Positions 1 to 43,900 of a stretch of DNA of 43,900 nt are shown here, piece after piece. Both the position numbers and the translations under genes were made by a program. Within the stretch, counting starts at the first letter, position 1. Each line of letters begins with the position of its first letter. Location: positions 1 through 43,900 of the forward strand of contig DAHXNO010000091.1 of the NCBI GenBank assembly GCA_027365345.1, written 5' to 3'. The DNA comes from Granulicella sp. Its GTDB lineage: Bacteria > Acidobacteriota > Terriglobia > Terriglobales > Acidobacteriaceae. The notes under the pieces are model-generated. The model had not been told where the DNA came from and searched no databases. It saw only the letters and a program-made list of their open reading frames with translations.

Positions 1-233
1 TGCTCTATGGCTACCGCTTCAAAATCGAACTCGGCTTCCGGCAAGCCGTGCACGTGGTGGGAAGTTATGCCTATCACTTCTGGATGGCTGCTATGAAACC
101 GCGCCGCCGCGGACAGGGCGACCAATATCTCCATCGCGAAAACCAGGCCTATCGCCACGCCGTCCATCGCAAGCTGAAGGCATTTCACTTGCATGTGCAG
201 TCGGGCTGTGAGCGTTCCGTGAACCACAGGTAG
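1..233 (+). pseudogene. Transposase C-terminal fragment (DDE type), cut by the window edge
   Basis: An open frame enters from the left edge and ends at a TAG at 231-233. Its 77 visible residues begin LYGYRFKIELGFRQAVHVVG and include YAYHFWMAAM and DQYLHRENQAYR. This pattern of a basic Y-R-F-K-I-E segment, then Y-A-Y-H-F-W-M and a Tyr/His/Arg-rich tail, is what I recall for the C-terminal end of a DDE transposase of the IS4/IS1634-like kind. The N-terminal part with most of the catalytic triad lies outside the window, so intactness cannot be judged. The tail ends abruptly beside other IS debris, which suggests a broken copy. The transposase assignment is fairly safe; the exact IS family is a guess. 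Confidence 0.6.
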
Positions 234-235
234 GG

Positions 236-388
236 TCAAGAGAGCGGAGTTTTCCTTCGCAGAGCGGCCAGGCGGATTTTCTGGGCAGTTTTCCAGCGGT
301 CGGGTAGCCAGTCGGGCAGGCCGCTGATGCGCAGCACCGGCAAGTTGACCAGCAATTGGGTGAGATGGATCTCGGGATCGATGTCGAG
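236..388 (-). pseudogene. Possible remnant of an IS66-type transposase C-terminus
   Basis: The last 50 codons of a minus-strand frame read DIDPEIHLTQLLVNLPVLR then PDWLPDRWK. This fits the C-terminal element of IS66-family transposases, in which a D-P-x-x-Y/H-L-x-x-(V/L)-L segment is followed by a (L)LP-x-x-W motif. The frame stays open upstream to about 634, but that part (a Gly/Asn-rich stretch) matches nothing I recognise. The catalytic core is absent, so this would be a fragment. It lies tail to tail with the transposase fragment at 1-233. Confidence 0.4.
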
Positions 389-680
389 GCGGAGGCAGGT
401 CGAGTTCGGGCCGGCCAGGATGGGCGCGGTACCGCTGTTGCGCGCGTTGCTTTTGTCGGCCACCACGCCGTTGTATCCGCCATTGCCGCCGGCCTTCAGC
501 GTCTGGCGGTCCTCATGTAACTCGACTACGTTGTCTTCAGGCGTCGCGCTTCCTTGAACGTATAGGTGAACCGACGAGTTCCTTATACCGCAACCTTTTC
601 TCGGTGATCTTGTGCGCTGTGCGTCTGGGAGCACCGGCTCCGCGAAGGCAAGCCGGGAGGAATGGAACGACGGAGACGGG
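389..680. other. Stretch without a recognised gene between IS debris and secG
   Basis: No reading frame here looks like a real gene. A minus-strand frame continues through part of it upstream of the possible IS66 remnant, but its residues match no family I know. It is probably decayed mobile-element DNA. The secG stop codon lies at its right end. Confidence 0.4.
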
Positions 681-971
681 CTACTTCTTTGCCGGGGCCG
701 ACTGAGTTTGCATACCGGAGAGCACGGAGCGGTTGCTGCTGGTATGCGACATGGAGATGGTAAGGGCGATGGAGGTCAGCATGAAGATGACGGCTGACCA
801 GGTTGTGAGCCGGGTGAGCAGATTTGCGGCTCCGCGTGGTCCAAAGGCGGTCTGGGAGCCCTGTCCGCCAAAGGCTCCCGCGAGATCCGCGGATTTGCCC
901 TGCTGAACGAGCACCACAACGACCAGGAACAAGCAGACGATGACGTGCAAGATGACCAGAAGAATTAGCAT
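681..971 (-). CDS. secG: Preprotein translocase subunit SecG
   Basis: SecG is the small two-helix subunit of the SecYEG channel that moves proteins across the inner membrane. The 96-residue product starts MLILLVILHVIVCLFLVVVV, which is the first membrane helix. The hallmark LVQQGKSADLAGAFGGQG loop follows, with SQTAFGPRGA and a second helix (LTTWSAVIFMLTSIALTISM), then a polar tail ending in basic residues. Length and architecture match the family. I chose the ATG at 969-971 because the 13 codons upstream are polar and unlike SecG. It lies downstream of, and co-directional with, the partner-switching genes, 145 bp after the STAS gene. A small GC hairpin at 995-1008 in that gap has no T-tract. 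Confidence 0.93.
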   Translation of the reverse strand: MLILLVILHVIVCLFLVVVVLVQQGKSADLAGAFGGQGSQTAFGPRGAANLLTRLTTWSAVIFMLTSIALTISMSHTSSNRSVLSGMQTQSAPAKK

Positions 972-1116
972 ATTCGAATCAGTAACCTTAGAACGCCGCA
1001 GAGGCGGCAAAGTGATGATGGCTGGACGGGAGCCACGAGAAAGAACTCTTTGGCGTACGGCTTTTCCAGCAGTTGCCGAATCCTAAGTCCAACCGTGAGT
1101 ATATCACCAGCAGTAT

Positions 1117-1479
1117 CTAGAAGGAGTTGCAGGCTGCGGCCTGGTCGGGGTGGATGGAGGTGTAGCGGGTGATGCCCACCATGGTAAAGACCTTTTGGAA
1201 GTGAGGGCTGAGGCCGAAGCTGCGGATGGTACGGCCTTGTTTGTTGGCCGCGATGAGCATCTGGATAATCAGGGCGATGCCGCTGGAGTTGAGATACTCC
1301 ACTTTGGAGAAATCCAGGAGGATGCGCCGGGCGGTTTCCGACAAGCCCTCGTAGGCGCCCAGAATGGCAGGCTGCGATGCACTGGTGATATCGCCCGCGA
1401 AACGCAGCACGGTGATGGTGTCGCCGCCGTTGGGAGATGCAAGCTCCTCGATGCTGATTTGCGTAACCTGTTCCTGCAT
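1117..1479 (-). CDS. STAS-domain anti-sigma factor antagonist (RsbV/SpoIIAA-like)
   Basis: A 120-residue single STAS domain. In partner switching, the unphosphorylated antagonist sequesters the anti-sigma kinase, and phosphorylation on a conserved Ser turns this off. The core LLDFSKVEYLNSSGIALIIQ is the STAS signature. The NSSG at residues 64-67 corresponds to the D-S-S/T-G phospho-acceptor loop, with Asn in place of the usual Asp. The start is set at the ATG at 1477-1479, which has a GGAG box eight bases upstream; an extension to 1527 lacks such a site. It is the last gene of a four-gene module with the kinase at 1582-2094 and two SpoIIE phosphatases. The target sigma factor is not encoded in the window. 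Confidence 0.85.
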   Translation of the reverse strand: MQEQVTQISIEELASPNGGDTITVLRFAGDITSASQPAILGAYEGLSETARRILLDFSKVEYLNSSGIALIIQMLIAANKQGRTIRSFGLSPHFQKVFTMVGITRYTSIHPDQAAACNSF

Positions 1480-1581
1480 GGAAAGTCTCCAATCTTGAAG
1501 ATTGTACCGTTTCTGTTCTCGGATCAATGGCGGGTTGACTATGGAATCTGCCCCCGCGCCACGCAGTGACGCATTTGCCGG

Positions 1582-2094
1582 TTATTTGTCCGGGCGAAGG
1601 CGAATGACCATGCGGGCGTAGCTGCCGGAGGCTGGGGTGCTGACCCATTCGGCTTCATCGACGAGGGCCTGGATGAGGAACATGCCCATGCCGCGGGCCT
1701 GTTCCTGTTCGTGCATTTTTTTGTCGATGTCGGGGACATGGGGAGCTTCGGCAACGGATCGTGAGGGGCCCTCGCCGGTGTCTGTCACTTTGACCTCCAG
1801 GGAGCTGGGGCCCATGGAGAGGATCACGCCGACGGTGAGGGAGTCGTCGAATTTATTGCCGTGCTCCATGGCGTTGATGCAGGCCTCGGCCACGGCGGTC
1901 TTGAGATCCTCGACGCGTTCTTCGCAGAAGCCCATGAGGTGGGCCACGCTGGCTGCTGCGTTCATGGCCACCTTCTCATACCCCAGGCGCGATGGAACAC
2001 GCAGTTCGATGGTGTGCCCTGCGTGGCCCTTGTCGGCTGGCTGGCCGCTTGCGGCGTCTTGTTGGTTACGGCTGGTTCCTTGATCCAAGACCAT
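1582..2094 (-). CDS. Anti-sigma regulatory factor, serine kinase (RsbW/SpoIIAB-like)
   Basis: This GHKL-type ATPase would bind a sigma factor or other partner and phosphorylate the STAS antagonist encoded just downstream. The product is about 170 residues. The N-box is visible in AVAEACINAMEHGN, the G1 box in DTGEGP and the G2 region in GMGMFLIQALVDE. The 26 N-terminal residues are polar and probably disordered. I chose the ATG at 2092-2094, although a GGAGG sits directly against it; a TTG at 2133 preceded by GGGGAG is an alternative. Either start overlaps the 3' end of the upstream phosphatase gene, which implies translational coupling. Confidence 0.85.
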   Translation of the reverse strand: MVLDQGTSRNQQDAASGQPADKGHAGHTIELRVPSRLGYEKVAMNAAASVAHLMGFCEERVEDLKTAVAEACINAMEHGNKFDDSLTVGVILSMGPSSLEVKVTDTGEGPSRSVAEAPHVPDIDKKMHEQEQARGMGMFLIQALVDEAEWVSTPASGSYARMVIRLRPDK

Positions 2095-3406
2095 CCTCCG
2101 TTTGCGTCCTTTGGGGGGAGAAGGACGGGTCAAACTCCCCTACCGGGCAGGCCCGGTTCAGCACCAATGCGGTCATGTCGTCGGATTGATCCTGATCGCC
2201 AAAGCCTTTGATGGCGGACCAGATGGCATCCAGGATCTGCTCCGGAGTGGCCGCGGTGGGGCATTCCAGAAATGTGTTGAGGAGCCGATCTTCGCCGAAC
2301 TCCTCATCTGGGGCGGCACCATGGCCGGAGCGAAAGACCTCAGTCATACCGTCGGTGTAGAGAAGCAAACGGGCTCCGGGAGGCATGGGAAAAGTCGCCA
2401 AGGAATAAGTACTAAAGGGTAGCATACCGATGGGAGTTCCTGAAGCTCCAATCTTGTGAATGGATGGTCGGCTCTGACCGGAAGGCTCTTCTGCCGGCGC
2501 GGAGAGGAGGAAGCCGGGGTTATGCCCGGCATTGACTACCTGAATGACATGGTGCTCCGGATCCAACTGCAGGAAGAAGGCAGTCACGTAGCGCCGTCTG
2601 GACTGTTCTCCTTCGCTGAAGTGAAGGGAGTTCATGCGCGTGGCGATCTCCAGCAGGCCGAGATCGGCGTTGACCATGGCGCGAAAGGCAGAGCGGAAGC
2701 TGCAGCCGACGAGCGCCGAGGCCAGGCCTTTACCAGCGACATCGGCTACGACGATGGTGGTAGGGCCGGAGGCCATGGGCACGATGTCCAGATAATCGCC
2801 GCCCACTTCGTAACAGGTGTCCGAACGCATGGCCATACTGTAGCCGGGGATCAGGGGCATGTTCTGCGGCAGCAGGCTACGCTGCACCTGACGGGCTGAA
2901 TCCAGATCGCTCTCTACGCGCTGCCATTGGACGGTTCGCTCATGAAAACGGGCATTTTCGATGGCTACGGAGGCCTGAAGAACGAGGCTCTCAATGAAGT
3001 CCAGTTCATCCAGGGACAGGGTACGGTGTTGTGGAGAGAACACGACCAGTTCGGTGAACGCAGATCCAACCTTGTCGTGGAGGGGAAACCTGACGCAGCG
3101 GCTGCAACTCTCCTGGGGTTCGGGGGGTGTGGAGTGGGCCGAGGCGGGGGCTGGATCTCGGGTTGAGGCGAGGGCCTGTGGGAGATCCTCGGGGAGATCG
3201 CCATAACGGTTGGGAAAGCCAGTGAAGAATGCTCCGGAAAGTTCCAACTCGCGCACGACAATTTGCAGCACGGTATCGAGCACCTTCTCCAGCGCGATGG
3301 TGGAATGAATCTGGCGGCTGGCTTCGAGCAGGGCCTGCAGCCGCACGACCTGCTGCTGTGCGATGAGGGCTTCATCCTGTTCGTTGATGGCTGGAATGGG
3401 CTGCAT
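2066..3406 (-). CDS. GAF-domain SpoIIE-type serine phosphatase (RsbU-like)
   Basis: A soluble 446-residue PP2C phosphatase that would dephosphorylate the STAS antagonist and so release the anti-sigma kinase. Residues 20-165 form a GAF-like sensor: a helix (VVRLQALLEASRQIHSTIAL), then strands with SGAFFTGFP and a C-x-x-C-VRFPL segment. The catalytic domain starts at about residue 175 (SARQVQRSLLPQNMP), the usual linker of this family. Metal-binding aspartates are seen in EVGGDYLDIVP, VVADVAGKGLASALVG, YTDGMTEV and DDMTALVL. The gene follows the membrane phosphatase gene by 15 bp and overlaps the kinase gene, so the four genes are probably one transcript. The GAF ligand cannot be told from sequence. 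Confidence 0.88.
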   Translation of the reverse strand: MQPIPAINEQDEALIAQQQVVRLQALLEASRQIHSTIALEKVLDTVLQIVVRELELSGAFFTGFPNRYGDLPEDLPQALASTRDPAPASAHSTPPEPQESCSRCVRFPLHDKVGSAFTELVVFSPQHRTLSLDELDFIESLVLQASVAIENARFHERTVQWQRVESDLDSARQVQRSLLPQNMPLIPGYSMAMRSDTCYEVGGDYLDIVPMASGPTTIVVADVAGKGLASALVGCSFRSAFRAMVNADLGLLEIATRMNSLHFSEGEQSRRRYVTAFFLQLDPEHHVIQVVNAGHNPGFLLSAPAEEPSGQSRPSIHKIGASGTPIGMLPFSTYSLATFPMPPGARLLLYTDGMTEVFRSGHGAAPDEEFGEDRLLNTFLECPTAATPEQILDAIWSAIKGFGDQDQSDDMTALVLNRACPVGEFDPSFSPQRTQTEDGLGSRNQP

Positions 3407-3421
3407 GTGGTTGATCCTAGC

Positions 3422-5530
3422 TCAAGCGGCGACTTTCTGGCCATGAGTTTGTGGGGTGGCGCGAGTGGATTCTTCTTTGTGGACGGTGAGAACGAGGATA
3501 TCGTCCTCCTGCCCGAACTCCTGGGCGGCGGTCGCGATCTGGGCCGCGGTGGCGCGGTCTTTGAGCAGAGCATCGATGCGGTCGAAGCCGAAGAGGGCTC
3601 CACTGGGATCCTGGGCCTCGACGATACCGTCCGACATGAGGGTGAGGGTGTCTCCGGGCTGGAGGGTGAGGGTGACGACGCTGTGGTCGGCGTCTGGGAT
3701 GGTGCCGAGCGGGAGCGCGCCGGGAACTTCGAGTTCCCTGCTATTGAGGTAGGGAGGGAGTTGGCCGGCGCTGGCGAGGGTGACGTTTCCCTGGGGATCG
3801 ATGTGCAGGATGAGACAAGTGGCGCTGGTGTGCCTGCGTTCGCAGAGTTGGATGTTGATCTCGTGAAGGATTTTTTCCGGGTCTGAGGAGTGTTGGGCTA
3901 CGGCGCGCATGGCTCCGACGATGACGGCGACGAGCATTCCGGCCTGCATGCCCTTGCCGGTGACGTCTCCGAGCATGATGAGGACGGAGCCGGGAGGCTG
4001 GGAGGGAAGGACCTGGAAGAAGTCTCCGCCCACTTCCCGCGCGGGACGATACTCGCTTTGAATGGCGAGGCCGGGCACGCTGGGCAGGTCGTGGGGAATC
4101 AAGATCCTCTGCACCTGCCGGGCCTGCTCGATCTCCAGCTTCCACTGCTCCTTGAGCCGTTGGTTATGGAAGAAGCGCATCAGGAGCATGACGGTGATGA
4201 TCAAGAGGGAGACCACGGTGGCGATGGTTCCGAGTTGGACGACGAAGCCGCCACCCAACTGGAAGGCGATCGGGATGTGGAGCAGACGCATCTCATTCCG
4301 GTAGTTTGCAAGGATGATGAGGAGCACGGCCAAAGCGGCCATGCCGCCCTCGGTTCTCTGCCGTTTGAGGCCACGAAAGACGACGACGAGGAAGACAATG
4401 CCGATGCATAGCTTGACGAGCAGAACGAGAGGATCAAAGAGCCCGGCCATCTGCACGGGGATGTGTTGGCCGTAGAGTGGGGGACGGAGCATGGCGACAC
4501 CCGCCATCATGAGGGCGACCAGAGGCCAGATGACACGATGCAGAAGGCTGATTCTGGGGATGCGGAACCAGTAGCCCCAAAACAGCACCCACAGGCCGTT
4601 TTGGAGAGGAGAGAGCAGAACCTGGGTGAGGATGACGGCGAGGGTCTCTCCGATCCAGGCGGTGAATTGACCGGAGATCACGATGACGTTGGTAAGCAGG
4701 ATGGCGAGGCAGACCAGCGCGAGCCAAAAGTAGGCCCTTTCGGTGCGGTCCAGCCAGAAGAGGGCCAAGGTCATGAGCAAGGCCATGAAGACAATCATGG
4801 ATTCAACCAGACCGCTGACCATGAACTGGGCCGTAGTGTCGTAGTCCAGTTGGGTGAGAGCGCCGATGATGGAGGCATAGCCGAGGACAGGGGGCTCATG
4901 AAGACCGCCCGCGTCGGGACTATTGAAGGGGGTTGCGCTATCCATCCACATGCGGATGGCGATGGTGATGGGTCCGTGGCTGCTGTTTGCCGGAAGAAGA
5001 AAGTCCATCGGCAAGGTGCTATAGGCGGTGACGTGTTGACCCTGAAACTTGCCGAAGGATCCGATCAGGTGGCCGTTGGCAAAGACCTGATAGGCATCGT
5101 CCACATCGGAAGGCATTTTGAGGGCCAGGCGGCGATTGGGGCCCTGGACGTTGACCTGGATCCGGTACCAGGCAAATCCGGCGTAGTGGGGGTAGCCGCG
5201 GGCCATCCAGCCGGGAATATATCCACTGATGCCGAGAGTCTCGTCAGCGGAGCCGGGAGGAGGTGTCAGGTCCATTGCGCCCCAGGCGGAGTCGTCGAAG
5301 TTGGGCTGAGCCCACGCGGGGTTGTCCCCGGGATGAAACTTCCACAGGCCCCCAAGTTCGGCGGAGGATTGACCGAGCTGAATCAGCAGAGGGGTAGAGG
5401 CGAGGGTTGCCTGGAAGGGCTGCTGCGGAGCAGAGGACGGGGCCTGGTGAGGCTGGGCCGCGCGGGCGGCGCAAGCTTGCTTGGCAGAGGGCCAAAGCAA
5501 AAGCAGCAGGAGCATAGCCACACGGCGCAT
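3422..5530 (-). CDS. Membrane sensor SpoIIE-type serine phosphatase with extracytoplasmic jelly-roll domain
   Basis: A 702-residue receptor phosphatase. Residues 1-22 look like a signal peptide (a run of Leu, then KQACAARA). Residues of about 50-215 form an extracytoplasmic domain with the LGGLWKFHPGD and FDDSAW features of a galactose-binding-like jelly roll. Seven or so membrane helices span roughly 235-460. The cytoplasmic part begins with the coiled linker QARQVQRILIPHDLP and carries PP2C motifs EVGGDFFQVLP, MLGDVTGKGMQAG, LMSDGIVEA and EDDILVLTV. The layout resembles 7TM-DISM receptors, where an external ligand controls a phosphatase. It heads the module, suggesting that extracellular and cytosolic (GAF) signals converge on one STAS/kinase pair. 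The ligand is unknown, though sugar-like is plausible from the fold. Confidence 0.85.
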   Translation of the reverse strand: MRRVAMLLLLLLWPSAKQACAARAAQPHQAPSSAPQQPFQATLASTPLLIQLGQSSAELGGLWKFHPGDNPAWAQPNFDDSAWGAMDLTPPPGSADETLGISGYIPGWMARGYPHYAGFAWYRIQVNVQGPNRRLALKMPSDVDDAYQVFANGHLIGSFGKFQGQHVTAYSTLPMDFLLPANSSHGPITIAIRMWMDSATPFNSPDAGGLHEPPVLGYASIIGALTQLDYDTTAQFMVSGLVESMIVFMALLMTLALFWLDRTERAYFWLALVCLAILLTNVIVISGQFTAWIGETLAVILTQVLLSPLQNGLWVLFWGYWFRIPRISLLHRVIWPLVALMMAGVAMLRPPLYGQHIPVQMAGLFDPLVLLVKLCIGIVFLVVVFRGLKRQRTEGGMAALAVLLIILANYRNEMRLLHIPIAFQLGGGFVVQLGTIATVVSLLIITVMLLMRFFHNQRLKEQWKLEIEQARQVQRILIPHDLPSVPGLAIQSEYRPAREVGGDFFQVLPSQPPGSVLIMLGDVTGKGMQAGMLVAVIVGAMRAVAQHSSDPEKILHEINIQLCERRHTSATCLILHIDPQGNVTLASAGQLPPYLNSRELEVPGALPLGTIPDADHSVVTLTLQPGDTLTLMSDGIVEAQDPSGALFGFDRIDALLKDRATAAQIATAAQEFGQEDDILVLTVHKEESTRATPQTHGQKVAA

Positions 5531-6156
5531 ATCGGAGTTCCTTGGAGCAGTTTTGAGGGATTGAAAGCATGGCCCGTGTGTAACCTGAACCGGGTGAAGC
5601 CGTCTTGCTAAGCTTATACCGTTGCCGTATTGTAGAGCGATTTCGGTTTCCGTGTGAGGCGTACGTCAGGGCGCGGAAGGCTGGAATTGCATTGGGCACA
5701 GCTTTTCCGCTGAGGATTTCGATCTGACCCGCTACGCCTGGGAGCGTAGGTGGGAGCGAGGAACGCCGGTCGGGAGGCAGGAGGTTGAGGCGATGCTAGT
5801 GGGACTCATCGGCATGAGAAGGCGACTGGATTTCTATCTTCTCTCAAGGGAAGTTGGCGAGAGGGCTGGATGGGAGCGCCAAGAGCCTGGCGCCGGGAGG
5901 AGTTCGAGTGCAAGCGTTAGCGGGACTTCCTTGGAACGACCGTGACCCCCAGCAAAGGATGGCGCGGATGGAGGGTTGCGAGGCAGGGATGGGCGCGCGA
6001 CAGAGACGAGGTTTCGGAGTCTCTGGGTTACGTGCTGCGGGTTCCGTGCGCTGCTGTGCCGCACAGGAGATGATGGTATGGAAGCGCGGGTGCAACACAC
6101 GGCCCGCGTGAGCAACGTCAGTTGACTTGCGAGAATGTTTGGGGGAGATTGCCGCC
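5531..6156. other. Divergent intergenic region, no gene seen
   Basis: This 626-bp gap separates the minus-strand phosphatase operon from the plus-strand Tat-exported protein and should hold both promoters. Short frames on both strands are low-complexity, rich in Arg, Pro and Ala, and look like noise. On the minus strand, TACAAT and TATAAG sequences at about 5616-5635 could be -10 elements, but no convincing -35 box pairs with them. No RNA gene was recognised. Confidence 0.5.
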
Positions 6157-7674
6157 ATGTCCATCTTTGATCGAAGAGAGTTTCTCCGTCTTGGGGCCGC
6201 TTGTGGGGCCCTCTTGAGCCGAGCGGCTGGTTCGCAAGGCGTACCGGCTCCGCCGGTGAGCCGGGTTCCGGTGAAGAATCGCAAGAATCTGGTTGGAATT
6301 CAGGTGCGGGGTTTTAGCTGGGTGGATGAAGGCGTGGAAGAGGTGCTGGACAACATCCAGGAAAAGGGCGACGTGAACACGGTGTGGGCGTATACGTTCT
6401 CCTATGGCGAGCAGCGGTTGGAAAAGAATGGACCCGTTCCATTGCCCGACCACGGCAAGCCCGGAAGCACGATCGCCGGCGGCGCATTTTATGCCTACGA
6501 TCGCAAGTATTTCGAGAACACCATCCTGAGAGACTTTCGCTGCAAGGTTTATGGCGACTTCAACGTGATTGAGGCGGTAGCGTCCAAAGCGAAGGCGCGC
6601 GGAATGAGCTTTTTTGCCTGGGATCTAAACAATGCCGGGCCCACGCTGAATGAGACGATCCCGAATTATGCCGAGGTGGCCGAAGTGGACGTGTACGGCC
6701 GTAGAACCAATCGACCGTGCTTCAACCATCCGGACTACCGGGCCTTTTTGAGCGGCAAGGTGGAAAGCCTGCTGCTTGGCTATCCTAGTGAGATTGATGG
6801 AATCGCGTGGGGTTCCGAGCGCATGGGCCCCCTGCAGAACCTGATTGGCGGCATCACGACGCCCAGTTGCTTCTGCGGCTTTTGCCAGAGGAGAGCGCGG
6901 GCGCTGGGCATTTCCGTAGGGAGGGCGCAAGCCGGCTATCGCGAACTGGAAGCGCTTTTCCAGGCGGCCGCGCGCAACGAACGCCCCAACGATGGCTATT
7001 TTGTCAGCTTCTGGCGGCTGCTGCTGAAGTATCCCGAGATTCTGAGTTGGGAGTCGCTGTGGACCGACAGCTTTCAGGAGGTTCAGGCGCAGTTGTACGG
7101 TATGGCAAAGGCGATCGCTCCGGCGAAGCCCTTTGGCTTCCACATTATGCAAACCGCGACCTTCAGTCCCTTTTATCGCGCCGAAGAGGACTATGCGAAG
7201 CGAAGAAACTTTGCCGATTTTCTGAAGCTGGCGACCTACAACACCGCCGGCGGGGCGCGCCTGGCCAAGTATCTGAGACGGCTGAGCGAGACCGTGTTTC
7301 ATGATGCGACGCCGCCGGAGTTTCTGAACTTCTATTACAAGATGATGGACTACAACGAAGCTCCTTACGATCAATTAGCCAGCACGGGGCTCTCAGCCGA
7401 TTACGTTGCGCGCCAGACCCGGCAGGCGCTGGAGGGGGTCGGCGGGGAAGTTCAGATCTATCCTGGGATCGACATCAACGTGCCCACCTTGCTGAAGGGG
7501 GACGCCGTGGAGAAGCAGAGCAGTCCAGCCACTATACGCGCCGCGATTGAAGCGGCCTTTGGCGCGGGCGCCGATGGAGTGGTGCTGGCGCGGGAGTACG
7601 CAGAGATGCAGCTTTCCAATCTCTCTGCCGCCGGGGACACGTTGCGTGAGGTCTTTGCCCGAACGAGGGCCTGA
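6157..7674 (+). CDS. Tat-exported putative glycosidase-like protein (TIM-barrel type), function unknown
   Basis: A 505-residue protein with a clear twin-arginine signal: DRREFLRLGAACGALLSRAA at residues 4-23. Mature segments such as VWAYTFSYG, RGMSFFAWDLNN, EIDGIAWGSERMG and PAKPFGFHIMQ alternate strand-like runs with acidic, aromatic or polar loops. This suggests a (beta/alpha)8 glycoside-hydrolase-like fold, and a fold-level guess is as far as I can go. A C-x-C-x2-C cluster (SCFCGFCQRRA) around residue 240 is unusual for such enzymes and could bind metal. The ATG at 6157 follows a GGGGGAGA box nine bases away; the in-frame TTG at 6127 is less likely. It stands alone after the divergent region, with IS debris downstream. 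Confidence 0.6.
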   Translation: MSIFDRREFLRLGAACGALLSRAAGSQGVPAPPVSRVPVKNRKNLVGIQVRGFSWVDEGVEEVLDNIQEKGDVNTVWAYTFSYGEQRLEKNGPVPLPDHGKPGSTIAGGAFYAYDRKYFENTILRDFRCKVYGDFNVIEAVASKAKARGMSFFAWDLNNAGPTLNETIPNYAEVAEVDVYGRRTNRPCFNHPDYRAFLSGKVESLLLGYPSEIDGIAWGSERMGPLQNLIGGITTPSCFCGFCQRRARALGISVGRAQAGYRELEALFQAAARNERPNDGYFVSFWRLLLKYPEILSWESLWTDSFQEVQAQLYGMAKAIAPAKPFGFHIMQTATFSPFYRAEEDYAKRRNFADFLKLATYNTAGGARLAKYLRRLSETVFHDATPPEFLNFYYKMMDYNEAPYDQLASTGLSADYVARQTRQALEGVGGEVQIYPGIDINVPTLLKGDAVEKQSSPATIRAAIEAAFGAGADGVVLAREYAEMQLSNLSAAGDTLREVFARTRA

Positions 7675-8000
7675 TGGAGATTGAAGTCCGGGCCTAGCGC
7701 CGCGGGGCGGCTAGCGTTTGTTCTATCGAGCGATTCTTTGAGGGAAAGCGGCCGGCTCGGCCAGGGCGGGGCCATTTTTGCGGGTCCTATTGCCGAAGAG
7801 AGCGAGGGGCTACCGCTGGTGTGCTGTCCGTAGGTCTGCGTCCGGTGGCGGGCTACCAACTTTAAGGCCGCTGCGAAACCGCTCTCGCCGACGAGCGTGG
7901 AGGCAAGCTACGCGCTGCGACGGGACATTCGGCGGCCTATGCTTCCAGCCCAGTATGGCTCCGTTGCGGGTGATGTCTTCTTGCAAGGCGCATAAATGAA
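7675..8000. other. Gene-free stretch beside IS debris
   Basis: About 326 bp between the Tat-exported protein and the truncated minus-strand gene at 8001-8636. The frames present are antisense-like and match nothing. It probably belongs to the same degraded mobile-element patch as 8001-9180. Confidence 0.4.
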
Positions 8001-8636
8001 TCAATGCGGGCTCTTCCCGGCGTATCGCCAAACGATGGGGGATGGGCAAGCCAGAACTCCGAATGCCATCGGCGGACGGGTGCGGGTTATCGCTGCCGGG
8101 GGGTGGGTCTTTGACGCGGCGGACAAAAGCTGTCCCCAAGCCGACGCCAGTTCTACCCTGCGGGCTGCTCCACGGAAAACCTCCTCTTTGTGCCAGCGTC
8201 GCCTCTTTCGGATTTGCCGTATCACTTGCTCTCTGAGTGGCTCAGATAGATCGTTGATGGCAAAACGGGGAACCGTGGAGCGGAAGGTCTGGCTGTGGTC
8301 CATGCTCTTCAGAATGAAGTGGGCACCGTGTTGGTGGGCCTGTTCCATGCGGCGCACGGCGGGGCGAACGCAATCCTCCTTGCGCACCTTCGGCTCCGCC
8401 CACTCGATGGCAATGGCGTGGTTGCGCGCGAACGCCTCCACCCAGCCTTGATACTGATTGGTCCGGCGCGACAGCACTTCCTTGCTGATCAGAGGCTCGC
8501 CGATCACGTTGTGAAAGAAATACGCCACCTGCCCAGGCCGGGACAGGCCGCTCAGATAACCGTGGATCAGCACTCGGTCAAAACAGTGGTATGCAAAGAG
8601 AAGCAGGCTGCCAAACAGCCTTGTGAATGTCTCCAC
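8001..8636 (-). pseudogene. Truncated copy of an uncharacterised family common in Acidobacteriota
   Basis: The first 125 or so residues, from METFTRLFGSLLLFAYHCFD through SGLSRPGQVAYFF, SKEVLSRRTNQYQGWVEAFA and FILKSMDHSQTFRSTVP, resemble a longer uncharacterised protein that I recall as multi-copy and mobile-element-associated in acidobacterial genomes. After RSTVPRF the sequence turns into an Arg-rich tail without family character and stops at 211 residues, so the gene is probably broken by a junction near 8260. It starts at a GTG (8634-8636) with no strong ribosome-binding site. Its 5' end abuts the transposase fragment at 8746-9099 in opposite orientation. The biochemical role of the family is unknown to me. 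Confidence 0.5.
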
Positions 8637-8745
8637 CGGTCGCCCTCCCGCGGTATCGCCTACACAACAAGATCATCGGACAGACGACCGGCGGAGGCAA
8701 ATTTCAAATATTCTTGGGCTAGGCTTCAAATTAAGACCATTCCGA

Positions 8746-9099
8746 ATGAAGCACAAAGATTTGTCTGCTTCGGCGAAGAGGCAGTGCGGACGTTGGAAGA
8801 CAGGAAGCCAGAAGCTCAGCACCCTGCTAGCCAAGCTGCCCAGGTCGCTGCGCTGGGATTTGAAGAAAACCTTCACGCAGATCTGGAAGGATAAGCCGGT
8901 CCTGTGGGCATTGGGCGTTCTGGACGCATGGTGCGAGCGCGCCATGCGCAGCCGCCTGCAGCCGATGAAGAAGAAGACGGGTATACTGCGCAATCAGGAG
9001 CGGCTGCTGCTGAACTGGTTCCGCGCCCGCGGCGAGTTACCGAGCGCCGCCGTCGAGGGTCTGAACAACAAAGTTCGAGCGGCCGGCGGAAGATCGTAA
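8746..9099 (+). pseudogene. ISL3-family transposase fragment
   Basis: The encoded WALGVLDAWCERAMRSRLQP, then RNQERLLLNWFRARGELPSA and VEGLNNKVR, match the C-terminal part of the ISL3 (IS204/IS1001/IS1165) DDE domain. In that family a helix with W-C-x-R-A-M-R-S is followed by LLNWFRARG and the EG-x-NNK motif holding the last catalytic Glu. The N-terminal zinc-finger and HTH parts are missing. The frame breaks right after NNKVRAAGG, where intact members continue for some 40 residues. It is therefore truncated at both ends and cannot act on its own. Confidence 0.7.
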
Positions 9100-9186
9100 G
9101 GATCTTGCGTCCTCCAAGCGACAGGAATGGTTTTATTTCACGCACTTGGACGCCTACCCGCGCGTCAAACCGCCCATAGATTTTGC

Positions 9187-10080
9187 TCAGGAGGCGGAAA
9201 CTGCAGACGCATCTCGCTGGGCCTCCTGCCGCGCGGCCTCAAGGACCTGCACTGGGTCACCAGTCGGATAAAACTCCATCGCGATGAATTTGTCATACCG
9301 TAGCTCCGCGAGCTTGCGGTAGATGTTGTCGTAATCGATCTCGCCCGTGCCAGGCTGGTGCCGACCCGGCACATCGGCGACATGCACCAATCCCACCCAC
9401 TCAATGTTCTTCTCCAGCTTTTCCAGCAGGTTCCCTGCGCCTCTCTGCTCATGATAGAAGTCGTAAAGCACCATCAGGTTTTGGCTGCCGATGGTCCGCA
9501 CCATCTCGAATGCGTCCGTAACCGAGTTGAGATAAGCCATCGGGGCTTCCAGCAGGTCGATCGGTTCGATCACCACCTGCACGTCTCTCCTGCCGGCCAG
9601 CTCCGCCACGCGACTCAGATTGTCCAACATCGCTTTGCGCTCCGCCTCCGGAGACAGACCCGGCACGCGAGAGCCAGAGGTCAGAATAATCTGGCGGCAA
9701 TGGAGCTGTTCGGCCAGCTTGACATGCTTCTCAAGCTGATCCAGCAGCGCTTGCGTGGAATGGGGATCGGCAAGAGTCACAGGCCCTCCGCTCATCGCGT
9801 CGAACTGCAGTCCCAGCGAATTCATCTTCGCGAGTATCCTGCGGATATCTCTCGTGGTCCAGTCAGCGTACTCGTTTACCAGCTCTACGCCCTGGTAGCC
9901 TGCCCGGGCAACCATCTCAATGCATTGATCGAAGGGGCGCTGCTTTTCGAGCGTCCAGGCCATCACCGAGAATCTAAACCCGCTCGCCTGCGAGGCCGCA
10001 AAGACAGGGGCACTGCCTTTGCCTAAAGCCTGGGCGAGAACGGTCCCGGCCACGATTCGACCGAATTCGCGACGATTCAT
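9187..10080 (-). CDS. Tat-exported hydroxypyruvate isomerase-like TIM-barrel protein
   Basis: A 297-residue protein with the Tat signal MNRREFGRIVAGTVLAQALG, then an AP-endonuclease-2/xylose-isomerase-like barrel. Barrel landmarks are AWTLEKQRPFDQCIEMVARA, YQGVELV, IILTSGSR, VVIEPID, LMVLYDFYHEQ, WVGLVHVADVPGRHQPG and KFIAMEFYPTGDP. The metal-binding Glu/Asp/His/Glu set of Hyi-type isomerases can be traced in VIEPID, YDFYHEQ, HVADVPGRHQPG and AMEFYP. Members isomerise small sugars or hydroxypyruvate; the true substrate of this exported version is unknown. The ATG at 10078-10080 is preceded by GGAGG at six bases. It follows a paralogous barrel gene by 17 bp, so both form an operon for periplasmic sugar processing. 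Confidence 0.8.
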   Translation of the reverse strand: MNRREFGRIVAGTVLAQALGKGSAPVFAASQASGFRFSVMAWTLEKQRPFDQCIEMVARAGYQGVELVNEYADWTTRDIRRILAKMNSLGLQFDAMSGGPVTLADPHSTQALLDQLEKHVKLAEQLHCRQIILTSGSRVPGLSPEAERKAMLDNLSRVAELAGRRDVQVVIEPIDLLEAPMAYLNSVTDAFEMVRTIGSQNLMVLYDFYHEQRGAGNLLEKLEKNIEWVGLVHVADVPGRHQPGTGEIDYDNIYRKLAELRYDKFIAMEFYPTGDPVQVLEAARQEAQRDASAVSAS

Positions 10081-10097
10081 CTCATTCCTCCGCGGGT

Positions 10098-11000
10098 TCA
10101 AAGCGTCTCCAGGTACGCGTAATCTACCTCTGCGACGTGCAGCGAAGTCATTTCCAGAAAGGGAGGCTCCTGCTCGACGAAGTAGTACTGGATGGAGGTC
10201 TTCGCCGCTGCTGCAAAGATCGGCCGATAGTCTGGCATTCCTCGCCCCAGCTCCGTACCCACTGGCCGCAGGGGTCCTTGCAAAGACGTGCTCTTTTTGC
10301 TGCCTTTTACAAAGTCCTTCACGTGCATCATTCGATAGCGACTCGGATATCTTTCAAAGTATTCCGCCGGGCTATACCCCGCCACCGCCATCCAGCCGCA
10401 ATCCAGTTCGAACTTCACCAGGCTCGGGTCCGTCTCGCTCAGCAGAATGTCGTAGCCGATCTTTCCATTGTTCAAAGTGCGAAATTCAAAATCGTGATTG
10501 TGGTAAGCATATTGCAGGCCGACGCCCCTCGCCTTTGCCGCCACCGAGTTCATCAGGGCCGCCATGCGCTTGAAATCGTCTGCGGTAAGCGCACTCAAAC
10601 CGTGGCTGCCGCTTGAGCCGGCGCTGCCTGGGGGTTGCAGAACAGAGCTCACCGCATAATGAGCACCCAGAACATGCGCCTCCTCGAACAAGGGGTCGAG
10701 ATTCGGCTGGTTCAGCGGAAGATGGCAGCTCGGACAGGATAGACCGGCTTCGTCCAGCGCGGAGCGAAGCGTTTTCGCGTTGAAGCCCTTGTAGGGAAAG
10801 GACTCCACCACGCGGTAGCCGATCTTACTCAGCTTATGGATAGTCCCGGGCACGTCCGCCTGTAGCGCATCCGCAACGGTGTAAAGCTGAATGCCAGGAG
10901 GTTTGCCCAGAGGCTCAGCCAACAGCTCAGGCAGGTAAGGCACGGTTATCGCCGCCGCAGTACCAACCTTCAGAAAGTTCCGTCTTGAGATCATGGGCAT
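10098..11000 (-). CDS. Tat-exported sugar phosphate isomerase/epimerase-like protein
   Basis: A 300-residue xylose-isomerase-like barrel with a Tat signal (MPMISRRNFLKVGTAAAITV). Barrel motifs include GIQLYTVADAL, YRVVESFPYKGF, LSCPSCHLPLNQ, LQYAYHNHDFEF, VKFELDCGWMAVAG and YRMMHVKDF. HNHDFEF and the D-C-G-W and H-V-K-D segments are typical of the acidobacterial/planctomycete sugar isomerase/epimerase family, many of which act on oxidised or 3-keto sugars; that is family knowledge, not a prediction for this protein. The start could be 11000 or 10994, both served by a GGAG box. It is the first gene of a two-gene operon with a paralogue. Confidence 0.8.
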   Translation of the reverse strand: MPMISRRNFLKVGTAAAITVPYLPELLAEPLGKPPGIQLYTVADALQADVPGTIHKLSKIGYRVVESFPYKGFNAKTLRSALDEAGLSCPSCHLPLNQPNLDPLFEEAHVLGAHYAVSSVLQPPGSAGSSGSHGLSALTADDFKRMAALMNSVAAKARGVGLQYAYHNHDFEFRTLNNGKIGYDILLSETDPSLVKFELDCGWMAVAGYSPAEYFERYPSRYRMMHVKDFVKGSKKSTSLQGPLRPVGTELGRGMPDYRPIFAAAAKTSIQYYFVEQEPPFLEMTSLHVAEVDYAYLETL

Positions 11001-11572
11001 CACTCCACGCTCCTGTGCAGTAAATTGCTGGATGGACCCAGCCGTCCGCATCTCTGCGGGGAATGGAATCCACCACCCAGTCTAGTTCCTCCCAGGTGCC
11101 ACCGTTGGCATCACTGGTCAACATGGCCTCAACGATCTGCCTGGCTCCGCACTCGCACAAATGTCAGCCAAGCGATGGGCGGCGCCAAAACCAGCCTCAA
11201 CAACTCCCATCGCAGGCCTGTTCTGCCGCATCAGGCCCGCTGTCTCGCTCTCGACTCGCTCCACGGGTTCACCGTCCTGGCGTCTCTTACCATCTTGCCC
11301 GTGGTAGCTTCAGGGCTTCAGAACCCCCGCCCTTAGGCATGTCGTTCCGTCCGCCCCCCAGCAGCAATCCATACATATTGTTTGCCATCGACCACGGAAG
11401 TGGCCGGAGAAGCCAATCCGGAATACAGAAGTTGCGCTTTCCAGAGGAGCTTACCCACGTGCCTGTCGACAGCTCGCAATTATTTGTCGACGGCGGCCGG
11501 CCCGAGAAACGCGAGCCCCCCGTCGTCACGATCGCCCCCACATCATTCCCGTCCGCGGTAATGCAAGCTCCT
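11001..11572. other. Intergenic region without a recognised gene
   Basis: This gap of nearly 600 bp lies between the divergent isomerase operon and the S9 peptidase. A minus-strand frame at 10927-11160 and another at 11287-11733 have ordinary-looking composition but no family resemblance, and both run into real genes in other frames. A decayed gene is possible. The promoter of the isomerase operon should lie at its left end. Confidence 0.4.
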
Positions 11573-11600
11573 TTGGCAATCAGCTTTGGGGTGCTACACT
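11573..11600 (+). promoter_or_regulatory. Sigma-70-type promoter implying a leaderless mRNA for the S9 peptidase
   Basis: TTGGCA at 11573-11578 and TACACT at 11595-11600 are separated by 16 bp. Only seven bases separate the -10 box from the ATG at 11608, so transcription should begin at or next to the A of the start codon. No Shine-Dalgarno sequence is present before this ATG, which fits leaderless translation. Confidence 0.55.
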
Positions 11601-11607
11601 CCCGCCT

Positions 11608-13707
11608 ATGCTCACACAAACTCTCCGTAGCTCGGCGATGGCCCTCCTGGCAGCCGCTGTACCAATCTTGCTCGCGCAGCCGGCAGCCACAATCAGGCAC
11701 GGCATCACGCTGGATGACCTCGCGAAGCTCCACCGCGTGGGCGAACCGCAGGTCTCACCCGATGGATTGTGGGTTGCCTATACGGTGACTACGGTCAATG
11801 TCTCCGAGGATAAAAACTCAACCCAGTTATGGATGGTGAGCTGGGATGGCAAACAGGACATCCAGTTGACGTTTGGTAAAGACAATGTAGGCTCGCCGCA
11901 GTGGAGCCCGGATGGGCGCTGGCTGGCGTTTACGTCAAGCCGCCAAGGCGACCTGCCGGATGCTGTCAAGGGTTCGCAGGTGTGGCTGCTCGACCGGCGT
12001 GGTGGCGAGGCGCAGCAGTTGACCAATGTCAAGGAGAGCCTGGAGGGCTACAAGTGGTCGCCAGATAGCAAGACGCTGCTTCTGACTCTTCGGGCCAAAG
12101 ACGAGCCGGAGCCCAAAGAGGGGGCCAAACCCAAGCCTCCCAAGCCGATTGTCATCGACCGCTTCCACTTCAAAGAAGATGTCAGGGGCTACCTCACGGA
12201 TAAGCACCCGCATCTCTTTCTGTTCGACGTGGCGACGAAGAAGCTGAGCAAGCTGACCAATGGGCCGCTGACCGGGCCGGAGGCGTATGGCGAGGAAGAT
12301 GGAATATGGAGTCCGGATGGCAAACAGATTGCCTTTGTCAGTAACCAGTCCAGGCCAGACCCGGATCGCGTCGATAACCCTGACGTGTTTGTGGCGCCTG
12401 CGGTGGCGGGAGCAACGCCGCGGAAGTTAACCACCTTCCTTGGGGAGGACGCAGGGCCGCTGGCGTGGACGCTCGATTCAAAGGATATTATCTACCGGCA
12501 AGGAACGGCGCGGCACTATTCGATATACGACCTTCGGCAGATGGCGATGATCTCGGCTGCGGGTGGAAAGCCGAAGATGCTGGCGCCCCGGCTGGACGCG
12601 TGGGTGGGCCCTCCCGTGCTTGCGCCAGGGGGACGAGCCGTGCTTACGGAGGCGCCGGACGACCGCGAGCAGTGGGTCGGGGAGATTCCGCTGGATGGGT
12701 CTGGTAAGGTAAAGCGGCTGACGCAGGGGAACGGTGTGGCTAGTGGCCTCAACCAGGCGGCCGGGCATGTAGCGCTGCTCTGGTCAACCGATACCACGCC
12801 GAATGAGATATATGCACTCGAAGATGGCAAACTGCGCCGGTTGACCAGCCACAACGACGCACTGCTGGCAACCCTCGATCTCGCTTCCGCGCAGAACATC
12901 TCCGCAAAAACCAAAGACGGGAATGATGTGCATGGCCTGCTGACCATGCCTGTCGGTTATGTGGCAGGAACAAAGGCCGCGATGATTCTGTTCATTCACG
13001 GCGGCCCAACGGCGCAGGATGAGCATGGATTCGATATCACGCGGCAACTGTTTGCGGCCCACGGGTATGCGGTGCTCAACGTCAACTACCGCGGAAGTAC
13101 TGGGCGCGGGCAGGCCTATAGCGATGCGATCAATGCCGACTGGGGCGATAAGGAGATCCTCGACCTTCTGGCCGCCACGGATGCAGCCGTGGCGACCGGG
13201 AAGATCGATGCGGACAAGATGGGCGTGGGTGGATGGAGCTATGGCGGGATTCTCACGGACTACATGATCGCTAGTACAAATCGATTCAAAGCAGCGAGTT
13301 CGGGCGCAGGTATGGGGAATCTCCTCGGCTTCTATGGGATCGATGAGTACATCCTCCAGTACGAGAACGAACTCGGCCCGCCCTGGAAGAGCCTCAATCT
13401 GTATATCAAACTGTCGTATCCGTTCCTGCATGCGGATCGCATCAAAACACCAACCTTGTTCATGGGCGGAGACAAGGACTTCAATGTGCCATTGGAGGGC
13501 GGCGAACAGATGTATCAGGCTCTGCGGAGTGTGGGGACGCCGGCGGAGTTGATCGTCTATCCAGGGCAGTTTCATGGATTCACGCGTCCGAGCTATATCA
13601 AGGATCGCTATCAATCCTGGTTCGATTGGTATGACAAGTACGTGCGCCAGATCACTCCCAAACCCCCGGCAGCAGAAACAAAGCATCAGCAGACACAGAT
13701 GAAGTAG
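11608..13707 (+). CDS. Secreted S9-family prolyl oligopeptidase (acylaminoacyl-peptidase type)
   Basis: A 699-residue exported serine peptidase that would cleave short peptides. Residues 1-27 are a signal peptide (SSAMALLAAAVPILLAQPAA). Residues of about 35-400 carry the beta-propeller with repeated S-P-D-G-x-W blades (VSPDGLWVAY, WSPDGRWLAF, WSPDGKQIAFVS). The alpha/beta-hydrolase domain follows. The catalytic triad is visible: Ser544 in GGWSYGG, Asp624 in GGDKDFNVP and His656 in GQFHGF, with the oxyanion region FIHGGPTAQ before them. Length and order match full-length family members. It lies upstream of, and co-directional with, a second secreted peptidase, so both probably serve extracellular peptide use. 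The start matches the end of the predicted signal and the leaderless promoter. Confidence 0.9.
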   Translation: MLTQTLRSSAMALLAAAVPILLAQPAATIRHGITLDDLAKLHRVGEPQVSPDGLWVAYTVTTVNVSEDKNSTQLWMVSWDGKQDIQLTFGKDNVGSPQWSPDGRWLAFTSSRQGDLPDAVKGSQVWLLDRRGGEAQQLTNVKESLEGYKWSPDSKTLLLTLRAKDEPEPKEGAKPKPPKPIVIDRFHFKEDVRGYLTDKHPHLFLFDVATKKLSKLTNGPLTGPEAYGEEDGIWSPDGKQIAFVSNQSRPDPDRVDNPDVFVAPAVAGATPRKLTTFLGEDAGPLAWTLDSKDIIYRQGTARHYSIYDLRQMAMISAAGGKPKMLAPRLDAWVGPPVLAPGGRAVLTEAPDDREQWVGEIPLDGSGKVKRLTQGNGVASGLNQAAGHVALLWSTDTTPNEIYALEDGKLRRLTSHNDALLATLDLASAQNISAKTKDGNDVHGLLTMPVGYVAGTKAAMILFIHGGPTAQDEHGFDITRQLFAAHGYAVLNVNYRGSTGRGQAYSDAINADWGDKEILDLLAATDAAVATGKIDADKMGVGGWSYGGILTDYMIASTNRFKAASSGAGMGNLLGFYGIDEYILQYENELGPPWKSLNLYIKLSYPFLHADRIKTPTLFMGGDKDFNVPLEGGEQMYQALRSVGTPAELIVYPGQFHGFTRPSYIKDRYQSWFDWYDKYVRQITPKPPAAETKHQQTQMK

Positions 13708-13821
13708 GGCCTGGCCGGGCGTCTCGCCTCGCCTCAGATGACTTGCACCAGATTGCGGACAAAGCGGCAGATCCACTGGAGATTGCAGTCGACTCCGCTT
13801 TGTCCGCCGCTCTGCTCAAAG

Positions 13822-13849
13822 TTGCACTTTGGCCGACTCGCGATATATA
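13822..13849 (+). promoter_or_regulatory. Sigma-70-type promoter implying a leaderless mRNA for the M14 peptidase
   Basis: TTGCAC at 13822-13827 and TATATA at 13844-13849 have a 16-bp spacer (TATAAA at 13846-13851 would give 18). The ATG starts at 13857, seven bases after TATATA, so the transcript should start at about the start codon. No ribosome-binding site is seen. The layout repeats that of the preceding S9 peptidase gene. Confidence 0.55.
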
Positions 13850-13856
13850 AACGCGC

Positions 13857-16835
13857 ATGCGCCCTCTCCACTCCGTCTTAACCTCGCTTGCTCTTTTTGT
13901 GCTTTCGGTCAATGTTGGCGCACCTGCCCAGGCGCTCAGCAGCGACTTCGCTCGCGATCCCAATCAGGCTGTAGATCAGCAATATACGAACAAGATTCAC
14001 GAATACACCACCGACCCGTCCTTTCTATCGCCGCTCGTCGACTACCTGCCTGCGTCCAAGACAGTGCCGACGCCAGAGAAGGTTCTCGGCGATATCGCCG
14101 GCGCACCCAACATGCTGCCTTATGCAGAGGACGTCTATAAGTACTTCCGGCTGCTGGCGGCGAGCACGCCCCGCGTGCAGGTGTTCACCATTGGGCACAC
14201 CGAGGAGGGCCGCGAGATGATCGCGGTAGCCATCGCGGACCAGAGTCTGTTGAAAGGCCAAAAGGAGAACGACGCCCGGCTCGCGCAACTCGCCGATCCG
14301 CGAAAGATCGGGATGGACGATGCCAAGGCAAAGCAGCTCATCGATGCATCCTACCCTGTCTACTACATCACGGGCACAATTCACTCGCCGGAGACAGGCG
14401 CCCCCACCGCGCTGATGGAGATGGCCTACAGGCTCGCGGTGGACGATTCACCCTATATAAAGTACATCCGCTCTCATATGATCGTGCTCCTCACTCCGGT
14501 GGTTGAAGTGGATGGCCGCGATCGCATGGTGGACCTCTACAAATGGCACCGAGCAAACCCCGGCAAAAACTGGCCGCGGCTCGTCTATTGGGGTCACTAC
14601 GTGGCCCATGATAACAACCGCGACGCCATGGCCATGACCCTGGACTTGACCAACAACGTCTTGAACACCTATCTCGGCTGGCATGCGCAGGTGCTGCACG
14701 ATCTGCATGAATCGGTGCCGTTTCTCTATGACAACACCGTAGGCGATGGGCCATACAACGCCTGGATCGATCCCATTCTGGCGGGCGAATGGGAAGAGCT
14801 GGGTTGGAACAACGTGAACCAGTTGCTTGGCTTTGGGATGCCCGGGGTGTTTACCCACGGCGACTTCGATACCTGGAGTCCGGGCTATCTCATGTTCCTT
14901 GCAGGGCTGCACAACGGGATCAGCAGGCTGTATGAGACCTTCGGCAACGGCGGCGCCGACACGGAGAAACGCATCTTGACGCCGCAGGAATATTCCCGCA
15001 CATGGTACCGGCAGAATCCTCCGCTGCCTGTGGTCATGTGGTCGCAGCGAGACAATAACAACTATGAGGAAAGCGCGCTGCTCTCTACCCTGTCCTACTT
15101 CTCAAAGAACACCCATCACTTTCTTCAGGACTACTACCAGAAGAGCAAGCGCTCCGTATTGAAGCCGAAGGTGGAGGGCCCCGCCGCGTATATTCTGCCG
15201 AAGAATGACGCGGAGTTGAATCGCCAGGTGCAGTTGCTGCAGGTGCTCAGGAGACAGCATGTCGAGATCAGCCGCCTTACGGAGGCAACCACCTCCAGCG
15301 TTCCCGCGGCCAAACGTGGTGATAAACCGACACAACAGGTCTTCCCGGCGGGGAGTTTCGTGGTACGTCTCGATCAGCCCTACTCGCGCATTGCAGACGC
15401 GCTATTGGACCGTCAATATTGGGCGCCTGACGACCCGCAGAAACATCCGTTTGACGATACCGGATGGTCGTTCAGCGAGTTGTTCAATCTCAAGGTGGTG
15501 CGCATAACCGACCCCGCCATTCTTGCGGCGAAGATGACGATGGTGGAGGACCCCGCAAGTCTGTCCGGTAAGGTGAGTGGGACGGGGCCGGTGGTAGCGA
15601 TCGCGAACACGGGCCAGAGCTCTCTGCTCGCGCTCGTCTACAAGCTCAAGGATGCTCAGGTGAGCGTTGCAGAAAAGGCGTTCGATGTGGACGGGAAGCA
15701 CTTTGGCGCGGGTTCGCTGCTGATAAACAATGTGACGGATGCAGCGCTTACACCGGCGCTGCAGGCGCTATCGCTGGATGCTGTGCGGCTTGCAGCCATG
15801 CCCACGGTCGCAACCCATACGGTGACGGCGCCACGCATCGCGTTCATGCATACCTGGCAGTCTACGCAGACGGAAGGCTGGTGGCGCTATGCGTTTGACC
15901 ATCTGGGCGTTCCTTATAGCTACATCAGCACCCAGACGGCGGCGGCAGAGAGTGACCTGCGAAGCAAGTATGACGTGATTGTGTTTGCTCCCATAGGAGA
16001 TGCTTCCTCTCAGGACATTCTCAACGGGACGTCGATCTATGGGAATCCTCTGCCGTGGCAGAAGACGGAGTTGACGCCAAACCTCGGGCTGCTGGATTCT
16101 ACCCCGGATACGCGGCCAGGCCTGGGGTTGGAGGGACTGGAGCACCTGCGGAACTTCGTCGCGCAGGGAGGTCTGCTCATCACCAGTGAGGACACTGCAC
16201 AGTTTGCGATCGAGAACGGGTTGGCGCCAGGTGTGTCGGTGCAACGCAGCCAGGCGCGCGTGGTGGGCTCGGTGCTGAACACGGTCTTTGTTTCGCCGAA
16301 CGATCCGGTGGCATGGGGCTACGCCGCGTCGTTACCGGTGATAAGCGCAGAGGGTCTGGCGTTCAACATAAGCAATACGCTGGGCAGCGACGCAGAGGAG
16401 CGGATGCTCATGGATCCCTACTCGCACCGGCCAACCGGGCGCGGCAGCGTGGACGACAGCGATGTGGTGCAGGGGCGCAAGAACGTTGCGCCGGAGGTCC
16501 TTCCCAAGCCGAAGCCGTGGGAGGCAGCGCCGTTGAATGAGGAGCAGATGCGCAACAATCCTACGGTGATCCCAGCGCAGCTAAGGCCGCAGGTGATTCT
16601 CCGTTTCTCCGATGCCAAGTCCATGTTGCTCTCCGGGTTGCTGGACAATCCGACCTCGATTGCAGAACGCGCGATCGTCGTGGATGCGCATCTGGGCGAT
16701 GGCAACGTGCTTCTGTTCGCCAATAATCCCGTGTATCGCGGAGAGACGGTGGGGAGTTACCCCCTTATTTTCAATGCAATTCTCAACTACCAACATCCTG
16801 GCTGGCAGGCGCAGGCAAAGACTGCTACCAAGTAA
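13857..16835 (+). CDS. Secreted M14-family zinc carboxypeptidase with C-terminal amidotransferase-like domain
   Basis: A 992-residue exported metallopeptidase. Residues 1-27 are a signal peptide (LTSLALFVLSVNVGAPAQA). The M14 domain spans roughly 75-400. Zinc ligands His176 and Glu179 lie in GTIHSPETG and a third, His284, in LHDLHES. HDNNRDAM at about 250 corresponds to the substrate-binding Asn-Arg motif. A long middle region follows. The C-terminal third contains a class-I glutamine-amidotransferase-like fold (AFMHTWQSTQTEGWWRYAFD, KYDVIVFAPIG, LRNFVAQGGLLITSEDT) common in large bacterial M14 proteins; it lacks an obvious catalytic Cys and is probably structural. The substrate is unknown. 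It is co-directional with the S9 peptidase 149 bp upstream but has its own promoter. Confidence 0.85.
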   Translation: MRPLHSVLTSLALFVLSVNVGAPAQALSSDFARDPNQAVDQQYTNKIHEYTTDPSFLSPLVDYLPASKTVPTPEKVLGDIAGAPNMLPYAEDVYKYFRLLAASTPRVQVFTIGHTEEGREMIAVAIADQSLLKGQKENDARLAQLADPRKIGMDDAKAKQLIDASYPVYYITGTIHSPETGAPTALMEMAYRLAVDDSPYIKYIRSHMIVLLTPVVEVDGRDRMVDLYKWHRANPGKNWPRLVYWGHYVAHDNNRDAMAMTLDLTNNVLNTYLGWHAQVLHDLHESVPFLYDNTVGDGPYNAWIDPILAGEWEELGWNNVNQLLGFGMPGVFTHGDFDTWSPGYLMFLAGLHNGISRLYETFGNGGADTEKRILTPQEYSRTWYRQNPPLPVVMWSQRDNNNYEESALLSTLSYFSKNTHHFLQDYYQKSKRSVLKPKVEGPAAYILPKNDAELNRQVQLLQVLRRQHVEISRLTEATTSSVPAAKRGDKPTQQVFPAGSFVVRLDQPYSRIADALLDRQYWAPDDPQKHPFDDTGWSFSELFNLKVVRITDPAILAAKMTMVEDPASLSGKVSGTGPVVAIANTGQSSLLALVYKLKDAQVSVAEKAFDVDGKHFGAGSLLINNVTDAALTPALQALSLDAVRLAAMPTVATHTVTAPRIAFMHTWQSTQTEGWWRYAFDHLGVPYSYISTQTAAAESDLRSKYDVIVFAPIGDASSQDILNGTSIYGNPLPWQKTELTPNLGLLDSTPDTRPGLGLEGLEHLRNFVAQGGLLITSEDTAQFAIENGLAPGVSVQRSQARVVGSVLNTVFVSPNDPVAWGYAASLPVISAEGLAFNISNTLGSDAEERMLMDPYSHRPTGRGSVDDSDVVQGRKNVAPEVLPKPKPWEAAPLNEEQMRNNPTVIPAQLRPQVILRFSDAKSMLLSGLLDNPTSIAERAIVVDAHLGDGNVLLFANNPVYRGETVGSYPLIFNAILNYQHPGWQAQAKTATK

Positions 16836-16852
16836 CCGCGTGATCGCGGTTA
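16833..16852 (+). terminator. Perfect palindrome overlapping the M14 peptidase stop codon
   Basis: TAACCGCG-TGAT-CGCGGTTA forms an eight-base-pair GC-rich stem with a four-base loop, and its first three bases are the TAA stop codon. No T-tract follows, so it is either a weak intrinsic terminator, a 3'-end stabiliser or a protein-binding dyad. Confidence 0.4.
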
Positions 16853-17128
16853 TGGGCGCAAGAAATTACCTGTTTCTCGCGCTCGCGTCAGGCTCAGAAC
16901 CCTCCCAGGGGAACGACAGATACGTGTGATCCGCGTGGCAAGCAATATCGCCCATTGCTCTCCGGGCAGAGTTCTCAGGGGTTGCCAATGGCTGCCTTTG
17001 CATCACTGAGGCGCCGATGCGAGGGAGGACCCAATCCTCGTATTTGCTCCCACGCTTTGCACAGGAGGGTGACCGCAGGTTTGCGGTATCCTTTTCGTGA
17101 TCGTTGATCCCAGCTTTCCAGAGTTTTC

Positions 17129-19918
17129 ATGGCGCAAAAACAAATGCCGCGGTCCGTTCTGGCGCCGGGCGCACCGGCGAGTTTGGGGCTGGGTGATCTG
17201 CCGTCTGAGGCAGTCGAACGGGTGCGGGAGATGATTGCCGGTGGGCACTCCAAGCAGGCGGTGCAACTGGCCAAGGACCTCTACAAGCGCGCGGCCACTG
17301 AGGAATCCGAGGCGCTGCTGATAGAGGCCTACGGGATTCGGATCGCCGATCTCATCCAACTGCGGATGACGGCCGAGGCCAAGGCGCTGGTCGCCGTGGT
17401 GCGCCAGCGGTTTCCGGCGTCCATTTCGCGATTGGCGGATCTGGAGCAGGAGCTGTACGTGCTGGAAGGGCGGCTCGATGGGATTGTGGGGCCGCTTGGC
17501 GATGCGGATCTTGATGCGGAGAAACGAGAGGCGATCGAAGCCTTCATTCGCCAGCGGATCGACGATCTTTCTGCACTGGCTGGAGTCAAATCATTGCCGC
17601 TGGAGCATCCTTTGCGCAGCGCGGCGGCGGCCCTGGGTGATGCATTTCGGGCGGTGACGGAAGGACCGGTGAACGACGAAACGCTGGCCTTGCCGCAGGT
17701 CTCGCGGCGCAGCCCGCTGGCGTCCTGGAAGGCGCTGGTGCAAGCGATTGCCTGCTATTACCGGCACGAGGACGGCTCCTGCCGGAAATGGCTCGCGGCA
17801 ATTACCGCAGACTCGATACCGGCGCGCCTGATTCCTCCGATGACAGCGATGCTTGACGGGAAAACAGAAGCTCCACTCAGCTCGTCCGCAAGCAGATTGG
17901 TCGCGGCGGTGAGGGATCGCGGTGTGGCTTTGCGTGCATCTCTCGCGGTGTTGGAGGCGGCATTTGCGGCCCGAAAGGAGCAGCCAACTCTCAACGCGAT
18001 CCGGGCATTTTCCGTGGCCAGCATCGGCGTGGACGCTGCCCTGCGAGAGCGGTTGCGCCAGCACATTGCCGTGCGCTGCATCATGCAGCATATTCCGCGT
18101 CCTGCCGCCGAAGGCGCGCTGGGAGGCTCGCCGAAGCTGGACGCATATTTTTATCGGCTGCTGGCGCGGTCTCTTGATGAGACGGGCGCGGCGGAGGGTC
18201 TGGCGGAAGGAATCGTCATATGGGGCGAATTTCGCAACGCGGCCATCCGCGAAGGCTGGTTTGCCGCTGGTGGGCTGGAGGACGGCGTTCTTGCGCTGCA
18301 TATGGCTGAGACGGTGGCCAAACTGCCCGCCGAACTCATCGAGATGATGGAGGAAGGCGACTTCGACCTCTGCACTGCCGGCAAGGGTAACAAGAGCACG
18401 AGGATCCCTTCGGCGGAGATGCTCTTTGAGCGCGCCTGCCAGGCCGACGCCAGCGCGGACGCCTTTGCATCCTGGCTGCGCTGGGCGAAACAAGAGCAGG
18501 ATGCAAAGAGCGCCGACGAGGTAGCCGAGCGCTGGCGCAAAGCGCGGCCAACGGAGATTCCGCCGCTACTTCATTTGATGGAGTCGGCTGAGCAACGAAA
18601 TGCATTCAAGAAGGCGTTGAAGTATCTAGGCGAGGCGGAGGCTCTCGATCGGTTGAATCCGGCTGTACGCCGGTCAAGGGCGCGGCTGTTGCTGGCTTCG
18701 GTGTTGCGGCATCTGCGCGAGCATAAGACGCATCTGGCGCAAGTCGAGATTGAGCAGTTGCTGACCGTGCCGGAGATGCGTCCCGGAGAAGTTGCCATGC
18801 TCGCGCTGGCCCTGCGCTGGTGTTGCGCGGCAGTTGACCAAAACAACGCGGCGCGCGAGGAGCACGAAAGGGAATTGGTTGGTGCGATTGGACCGGTGGC
18901 AGCGCATTTGCTGCTGCGGGGATGCAACCAGGCGGCACAATGGCCGACCTCCGTGGCTTTGCCGCCGCTCGACGCCAGGCGCACGCCGCCCGCGGAATTG
19001 CTGAGCGGCGCGATTCGGGCCTGCTCGGCAGGCAACTGGGTCGGACTCGCGATGCCCCTCGCCGGCGAATGGAAAGACAAGCTGATTGCGGCGGTTCACC
19101 AGTCCGGTGGATCCGTGGACGCGGCGCAGTTGCTTGTCCTTGGAGAAGCGGCGCTGGCGGATAAAGCGAGCGGCAATTCGTCCCTGAAGCTGGCCTATGC
19201 TGTTTCAACGGTGGGAATGGCGCTCGGTAACGCCCAGGCCCGGTTTCTGTTTCTACGCGCCCGCGCTTTGCCCTTCTGGATGTACACCCGCAGGAAGGGC
19301 TGTTTACTGGCCGCGCTCGAACTGGCGCGACGCGATCGAGATATGGAGCTTGCGGGCAAGGTTCTGGATCAATTGGGCAGCCGATTCAGCCAGAGGCAGG
19401 AGAGGGTTTCCCTTTCTCCAGAGCTATTGAGCGCGATTGTTGAAGAGGAGCGGAAGTTCAAGAAGTTCCCATCCACACCGCGCGACGACCGGTCGCGCTA
19501 TGCCGAACAACTGGATTCGATCGGCGAACGACCGGATCCGATCGCTGGGGAAGAGTGCGATTGCCCCGAGTGCCGCGCAAGCCGTGGCGAATCGGTCGAC
19601 GATCGTGATGAGGATTGGGACGACGAGGATGAAGAGGATTTCGATGTTCCTCTTCCCAAGGGCATTCCGCCGACACTCGGTGCGCTTCTCGGACTGCTGC
19701 CCCCAGCGGAACGAAGGGAACTACTTGATGCGATGGCCGCCGGCAAGGACGTCCCCGGAATCGTGGATAAGCTAGGTTCCGCCGTCCAGAGATTATTTTC
19801 TGGTTCGTCGCCGGGCGGCTCCAAAGAGACCCCGCCGGAGGCCGCAGCAGGAAGCAGGAAGAAAAAGCGCAAGAGCCGTCAGGCGGTTCCACCACCGGTG
19901 CAGGACAGTTTGTTTTGA
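17129..19918 (+). CDS. Large helical-repeat (TPR-like) protein of the Hsp70 cluster
   Basis: A 929-residue cytosolic protein with no signal peptide. It is almost wholly alpha-helical and Ala/Leu/Arg-rich, with repeated helix pairs typical of degenerate TPR or solenoid repeats (for example SKQAVQLAKDLYKRAATEES near the N-terminus and KALKYLGEAEALDRLNPAVR around 495). Near residue 805 there is a small C-x-C-x2-C motif (EECDCPECRASRGE), then a very acidic stretch (DDRDEDWDDEDEEDFD) and a basic tail (KKKRKSR). It is the first gene of a five-gene operon with J-domain, GrpE-like, Hsp70 and zinc-ribbon genes. A role as client-binding or scaffold subunit is inferred from this position. No catalytic motif was seen. 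The weak ribosome-binding site leaves the exact start slightly uncertain. Confidence 0.75.
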   Translation: MAQKQMPRSVLAPGAPASLGLGDLPSEAVERVREMIAGGHSKQAVQLAKDLYKRAATEESEALLIEAYGIRIADLIQLRMTAEAKALVAVVRQRFPASISRLADLEQELYVLEGRLDGIVGPLGDADLDAEKREAIEAFIRQRIDDLSALAGVKSLPLEHPLRSAAAALGDAFRAVTEGPVNDETLALPQVSRRSPLASWKALVQAIACYYRHEDGSCRKWLAAITADSIPARLIPPMTAMLDGKTEAPLSSSASRLVAAVRDRGVALRASLAVLEAAFAARKEQPTLNAIRAFSVASIGVDAALRERLRQHIAVRCIMQHIPRPAAEGALGGSPKLDAYFYRLLARSLDETGAAEGLAEGIVIWGEFRNAAIREGWFAAGGLEDGVLALHMAETVAKLPAELIEMMEEGDFDLCTAGKGNKSTRIPSAEMLFERACQADASADAFASWLRWAKQEQDAKSADEVAERWRKARPTEIPPLLHLMESAEQRNAFKKALKYLGEAEALDRLNPAVRRSRARLLLASVLRHLREHKTHLAQVEIEQLLTVPEMRPGEVAMLALALRWCCAAVDQNNAAREEHERELVGAIGPVAAHLLLRGCNQAAQWPTSVALPPLDARRTPPAELLSGAIRACSAGNWVGLAMPLAGEWKDKLIAAVHQSGGSVDAAQLLVLGEAALADKASGNSSLKLAYAVSTVGMALGNAQARFLFLRARALPFWMYTRRKGCLLAALELARRDRDMELAGKVLDQLGSRFSQRQERVSLSPELLSAIVEEERKFKKFPSTPRDDRSRYAEQLDSIGERPDPIAGEECDCPECRASRGESVDDRDEDWDDEDEEDFDVPLPKGIPPTLGALLGLLPPAERRELLDAMAAGKDVPGIVDKLGSAVQRLFSGSSPGGSKETPPEAAAGSRKKKRKSRQAVPPPVQDSLF

Positions 19919-19927
19919 CGTGACACG

Positions 19928-20239
19928 ATGAACGAGAAGCCTATAGAAGAATTGCGTCCTTATGAGGTGCTCGGCGTTGGCCCGGATGCGGACGACGAGC
20001 GTATCCGCGCCGCCTATCTCGCTAAGCTCAAGCAGTTTCCGCCGGATCGCGCGCCCACCGAATTTGAGCAGGTCCGCGACGCTTACGATCTGTTGCGCGA
20101 CCGGCGCAGGCGTGCGCAATACACCCTCTTCGCCATCCATCCGAATGCGCCGCTGGAATCGCTGCTTGATGGCATGAACAATCAAAGGCCGTTTGTTGGT
20201 TCCGGTCCGTGGCTGGCTGCGCTCAAGGAGAAAAGCTAG
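19928..20239 (+). CDS. Small J-domain protein with a PPD in place of HPD
   Basis: A 103-residue protein that is essentially a lone J-domain. PYEVLGVGPDADDERIRAAY, then LAKLKQFPPDRAPTEFEQVR and DAYDLLRDRRRRAQY give helices I to IV in the usual order. J-domain proteins stimulate Hsp70 ATPase activity through an invariant His-Pro-Asp between helices II and III. Here the motif, at residues 38-40, reads Pro-Pro-Asp, so the His is replaced. In classical systems loss of this His abolishes stimulation, so the protein may act differently or only pair with its own divergent Hsp70. It follows the repeat protein by 9 bp and abuts the GrpE-like gene (TAG directly followed by ATG). Confidence 0.85.
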   Translation: MNEKPIEELRPYEVLGVGPDADDERIRAAYLAKLKQFPPDRAPTEFEQVRDAYDLLRDRRRRAQYTLFAIHPNAPLESLLDGMNNQRPFVGSGPWLAALKEKS

Positions 20240-21058
20240 ATGGAAATGGATGTGGATCCCTCCCCGGCGGAGGTTTCTCCCGACGAGCGCGAACGGATGG
20301 TGCGCAACTTTGCCGCCTGGCTCGACCGCGCGCTTGAGGACGAGCAGCCGCCCGAAGGGCTGCCCCCGGAGTTGCTCTCCGCGCTCGCGAACGGCGAACC
20401 ACTTCCGCCATTTGAAGACGCGCGGGCCGCCGATCAAGGCGGCGATCTTTATTCATTGTGGGCTGCCATGACAACGCTGGCGCAGGAAGTTCGCGTGCAG
20501 GGACGGCTCTTCAAGCAATTGAACGAAACCCTGATCGAGAGCGCGCAAAGCAGCGATGCGCCGGACCAGGAAGCTGTGGTGGAACCGGACGGCGCACAGG
20601 AGACCGGGCGCGAAGCTTCTGGCGGCAGCCAGCCCCGAAAGCAGGAGATCGATCTGCTGCTCGATCTGCGTGACCGCATGGAGCGCGGCATCGCGACCGT
20701 GCGCAATGCGGCCGATGAGCTGGCGCCCGCACGGCTGCCGCGTCGGGTTCGTTGGCTGGCGAGGGGCCGCCGCCATGCGCAACACCTCCAGGAGGTGCTG
20801 CTAGCGCTCTCCCATGGCTACAGCCTCACGCTGGATCGCCTGGATGAGGCGCTGGTGGACTGCGGCGTGGACCGCATCCATTGTCTGAATCGCGTCTTCG
20901 ATCCGCAGTGCATGAACGCGGTGGACATCGAGGAGACCGCCGATGTGCCTGAAGGGACGGTGGTCGCGGTCTATCGAGACGGCTTCGAGTGGAACGGAAA
21001 AATCTATCGCACCGCGCAGGTGAAGGTGGCGCGCAACACGGGAGGCAAACTCAAATGA
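20240..21058 (+). CDS. GrpE-like nucleotide exchange factor of the Hsp70 cluster
   Basis: A 272-residue protein whose C-terminal third matches the GrpE beta domain: NRVFDPQCMNAVDIEETADV, then PEGTVVAVYRDGFEWNGKIY and RTAQVKVAR. GrpE proteins open the Hsp70 nucleotide cleft to release ADP. The N-terminal half is longer than in housekeeping GrpE, acidic and Pro-rich at first, with helical parts (QEVRVQGRLFKQLNETLIE; LLLDLRDRMERGIATVRNAA) instead of one long coiled coil. The start codon directly follows the J-domain stop, with AAGGAG upstream. The stop overlaps the Hsp70 start (ATGA). It is a specialised GrpE dedicated to the neighbouring Hsp70 rather than the general copy. Confidence 0.85.
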   Translation: MEMDVDPSPAEVSPDERERMVRNFAAWLDRALEDEQPPEGLPPELLSALANGEPLPPFEDARAADQGGDLYSLWAAMTTLAQEVRVQGRLFKQLNETLIESAQSSDAPDQEAVVEPDGAQETGREASGGSQPRKQEIDLLLDLRDRMERGIATVRNAADELAPARLPRRVRWLARGRRHAQHLQEVLLALSHGYSLTLDRLDEALVDCGVDRIHCLNRVFDPQCMNAVDIEETADVPEGTVVAVYRDGFEWNGKIYRTAQVKVARNTGGKLK

Positions 21059-22968
21059 ACGATTCCATCCACGCAACAGCGAACAGTGGAGCAGCAAGCG
21101 AAATGATCGATGGCGCACAAGACGAAGTGATTGTCGGCATCGATCTAGGCACCACGAACTCCGAGGTTGCGGCCTTTGTCGACGGCCAGGTAAGAATTCT
21201 GAGCTCGGACGGCAAGGAGATTTTGCCTTCGGTGGTGGGCATCTCTCCCTCTGGCGAGTTACTGGTGGGTGAGGCGGCGCGCAACCAGCTTGTGCTCTAT
21301 CCAGACCGCACCGTGCGCAGCATCAAGCGCAAGATGGGCAGCCAGGAGACGGTTTCTCTTGGCGACCGCGAGTTCACGCCGCCGGAGATCTCTGCGCTCA
21401 TCCTGCGCGAGCTTGCCTCCTGGGCCAGCCGCAAGCTGGAGCGGCCGGTCAAGAGGGCGGTGATCACGGTTCCCGCGTACTTTTCCGACGCGCAGCGCCA
21501 GGCGACGCGCGAGGCGGCGCAACTGGCCGGCCTCGAAGCCGTGCGCATCCTGAATGAGCCGACGGCGGCGAGCCTGGCTTATGGCGAGGGCAGCCGCCAC
21601 ACCGCCATGGTTTACGACCTGGGTGGCGGAACCTTCGATGTCTCGGTTGTTTCACTGGAAGGCGACGTCACTGAGGTGCTCACCAGCCACGGCAACAATC
21701 ATCTGGGCGGGGACGACTTCAACGATTTGCTTGCCGAGCACCTGCTCAGCAACTTTCACTCCGAGCACGGCATCGATCTGCGCACCGGCCATCCTGTAGC
21801 CCGAGCCCGCCTGTGGTGGGCTGCTGAGGAGGCCAAACGCCGCCTCAGCTTCGAGCCGGAGGTCACGGTCCGCGAGGAGTCGCTGGCCACCGTCAATGGC
21901 AAGCCGCTGCATCTCGAATTGGAGGTGACGCGCGAGCAGTACGAAGCGATGATCCGCCCGCTGATCGAGCAGACCCTCGAACACCTCTCAAAGGCGCTTG
22001 CGGACGCCGGAAAAACGCCGTCGGACCTGGACGCGATTCTGCTGGTCGGCGGCTCCACGCGCACGCCGCTGGTCGCGCGCCTGATTCGGGAGCGCACCGG
22101 CCTGGAGCCGCGCGGAGAAGTTCATCCCGACCTGTGCGTGGCGCTGGGCGCCGGCGTGCTGGCCTCGCGGCTGGCAGGCTGTCAGATCGATCGCGTGCTG
22201 GTCGACGTGACCCCGTACTCCTTCGGTGTCTCGTTTCTCGGCGAACGAGGCGGCGTTGAGTACCCCTACTGCTACAACGCCATCATTCAGCGCAACAGCC
22301 CGTTGCCCATCACTCGCACGGAACGCTTCTACACCAGCCATCCCTATCAGGAAGAGGTCGATGTCCAGGTCTACGAGGGCGAGGACGAAGACGCTCTGCG
22401 CAACATTCTCGTGGGAGAGTTTCGAATCAAGGGACTAACGCCCACGCGCGAGCAGAACGAGGTTCTTTGCCGCATGAGCCTGAACCTGGACGGCATCCTT
22501 AATGTCACGGCCATCGAAAAACGCTCCGGGCTGTCCAAGCACATTGCCATCGCCCGCGCGCTCGAAGCGAAAAGCGAGGCCGAGATCGCCGCCGCGCGCA
22601 AGCGGCTGGAGGCTCTCTACGCCACGCGGCAGGACGATGACTTGCTGGATGACGAACTCGACGAGGCATTCGATGAAGATGCGAGCCAGTTCGAAGCTTC
22701 GGAAGATCATGGCGCCGGAGACGCGCGAGTGGTGGTTCTGCCATCGCGGAACGATGCTGGAGATTGGGATGCGCTGGCCGCCGAGGGACGGAAGATGATC
22801 GAGCGCGCCCGTGAACTGCTCGATCAGATTCACGAGGATGATCGCGAAGAGGTGATCGACCTGAACCAGACGATCGAGGCGGCGATGGAAAGTCAGGACG
22901 CCAAGGCTCTCGATCGGGCGCTGCACGAACTGCGCGAACTGCTGTTCTTCGTGGAAGGCCGGGCATGA
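21055..22968 (+). CDS. Divergent Hsp70 (DnaK-like) chaperone
   Basis: A 637-residue Hsp70. ATPase-domain signatures are VGIDLGTTNS (residues 27-36), YDLGGGTFDVSVVS (about 187) and ILLVGGSTRTPLV. The interdomain linker region reads VLVDVTPYSFGV, and the substrate-binding domain starts after it. The C-terminus differs from DnaK: a shortened substrate domain is followed by a very acidic linker (DDDLLDDELDEAFDEDASQ) and a helical end that finishes FFVEGRA, without EEVD or the DnaK-type tail. The first 25 residues are an extra polar extension. The ATG at 21055 has GGAGG nine bases upstream and overlaps the GrpE-like stop; an in-frame GTG at 20989 lies inside that gene and is less likely. Confidence 0.92.
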   Translation: MNDSIHATANSGAASEMIDGAQDEVIVGIDLGTTNSEVAAFVDGQVRILSSDGKEILPSVVGISPSGELLVGEAARNQLVLYPDRTVRSIKRKMGSQETVSLGDREFTPPEISALILRELASWASRKLERPVKRAVITVPAYFSDAQRQATREAAQLAGLEAVRILNEPTAASLAYGEGSRHTAMVYDLGGGTFDVSVVSLEGDVTEVLTSHGNNHLGGDDFNDLLAEHLLSNFHSEHGIDLRTGHPVARARLWWAAEEAKRRLSFEPEVTVREESLATVNGKPLHLELEVTREQYEAMIRPLIEQTLEHLSKALADAGKTPSDLDAILLVGGSTRTPLVARLIRERTGLEPRGEVHPDLCVALGAGVLASRLAGCQIDRVLVDVTPYSFGVSFLGERGGVEYPYCYNAIIQRNSPLPITRTERFYTSHPYQEEVDVQVYEGEDEDALRNILVGEFRIKGLTPTREQNEVLCRMSLNLDGILNVTAIEKRSGLSKHIAIARALEAKSEAEIAAARKRLEALYATRQDDDLLDDELDEAFDEDASQFEASEDHGAGDARVVVLPSRNDAGDWDALAAEGRKMIERARELLDQIHEDDREEVIDLNQTIEAAMESQDAKALDRALHELRELLFFVEGRA

Positions 22969-23246
22969 CGGCCGATCCGCCGGGCGCTGCCTCTTGCCCA
23001 GTCTGCCGAGCGCGCTTTCGCGGTGCGGCCCGATGCACGCGCTGCGGCGCGGATCTGACCGCGCTGATGCTATTCCTGGCTCACGCCTACCGCCTGCGTC
23101 AGGAGGCACGCGAGTTGCTGCGGCACGGCGATTGCTTGAAGGCGCTAGCCTGCGTGGAACATGCACAGCGTTTGCATGCAACGCCGCAAGGCAATCTCCT
23201 GCGATGGATTTGCGCCACTGCATCCAAACAGTCTGCCGCTCCGTGA
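22965..23246 (+). CDS. Small zinc-ribbon helical protein of the Hsp70 cluster
   Basis: A 93-residue protein. C11-P-V-C14 and C24-T-R-C27 form a four-Cys zinc ribbon at the N-terminus, then a helical Leu/Ala/Arg-rich part (RLRQEARELLRHGDCLKALA, VEHAQRLHATPQG) resembling one TPR-like helical hairpin. Its ATG overlaps the Hsp70 stop (ATGA), so it is translationally coupled and surely part of the operon. The function is not known. A short Cys-x2-Cys motif also occurs in the large repeat protein that opens the operon, and zinc fingers are used by DnaJ proteins for clients, so a client-contact role is possible but speculative. Confidence 0.75.
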   Translation: MTADPPGAASCPVCRARFRGAARCTRCGADLTALMLFLAHAYRLRQEARELLRHGDCLKALACVEHAQRLHATPQGNLLRWICATASKQSAAP

Positions 23247-23254
23247 CCGGGTGA

Positions 23255-23281
23255 GCGGCATCAAGGTGGAGGTCATGCCGC
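23255..23281 (+). terminator. Possible terminator hairpin after the Hsp70 operon
   Basis: GCGGCAT at 23255-23261 and ATGCCGC at 23275-23281 can pair as a seven-base stem with a 13-base loop, 8 bp after the zinc-ribbon stop codon. No clear T-run follows. It sits between two convergent transcription units, where a terminator is expected. Confidence 0.35.
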
Positions 23282-23492
23282 CCGGCGCCCCTTTCAGTTG
23301 TCCTCGAATCGTCCGTTGAGATAGCAGCGCAATCGGGACAACCCGGCCGACGCTATGCGCATGGGAGCGAAGCCACCGGTTGATAAGTCCCTATGTCCAT
23401 CTGGCGTTTCAGGCGCATACCTCTCAGCAGCAACACTTCGGCGACGAAGATGTCGCCGGAAAACCAAGCGGCGGATAGCTTGAAGCATAGCG

Positions 23493-25226
23493 CTAAGGCT
23501 CGCGGGCTGCCCAGGTTGGCTCTGGAGATCGGGCGGCATAGACAGGACCAGAACCCGCGGCGGTCTTCCAGGTTCTGTAACCACCGGTCAGATTCCGCAC
23601 TCGAAAACCGTGATGAATAAGAATGCGAGAGGCGAAGTAAGACCGTTGGCCGGATTGGGAGGTAAGGATGATTTCGCGGTCACGCGGCAGTTCGAAGATT
23701 CGAAAGCGGAGTTCGTTCAGAGGAATATGAATGGACCCGGGAATGAACCCATAGGCGCGCTCGTCAGCACGGCGTACGTCGAGAAGAAGGACTTTGCCGC
23801 GATCGAGTCCTTTCATGTCGTTCCACTGAAGAACCCGTGCATCACCGGCAAGAACATCCTGTGCCGCCATCCCAGCCATGTTGACAGGATCTTTGACTGA
23901 GCTGAAGGGCGGGGCGTAGGCGAGTTCAAGCTCTGCAATTTCGTTCACGGTAAGACCGCCCTTGAGCGCGGTGGCGAAGACATCGATGCGCTTGTCAACT
24001 CCGTCACGCCCGACGGCCTGCGCCCCCAGAAGCTTACCGCTATCCGGGGAGAAGAGAACTTTAACGGCGATCGACTCTGCTCCTGGGTAGTAGTCGGCGT
24101 GGGAAGCATGGTGCAGGTGGACTCGCTCGAAGCGAATGCCGGCCTTCCGCAGGGACTTCTCGTTTGCTCCAGTGCAGCCTGCGGAAAGGCGAAAGAGCCG
24201 CAGGATGGTGGTGCCCCAGGCGCCATCATAGGTCGAGAGACGGCCGGCTATGTTGTCAGCCGCTACTCGTCCCTGGCGGTTCGCAGGACCTGCCAGAGGC
24301 AGAAGGCTCCACGCTCCGGTAACGGCATCGCGAACCTCAATGGCGTCGCCCACGGCCCAGATCTTCGGGTCGCTGGTCTGCAGGTGCGCATTGGTGTGGA
24401 TGCCTCCGAGCGCGCCGATCTTCAGCCCAGCTTCTCTGGCCAGCCGCGATTCGGGCCGGATGCCGAGACCGAGTAAAACAACATCGGCTTCGATTCGGTG
24501 TCCACTCTTGAGTACGACCACCGAGGCGAGAGCATTCTCTCCAGCACGCCGTTCTTCAAAGGCTGTGACGGGGTCATTCAGGTAGAGGTCCACCGCATTG
24601 TCCCGCAGTTCGTCATGCAACCACGCGGCCATCTCAGGATCAAGCGGCGCCATCACCTGCGGCTGGCCTTCCACAATCGTCACCTGTAGGCCACGGCGCT
24701 TGAGCTGTTCGGCCATCTCCAGCCCAACATACCCACCGCCGATAACCACAGCGCGACAGGACCAGCAGTCCTTGATCCAAGCTTCAAAGTGTTGTGAACC
24801 GGGAATATCACGGAGCGAAAAGTGGCCGGCGCGGCCAATGCCGGGAATCGGTGGGAGAACTGGCGAAGCGCCGGTGGCGAGAATCAGTGCATCATAGTGC
24901 AGCTCATACTCGCGGCCAGTTTCAAGCTCAGCAACCGTGATCACCTGATGCTCTCGTTGGATGGAACGAACCTCAGAGCGGATCCGGACATCGAGATTGA
25001 GTTGGGCGCGAAGCGAGGCCGGCGTGTGGACCCGGAGGGAATCCACATCCGCAATCTCTCCGCCGACAAGATAGGGCAGGCCGCAGTTAGCGAAGGAGAC
25101 GTAGGGCCCGCGTTCGAGTACGACGACCTCACACTGTTCGCATAGGCGCCGAACGCGAGCAGCGGCGCTCGCACCCCCGGCGACGCCCCCCACAATCACG
25201 ACCCGCATTTGATCCAGGGTGGTCAT
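23493..25226 (-). CDS. CoA-disulfide/persulfide reductase-like flavoprotein with C-terminal rhodanese domain lacking its Cys
   Basis: A 577-residue pyridine-nucleotide-disulfide oxidoreductase. FAD binding is seen in VVIVGGVAGGASAAARVRRL; the redox Cys48 in SFANCGLPY marks the single-Cys CoA-disulfide reductase/NADH persulfide reductase class; NAD(P)H binding is in VVIGGGYVGLEMAEQLKRRG. The dimerisation domain covers about 335-455. A rhodanese domain follows (VLLLDVRRADERAYGFIPGS, LTGGYRTWK). Its active-site loop reads SQSGQR, so the catalytic Cys is Ser523 and sulfur transfer by this domain should be lost. Relatives reduce CoA-persulfide or polysulfide. It ends the sulfur gene block, 296 bp after the DsrE2-like gene. 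The ATG at 25226 was preferred because the extra 34 residues to 25328 are not conserved-looking. Confidence 0.85.
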   Translation of the reverse strand: MTTLDQMRVVIVGGVAGGASAAARVRRLCEQCEVVVLERGPYVSFANCGLPYLVGGEIADVDSLRVHTPASLRAQLNLDVRIRSEVRSIQREHQVITVAELETGREYELHYDALILATGASPVLPPIPGIGRAGHFSLRDIPGSQHFEAWIKDCWSCRAVVIGGGYVGLEMAEQLKRRGLQVTIVEGQPQVMAPLDPEMAAWLHDELRDNAVDLYLNDPVTAFEERRAGENALASVVVLKSGHRIEADVVLLGLGIRPESRLAREAGLKIGALGGIHTNAHLQTSDPKIWAVGDAIEVRDAVTGAWSLLPLAGPANRQGRVAADNIAGRLSTYDGAWGTTILRLFRLSAGCTGANEKSLRKAGIRFERVHLHHASHADYYPGAESIAVKVLFSPDSGKLLGAQAVGRDGVDKRIDVFATALKGGLTVNEIAELELAYAPPFSSVKDPVNMAGMAAQDVLAGDARVLQWNDMKGLDRGKVLLLDVRRADERAYGFIPGSIHIPLNELRFRIFELPRDREIILTSQSGQRSYFASRILIHHGFRVRNLTGGYRTWKTAAGSGPVYAARSPEPTWAAREP

Positions 25227-25522
25227 AGCATTTGCATCCCACTGGTTGGGTTGTATCCAGGATCGCGCAAAACAACGGCGATTCTCGTCAAAATAGCGTT
25301 TGAGTTCGGATGAACTTCGCACAAACATGACCCAGAAGAATTCGATCCATTATGGGGACACATCTCCGCGCACTCGCTTTCGATCGCAAGCAGACGCCGA
25401 AAACAGTTTTTCAACATATTCCTGAATTGGATGCGGGCGAATGGTGGAAGCTCAATGCCCTCGCGGAGCAAAAAGGCGCTGCCGCACATACCCAGCGAAG
25501 TGCGTGCGACAGCACCAACCCG

Positions 25523-26083
25523 TTAGAGGAAGAAGGCCTGCTTCGCCTCGCCCATGAGCTGGATGAAGGTTCCGACACCGACATAGTCCAGATTCGGGTA
25601 ATCGATCATCTCCTCCTCTTTGAAACCCATCACCCCCATGGACATCTCGCAGATATGGATGCGAACGCCGCTTTCGCCGGCCTCTTTCATCAGTTGCTCC
25701 AGAGATTTCACTCCATGTTTTTTCATGACAGAGCGAATCATCCTGGGCCCCATACCGCACATCTGCATCTTGCTCAGTGGAAGCGACATGGAACTGCCGG
25801 GCAGCATGCGGCCGAACATCTTCTCCATGAAGTTCTTCTTAGCTTTCTTTTTGGGATCGCGCAGAGCAGCGACAGCCCAGAAGGTATAGAACATGTCCAC
25901 TTCAATATCGTAGGCTGTGGCTCCCAGGGCGATGATGAAGGCGGCTATGGTCGTGTCCAGATTTCCTGACATCACGCCCAGCGCCAAGCGGTTGTCGCCC
26001 GCGTTCCGTTCGATGGTCTCGACACGGGCGCTGAGCTGTTCGATTGCCTGTTGCATCTCCAGTAAAGAGGGTGTCTCAGACAT
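25523..26083 (-). CDS. DsrE2-like sulfur carrier protein
   Basis: A 186-residue DsrE/DsrF/DsrH-family protein of the DsrE2 subtype. Such proteins carry sulfane sulfur on a conserved Cys and exchange it with TusA. The N-terminal 35 residues form a coiled helix (MQQAIEQLSARVETIERNAG). The DsrE fold then runs from LALGVMSGNLDTTIAAFIIA to the end. Candidate carrier cysteines lie in KMQMCGMGP and, in the typical C-terminal position, in HICEMSMGVMGF. A membrane-like hydrophobic run (TTIAAFIIALGATAY) fits the first strand and helix. The AAAGGAAG box lies seven bases before the ATG. It sits 31 bp after the QmoC-like gene and is likely co-transcribed with it. Confidence 0.88.
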   Translation of the reverse strand: MSETPSLLEMQQAIEQLSARVETIERNAGDNRLALGVMSGNLDTTIAAFIIALGATAYDIEVDMFYTFWAVAALRDPKKKAKKNFMEKMFGRMLPGSSMSLPLSKMQMCGMGPRMIRSVMKKHGVKSLEQLMKEAGESGVRIHICEMSMGVMGFKEEEMIDYPNLDYVGVGTFIQLMGEAKQAFFL

Positions 26084-26114
26084 GATGGTCTTCCTTTCTG
26101 AATCAGAAACTCAG

Positions 26115-27326
26115 TTACGAATGCGTTGCGACAGCGGCCGCTGTCTCGGGAGCGGGAGCCTTGGCCCACTCATGGAGGGCCAGCGCCAGCGTCCTATAGA
26201 CCACATGTGCAAATTTGGTCAGCGGCAAAAGAACGATCAGATCCATGGCCAGTACGATGTGACTCATAAAGGTCACGTATCCGAACAGGGTGGGATGGGG
26301 CATATAGACCACGATGAGGGTGCCAAGACCAGTCAATACGGTCGCCGTCAGGAGCACCAGGAAAAACCAGTCGCCGAAGGAACTCTTGTCATAGGGAGTC
26401 TCCTTGGCCTGGATTCTCCGACCGATGGCGATGCTCAGGCCGTAGAGGCATACCAGGCCACCCACCAGGCCCAGGATGCGCATGGGATACCAGGGCGGAA
26501 CGGGAGAACCGATGGGCTTGAAAAGGTAGTCGAGCGTGGTAGCCAGCAGCATCGCAAGGAAGCCCCACATGATCGTGCCATGGACAAACCAGGCACGAAG
26601 ATGGAGCGGTTCCGATGGAGCAGGTTCGTCCTTGTCGCACTGGCGGAAGCGATCATGATTGAGCGCATCCACAATCGCTGACCAGATAGAAGGAATCAGG
26701 GCGGCGATGGGATACGGAGGACGCTCGCCGGCTTGATTCTTCCTTCCCATCACGCGAGCCACCATGGAAACAACACCGAAGGCGAGCGTCAGGCCGATCA
26801 CGATGAACAGGGCGATGCCGATGCCATGGACCCATTCGCCCGGGATGAAGCGGAAGAGTTGGGTCGAGCCATAGCCGCTGAAGAGATTCCCGTTGCTGCC
26901 CATGGCCATCTCGCCTTTACGCCGCAGAAGCAGCAGGGAGAAGAAGCCGGAGAGTACGAGGAAGACGATGATGTTGAAGACGGGGGAGCGATACATCAAC
27001 CCGGAGAGCCCGGTCGCGTCATACCGCGAGATCGCGTAGCTCCGTGCCGCTGCCATAAACTGCATGGGATCGGCTTCCCGCGGGCAGGTCTTGGTGCATT
27101 CACCGCACGCATAGCATCGCCACAGATCCTCCTGCGCCAGGAGTTCCTTTTCCATTCCTACTTGCGCCATGCGAATGATACGGCGGGGAAAGCCTGCGGA
27201 ATCCTCCGCGAGCGGACAAACCGCTGTGCAATTCCCGCAGTTGAAGCACGCACTCACATTCAGCGTGCCGTCGGCGCCGTGCTTCTTGATCTTTTCCAAT
27301 AGTGCGACATCGATCGCGTGTGCCAT
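26115..27326 (-). CDS. qmoC: QmoC-like membrane subunit (HdrC ferredoxin domain fused to HdrE/NarI-like cytochrome b domain)
   Basis: A 403-residue fusion. Residues 20-110 carry two [4Fe-4S] motifs, CFNCGNCTAVCP and CYACGECTKTCP, as in HdrC. About six membrane helices follow, with histidines suited to haem b or quinone binding (GEWVHGIGIALF; RAWFVHGTIMWGF; MSHIVLAMDLI; TKFAHVVYRTLAL). This HdrC-HdrE fusion defines QmoC, the quinone-interacting membrane subunit of the Qmo complex that exchanges electrons between menaquinone and the cytosolic HdrA-like flavoproteins. Length agrees with QmoC (about 390). I chose the ATG at 27326, six bases from a GAGGA box, over the one two codons earlier. Neighbouring qmoA- and qmoB-like genes support the call. 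Confidence 0.85.
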   Translation of the reverse strand: MAHAIDVALLEKIKKHGADGTLNVSACFNCGNCTAVCPLAEDSAGFPRRIIRMAQVGMEKELLAQEDLWRCYACGECTKTCPREADPMQFMAAARSYAISRYDATGLSGLMYRSPVFNIIVFLVLSGFFSLLLLRRKGEMAMGSNGNLFSGYGSTQLFRFIPGEWVHGIGIALFIVIGLTLAFGVVSMVARVMGRKNQAGERPPYPIAALIPSIWSAIVDALNHDRFRQCDKDEPAPSEPLHLRAWFVHGTIMWGFLAMLLATTLDYLFKPIGSPVPPWYPMRILGLVGGLVCLYGLSIAIGRRIQAKETPYDKSSFGDWFFLVLLTATVLTGLGTLIVVYMPHPTLFGYVTFMSHIVLAMDLIVLLPLTKFAHVVYRTLALALHEWAKAPAPETAAAVATHS

Positions 27327-27347
27327 GACCATTCCTCGGAGTTTGTA

Positions 27348-27665
27348 TTAGTGACCGGCTGCGGTGGCTTCTTCGCTCTGAACCAGGGCATAGAGCAGAT
27401 AGTCTCCGTCTTCGCCTGCTTCGGTTACGAACCCATACTTGCGCATGCCTGTCAGGTGCCACAGAGTCTGGTCTGTGGGGAGTTGAAGCGCAGCAGCGAT
27501 CTGGGGTACGGTTGCCGGCTTTTCGGCCAGCAACTTTCGGATCCCCTTGCGCGCAGCGACAAGCTGCCTCTGATGTTCCTTCTTGGCGTCGCTAATGCCG
27601 CCCATGCGCTCACGCATGGTCATCAGCGCTTGCTTTTCTTCGGGTGTAAGTGTCTTCTTCGCCAT
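27348..27665 (-). CDS. Small winged-helix-like protein in the Hdr/Qmo cluster
   Basis: A 105-residue protein with a basic coiled N-terminus (TPEEKQALMTMRERMGGISD, AKKEHQRQLVAARKGIRKLL). A winged-helix-like segment follows: AEKPATVPQIAAALQLPTD, QTLWHLTGMRKYGFVTEAG and a wing DGDYLLYALV. It has no Cys and no membrane segment. It sits between the QmoB-like and QmoC-like genes with short gaps (28 and 21 bp) and a good AAGGGAGAG ribosome-binding site. It may be a structural or assembly factor, or a regulator whose DNA-binding fold was reused. Its conserved-looking position inside the operon argues against a simple repressor. The function is unknown. Confidence 0.7.
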   Translation of the reverse strand: MAKKTLTPEEKQALMTMRERMGGISDAKKEHQRQLVAARKGIRKLLAEKPATVPQIAAALQLPTDQTLWHLTGMRKYGFVTEAGEDGDYLLYALVQSEEATAAGH

Positions 27666-27693
27666 GATCTATCTCTCCCTTGACCTGTTCAGA

Positions 27694-29694
27694 TCAACCC
27701 AGATGCACCAGTTCAGGTTGGCAGTCTCCGTGGGGGATATCGGCCATCAGGCCGTCCACCATCGATTCAAACTGATCCAGACGCCAGCCATTGAGCTCTA
27801 GAGCGCGATGCGGGCAGACCGGGACGCACGCGCCACAACCGACGCAAAGACCAGCGTTGACCTCGGCACGCTGCACCGTCTGTCCATCCACCTCTTTCTC
27901 TACCAGTTGCAGAGCCCCTTCGTAGTCGCACTGGGTAACGCAGATTCCTTCTCCACAGCAGAGTGAGGAATCGACCGAGGCGACGAATGGATTCAGCTCC
28001 ACCATCTCGTGGGCAAACATGGCCGCTGCCTTCACGGCCGCGGCGCCGGCGGCGTTGAGCGTCTCCTGGATGTTCATTGGGGCTTGCGCGGTGCCGGCCA
28101 GCAGGACGCCATTCACAGCCACCTCAACCGGGCGCAGCTTGGGATGGACCTCTTGGAGGAAGTGATCCTCGCCCGTGGGTAGCTTGATGCTCTCGATGAG
28201 ATCCTGGATGGGAGACGGCGTCATGCCAACACCCAGCACGACCATGTCCACGGGAACTGCCAGATCTTCTCCCCAGGTGAGCATGTCTTTTACCGTAATG
28301 GTGATCGGACCTGCCTTGCGGCTGCGCGGCAGATGCCCCTTGGCGTCCATCGTACGTTCTACCTGAGGCGGATCTTCGCCGTTGAAGCGGAAGAAGACCA
28401 CGCCCTCCTTGCTCGCATTGATGTAGTAGTCTTCTTCGCCTCGACCGTAGGTTCGAATGTCGCGGTGAAAATCGTACACCTGAATCTTTGGGAAGCGCTT
28501 ACGGAGAGCCAGCGCCTGTTGAAGAATCGTACTGCAGCAGGTGCGGGAACAATACTTGTTCAGCGTTCCATCCGGCTGTGGCTCATGCACGCCATCCAAC
28601 TGCCTGCTACCAACGCAATGGAGGAAGGCGACGCTGCGGATATTGCGTCCGTTGTACTCAAAGCTTTTGGCCGCAGGATCCATATTTTGCATCATCTGGA
28701 TAAACTCGGGCGTGGTCACCACGCACGGATCCTGATGATAGAGGAACTCTCCATCACGGGGCACGTAGGGACGATAGCCCGTGGCCAGGACGATTGCGCC
28801 TACCAGAGCATCGCGTTTGTCAAAGCCGCCCGCAGGACCAAAGGGACCCTCAATGACAGTGCGGAAGTTCCCGATGAAGCCGTCAACCGCGGTGACCTTG
28901 CTATTGAGCAGAAGATCGATCTTGTCGTTGTTTCGAACCTGCTTCTCAAGATCGGCAACAATCTCGCTGGCCATCGTCTCTGAGGGATAGACGCGACCCC
29001 TTTCGTTGAGCTGGCCACCCAGCCGACCCGAGCTCTCCACCAGCAACACCAGGATGCCGCGCGCCGCCAGTTCAGCCGCGGCCTTCATGCCTGCAATCCC
29101 GCCGCCGATGACCAGCGCCTTGCGATGGTTCGGCAGTTTGATCAGATCGAGCGGCTGTGCGTTCTGCAGTCTCCCTACGGCCGCCGTGATCATGCGAATG
29201 GCCAGTTGGGTTGCTCCCTCAGGATCATGCTTATGCGCCCAGGAGCCCTGCTCCCGTATGTTGACGTGCTCATAAAGATACGGGTTCAGGTTGCCGCGCG
29301 AAACCGCGCCGCGGAAGGTCTGTTCGTGCAGGAACGGCGAGCACGACGCCACGACGACGCGATCCAGACCGTTCTCCAGAATGTCATTACTGATCATGTG
29401 CTGACCAGGGTCGGAACACATGAAGGTGTGAACCTTGGATATGGTCACGCCTGGCACCATACCTACGATCTGAGCTGTGCGCTCCACGTCGACGACGTCA
29501 GAGATATTACCGCCGCAGCGGCAGATGTAAACTCCCACTTTAGGCTCTGCCGGATCTCCAGCTCGTTCGCGGTCTTCCGCTTGCTTCTGCTTGATAATCT
29601 CGTGCTGTCTTCCATACTCGGTGTCGTCCTTGAGAACAATGTTCTCGTGGTCTTCATTTGCGGGCTGTCCTGTGGAATGGCTATTGTCGCTCAT
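27694..29694 (-). CDS. qmoB: HdrA-like iron-sulfur flavoprotein, QmoB-like but without MvhD domain
   Basis: A 666-residue HdrA family protein. Residues 50-150 hold the N-terminal HdrA domain with YICRCGGNISDVVDV and MCSDPGQHM. FAD binding is at ALVIGGGIAGMKAAAELAAR, followed by GRLGGQLNERG. The internal Cys-rich segment HCVGSRQ...YCSRTCCSTI, which ligates a cluster in HdrA, is present. Two C-terminal ferredoxin motifs, CCGEGICVTQC and CVGCGACVPVCP, end the protein. Canonical QmoB is longer because an MvhD domain is fused at its end; here that domain is missing and a separate MvhD-like gene lies at 31084-31590. An AGGAGG box precedes the ATG at 29694. It would pass electrons between QmoA/QmoC-like partners and an unknown cytosolic acceptor or donor. 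Confidence 0.82.
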   Translation of the reverse strand: MSDNSHSTGQPANEDHENIVLKDDTEYGRQHEIIKQKQAEDRERAGDPAEPKVGVYICRCGGNISDVVDVERTAQIVGMVPGVTISKVHTFMCSDPGQHMISNDILENGLDRVVVASCSPFLHEQTFRGAVSRGNLNPYLYEHVNIREQGSWAHKHDPEGATQLAIRMITAAVGRLQNAQPLDLIKLPNHRKALVIGGGIAGMKAAAELAARGILVLLVESSGRLGGQLNERGRVYPSETMASEIVADLEKQVRNNDKIDLLLNSKVTAVDGFIGNFRTVIEGPFGPAGGFDKRDALVGAIVLATGYRPYVPRDGEFLYHQDPCVVTTPEFIQMMQNMDPAAKSFEYNGRNIRSVAFLHCVGSRQLDGVHEPQPDGTLNKYCSRTCCSTILQQALALRKRFPKIQVYDFHRDIRTYGRGEEDYYINASKEGVVFFRFNGEDPPQVERTMDAKGHLPRSRKAGPITITVKDMLTWGEDLAVPVDMVVLGVGMTPSPIQDLIESIKLPTGEDHFLQEVHPKLRPVEVAVNGVLLAGTAQAPMNIQETLNAAGAAAVKAAAMFAHEMVELNPFVASVDSSLCCGEGICVTQCDYEGALQLVEKEVDGQTVQRAEVNAGLCVGCGACVPVCPHRALELNGWRLDQFESMVDGLMADIPHGDCQPELVHLG

Positions 29695-29740
29695 ACGCCT
29701 CCTCTCGGGTTTTTCCGTTATGCTGTTGACTTGGTCCGGC

Positions 29741-31087
29741 TTATCCAACCAATACCGGGTCCTGTGCGTATTCCACTGCGGCGGCGCCGCGCTTCTGGTG
29801 GAGATATTGACTGACCTGCATCGCAGCGGCTCCAGCCTCGGCAATCGTGTCGACGATATCCTTTGGGCCCGCGGCGACGCCGGCGACGAAGATGCCGTTG
29901 GCGGTGGTGGAAGTTGGGGCGGTCAGCATGGGTGTGGCTACAAAGCCATCGGAGGCCACCGCGACTGGGGTTCCAATCGACGGATTCCACTCTGGAACCA
30001 TCCCCTGCGCCAGTACGACAAGGTCATGCCGCCGTTCCTGCAGGATGTTCTCCGCGTCTTCCGTGGTCTCGACATGAAGAGAGAGATCGCCGTCTTCGAT
30101 GGGATCGATGCGGGCAACTTTCCCGCGGACGAAGTTTATGCCCATCGCTTTAGCGTTTTGATAGAACTGTTCGTAACCCTTTCCAAACGCACGGATATCC
30201 ATGTAGTAGATGGTGATATCCGCGATGGGAAGAGCGCCGGAGAGCAGCATGGCCATCTTGATGGAGTACATGCAGCAGACGCGCGAGCAGTAGGGAACGC
30301 CAATGGATGCATCGCGAGAACCAGCGCACAGCACAAAAGCGACTGAGGAAGGAACTTTGCCGTCAGAGGGGCGGAGCACCCGGCCATAGGGTCCGTGAGG
30401 CGCCAGGAGACGCTCCATCGTCAGCGCTGAAATAATGTTTTTGCTCTGCAAAGCGTGGTACTGCGGCTTCACACTGAGGGAGTTCAGAGCATAACCTGAG
30501 GCGACGATTACGGCGTCCGTCTCCATCTCCACTTCCTCGGACTGCTGGTCGAATTCGATGGCGTCGGTCGGGCATACCCGGGCGCAACTTCCGCAGGTAG
30601 TGCAGAGTTCCGGATCAAGCACAGCCTTTTGCGGAATCGCGTTGGTGAAGGGAACCGCAATGGCGCGCTTGGCTCCCAACCCCTCTTCAAAAGGATCGGG
30701 ATATTCGCTATCGCAGGCATACTCGCACAGACGGCAACCGATGCACTTGTCAAAGTTGACGTACGTTGCCTTTTTGAACAACTTTACAAAGTGCGTTCCT
30801 CTGACAGTTCGGATGCCCCGCACTTCGGTATTGACCATGATGCGGATGTTTTCATGGTGCGCGGATGCAGACATCTTCGGCGCGGTGATGCAGCTGGCGC
30901 AATCAAGCGTAGGAAAGACTTTGGCCAGCGCGATCATGTGACCGCCGATGCTGGACTGACGTTCCACGAGGAGCACCTGCAGTCCCTGGTCGGCGAGGTC
31001 GAGAGCCGATTGCATGCCGGCGATGCCTGCGCCGACGATGATGGCGTCGGGCCGATAGGAAGTTTTATCCTGCGTACTCGTTGTCAT
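29741..31087 (-). CDS. qmoA: HdrA-like iron-sulfur flavoprotein, QmoA-like
   Basis: A 448-residue protein covering the FAD part of HdrA without its N-terminal domain, as in QmoA. FAD binding is in AIIVGAGIAGMQSALDLADQ and SSIGGHMIALAKVFPTLDC. The conserved CASCITAPKM segment follows. A two-cluster ferredoxin insert gives CIGCRLCEYAC and CTTCGSCARVCP. Then come CAGSRD and YCSRVCCMYSIK and a C-terminal FAD-binding end with GIFVAGVAAGPKDI. QmoA and QmoB together make the cytosolic flavin/Fe-S core of a quinone-linked complex. Its ATG overlaps the stop of the MvhD-like gene (TTATGA) and it precedes the QmoB-like gene by 46 bp, so the subunits are translated from one message. Confidence 0.83.
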   Translation of the reverse strand: MTTSTQDKTSYRPDAIIVGAGIAGMQSALDLADQGLQVLLVERQSSIGGHMIALAKVFPTLDCASCITAPKMSASAHHENIRIMVNTEVRGIRTVRGTHFVKLFKKATYVNFDKCIGCRLCEYACDSEYPDPFEEGLGAKRAIAVPFTNAIPQKAVLDPELCTTCGSCARVCPTDAIEFDQQSEEVEMETDAVIVASGYALNSLSVKPQYHALQSKNIISALTMERLLAPHGPYGRVLRPSDGKVPSSVAFVLCAGSRDASIGVPYCSRVCCMYSIKMAMLLSGALPIADITIYYMDIRAFGKGYEQFYQNAKAMGINFVRGKVARIDPIEDGDLSLHVETTEDAENILQERRHDLVVLAQGMVPEWNPSIGTPVAVASDGFVATPMLTAPTSTTANGIFVAGVAAGPKDIVDTIAEAGAAAMQVSQYLHQKRGAAAVEYAQDPVLVG

Positions 31088-31590
31088 AACGCGACCCTTT
31101 CTCCAGTTGTTATGGTGCTGGCCAAGCTGTAGCGTGCTGAGGTTACCAGCCGTTGGCGCGACTCCTGGCGAAGCGTTTCCGCCAAGGTGCGGTTGACGGG
31201 CCCTAGCCGCGCGAGGTTCTCTTCCATCTCAGCGATCTCCTTGAGAAACGCCTTGATGCATACCGTGCAGATCGCGGTCAGGCGGATGCGCTCTATCTCC
31301 AGGCCGCCATCTTTCATGTGAACCGTCAGATCGTCGATGCGCTTCGCCAGCCGTTCATAGGCTCCGTGGTAAGGACAATCCGAGCCGCAGGCGGCAATGA
31401 TGATGCCATCAACCCCTTTGCTGTAGGCCCTAAGATAGAAGTCTTCAGGGAACAGAACGGGAGATAGAACCCGCAGGATGAACACCTCGGAAGGGTACTC
31501 CAGGTGAGCTTTGCCTACTGCGTCTGCGCCCGGGTAGGCACACTTTTCGGTAGCCAGCACAAGTATTTTCGGTGTGAATCCATCAGCCAT
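31084..31590 (-). CDS. MvhD/FlpD-like hydrogenase iron-sulfur subunit homologue
   Basis: A 168-residue protein of the MvhD family, which in methanogens passes electrons from a hydrogenase or formate dehydrogenase to HdrA, and which is fused to the end of QmoB in sulfate reducers. Family features are KILVLATEKCAYPGADAVGK, LEYPSEVFILRVLSPVLFPE and DGIIIAACGSDCPYHGAYER. Cysteines at 17, 68 and 72 fit ligands of the family's [2Fe-2S] cluster. One or two further N-terminal Cys expected in MvhD read L-A-T-E here, and an extra C108-x2-C111 occurs near the end, so the cluster site may be remodelled. The AAGGGG box supports the ATG at 31590. It overlaps the QmoA-like gene by 4 bp. Confidence 0.8.
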   Translation of the reverse strand: MADGFTPKILVLATEKCAYPGADAVGKAHLEYPSEVFILRVLSPVLFPEDFYLRAYSKGVDGIIIAACGSDCPYHGAYERLAKRIDDLTVHMKDGGLEIERIRLTAICTVCIKAFLKEIAEMEENLARLGPVNRTLAETLRQESRQRLVTSARYSLASTITTGERVAL

Positions 31591-31701
31591 GCTGCACCCC
31601 TTGATAGACCGCGCATTTCCTTGCACGGTCTTGATAATTCTTTTGCTAAGGACGGTTGCCGTGGAAAGCGGCAACCTCCCCAACCTCTACTTCCGGAACC
31701 T

Positions 31702-31956
31702 CTACTTTTTGCGAAGAACAAAGAGCCGGTCGTGTCCGTCCGCCTCTACTAGTCCCAGAAACTCGTGCCCTACCTTCGATGACCAAGTAGCAAGATCTTT
31801 GCGCGAGCCCTTATCGTTTGACTTCACCTCGATGACCTGACCGACCTTGACGGCGCCAATGCCTTTCTTGGCTTCGAGAAGAGGACCAGGGCAGGCGGTG
31901 CCACGGGCGTCGATTACTTTGTCTGCGGTGAGGGTGGAAAGTTGTTCTGTAGTCAT
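31702..31956 (-). CDS. tusA: TusA-family sulfur carrier protein
   Basis: An 84-residue SirA/TusA-fold protein. The signature Cys22-Pro-Gly-Pro is in DARGTACPGPLLEAKKGI, with the second half (VGQVIEVKSNDKGSRKDL, LGLVEADGHDRLFVLRK) completing the fold. TusA carries persulfide sulfur on this Cys and hands it to DsrE-type or rhodanese-type partners. The gene sits 15 bp after the ArsR-type regulator gene and upstream of the MvhD/Hdr-like genes, which ties it to the dissimilatory type of TusA rather than to tRNA thiolation. Confidence 0.93.
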   Translation of the reverse strand: MTTEQLSTLTADKVIDARGTACPGPLLEAKKGIGAVKVGQVIEVKSNDKGSRKDLATWSSKVGHEFLGLVEADGHDRLFVLRKK

Positions 31957-31971
31957 GATGTGCTCCTTTGG

Positions 31972-32388
31972 TTAGCTGTGATTCGTGAATCGTGCTGCGA
32001 CTGAAACGTCGCCGGGTTGGCTTATGTTTGGGTCTACTTCCAGGGAGCAGGAGGACGGCGCTTCAAATTCTTCCGACCGCCTCAAGTCTTCCAAAGCGTC
32101 GCGGATCAGGTTGGCGGCCTCGAAGAACCTGTTGTCCGCCATTTTGTAGAAGACTGTCTGTCCCTGCCGTTCGGATGTAACTGCGCCACGGTCGCGCATC
32201 AGGCGGAGATGTTGCGAAGCGTTCGATACGGAGATCTCCGCTTCCGCTGCAATCCGCGTCACCGTCTTTCCGCCGTTCTGCAGCGCACAAAAGATGCGCA
32301 TCCGAGTCGCGTGGGCAAAGATCATGAAAAAGTCGCCCATGCGCACGCAGTCCAGGTGGCGATCTCGATCCGTTGTTTTCGTGATCAT
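31972..32388 (-). CDS. ArsR-family winged-helix regulator of the sulfur gene block
   Basis: A 138-residue ArsR/SmtB-type regulator. GDFFMIFAHATRMRIFCAL, then VTRIAAEAEISVSNASQHLR and MRDRGAVTSERQGQTVFYKM give the full winged helix. Cysteines are few (near residues 14, 34 and 113), so sensing by a metal or by two thiols, as in SqrR/BigR-type sulfur regulators, is possible but not shown. GGAGGAAGG precedes the ATG. It is the first gene of the block TusA-MvhD-QmoA-QmoB-wHTH-QmoC-DsrE2, so autoregulation together with the operon is likely. Confidence 0.88.
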   Translation of the reverse strand: MITKTTDRDRHLDCVRMGDFFMIFAHATRMRIFCALQNGGKTVTRIAAEAEISVSNASQHLRLMRDRGAVTSERQGQTVFYKMADNRFFEAANLIRDALEDLRRSEEFEAPSSCSLEVDPNISQPGDVSVAARFTNHS

Positions 32389-33023
32389 CCTTCCTCCTTC
32401 GGCATGAACCTTCTGCGCATTTCCTTATTTGCTAAGTTCCTTAACTATTGGGCCAAGCGTAAACTCTATTTCTCGCTCATCGAAACTGTTCTTTCGTTGG
32501 CTTCTGAGTACCACGGGCCGTGGGTGCTACGTTTGCTCGGAAAATGCATCTTGGCCGGACCTGTTTGCATGTTGCCGAAGTACTCGTTGCTCCGTAGTTC
32601 TATTTCGTCCTTCCTTACGATAATTCCTTGCGCTATCTCGCGCAGTGACACAAATCACGTCACATGGCTGTCTGACAGATGGAACATTTCGATGCAATGT
32701 TACAAGCTGATAGCGGCAAGCTGTGCAAGTTACCAAACCGGAACGTCCTGCTGCGCCACTGGATGAAACTATTAAGTGGCGCCGCGTGGAGGTCCAGTCA
32801 TCCTTCAGCGTGGCATGGGGAGAAGCGTATCCATGTAGCGACTGACCCAGCGGCTGCTTCGCGGCCGGATAAGTCTGATTCGGCGCCAGGAACATCGCTG
32901 GACGAGATACTGATCTGACGCCTGCGGGATGTTCATCCCGAAGGTCCCATGCGCCGCGAATTGGATGCTTGTTCATGTTGATCGATGATCCAAAGATCTT
33001 GTGTGCGGTTGAAGTTGATTCGG
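32389..33023. other. Intergenic control region upstream of the ArsR-led sulfur operon
   Basis: This 635-bp gap holds no credible gene. Close to the ArsR start, TAAG-TTC-CTTA at 32433-32443 is a short dyad that could be an autoregulatory operator. Further up lie two more dyads: GTGAC-N9-GTCAC (32645-32663) and AACATT-N7-AATGTT (32683-32701). Near the right end, CGGGAT-GTTC-ATCCCG at 32925-32940 could be the end of the FadL transcript, but it has no T-tract. No convincing sigma-70 or sigma-54 promoter could be placed by eye. Confidence 0.4.
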
Positions 33024-34331
33024 CTAGAAGCGATATCCGATCTGGAATCCAACTGAGTTTTCTGACATGGAAGCTTGTAACGGCTGGACGGGCATACCCA
33101 ACAGAGTTCCATCGGTTACGTCGCTCTTGAAGGTGTGCATGGCGGCCTCGGTCAGACTCCATCGCATCGGCAGCTTCTGCGTGGCGCCGAAGGTTACGGC
33201 GGTCGTCACGATGGCCGGCATCAGCAGGTTGGCCTGAAGGTCGGAGTTGTGGATCGGATCCGTGCCATAGGTAAAACCAGCTCGTACCTGCCAAGTCTTG
33301 TTCAGGTCATATTGGGCGCCAAGGTTCGCAACCCATTCGTTTTGCCAATTCAAGGGCAACGCTACGTTATTTGTGCCAACCCATGGACCAAAGACTTTGA
33401 ATTGATGCATGGTGCTATGCCAGTTAAGCCACTGACCCTCCATGCTAATCAGTAATTTGTGAACGGGGTAGATGGCCGCGCCGAAGGCCACTTGCTGGGG
33501 ATAGTTGAGGTGGGCGCAGTAGGACCCCTCGCCTCCAGAGACACCAACGGGTCCGGTGGCGCCCACACCTGTGGGAAGGAACTCCTGATTTTCCTGCCAG
33601 AAGAGGTGCGTGAACTTCATCACTGACTTATACGAGGCGCCAAAGGTCAGCTTATCGTTGTACTTGTACATGCCGCCGATCGTTGCGCCAATGCCATAGG
33701 CCCAGGAGGGACTGATAAGGTTGAATCCCTGCCCACCGAAGGTTTCATCGAATGAGACCTGTTCGGCAGCGCCGTCAAGCGCCAGGCCAAGGCTGGATCT
33801 GTCTGTCACCTTGAATGCAACGGCAGGAGCCATCTGCATAAAGTTGATGCTGCTAAATGCCTGGATGGTGCCCATAGGGGTATTGGGCTGCAAGTAATTC
33901 ACGCCCAGTCCAGAGGTGCCATAGATTCCGCCACCGAAGTAGATGTCGGGACGAAAGGCCGGTGCTGACCAGCCCAGAGCTGGTATGGCGTAGACGTTGG
34001 TGTGGCTGCCGGTGTTGCCAAAGCCAAAGTTTGTATTCCGCTCCGGGTTAAAGATCTCTCCGGAAAATGCGGTTTGCGATGCCAGCCATGCCAGTCCGGC
34101 TGGGTTGCTGATGGCTGTCATGGGATCGCAGGGTGCGGCGACAACCGCGCCTCCCATGCCCATGGCGCACTGCCCAACGCCAATGAGTTGGTATCCGTTG
34201 GTGGCCCACGCTGCCGTGCTCAGCAACAGCAGCGCCAGGCCCGAAAGAATCGGTGGGATGGCGCTGCGCACCACCCTGCAGAACTCTCTGTCTTCGCCGA
34301 CCGACATGATCGTGGTTCGATTGCTTTTCAT
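33024..34331 (-). CDS. FadL/TodX-type outer-membrane channel for hydrophobic compounds
   Basis: A 435-residue outer-membrane beta-barrel. The N-terminus has a signal peptide (PPILSGLALLLLSTAAWA). The FadL hatch follows: NGYQLIGVGQCAMGMGGAVV and MTAISNPAGLAWL, the N-P-A signature of the family. Alternating amphipathic strands continue to a terminal aromatic residue (FQIGYRF), as required by the BAM complex. FadL proteins move hydrophobic molecules such as fatty acids or aromatics across the outer membrane. The substrate here is unknown; the neighbouring sulfur genes make a hydrophobic sulfur compound one idea, but that is speculation. The AAAGGA box supports the ATG. It follows the DUF302-like gene by 99 bp and probably shares its sigma-54 promoter. 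Confidence 0.88.
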   Translation of the reverse strand: MKSNRTTIMSVGEDREFCRVVRSAIPPILSGLALLLLSTAAWATNGYQLIGVGQCAMGMGGAVVAAPCDPMTAISNPAGLAWLASQTAFSGEIFNPERNTNFGFGNTGSHTNVYAIPALGWSAPAFRPDIYFGGGIYGTSGLGVNYLQPNTPMGTIQAFSSINFMQMAPAVAFKVTDRSSLGLALDGAAEQVSFDETFGGQGFNLISPSWAYGIGATIGGMYKYNDKLTFGASYKSVMKFTHLFWQENQEFLPTGVGATGPVGVSGGEGSYCAHLNYPQQVAFGAAIYPVHKLLISMEGQWLNWHSTMHQFKVFGPWVGTNNVALPLNWQNEWVANLGAQYDLNKTWQVRAGFTYGTDPIHNSDLQANLLMPAIVTTAVTFGATQKLPMRWSLTEAAMHTFKSDVTDGTLLGMPVQPLQASMSENSVGFQIGYRF

Positions 34332-34430
34332 CGCAGGATCCTTTCTGGCAACCTACAGCCTTCGGAGGGTGGGGTTACGGAGCGCCGTTGCGCCCCGAAC
34401 CAGAGTTCATCAGCGTTTCCACGAGCAGAC

Positions 34431-35387
34431 TTATTGCGAGGCCTCCTTGAGAGATTTTTCGATGGAGCCGGGAGCGCAGCGGATGGTGAGAAACCCGTTG
34501 GACCCCATCATGCTGAGATCAGGAAAGTTGATCGCGATGCGGAACTTTGCGGGAAGAGCATAAACCTTGCCCCCGGAGACCAGGACCTCGTACGGAAGAT
34601 GGCCGGTGGACTTGATGCTTTGGTCGTCAATGATGCTCATGACGTGGAGATCGCCGCCGCAGGCGTTGTTCGCCGGGCCGGAGAGTGCAACCCCGAAGAG
34701 CGTCTGCTGCTTGCCGGGGATGGCAACCTGGTAAACCTTGCTGGTTCCACCCTTGTGGGCGGCAAGGCCGGCGTTCACCGCCTCGAGCGCCTTGTCATAG
34801 TTGTCGTACGTGGCCAACAGATCCTGGTCGGTGAAGTACGGCATCATCATCTTGTAGTGATAACTCCGCAGGGCGGCTGGGCTCAGGCCGTTCTTCGATC
34901 CGTAGGCCTGCTGCGCTCCCAGGGCTTTGCCGAGCTGCGCTTCAACGCCGCCGAGACTTGACGTCAGCCGATAGGCATCTCCCATGTAGGCGGGATTCGT
35001 GTATGCCACCTGAATCTGATCATTTACTTTGGTCACGGTCACGCGCTGTACCACCGCGTAGCCGCCAAATTCAGTTTGTGAAGCAGCCTGCTTGAGGGCC
35101 GGGTTGGTAACACCGATCACCTCCGCGCTAACCACCTCGCCCTTGGAGAACTTCGCGTCCGTGTACGGGCTATATTGGCCCACGATCTCAAAACCGGCGG
35201 CCGTGAGCTTCTGCTCCACCTGCTGGACAACCTGCGCCATGTTTCCACTGGTGGTGTAGGCAAGCTCGAACGGACGTTCCTGGGCGGCCGCCCGCGCCAG
35301 GTTGGACACAGACGCCAGAACAAGAGCGAGCAGAGATGCCTTGCTGCATACAGACGCGAATAGAAATGCCTTCTTCACCTTGAACAC
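34431..35387 (-). CDS. Periplasmic protein with DUF302-like domain
   Basis: A 318-residue exported protein. VKKAFLFASVCSKASLLALV, then LASVSNLARAAA is a signal peptide. The segment FELAYTTSGNMAQVVQQVEQ, KLTAAGFEIVGQYSPY resembles the start of a DUF302 fold, and the second half (VYQVAIPGKQQTLFGVALSG; CGGDLHVMSIIDDQSIKSTG; YALPAKFRIAINFP) may be a related repeat. The function is unknown. The GTG at 35387 is preferred: it directly starts the signal peptide and has AAAGGG six bases upstream, whereas the extension to 35567 would run through the sigma-54 promoter. It is the first gene under that promoter and pairs with a FadL channel, suggesting a periplasmic binding or handling partner for the imported compound. 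Confidence 0.72.
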   Translation of the reverse strand: MFKVKKAFLFASVCSKASLLALVLASVSNLARAAAQERPFELAYTTSGNMAQVVQQVEQKLTAAGFEIVGQYSPYTDAKFSKGEVVSAEVIGVTNPALKQAASQTEFGGYAVVQRVTVTKVNDQIQVAYTNPAYMGDAYRLTSSLGGVEAQLGKALGAQQAYGSKNGLSPAALRSYHYKMMMPYFTDQDLLATYDNYDKALEAVNAGLAAHKGGTSKVYQVAIPGKQQTLFGVALSGPANNACGGDLHVMSIIDDQSIKSTGHLPYEVLVSGGKVYALPAKFRIAINFPDLSMMGSNGFLTIRCAPGSIEKSLKEASQ

Positions 35388-35492
35388 CGAATCCCTTTCA
35401 CCAAAGACTGCTGGACGCAAACCCTCTGTCAACGTTCGGCCGCTGCAAGGATGTACCGGATGCAGCGAAGTACGTGCTTCGCTGTCAGTAGA

Positions 35493-35508
35493 AGCAAGTC
35501 CTTTGCCA
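35493..35508 (-). promoter_or_regulatory. Sigma-54 (-24/-12) promoter for the DUF302-like/FadL operon
   Basis: On the minus strand the sequence reads TGGCAA-AGGAC-TTGCT, against the sigma-54 consensus TGGCAC-N5-TTGCW. The invariant GG and GC dinucleotides are correctly spaced. Transcription would start about 95 bases before the GTG of the DUF302-like gene. A sigma-54 activator gene lies immediately upstream. Confidence 0.8.
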
Positions 35509-35559
35509 AACCGGAAAACGCAATTGTTCCAGGGGATTATCGGATATTCAGATGTTGAA

Positions 35560-35610
35560 TGAAACACCGTGTTGCAACATCGCGTTGCATGGCTGACACA
35601 CTTTGTTTCA
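35560..35610. promoter_or_regulatory. Probable upstream activator site for the sigma-54 regulator
   Basis: TGAAACA (35560-35566) and its inverted copy TGTTTCA (35604-35610) frame a 51-bp region that also holds the perfect palindrome TGTTGCAACA (35570-35579). It lies about 50-115 bases upstream of the -24 box, the usual place for enhancer-binding protein sites, and runs into the stop codon of the activator gene. Confidence 0.5.
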
Positions 35611-37044
35611 GCCGTTGCGCTCGTCGGTCAGGCGCAATTCGCGCATGCGACGCCACAGCGTGGAGCGGCTCAGGCCGAGAGAGTGCGCAGTCTCGGAGCG
35701 GTTCCAGTGGTGCGCCTCCAAGGCTGCCACCAACTGCTCGGCCTCGGTCGGGGGAAGCGCGGGCGGTAGAGCCGCAGGCGCCGATCGCGCTTCACGGTCG
35801 ATGGCGATCTGGCGGCTAATGGGAGGAGAATTTCGGATCTCCTCCGGAAGGTTCTCGGGCAGGATCGTCTCCATCTTTGCTACCGCGACAGCGTACTCCA
35901 TCACGTTGGACAGTTCTCGGACATTGCCGGGCCACGGATAATCGATCAGGAGACGCATCGCTTGTGGAGAGATGCGCCGTATCAGACCGTGTTCCGTCGT
36001 AATGCGATTCAAGAGATGCTCGGCGAGCGGCGGTATGTCCTCGCGGCGTTGCCGCAAAGGCGGCACTTCGATAGGGACGACGCAGAGTCGGTAGTAGAGG
36101 TCCTCGCGGAGTTTGCCCTGTTGCAGGGCGACGCGCAGGTCCGCATTGGTTGCGGCAATCACACGGACATCGGCGATCCGCGCGACGCTCTCGCCGACGC
36201 GCTCGTATTGCCCCCCTTGCAGAACGCGCAGCAGCTTCACCTGCTGGACCGGCGGCATGTCACCGATCTCATCCAGGAAGAGCGTTCCCCCGGAGGCCAG
36301 TTCGAAGCGTCCCACGCGATCCCGAACCGCGCCGGTGAACGCTCCGCAGATGTGACCGAAGAGCTCGGATTCGAGTAGATCCGCGGGGACGGCGCTGCAA
36401 TTCAGAGCAATGAACGGGCCGTTCCGGCGCGGGGAGTTGTCGTGGATCGCCCTGGCCACCACCTCCTTGCCAACACCGCTCTCACCGGTGATCAGCACTG
36501 GAGCTTCGCTATGCCGCAGCGCCTCCACCATGCGAAAGATGCGCTGCATGGCCGGAGAGCAGACGACGGCATTGGAGACAAAGGTGGCTGAGTCAGAATA
36601 GATGCCTTCAGACTCGGCGGGCCGCAGCAGAATGACATAAGCTACGCGCGGGTCGCAGATGGAGGCGTCGCCGTGCAGAAGGGGTGCGGCAGTAATGGAG
36701 ACGAGACGCCTGGTCCCTTCGCCAAGCTGCAAGGTGGCGCGCCAACCTTCGCGCTTCAAACCTTCCTGCAAAGCTTGTCGAAGGGGTGTTCCCGGCCCAA
36801 TCAGGCTGGACCCAAGCAACTCCTCGATGCTGTGGCCGGGAAGCGTCCGGGCCACGCCGCTACCGATCAGGTCGTCCAGCAGATAGGACGCATGCACGAT
36901 ACGAAACGATGCGTCCATACAAACGAAGGTTCTATCTACGGATGCAAGCACCTGCGTGACACCGTACAGCGCAGCCTTTGTATCTTCGCTGAGCTGCTCG
37001 TGATGGATTAAACACGATTCCTGTTCCGGGATACGCTTCTCCAC
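35608..37044 (-). CDS. PAS-containing sigma-54-dependent transcriptional activator (Fis-type HTH)
   Basis: A 478-residue enhancer-binding protein without a receiver domain. Residues of about 25-145 form a PAS-like sensor (LASVDRTFVCMDASFRIVHA). The AAA+ domain has Walker A GESGVGKE, the sigma-54 contact loop GAFTGA (in ELFGHICGAFTGAVRDRVGR), Walker B GGTLFLDEIGD and the arginine-finger region FRQR-like LRQRREDI. The C-terminal Fis HTH is VAALEAHHWNRSETAHSLGL, SRSTLWRRM. I chose the GTG at 37044, seven bases after AGGAG; the ATG at 37080 has no ribosome-binding site. It lies next to a sigma-54 promoter serving the DUF302-like and FadL genes, its likely targets. The signal is unknown. Confidence 0.9.
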   Translation of the reverse strand: MEKRIPEQESCLIHHEQLSEDTKAALYGVTQVLASVDRTFVCMDASFRIVHASYLLDDLIGSGVARTLPGHSIEELLGSSLIGPGTPLRQALQEGLKREGWRATLQLGEGTRRLVSITAAPLLHGDASICDPRVAYVILLRPAESEGIYSDSATFVSNAVVCSPAMQRIFRMVEALRHSEAPVLITGESGVGKEVVARAIHDNSPRRNGPFIALNCSAVPADLLESELFGHICGAFTGAVRDRVGRFELASGGTLFLDEIGDMPPVQQVKLLRVLQGGQYERVGESVARIADVRVIAATNADLRVALQQGKLREDLYYRLCVVPIEVPPLRQRREDIPPLAEHLLNRITTEHGLIRRISPQAMRLLIDYPWPGNVRELSNVMEYAVAVAKMETILPENLPEEIRNSPPISRQIAIDREARSAPAALPPALPPTEAEQLVAALEAHHWNRSETAHSLGLSRSTLWRRMRELRLTDERNG

Positions 37045-37698
37045 GAGGGCTCTCCTACCGGTCTGCAATTGCCGTTCCATAATGCCGATTCAAGAAGCGG
37101 CGCCTTCTCCTTTCCTACCACAAAATGCTCGTTTAAAGGAGTCATTCCGACGGATCGAAGATGCAATGCCCGCAAGTCCGGCGATCGTGTCCCTCTTCCC
37201 CTATCATGCACGGTATGCCGCACTGTGCAAGTGTGCATCATCACATGGGACGCCCCGTTGGGCTGCCTCCGGCCAAGTGGCAGCGCTGCTTCAGGGGGGA
37301 GTTGGGCAAAGTTTGGGGCTGGCGCCGTCCTGCCGCCTGATGCGCGTGACCACCTCCGTGATCCCTGCTATGCCGGCTACTTCACCATCAAAATCGATGG
37401 CTATCAAGGCGGTGCGCTTGCTCTGTTGGCCCCGTACTAGAGAAACCCCCGCAAGTCTCTCGCAGGACGCTCACCCACCTCGCGAACAGGCCCCCTAACC
37501 AACCAGAGCCAGCAAGAACGACCCCCGAGAAATAGCCAATGTACAGAGCGTTGAGGACTTGACTGCCGCGATGAAGCAGGGAACCTCCCCCTATCGGCCC
37601 TTCATTTGCGAAATGCGGGGACGGCGCGTGCGGAGCCCCTGCCGAATGGAACTCCCAAGAAGAATCCGACGGTGATCCGAATGGTCAACGAATTCATC
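37045..37698. other. Gene-free stretch between the Hyf-like operon and the sigma-54 activator
   Basis: About 650 bp with no frame resembling a known protein. On the minus strand TTGCAC and CATGAT, 16 bp apart (37230 to 37203), could be the activator's promoter, but the match is modest. The Hyf-like operon ends at the right border. The rest may be decayed coding DNA. Confidence 0.35.
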
Positions 37699-38217
37699 TC
37701 AAGCCCTGCTGCTGCGGGGACGAACGGTTCGCAGAATGCCGCTGATAATGGCCGCCGGACTGGGCGGACAACCCGTCACCGTATAGTTCACAGGAATCAC
37801 GTTGGCTACGCCACCCCTGCTCGCATAGCTCGTGCCGAACACCCCGCCGCAACCTCCACAGTCCCCCACCGCAACCACGAACTTGGGATCGGGCATTGCG
37901 TTGTAGGTCCGCTGCAAAGCCTCTTCCATATTCACGGAAACCGGGCCAGTCACGAGCAATAGATCCGCGTGACGCGGACTGGCCACGAACTTGATCCCTG
38001 CCCCTTCCAGGTTGTAATAGGGATTATTCAGCGCCTGAATCTCCAACTCACAGCCATTGCAGGAACCGGCATCGACATGCCGGATGCATAGTGCTCGTCC
38101 GACGATCTCCAATAGCTCCGTCTGCATTGTTTCCAGGTCCGGCGCAGTTTGGCCGGCAGCCGGTAGAGGCTCGGTCAGCACGCCGGTTTGCAGCATACGC
38201 GAAAGCGTGTTCCACAT
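37699..38217 (-). CDS. hyfI: NiFe-hydrogenase-3-like small subunit (HyfI/HycG/NuoB family)
   Basis: A 172-residue Fe-S subunit homologous to NuoB and to group-4 hydrogenase small subunits. All ligands for the proximal [4Fe-4S] cluster are there: the two Cys of DAGSCNGCELEIQAL, the one in VAVGDCGGCGG and the one in VTGCPPSPAAI. It would take electrons from, or pass them to, the large subunit at the membrane arm. The ATG at 38217 follows the large-subunit stop by 7 bp and has a GGGTGA box. It is the last gene of the Hyf-like operon. Intact cluster ligands next to a large subunit that has lost its metal site show that electron transfer, not hydrogen chemistry, is what was kept. Confidence 0.85.
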   Translation of the reverse strand: MWNTLSRMLQTGVLTEPLPAAGQTAPDLETMQTELLEIVGRALCIRHVDAGSCNGCELEIQALNNPYYNLEGAGIKFVASPRHADLLLVTGPVSVNMEEALQRTYNAMPDPKFVVAVGDCGGCGGVFGTSYASRGGVANVIPVNYTVTGCPPSPAAIISGILRTVRPRSSRA

Positions 38218-38224
38218 GGTCGTA

Positions 38225-39772
38225 TCACCCGTCCTGTCCGCTGTAGGACAAATTGAAGGATTTGTTGATGAGGGGGAAATCCGGCACGATGTTGCCCAGA
38301 ACCGCATACTCCACCAACGGCCAGTTCTGCCAGGACGGATCGTGCGCATGGCAGCGCCGGATACTGCCGTTCGGACCAGTCTCCAGTGCAAGCATCACCG
38401 GGCCGCGCCACCCTTCCACCAGGCCGATGCCCAGAGCCCCTGGGTTCGCCATGGGAACCGCGCTGCGGATCCCGTCTTGAGGAACCGCGGAGAGAAGCAC
38501 ACGGCACAGCCGCAGGGATTCAAGAATCTCATCGAAGCGTACTTGCACCCGCGCGGCAACATCTCCGCCAGCCTGCACCGTCAGCTTTGGACTAAGGGAG
38601 TCATACGGCGCCCACGGATGGTCTACCCGCAGGTCGCAGGCAATGCCAGAGGCTCGCGCAACCAAGCCAATCGCGCCGAGCGTCTCGGCTGTTGCCTGCT
38701 CTAACCTTCCCGTCTCCCGAAAGCGATCTTGCAATCCTGCATGCTCATCATAGATGCAGCGCATCTGCGTCAGCGCTGGCTCCAAGGCGTCGTAGAGGTC
38801 CAGCAGCAGGCCACGCGCATCCGCCGTCAAATCGACCGCAACGCCGCCCGGAACCACATAATCCATCAGATAGCGAGCGCCAAAGGCCTTGATGTTCGTG
38901 CGCAGCAAATCTTCTTTCAGTCGCGAGAATTGTGTCAGCCCAAAGGCGAACCCCCCATCGTTGCCCAATGCCCCAAGATCGCCCAGATGGTTCGCCAGAC
39001 GCTCCTGTTCAAGCGCCAATGCCCGCAGAGCGAGCGCGCGCGCAGGACAGGCTGTCTCCGTAATGGACTCCAGAGCGGCGCAGTAGGCCCAGGAGAAGGC
39101 CACTGCGGAATCCCCGGAGACCCGCGCAGCCAACCGATGACCCTCCTGCTGCGAAGCGCTCTCAAAGAGTTTTGCTACCCCTTTGTGCGTGTACCCGAAG
39201 CTTTCTTCCAGACGCAAAACCTTCTCACCCACAACGGAGAAGCGGAAATGTCCAGGCTCAATAGTGCCTGCATGGACCGGACCAACCGCAATCTCGTGTA
39301 CTCCATCGCCCTCCACGGAGACAAAGGCATAAGGCGCGGAGACCGCTGGATATTGCCGGCTGCCATCGAAATCCCGCCGCAGAGGAAACAGTGTCTGCGG
39401 CCAGCCCCCATGGCGCAGCCAGCCGCGTGAGTCCGCCTCGTCCGTTGCAATACCAAATAAATCAGTCATGCCGCGCTGCATCCGCAACGCTGCTGGGTAA
39501 AGGCCTGCAAGGCTGGGATACGAAGGTAAAGGAGAATCATCCATAAAATGTTCCACTACCATCACCATCTCGGGCAAAAGATAGGCGGCATAGATGCGAA
39601 AACCGCCATCTCGATCGCGATCATCCGTACCCCAAAGCGTGAGCAGGCGCGCGTTCCGCCGTTTCAACGTCTCCGCAGTCTGGAGCCATTGCACGCGATT
39701 CACACGGAAACGGTGGCTCCGTATATTCGCAGGCAACGCGGCGGGTTGTAATTCCATAAAGTCCGTCGCCAT
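38225..39772 (-). CDS. hyfG: Hydrogenase-like large subunit (HyfG/HycE family) lacking all NiFe ligands
   Basis: A 515-residue protein with a NuoC-like N-terminal domain (about 20-130, PLPSYPSLAGLYPAALRMQR, GMTDLFGI) fused to a NuoD/HycE-like domain. In hydrogenases the metal site comes from R-x-C-G-x-C near the start and D-P-C-x2-C at the end of the second domain. Here these read RVSGDS (Ser219, Ser222) and DPSWQN (Ser480, Asn483), so all four Cys are absent and no NiFe centre can form. That is typical of the energy-converting hydrogenase-related (Ehr) complexes. AGGAGGG precedes the ATG at 39772; it starts 3 bp after the HyfF-like stop. Ion-pump coupling is inferred from its neighbours. Confidence 0.87.
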   Translation of the reverse strand: MATDFMELQPAALPANIRSHRFRVNRVQWLQTAETLKRRNARLLTLWGTDDRDRDGGFRIYAAYLLPEMVMVVEHFMDDSPLPSYPSLAGLYPAALRMQRGMTDLFGIATDEADSRGWLRHGGWPQTLFPLRRDFDGSRQYPAVSAPYAFVSVEGDGVHEIAVGPVHAGTIEPGHFRFSVVGEKVLRLEESFGYTHKGVAKLFESASQQEGHRLAARVSGDSAVAFSWAYCAALESITETACPARALALRALALEQERLANHLGDLGALGNDGGFAFGLTQFSRLKEDLLRTNIKAFGARYLMDYVVPGGVAVDLTADARGLLLDLYDALEPALTQMRCIYDEHAGLQDRFRETGRLEQATAETLGAIGLVARASGIACDLRVDHPWAPYDSLSPKLTVQAGGDVAARVQVRFDEILESLRLCRVLLSAVPQDGIRSAVPMANPGALGIGLVEGWRGPVMLALETGPNGSIRRCHAHDPSWQNWPLVEYAVLGNIVPDFPLINKSFNLSYSGQDG

Positions 39773-39774
39773 CT

Positions 39775-41229
39775 TTACCCTCCTATCAGCCGTGCCGCAA
39801 CCCGGTACCAATCCGCCAAAACGAACGGCATGTAGACGCCCAGCATCAGCACCAGTGCAAGATGGATAAAGACGGGCACAAGCGCCGGGGAATGCGGTAA
39901 GGGCGGAGCGTCGCTCTCCCCAAAGACCATCGGCTGGACTTTGCGGAAGATCGCGGCGAATGCCACGCCAAGAGCGACCAGAAGAAATGGCGTTGTCCAG
40001 GGATGTTCCCGCATGGCGGTGGTAAGAATCAGAAATTCGCTGGCAAAGACCCCAAAGGGCGGCATCCCAAGAATGGCAAGCGATCCCAGCATCAACCCCC
40101 ATCCTATGGTCGGACTGATACCCACCAGGCCGCGAATGCCATCCATCTGCTGTGTGCCGGCGGTCTGCGAGGCGTGGCCCGCGGTAAAGAAAATCGACGA
40201 CTTGGTCAGCGAATGAACCGTCATGTGCAGCAAGGCCGCAAAGTTTGCAATCGGCCCGCCAATTCCAAAGGCAAAGGTGATGATGCCCATATGTTCAATC
40301 GACGAGTATCCGAAGAGCCGCTTGATATCCCGCTGTCTCCATAAGAAGAACGCGCCCAGCACCGCGGAAAGCAGGCCGAAGCCCATCAGCATCCGGCCGG
40401 GAAGATACGAGCCAATGGATCCTTCCACCAGAATCTTGCAGCGGATCACCGCATAGAGCGCAACGTTCAATAAAAGGCCGGAAAGGACGGCGGATACGGG
40501 CGTTGGACCCTCGGCATGGGCATCAGGCAGCCAGTTGTGAAGCGGGGTAAGCCCGACCTTGGTCCCATAGCCCACTAACAGGAAGACAAAGGCCAGGCCC
40601 AGCACGCGGGGTTCAAGCTGCCCCTTCACCGCGTTCAGGTGCGTCCACAATAGAGCCGTCATGCCTTGCTGGCCCAGAACACGCTCGGCCGCAAAGTACA
40701 ACAGAATGGTGCCAAACAGCGCCTGCGCAATGCCCACCCCGCACAGGATGAAGTACTTCCACGCCGCTTCCAGGCTGGCGCGTGTGCGGTACAGTGAAAC
40801 CAACAGCACCGTTGATAGCGTGGCGGCCTCCATCGCTACCCACAGCAAGCCCATATTGTTGGTCAAAAGGGCCAGGAACATCGCCGCCATAAACAGTTGA
40901 TACATGCTGTGATACAGGCGCAGGCGGCGTTGACTCAGATGACCTCGTTGTTCCTCAATGCGCATATAGGGCCGCGAAAACAGCGCGGTGGTGAACCCCA
41001 CAAAAGCCGTCAGCGCCACCAGAAAGACATTGAAGGAGTCCACAAAGAACTGTTCATGCAGGGCCAGCAGCGAGCCATGCCGAAGGACACGCAGAACAAG
41101 AAATCCCACCGCAACCAGCGTTGCAAAGCTCACGCCGGCATTCAGTTCGGCGGCCCAGGTACGCTCTCCAAACAGAGCCAGAAGGAGCGCCCCCAGCAGC
41201 GGCAAGCCCAGAACGATCAATAGATCCAA
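39775..41229 (-). CDS. hyfF: Membrane antiporter-like subunit (HyfF/NuoN-type)
   Basis: A 484-residue, 13- to 14-helix Mrp/NuoN-type subunit. LLWVAMEAATLSTVLLVSLY holds the conserved TM5 Glu; LLVGYGTKVGLTPLHNWLPD, AHAEGPTPVSA holds the TM7 Lys and the classic H-x-x-x-P-D-A-H loop; IKRLFGYSSIEHMGIITFAF, then HMTVHSLTKSSIFFTAG hold the central half-channel residues. These residues carry protons or Na+ in complex I and group-4 hydrogenases. The gene abuts the HyfE-like gene (1-bp gap) and overlaps nothing downstream. Size fits HyfF better than HyfD. Confidence 0.87.
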   Translation of the reverse strand: MDLLIVLGLPLLGALLLALFGERTWAAELNAGVSFATLVAVGFLVLRVLRHGSLLALHEQFFVDSFNVFLVALTAFVGFTTALFSRPYMRIEEQRGHLSQRRLRLYHSMYQLFMAAMFLALLTNNMGLLWVAMEAATLSTVLLVSLYRTRASLEAAWKYFILCGVGIAQALFGTILLYFAAERVLGQQGMTALLWTHLNAVKGQLEPRVLGLAFVFLLVGYGTKVGLTPLHNWLPDAHAEGPTPVSAVLSGLLLNVALYAVIRCKILVEGSIGSYLPGRMLMGFGLLSAVLGAFFLWRQRDIKRLFGYSSIEHMGIITFAFGIGGPIANFAALLHMTVHSLTKSSIFFTAGHASQTAGTQQMDGIRGLVGISPTIGWGLMLGSLAILGMPPFGVFASEFLILTTAMREHPWTTPFLLVALGVAFAAIFRKVQPMVFGESDAPPLPHSPALVPVFIHLALVLMLGVYMPFVLADWYRVAARLIGG

Positions 41230-41230
41230 T

Positions 41231-41896
41231 TCACTCCTCCTTCAATGATTCCAGATGGCTTAAATCCAGACTGTCGAACTGCTCGCGAATCTGGAAGAAA
41301 AAGATTCCAAGAATAAAAAATCCCACTAAAAGGTCCAGTGCTATGCCCAGCTCAATCACCATGGGCATACCGTAGGTCGCGCTGGTGGCGGCAAAAAATA
41401 ATCCATTCTCCATCGCCAGAAATCCAATCACCTGGGTAATGGCTTTGCGCCGCGTAATCATCATCAGGAAGGCAAGAAAGATTACGGCGAGCGCAACACC
41501 GATGGTGTGGCGGGTAATGGTGGTAGCCATTCTGCTGATAGGCTGCGCCAACCCGAAAGCGAAGATAACCAGGCCCAGACCGACCAGCATCGTCGTGGGG
41601 ATATTCACCAGCGGTTCGCTGTCCCATTGGGCTCCAAGACGCTGGATCAGCCGATGCAGAATCCACGGCAACGCAATCACCTTCAGCGCCAGGGTCAATG
41701 CGGCGGAGTAGTAGAGTTCCGTAAGGCCGGCACTGTAAGCCACCAGCAGCGTGGACACAAACAGCACCGAGCCTTGCCACGCGAAGAGTGTGATCAGCCG
41801 CTGCGTGCGCCGCCGCGAGAGCATCGCAAACGAGATCAACAGCAGACTCGCCGCCAGCAGTTTCAACAGCTCCGCAATCAGGTTGGATGGCCGCAT
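41231..41896 (-). CDS. hyfE: Membrane subunit HyfE (NuoK-like)
   Basis: A 221-residue protein of about six to seven helices. The C-terminal half has the NuoK-like portion: ITQVIGFLAMENGLFFAATS, GMPMVIELGIALDLLVGFFI, where the paired membrane glutamates (AMENG, VIELG) are those used for ion transfer in NuoK/MrpC homologues. The N-terminal half has the HyfE-specific helices (LLISFAML; LFAWQGSVLFVSTLLVAYSA). The ATG at 41896 starts 5 bp after the HyfC-like stop; GGAG lies 11 bases upstream. It belongs to the same operon. Confidence 0.85.
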   Translation of the reverse strand: MRPSNLIAELLKLLAASLLLISFAMLSRRRTQRLITLFAWQGSVLFVSTLLVAYSAGLTELYYSAALTLALKVIALPWILHRLIQRLGAQWDSEPLVNIPTTMLVGLGLVIFAFGLAQPISRMATTITRHTIGVALAVIFLAFLMMITRRKAITQVIGFLAMENGLFFAATSATYGMPMVIELGIALDLLVGFFILGIFFFQIREQFDSLDLSHLESLKEE

Positions 41897-41901
41897 TGTC
41901 T

Positions 41902-42855
41902 CTAAGCTCCCAGTAGAAGATGAACCAGTAGACCCAGCACGGCGAGCAGGAAAGCCGTCGCCAGATACTCCGGGGCACGAAAGATTCGTAGTTTCGCGGA
42001 TAGAGTTTCGATCAATGCTAACGCTGCTCCAGCTACCAGCAGCTTTGCCAGCAGTGCGATAACGGCGACTCCCAGCGCAAGGCTGCCATCGGCGCCGGGG
42101 GTCGCTATGCCCCACGGCAGAAAGAGTGCAAATCCGATGCAGGCGTAGTTGAACAGCTTTAAGTCGGAAGACCATTCCACCAGCGCCAGATGACGAGCCG
42201 AATATTCCAGCACCATCGCTTCATGGATCATAGTCAGCTCTAAATGGGTTGCGGGGTTGTCAATGGGAATGCGCGCGTTCTCGGCCAGCAGAACCATCAG
42301 AAACGCGACCGCCGCGAAGACCAGGCTGGGATCAATCGGGAACGCATGAGCCGTGGAGGACTCCACGACGCTTGGCAAAGCCGTGCTTCCAGTCAACAGA
42401 AAGGCATTGAACAGAACCATCAATAAGGCCGGTTCCGCCAGAAATCCGATCATCATGTCGCGGCGTGCGCCCATTGAGCCAAACGCTGTGCCAATGTCCA
42501 TGGCCGCCAGGGAAAGAAAAACCCGCGCCGTGGCGAACAGACCGATGAGTGCAATCGCATCCGCTGCGCGCGCAAAAGGTAGATCGGTCGCGACCGACGG
42601 AATAATGGCTGCCGCCAGCACCATGGTCCCAAACAAAATATAGGGAGTGGTGCGAAACAGCGGAGAGGCGTCCGTGGCGAGAGCCGCATCTTTATGGAAC
42701 AGCTTGCGCAACATGCGGTACGGCTGCGTCAGTGGGGGAGCGGACCGGTTCTGCAGCCACGCACGGCACTGCCCAATCCATCCCGCGAACAGCGGTGCAA
42801 TGGCAATGGCTAGCAGCACTTCGCCGAACTGACGAACCATAGTGAGTGTGCTCAT
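41902..42855 (-). CDS. hyfC: Membrane subunit HyfC (NuoH-like)
   Basis: A 317-residue, eight-helix NuoH/HyfC homologue that anchors the hydrophilic subunits to the membrane. Typical loop motifs are seen: CRAWLQNRSAPPLTQPYRML (first cytosolic loop), FSLAAMDIG-like LSLAAMDIGTAFGSMGARRD, ENARIPIDNPATHLELTMIH (the E-x-x-R-x-P-x-D signature) and EAMVLEYSARHLALVEW. The ATG overlaps the stop of the HyfB-like gene (CTATGA), so translation is coupled. Its Glu- and Arg-rich loops line the ion path of complex I relatives. Confidence 0.88.
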   Translation of the reverse strand: MSTLTMVRQFGEVLLAIAIAPLFAGWIGQCRAWLQNRSAPPLTQPYRMLRKLFHKDAALATDASPLFRTTPYILFGTMVLAAAIIPSVATDLPFARAADAIALIGLFATARVFLSLAAMDIGTAFGSMGARRDMMIGFLAEPALLMVLFNAFLLTGSTALPSVVESSTAHAFPIDPSLVFAAVAFLMVLLAENARIPIDNPATHLELTMIHEAMVLEYSARHLALVEWSSDLKLFNYACIGFALFLPWGIATPGADGSLALGVAVIALLAKLLVAGAALALIETLSAKLRIFRAPEYLATAFLLAVLGLLVHLLLGA

Positions 42856-43900
42856 AGGACAAACACCAGCAAAGCAATCAATGTCAGAAAACTGTAGAGC
42901 AGATAGAGGGCCAACCGTCCCCCCTGCAGCAGTCCGATCCAGTCCGCCAGCCGCTGTACTCCTCGCGCGATGGGCAGATAGAGTGTCCGCCATAGCCGGT
43001 CCTCAATATGAACTCGGTAATGCGGAGCGGTGTCGGTGGGCGCTGGAAGTTCGCGTTCCATGTGGAAGAACGTTCCAAAGATATGTCGAATCGGTTGGCC
43101 GAAACCTTCCGCAGTATCTTGCATCCGCGAGGTCTGCCACGGATAGCCACAGTCCCACGCAGCGCTCCGCCGGATGCGGCCGTGAGCGAGCAAGCGCACC
43201 ATCACAAACGTAACGCCCACCACTGCGACAATTCCCGCCAGCAGAATCAGTCCGCTGTAGGATGCATGCCTGGATGCGATCGGAGCAATCCACCAGAAGG
43301 GAGAAGCAAGGTTCACGGTGTGCCCCAGAAGCCCGGCTGTCACCGCGCCTGCGGCCCGGAGCGCAAGTTGGGGCATCACTCCAATCGCAATGCAACCCAG
43401 AGCCAGCCAAGCGAGCCCGATGCGTTCCAGCCAGTCGGCATCCTGCGCATCGGCAAGGGAAGGCTCTCGATGCTGACCCAGAAAAATGACGCCATAGAAC
43501 TTCACCATCACGTAGGCAGCCAAAGCGGCGGTCAGCGCCAGCAGCGCCGCGCCCAGCGGAATCAGCATATTCAGAAAAGCGTGAGGAATCTGCGGGGTAA
43601 ACAGAAAAGACTGCAACAGCAGCCATTCGGAAACGAACCCGTTCAGCGGCGGCAACCCGGCGATAGCCAGGGTGCCGATCAGCGCCAGCGTGGCGACCCA
43701 GGGCATACGCCGAATCAATCCTCCAAGTTTCCCCAGGCTGCGCTGGTGGGTTGCATGCAGCACGGAACCCGTAGCCAGAAAGAGCAGACTCTTGAAAAGA
43801 GAGTGATTGAGAGAGTGAATCAAGGCGGCTGTCAGTGCCAGGGCTGCAAATAAAGGCAAATGGCAGGCCTCAAACAGAATGGCAAGGCCGATGCCGGTAA
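42852..43900 (-). CDS. hyfB: Membrane antiporter-like subunit HyfB (NuoL-type), C-terminal part
   Basis: The frame enters from the right edge and 349 residues are visible. TGIGLAILFEACHLPLFAAL, then HSLNHSLFKSLLFLATGSVL is the TM8-10 region of HyfB-type subunits, where a Lys and His take part in ion transfer. Helices continue to the end (LYLLYSFLTLIALLVFVL). A hydrophilic segment (AWDCGYPWQTSRMQDTAEGF, then HYRVHIEDRLWR) before the last helix is typical of HyfB/HycC. The start codon lies outside the window; so might HyfA, and HyfD and HyfH are not present between the genes seen. Confidence 0.85.
   Translation of the reverse strand, partial: TGIGLAILFEACHLPLFAALALTAALIHSLNHSLFKSLLFLATGSVLHATHQRSLGKLGGLIRRMPWVATLALIGTLAIAGLPPLNGFVSEWLLLQSFLFTPQIPHAFLNMLIPLGAALLALTAALAAYVMVKFYGVIFLGQHREPSLADAQDADWLERIGLAWLALGCIAIGVMPQLALRAAGAVTAGLLGHTVNLASPFWWIAPIASRHASYSGLILLAGIVAVVGVTFVMVRLLAHGRIRRSAAWDCGYPWQTSRMQDTAEGFGQPIRHIFGTFFHMERELPAPTDTAPHYRVHIEDRLWRTLYLPIARGVQRLADWIGLLQGGRLALYLLYSFLTLIALLVFVL

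Follow-up and report, generated by a model that had tools for sequence, protein, structure and literature searches.

We identified an operon in a Granulicella genome whose gene content and order point strongly to an association of a Qmo-type complex with sulfur carriers, and which we read, with a probability of about 0.5, as encoding a cytoplasmic persulfide (sulfane-sulfur) oxidoreductase linked to the quinone pool, likelier working in the reductive direction. As many little-known bacteria and a few archaea share this gene set, the cassette may be an undescribed way to use or dispose of sulfur. An earlier note on this DNA had proposed a distinct quinone-linked persulfide system; the link to TusA and DsrE proved to be conserved across phyla, but a QmoABC type without Apr or Dsr has been published before under the name "type II Qmo", its role unexplained in the portion of that paper available (Neukirchen et al. 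2023, PMC10504309), so the split Qmo by itself is not new. What the steady company of TusA and DsrE-family proteins adds is a concrete, testable candidate substrate for type II Qmo, namely carrier-bound persulfide.

The operon comprises nine genes, all confirmed and co-directional on the minus strand of the window (the whole 43,900-nucleotide stretch analyzed), spanning 23493..32388 in the order ArsR, TusA, MvhD-like, QmoA, QmoB, winged-helix, QmoC, DsrE2 and a CoA-disulfide/persulfide-reductase-like flavoprotein. Packing is tight from ArsR to DsrE2, with gaps of at most 111 nt and a 4-nt overlap between QmoA and MvhD, and the flavoprotein is set apart from DsrE2 by 297 nt. Leading the operon are an ArsR-family regulator (31972..32388; NF033788, 70.6 bits, above cut-off), a TusA sulfur carrier with a CPGP motif (31702..31956; PF01206, 64 bits) and an MvhD-like subunit encoded by a separate gene (31084..31590; PF02662 (MvhD/FlpD), 76 bits), whose start at 31590 was set by conservation and differs from the first possible start, and which has a C-terminal CxxC (C108/C111) and lacks the N-terminal cysteine pair of solved MvhD chains. 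Two HdrA-type flavoproteins come next, a short-form QmoA-like protein of 448 aa with two 4Fe-4S motifs (29741..31087) and a QmoB-like protein (27694..29694, its start placed near 29694 by conservation rather than at the first possible start, 29844); each matches only part of HdrA, and their scores of 453 bits and 442 bits, respectively, against HdrA2, the best NCBIfam model, fall far below its cut-off of 1100. A small winged-helix protein with weak HTH matches only (27348..27665) lies between QmoB and the QmoC-like protein (26115..27332), which combines an HdrC ferredoxin part (8 Cys) with a membrane part (4 conserved His). The last two genes encode a DsrE2 sulfurtransferase (25523..26083; PF13686, 154 bits, and 62 bits against a cut-off of 210 on the stricter NCBIfam DsrE2 model) and the flavoprotein (23493..25225, with a start near 25225 that was again set by conservation and differs from the first possible one), which matches TIGR03385 (CoA-disulfide reductase) at 458 bits, below the cut-off of 579, and has a C-terminal rhodanese domain (PF00581, 60 bits). 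Its NCGLPY active site (CoADR Cys) is kept; in the window, Ser takes the place of the rhodanese Cys, which six aligned relatives retain.

That the nine-gene co-directional set of the earlier note is real is borne out by these family matches and by its order, which is repeated in five other same-genus genomes (G003, G007, G013, G020 and G023), with a sixth (G026) showing a partial order on a short contig. Overall, the cassette occurs in 7/28 same-genus genomes, and the DsrE2 family was found in exactly these seven. Beyond the genus, our named scan took the best 80 of 389 confirmed relatives, ranked, it seems, by likeness to the window QmoC, so the sample leans to the window's type. Removal of L110, L111, L112, L128 and L043, which are duplicates or incomplete, left 112 loci (window included), 97 with a QmoC above 300 bits and 66 with QmoA and at least 2.5 kb of upstream sequence; the profiles derive from sequences of the window and of Acidobacteriota loci that also enter these counts, and same-genus loci (such as L083, L084 and L104) are not independent. 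The gene-order search that the earlier note had suggested recovered TusA-MvhD-QmoA-QmoB-QmoC in 64 of the 66 loci listed (window included), and a DsrE-family gene stands alongside in 63 of these 64: 50/66 loci listed were recognized by the DsrE2 profile, and 13 further ones by a weaker DsrE profile match or as a DsrE-like same-strand neighbor beside the cassette. The sole DsrE-family gene of L134 is on the opposite strand, 6.6-7.4 kb off. A winged-helix gene is present in 56/66 loci listed, and the cassette loci listed come from nine or more bacterial phyla and from one archaeal bin. Conservation extends to individual residues, with TusA C22 and the ferredoxin-type and further Cys of QmoA, QmoB and QmoC kept in 64/64 cassette copies among the loci listed (n = 64, with L092 and L093 left out), the four QmoC His in 63-64/64 on the same basis, and DsrE2 C145 in 50/50 DsrE2 copies.

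QmoA varies in length, and 31/66 loci listed carry a form of about double length, called from the open frame (903-1083 aa vs. 435-614 aa). In L083, the sole long copy scanned, the insert matches Fer4_20 and Pyr_redox_2 (NAD(P)H-type); the inserted domain in L088 was read by eye. The terminal flavoprotein, which had been counted as part of the set, has a same-strand copy in only 7/97 loci listed, six in this genus and one outside (L081), and is a lineage-specific accessory outside the conserved core. Other neighbors include an ArsR-type gene (27/97 loci listed), cysteine-desulfurase-like (class-V aminotransferase) genes (9/97, one representative scanned) and a CCG gene cluster (6/97). A rough CCG-motif screen matched 10/97 loci listed, with no match lying within a cassette on its own strand, and was set aside as evidence because it recovered just 2/4 control genes.

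The conserved block also proved larger than first described: relatives carry, ahead of the operon, genes for a porin of the FadL type, for a secreted protein and for a sigma-54 activator. On the minus strand of the window, these correspond to a FadL/OMPP1-type outer-membrane transporter that adjoins the operon at a conserved position (33024..34331), with relatives near 12/97 loci listed; a protein without a Pfam match (34431..35567), conserved beside the operon within the genus, with a signal-peptide-like start (by eye) and a true start probably further in; and a sigma-54-dependent activator (35608..37080) that keeps its place upstream of the block within the genus. A Hyf/Ehr-like complex lying still further upstream (37699-43900) was dropped as part of the system because a search of stretches from 19 relatives, few of which (such as L106 and L108) extend far beyond the activator gene, recovered none of its genes.

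The absence of AprAB, DsrAB, HdrB and lipoate-binding genes, first noticed in the stretch itself, holds for the candidates that we searched across the window genome (G000, rated 100% complete). We found no AprA there at E<=1e-20, using a query that is AprA by TIGR02061 (above cut-off), and no DsrA above cut-off, the best matches reaching near 28 bits vs. 392.85. A genome-wide CCG-domain search gave six matches in three genes, one of which adjoins LutB (TIGR00273, above cut-off) and is therefore LutA-like, the other two being larger, membrane-type reductases (membrane part read by eye); none is an HdrB-type candidate. The single GcvH-family gene in the genome scores above the GcvH cut-off and comes after gcvT, with gcvP next (by eye); it is GcvH, and no candidate for the lipoate-binding protein LbpA was found. 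The identities of AprA, AprB, Sat, LutB, GcvH and GcvT were confirmed by family model. AprA, AprB and Sat were likewise not found near any of the 97 QmoC loci listed, within the sequence available per locus (25/97 are shorter than 12 kb), and the four Apr-linked control loci were positive for AprA and AprB, two of four also for Sat. The earlier note had named two outcomes that would speak against it, a gene order always beside aprBA or dsrAB and a standard sulfate-reduction pathway in the genome; the loci listed and the AprA and DsrA searches of the window genome showed neither.

AprA and DsrA were searched in 28 genomes, comprising 23 cassette genomes, three Apr-linked controls (G035, G301 and G393), and G089 and G330, which have a QmoC without TusA. 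In 18 of the 23 the cassette was read from end to end and in G026 and G193 in part; in G430, G142 and G211 it was deduced from a QmoC match and same-genus loci; completeness is 54% for G020 and 67% for G193. DsrA is above cut-off in 4/23 cassette genomes (G193 is just below) and AprA is present in 2/23 (G171 and G176), both also with DsrA, so other couplings are possible in those genomes. DsrA is also above cut-off in G330 and in the controls G035 and G393, and is split and below cut-off in G301; neither G089 nor G330 has AprA. The window genome encodes both oxidase types (COX1 and CydA), and neither was found in 7/23 cassette genomes searched (cassette read in five, deduced from same-genus genomes in G142 and G211). 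PF00115 also matches NO reductases, so some matches of about 200 bits may not be oxidases.

These results set the cassette apart from known systems, in agreement with the earlier view that it is neither an Apr-linked Qmo nor sHdr, as partners of both were not found. Canonical QmoABC (type I) shares subunit types A, B and C and the quinone link, but has an AprBA partner, none of which was found for the window cassette, and the window cassette has TusA and DsrE-family genes inside the operon. The window MvhD is a separate gene (31084-31590), whereas in type I an MvhD domain is fused to QmoB, as in Thermosulfurimonas (from the available part of PMC4911364) and in control locus L045, where the MvhD match falls within the QmoB reading frame. 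The window QmoC scores 209.6 bits against NF038018 (NCBIfam qmoC), below the cut-off of 300, and in a QmoC tree six comparison sequences (L045, L099, L100, L103, L044 and L096; an Apr locus was shown for just the first four) fall outside the group formed by all others, which includes L092 and L093, both without TusA. Likeness to type II Qmo is by description, the type II sequences named in print, from Vulcanisaeta and Ammonifex, lying outside the comparison: QmoA and QmoB, which are outside the tree, match HdrA models best among NCBIfam families at sub-cut-off scores, and QmoC stands apart from the six comparison QmoC. The available portion of PMC10504309 is silent on TusA and DsrE, on the winged-helix gene and on the NAD(P)H insert, and we found no description of a TusA/DsrE association with type II Qmo in the literature searched, a scope outside which lie supplements and most subscription journals.

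The sHdr system shares HdrA-type flavoproteins, TusA and DsrE-family carriers and an HdrC-like part (here within QmoC), but requires an HdrB-type (CCG) subunit and lipoate-binding LbpA. As neither was found in the window genome, we reject sHdr membership despite the TusA/DsrE carriers; the window cassette further differs in its membrane subunit and its MvhD-like subunit. The YTD cluster (YedE-TusA-DsrE) of sulfur disproportionators also brings TusA and a DsrE-family protein together, but with a YedE-type permease, none of which is among the window's nine proteins, which have a Qmo/Hdr complex instead. Finally, the flavoprotein shares its CoA-disulfide-reductase family match, active-site Cys and rhodanese tail with Npsr, the NADH-dependent persulfide reductase, a class that the available part of PMC7969121 describes also in an archaeon not respiring sulfur, and differs in its sub-cut-off score, its Ser in place of the rhodanese Cys in the window genome, and its position outside the conserved core.

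Under the preferred reading, a DsrE-family sulfurtransferase would load TusA at the CPxP cysteine, QmoA and QmoB, together with the separately encoded MvhD-like subunit, would form a flavin/iron-sulfur complex acting on TusA-persulfide or on a persulfide passed on from it, and QmoC, through its HdrC-type ferredoxin part and putative b-heme-type membrane part, would connect this complex to what is probably menaquinone. Run reductively, the system would release persulfide sulfur as H2S with electrons from quinol, plus NAD(P)H in long-QmoA forms, and the sulfur might come from elemental sulfur or polysulfide, in this genus perhaps imported via the FadL-type porin. The zero-valent sulfur transporter paper PMC10812762, in the part available, concerns YedE rather than FadL, which leaves a role of FadL in sulfur uptake a guess.

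The lack of either oxidase type in 7/23 genomes argues for a reductive or anaerobic role, as does the persulfide-reductase-like gene downstream of the operon in this genus; that gene is rare outside the genus, however (L081 only, among 97 loci listed), has lost its rhodanese Cys in the window, and resembles an enzyme noted in PMC7969121 in an archaeon without sulfur respiration. Electron transfer from menaquinol to persulfide is energetically uphill and would need a second donor, and the short QmoA of the window has no NAD(P)H insert, which both count against reduction. With both oxidase types in the window organism, an oxidative role is therefore possible, in which TusA-persulfide would be converted in an sHdr-like manner to sulfite or a bound intermediate, with electrons passing via QmoC to quinone and then to oxygen or another acceptor. 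Passing electrons from persulfide to quinone is energetically downhill, and several Acidobacteria records come from what we take, by their bin names, to be mine sites. TusA and DsrE-family carriers also serve the Hdr clusters of sulfur oxidizers (PMC6776052 and PMC4175335, in the portions available). We nonetheless consider oxidation rather unlikely, given that HdrB-type, lipoate-binding, DsrA and AprA proteins were not found in the window genome, that no CCG-domain gene recurs within the cassettes of the 97 loci listed, and that 7/23 genomes searched have neither oxidase type.

Somewhat less probable still is a non-respiratory function in persulfide or redox homeostasis or as a biosynthetic relay, with the complex keeping TusA/DsrE reduced or charged. 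The cysteine-desulfurase-like neighbors of 9/97 loci listed would equally fit a biosynthetic sulfur source and to that extent count against our preferred reading, the ArsR-type gene at 27/97 loci listed is compatible with homeostasis, and the cassette is broadly spread in lineages that are not known to respire sulfur. Against this, the heme-type His of QmoC (a protein present in every locus by search design) are near invariant, which suggests that the membrane link is functional, and occurrence in 7/28 genomes of one genus better suits a dispensable energy or detoxification trait than biosynthesis. It is highly improbable that the cassette is the ordinary Qmo for the APS reductase of a sulfate reducer, sited away from aprBA: the subunit set does resemble QmoABC, and G171 and G176 do hold both AprA and DsrA, but the failure to find either in the window genome, or AprA, AprB or Sat near the 97 loci listed, the sub-cut-off QmoC score and the separate tree position of the six comparison QmoC (four from Apr loci) lead us to reject it for the window genome, barring AprAB lost in assembly gaps.

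Extending the persulfide:quinone reading, we tentatively raise the possibility, itself doubtful, of a further cytoplasmic sulfane-sulfur energy route beside Dsr and sHdr: a TusA-persulfide:quinone oxidoreductase of split HdrA units, in which quinol and, in long-QmoA forms, NAD(P)H would together reduce the persulfide on its carrier by flavin-based confurcation, and by which many uncultured anaerobic lineages and some facultative acidobacteria might use elemental sulfur for respiration or get rid of it, with no need for Dsr, Apr or a periplasmic polysulfide reductase. If carrier-bound persulfide is indeed the substrate of the complex, a sulfur metabolism missed by dsr/apr/sox/shdr surveys would exist in many uncultured Acidobacteriota, Chloroflexota, Actinomycetota, Bacteroidota and others, and the scattered long QmoA would offer a natural comparison for electron-donor choice in Hdr-type flavoproteins.

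With respect to regulation, scanning the whole window with a sigma-54 pattern gave 27 sites vs. 26.6 expected from shuffles, i.e., no excess, and a sigma-70 and terminator scan likewise gave no excess over shuffles. One sigma-54-like -24/-12 site (35493..35508, minus strand) lies upstream of the 34431..35567 gene; L039 and L040 have similar sites in the matching position, and none was found in L041 and L042. The small winged-helix protein has a predicted fold that resembles ArsR/SmtB, and the ArsR-family regulator itself has two cysteines, one near the N-terminus and one in RIFCAL, that are common to most aligned Acidobacteria copies.

The earlier note described nine co-directional genes at 23493-32388, and all nine were found there on the minus strand: ArsR, TusA, MvhD-like, QmoA, QmoB, a small winged-helix protein, QmoC, DsrE2 and a terminal flavoprotein (23493..25225) that resembles CoA-disulfide/persulfide reductases and carries a C-terminal rhodanese domain. 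ArsR through DsrE2 are tightly packed, with no gap exceeding 111 nt, and DsrE2 and the terminal flavoprotein are 297 nt apart. The name "split Qmo/Hdr" proved apt, since QmoA and QmoB best match parts of HdrA and MvhD is a stand-alone gene not fused to QmoB; in the available portion of a report on Thermosulfurimonas, MvhD is the C-terminal domain of QmoB (PMC4911364). The window is contig C25 of genome G000 (4.2 Mb in 208 contigs, with completeness rated at 100% and contamination at 0.15%). Records titled Acidobacteria bacterium and Granulicella sp. hold closely similar operons (QmoC identity 84-86%), and judging by these relatives the organism is a member of the Acidobacteriota.

Using QmoC as a query against 61 genomes, 28 of them from the same genus, we obtained strong matches in 7 of the 28. 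The complete nine-gene order recurs in five same-genus genomes besides the window, and a short contig of another (G026) holds part of the cassette with a broken QmoC frame. DsrE2 occurs as a single copy, at the operon, in exactly those seven genomes. Upstream, the FadL porin gene (33024..34331, minus strand) is kept in loci L038-L042 (the L038 sequence stops within it), and the genes for an unnamed protein (34431-35567, minus) and a sigma-54 activator (35608..37080, minus) are kept in L039-L042. A FadL-type porin also lies near the cassette in 12 of the 97 loci compared more widely (L038-L042, L083, L084, L104, L118, L119, L183 and the window), which by record title belong to several phyla.

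A phylum-level search returned QmoC matches (E<=1e-20) in 51 of 396 genomes, and the 24 loci read from it showed three settings: TusA, MvhD, QmoA, QmoB, winged helix and QmoC kept together; an Apr-linked Qmo; and, in some loci, QmoC in other contexts. Scanning a collection of species genomes yielded 389 confirmed QmoC relatives, the best 80 of which entered our locus sample. By record title (mostly metagenome-assembled genomes, so isolated odd cases may be misbinned), these best 80 include Acidobacteria, Planctomycetota, Chloroflexi, Actinobacteria, Bacteroidetes, Bacillota, Chthonomonadales, Fimbriimonadaceae, Verrucomicrobia, Chlorobiota, Deltaproteobacteria, Latescibacteria, Heimdallarchaeota and Archaeoglobales. 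Removing five duplicates or fragments left 112 loci, 97 of them with QmoC above 300 bits, three being archaeal (L181, L188, L189); 66 of the 97, one archaeal (L189), have QmoA and an upstream stretch of 2.5 kb or more. MvhD and QmoB are present in all 66, TusA in 64, the winged helix in 56 and DsrE2 in 50, and the winged-helix profile found no match in L093 and in nine loci whose titles point to a Bacteroidota type or, once, name an uncultured bacterium. In 63 of the 66, a same-strand DsrE-family gene of one kind or another adjoins the cassette; in L134 such a gene lies on the opposite strand only, 6.6-7.4 kb away, while L092 and L093 have neither a DsrE-family gene nor TusA. For the three neighbour clusters that replace DsrE2, one representative each was scanned, and two exceeded the DsrE cut-off. 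The order TusA, MvhD, QmoA, QmoB, QmoC is constant in all 64 TusA-bearing loci, with DsrE2 alone shifting position. The cassette is real and widely conserved.

Residue counts over 64 cassettes revealed an invariant TusA C22, fourteen invariant cysteines in QmoA (eight ferredoxin-type and six further), fifteen in QmoB and eight in QmoC, and DsrE2 keeps one cysteine in 50 of 50 copies. Four QmoC histidines, each kept in 63 or 64 of the 64, would fit two b-type hemes by analogy with the NarI-like family. The model of the MvhD-like protein has the MvhD fold (pLDDT 92), and its best structural matches are the MvhD chains in Hdr complexes of methanogens. Those chains have an N-terminal cysteine pair that is not kept here: among 77 copies, 24 have one cysteine at that place. 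A CxxC near the C-terminus (C108/C111 in the window) occurs in 75 of the 77. In the model each of these two places comes after a strand, and we infer that they share a sheet edge; if so, the site may be a single one, within which a cluster or redox-active pair has moved. The predicted winged-helix structure matches ArsR/SmtB-type folds at a TM of about 0.5; a regulator and a structural piece are both candidate roles. QmoA is also variable, with an open frame of 903-1083 aa in 31 of the 66 loci vs. 435-614 aa otherwise; in the one scanned, L083, Fer4_20 and Pyr_redox_2 domains, a module we take to be of the GltD/NfnB kind, are inserted between the ferredoxin motifs. The scatter of long QmoA across the QmoC tree suggests that the insert is an exchangeable electron-donor module.

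The proximity to aprBA raised by the earlier note was not seen: none of the 97 loci gave a match to AprA, AprB or Sat, using query proteins that each exceed a family cut-off and that detected AprA and AprB in four control loci and Sat in two of these. Genome-wide, two of 23 cassette genomes (G171 and G176) have AprA at E<=1e-20, as do three control genomes; the other 21, G000 included, lack it. DsrA exceeded the cut-off in four of the 23 (G003, G023, G171, G176), with a match slightly below it in G193; in G000 its matches stay below 30 bits. The CCG-domain genes of G000 are a LutA-like gene next to LutB and two larger reductases of membrane type, and its sole GcvH-family gene is the glycine-cleavage GcvH following gcvT. 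The described lack of HdrB, AprAB, DsrAB and lipoate-binding genes therefore extends across this 208-contig assembly, as far as the AprA, DsrA, CCG-domain and GcvH-family searches go. The same-genus, cassette-bearing G003 and G023 have DsrA without AprA, from which sulfite reduction is possible in some genus members.

TusA and proteins of the DsrE family carry sulfur. We put the probability that the complex is tied to such carriers at about 0.8, and since their genes are near-constant companions, its substrate is most likely carrier-bound persulfide; QmoC implies a quinone link. The direction of electron flow is more finely balanced, with reduction modestly favoured. With HdrB, DsrAB and a lipoate-binding protein all missing, no pathway known to us would take persulfide to sulfite here, and reduction is therefore favoured; the same direction is supported by 7 of the 23 cassette genomes, in which neither COX1 nor CydA was found, and by the persulfide-reductase-like gene accompanying the operon in the genus. 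Speaking against reduction are the redox potentials, the presence of oxidases in the window genome and the loss there of the rhodanese cysteine: the active-site position of the terminal flavoprotein is Ser (codon TCC, 23658-23660, minus strand), and Cys in six aligned relatives.

Among described systems, type II QmoABC is closer to HdrA and occurs with or without Apr and Dsr, its role being said to need experiments (PMC10504309, sections available). In the accessible parts of the respective reports, Thermomicrobium has an sHdr-type gene cluster that includes TusA, DsrE and lipoate-binding proteins (PMC6776052), and sulfur disproportionators as well as marine acidobacteria carry the YTD cluster (PMC12998232, PMC8528874). 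Acidobacterial bins from peatland that hold dissimilatory sulfur genes are reported, in the sections available, to lack tusA, dsrE2 and dsrEFH (PMC6018796), whereas the window operon has both TusA and DsrE2. The portions of the open-licence literature covered gave no account of TusA and DsrE joined to type II Qmo, and as far as searched the cassette is an undescribed Qmo/Hdr variant whose likely substrate can be tested.

Other genes also neighbour the cassette. A CCG-domain (HdrD/DsrK-like) gene lies near QmoC in L092, L149, L157, L163, L178 and L188 (CCG confirmed in L163), adjoined in L149, L157, L163 and L178 by a membrane gene that is NarI-like by eye, and a class-V aminotransferase (cysteine-desulfurase-like) gene lies near the cassette in L124, L149, L157, L163, L168, L170, L171, L177 and L178 (L149 scanned). 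In the window, 37699-43900 (minus) holds a complex-I/hydrogenase-4-like set with NuoB-, NuoCD-, NuoH- and antiporter-like subunits, which did not turn up in the stretches searched from relatives; no nickel-binding CxxC was seen by eye in its large subunit, so the complex may be of Ehr type and related to hydrogenases. Next to a large open frame (17129-19918), overlapping genes of the GrpE and Hsp70 families at 20240-22968 (plus) possibly form a chaperone pair apart from the main one.
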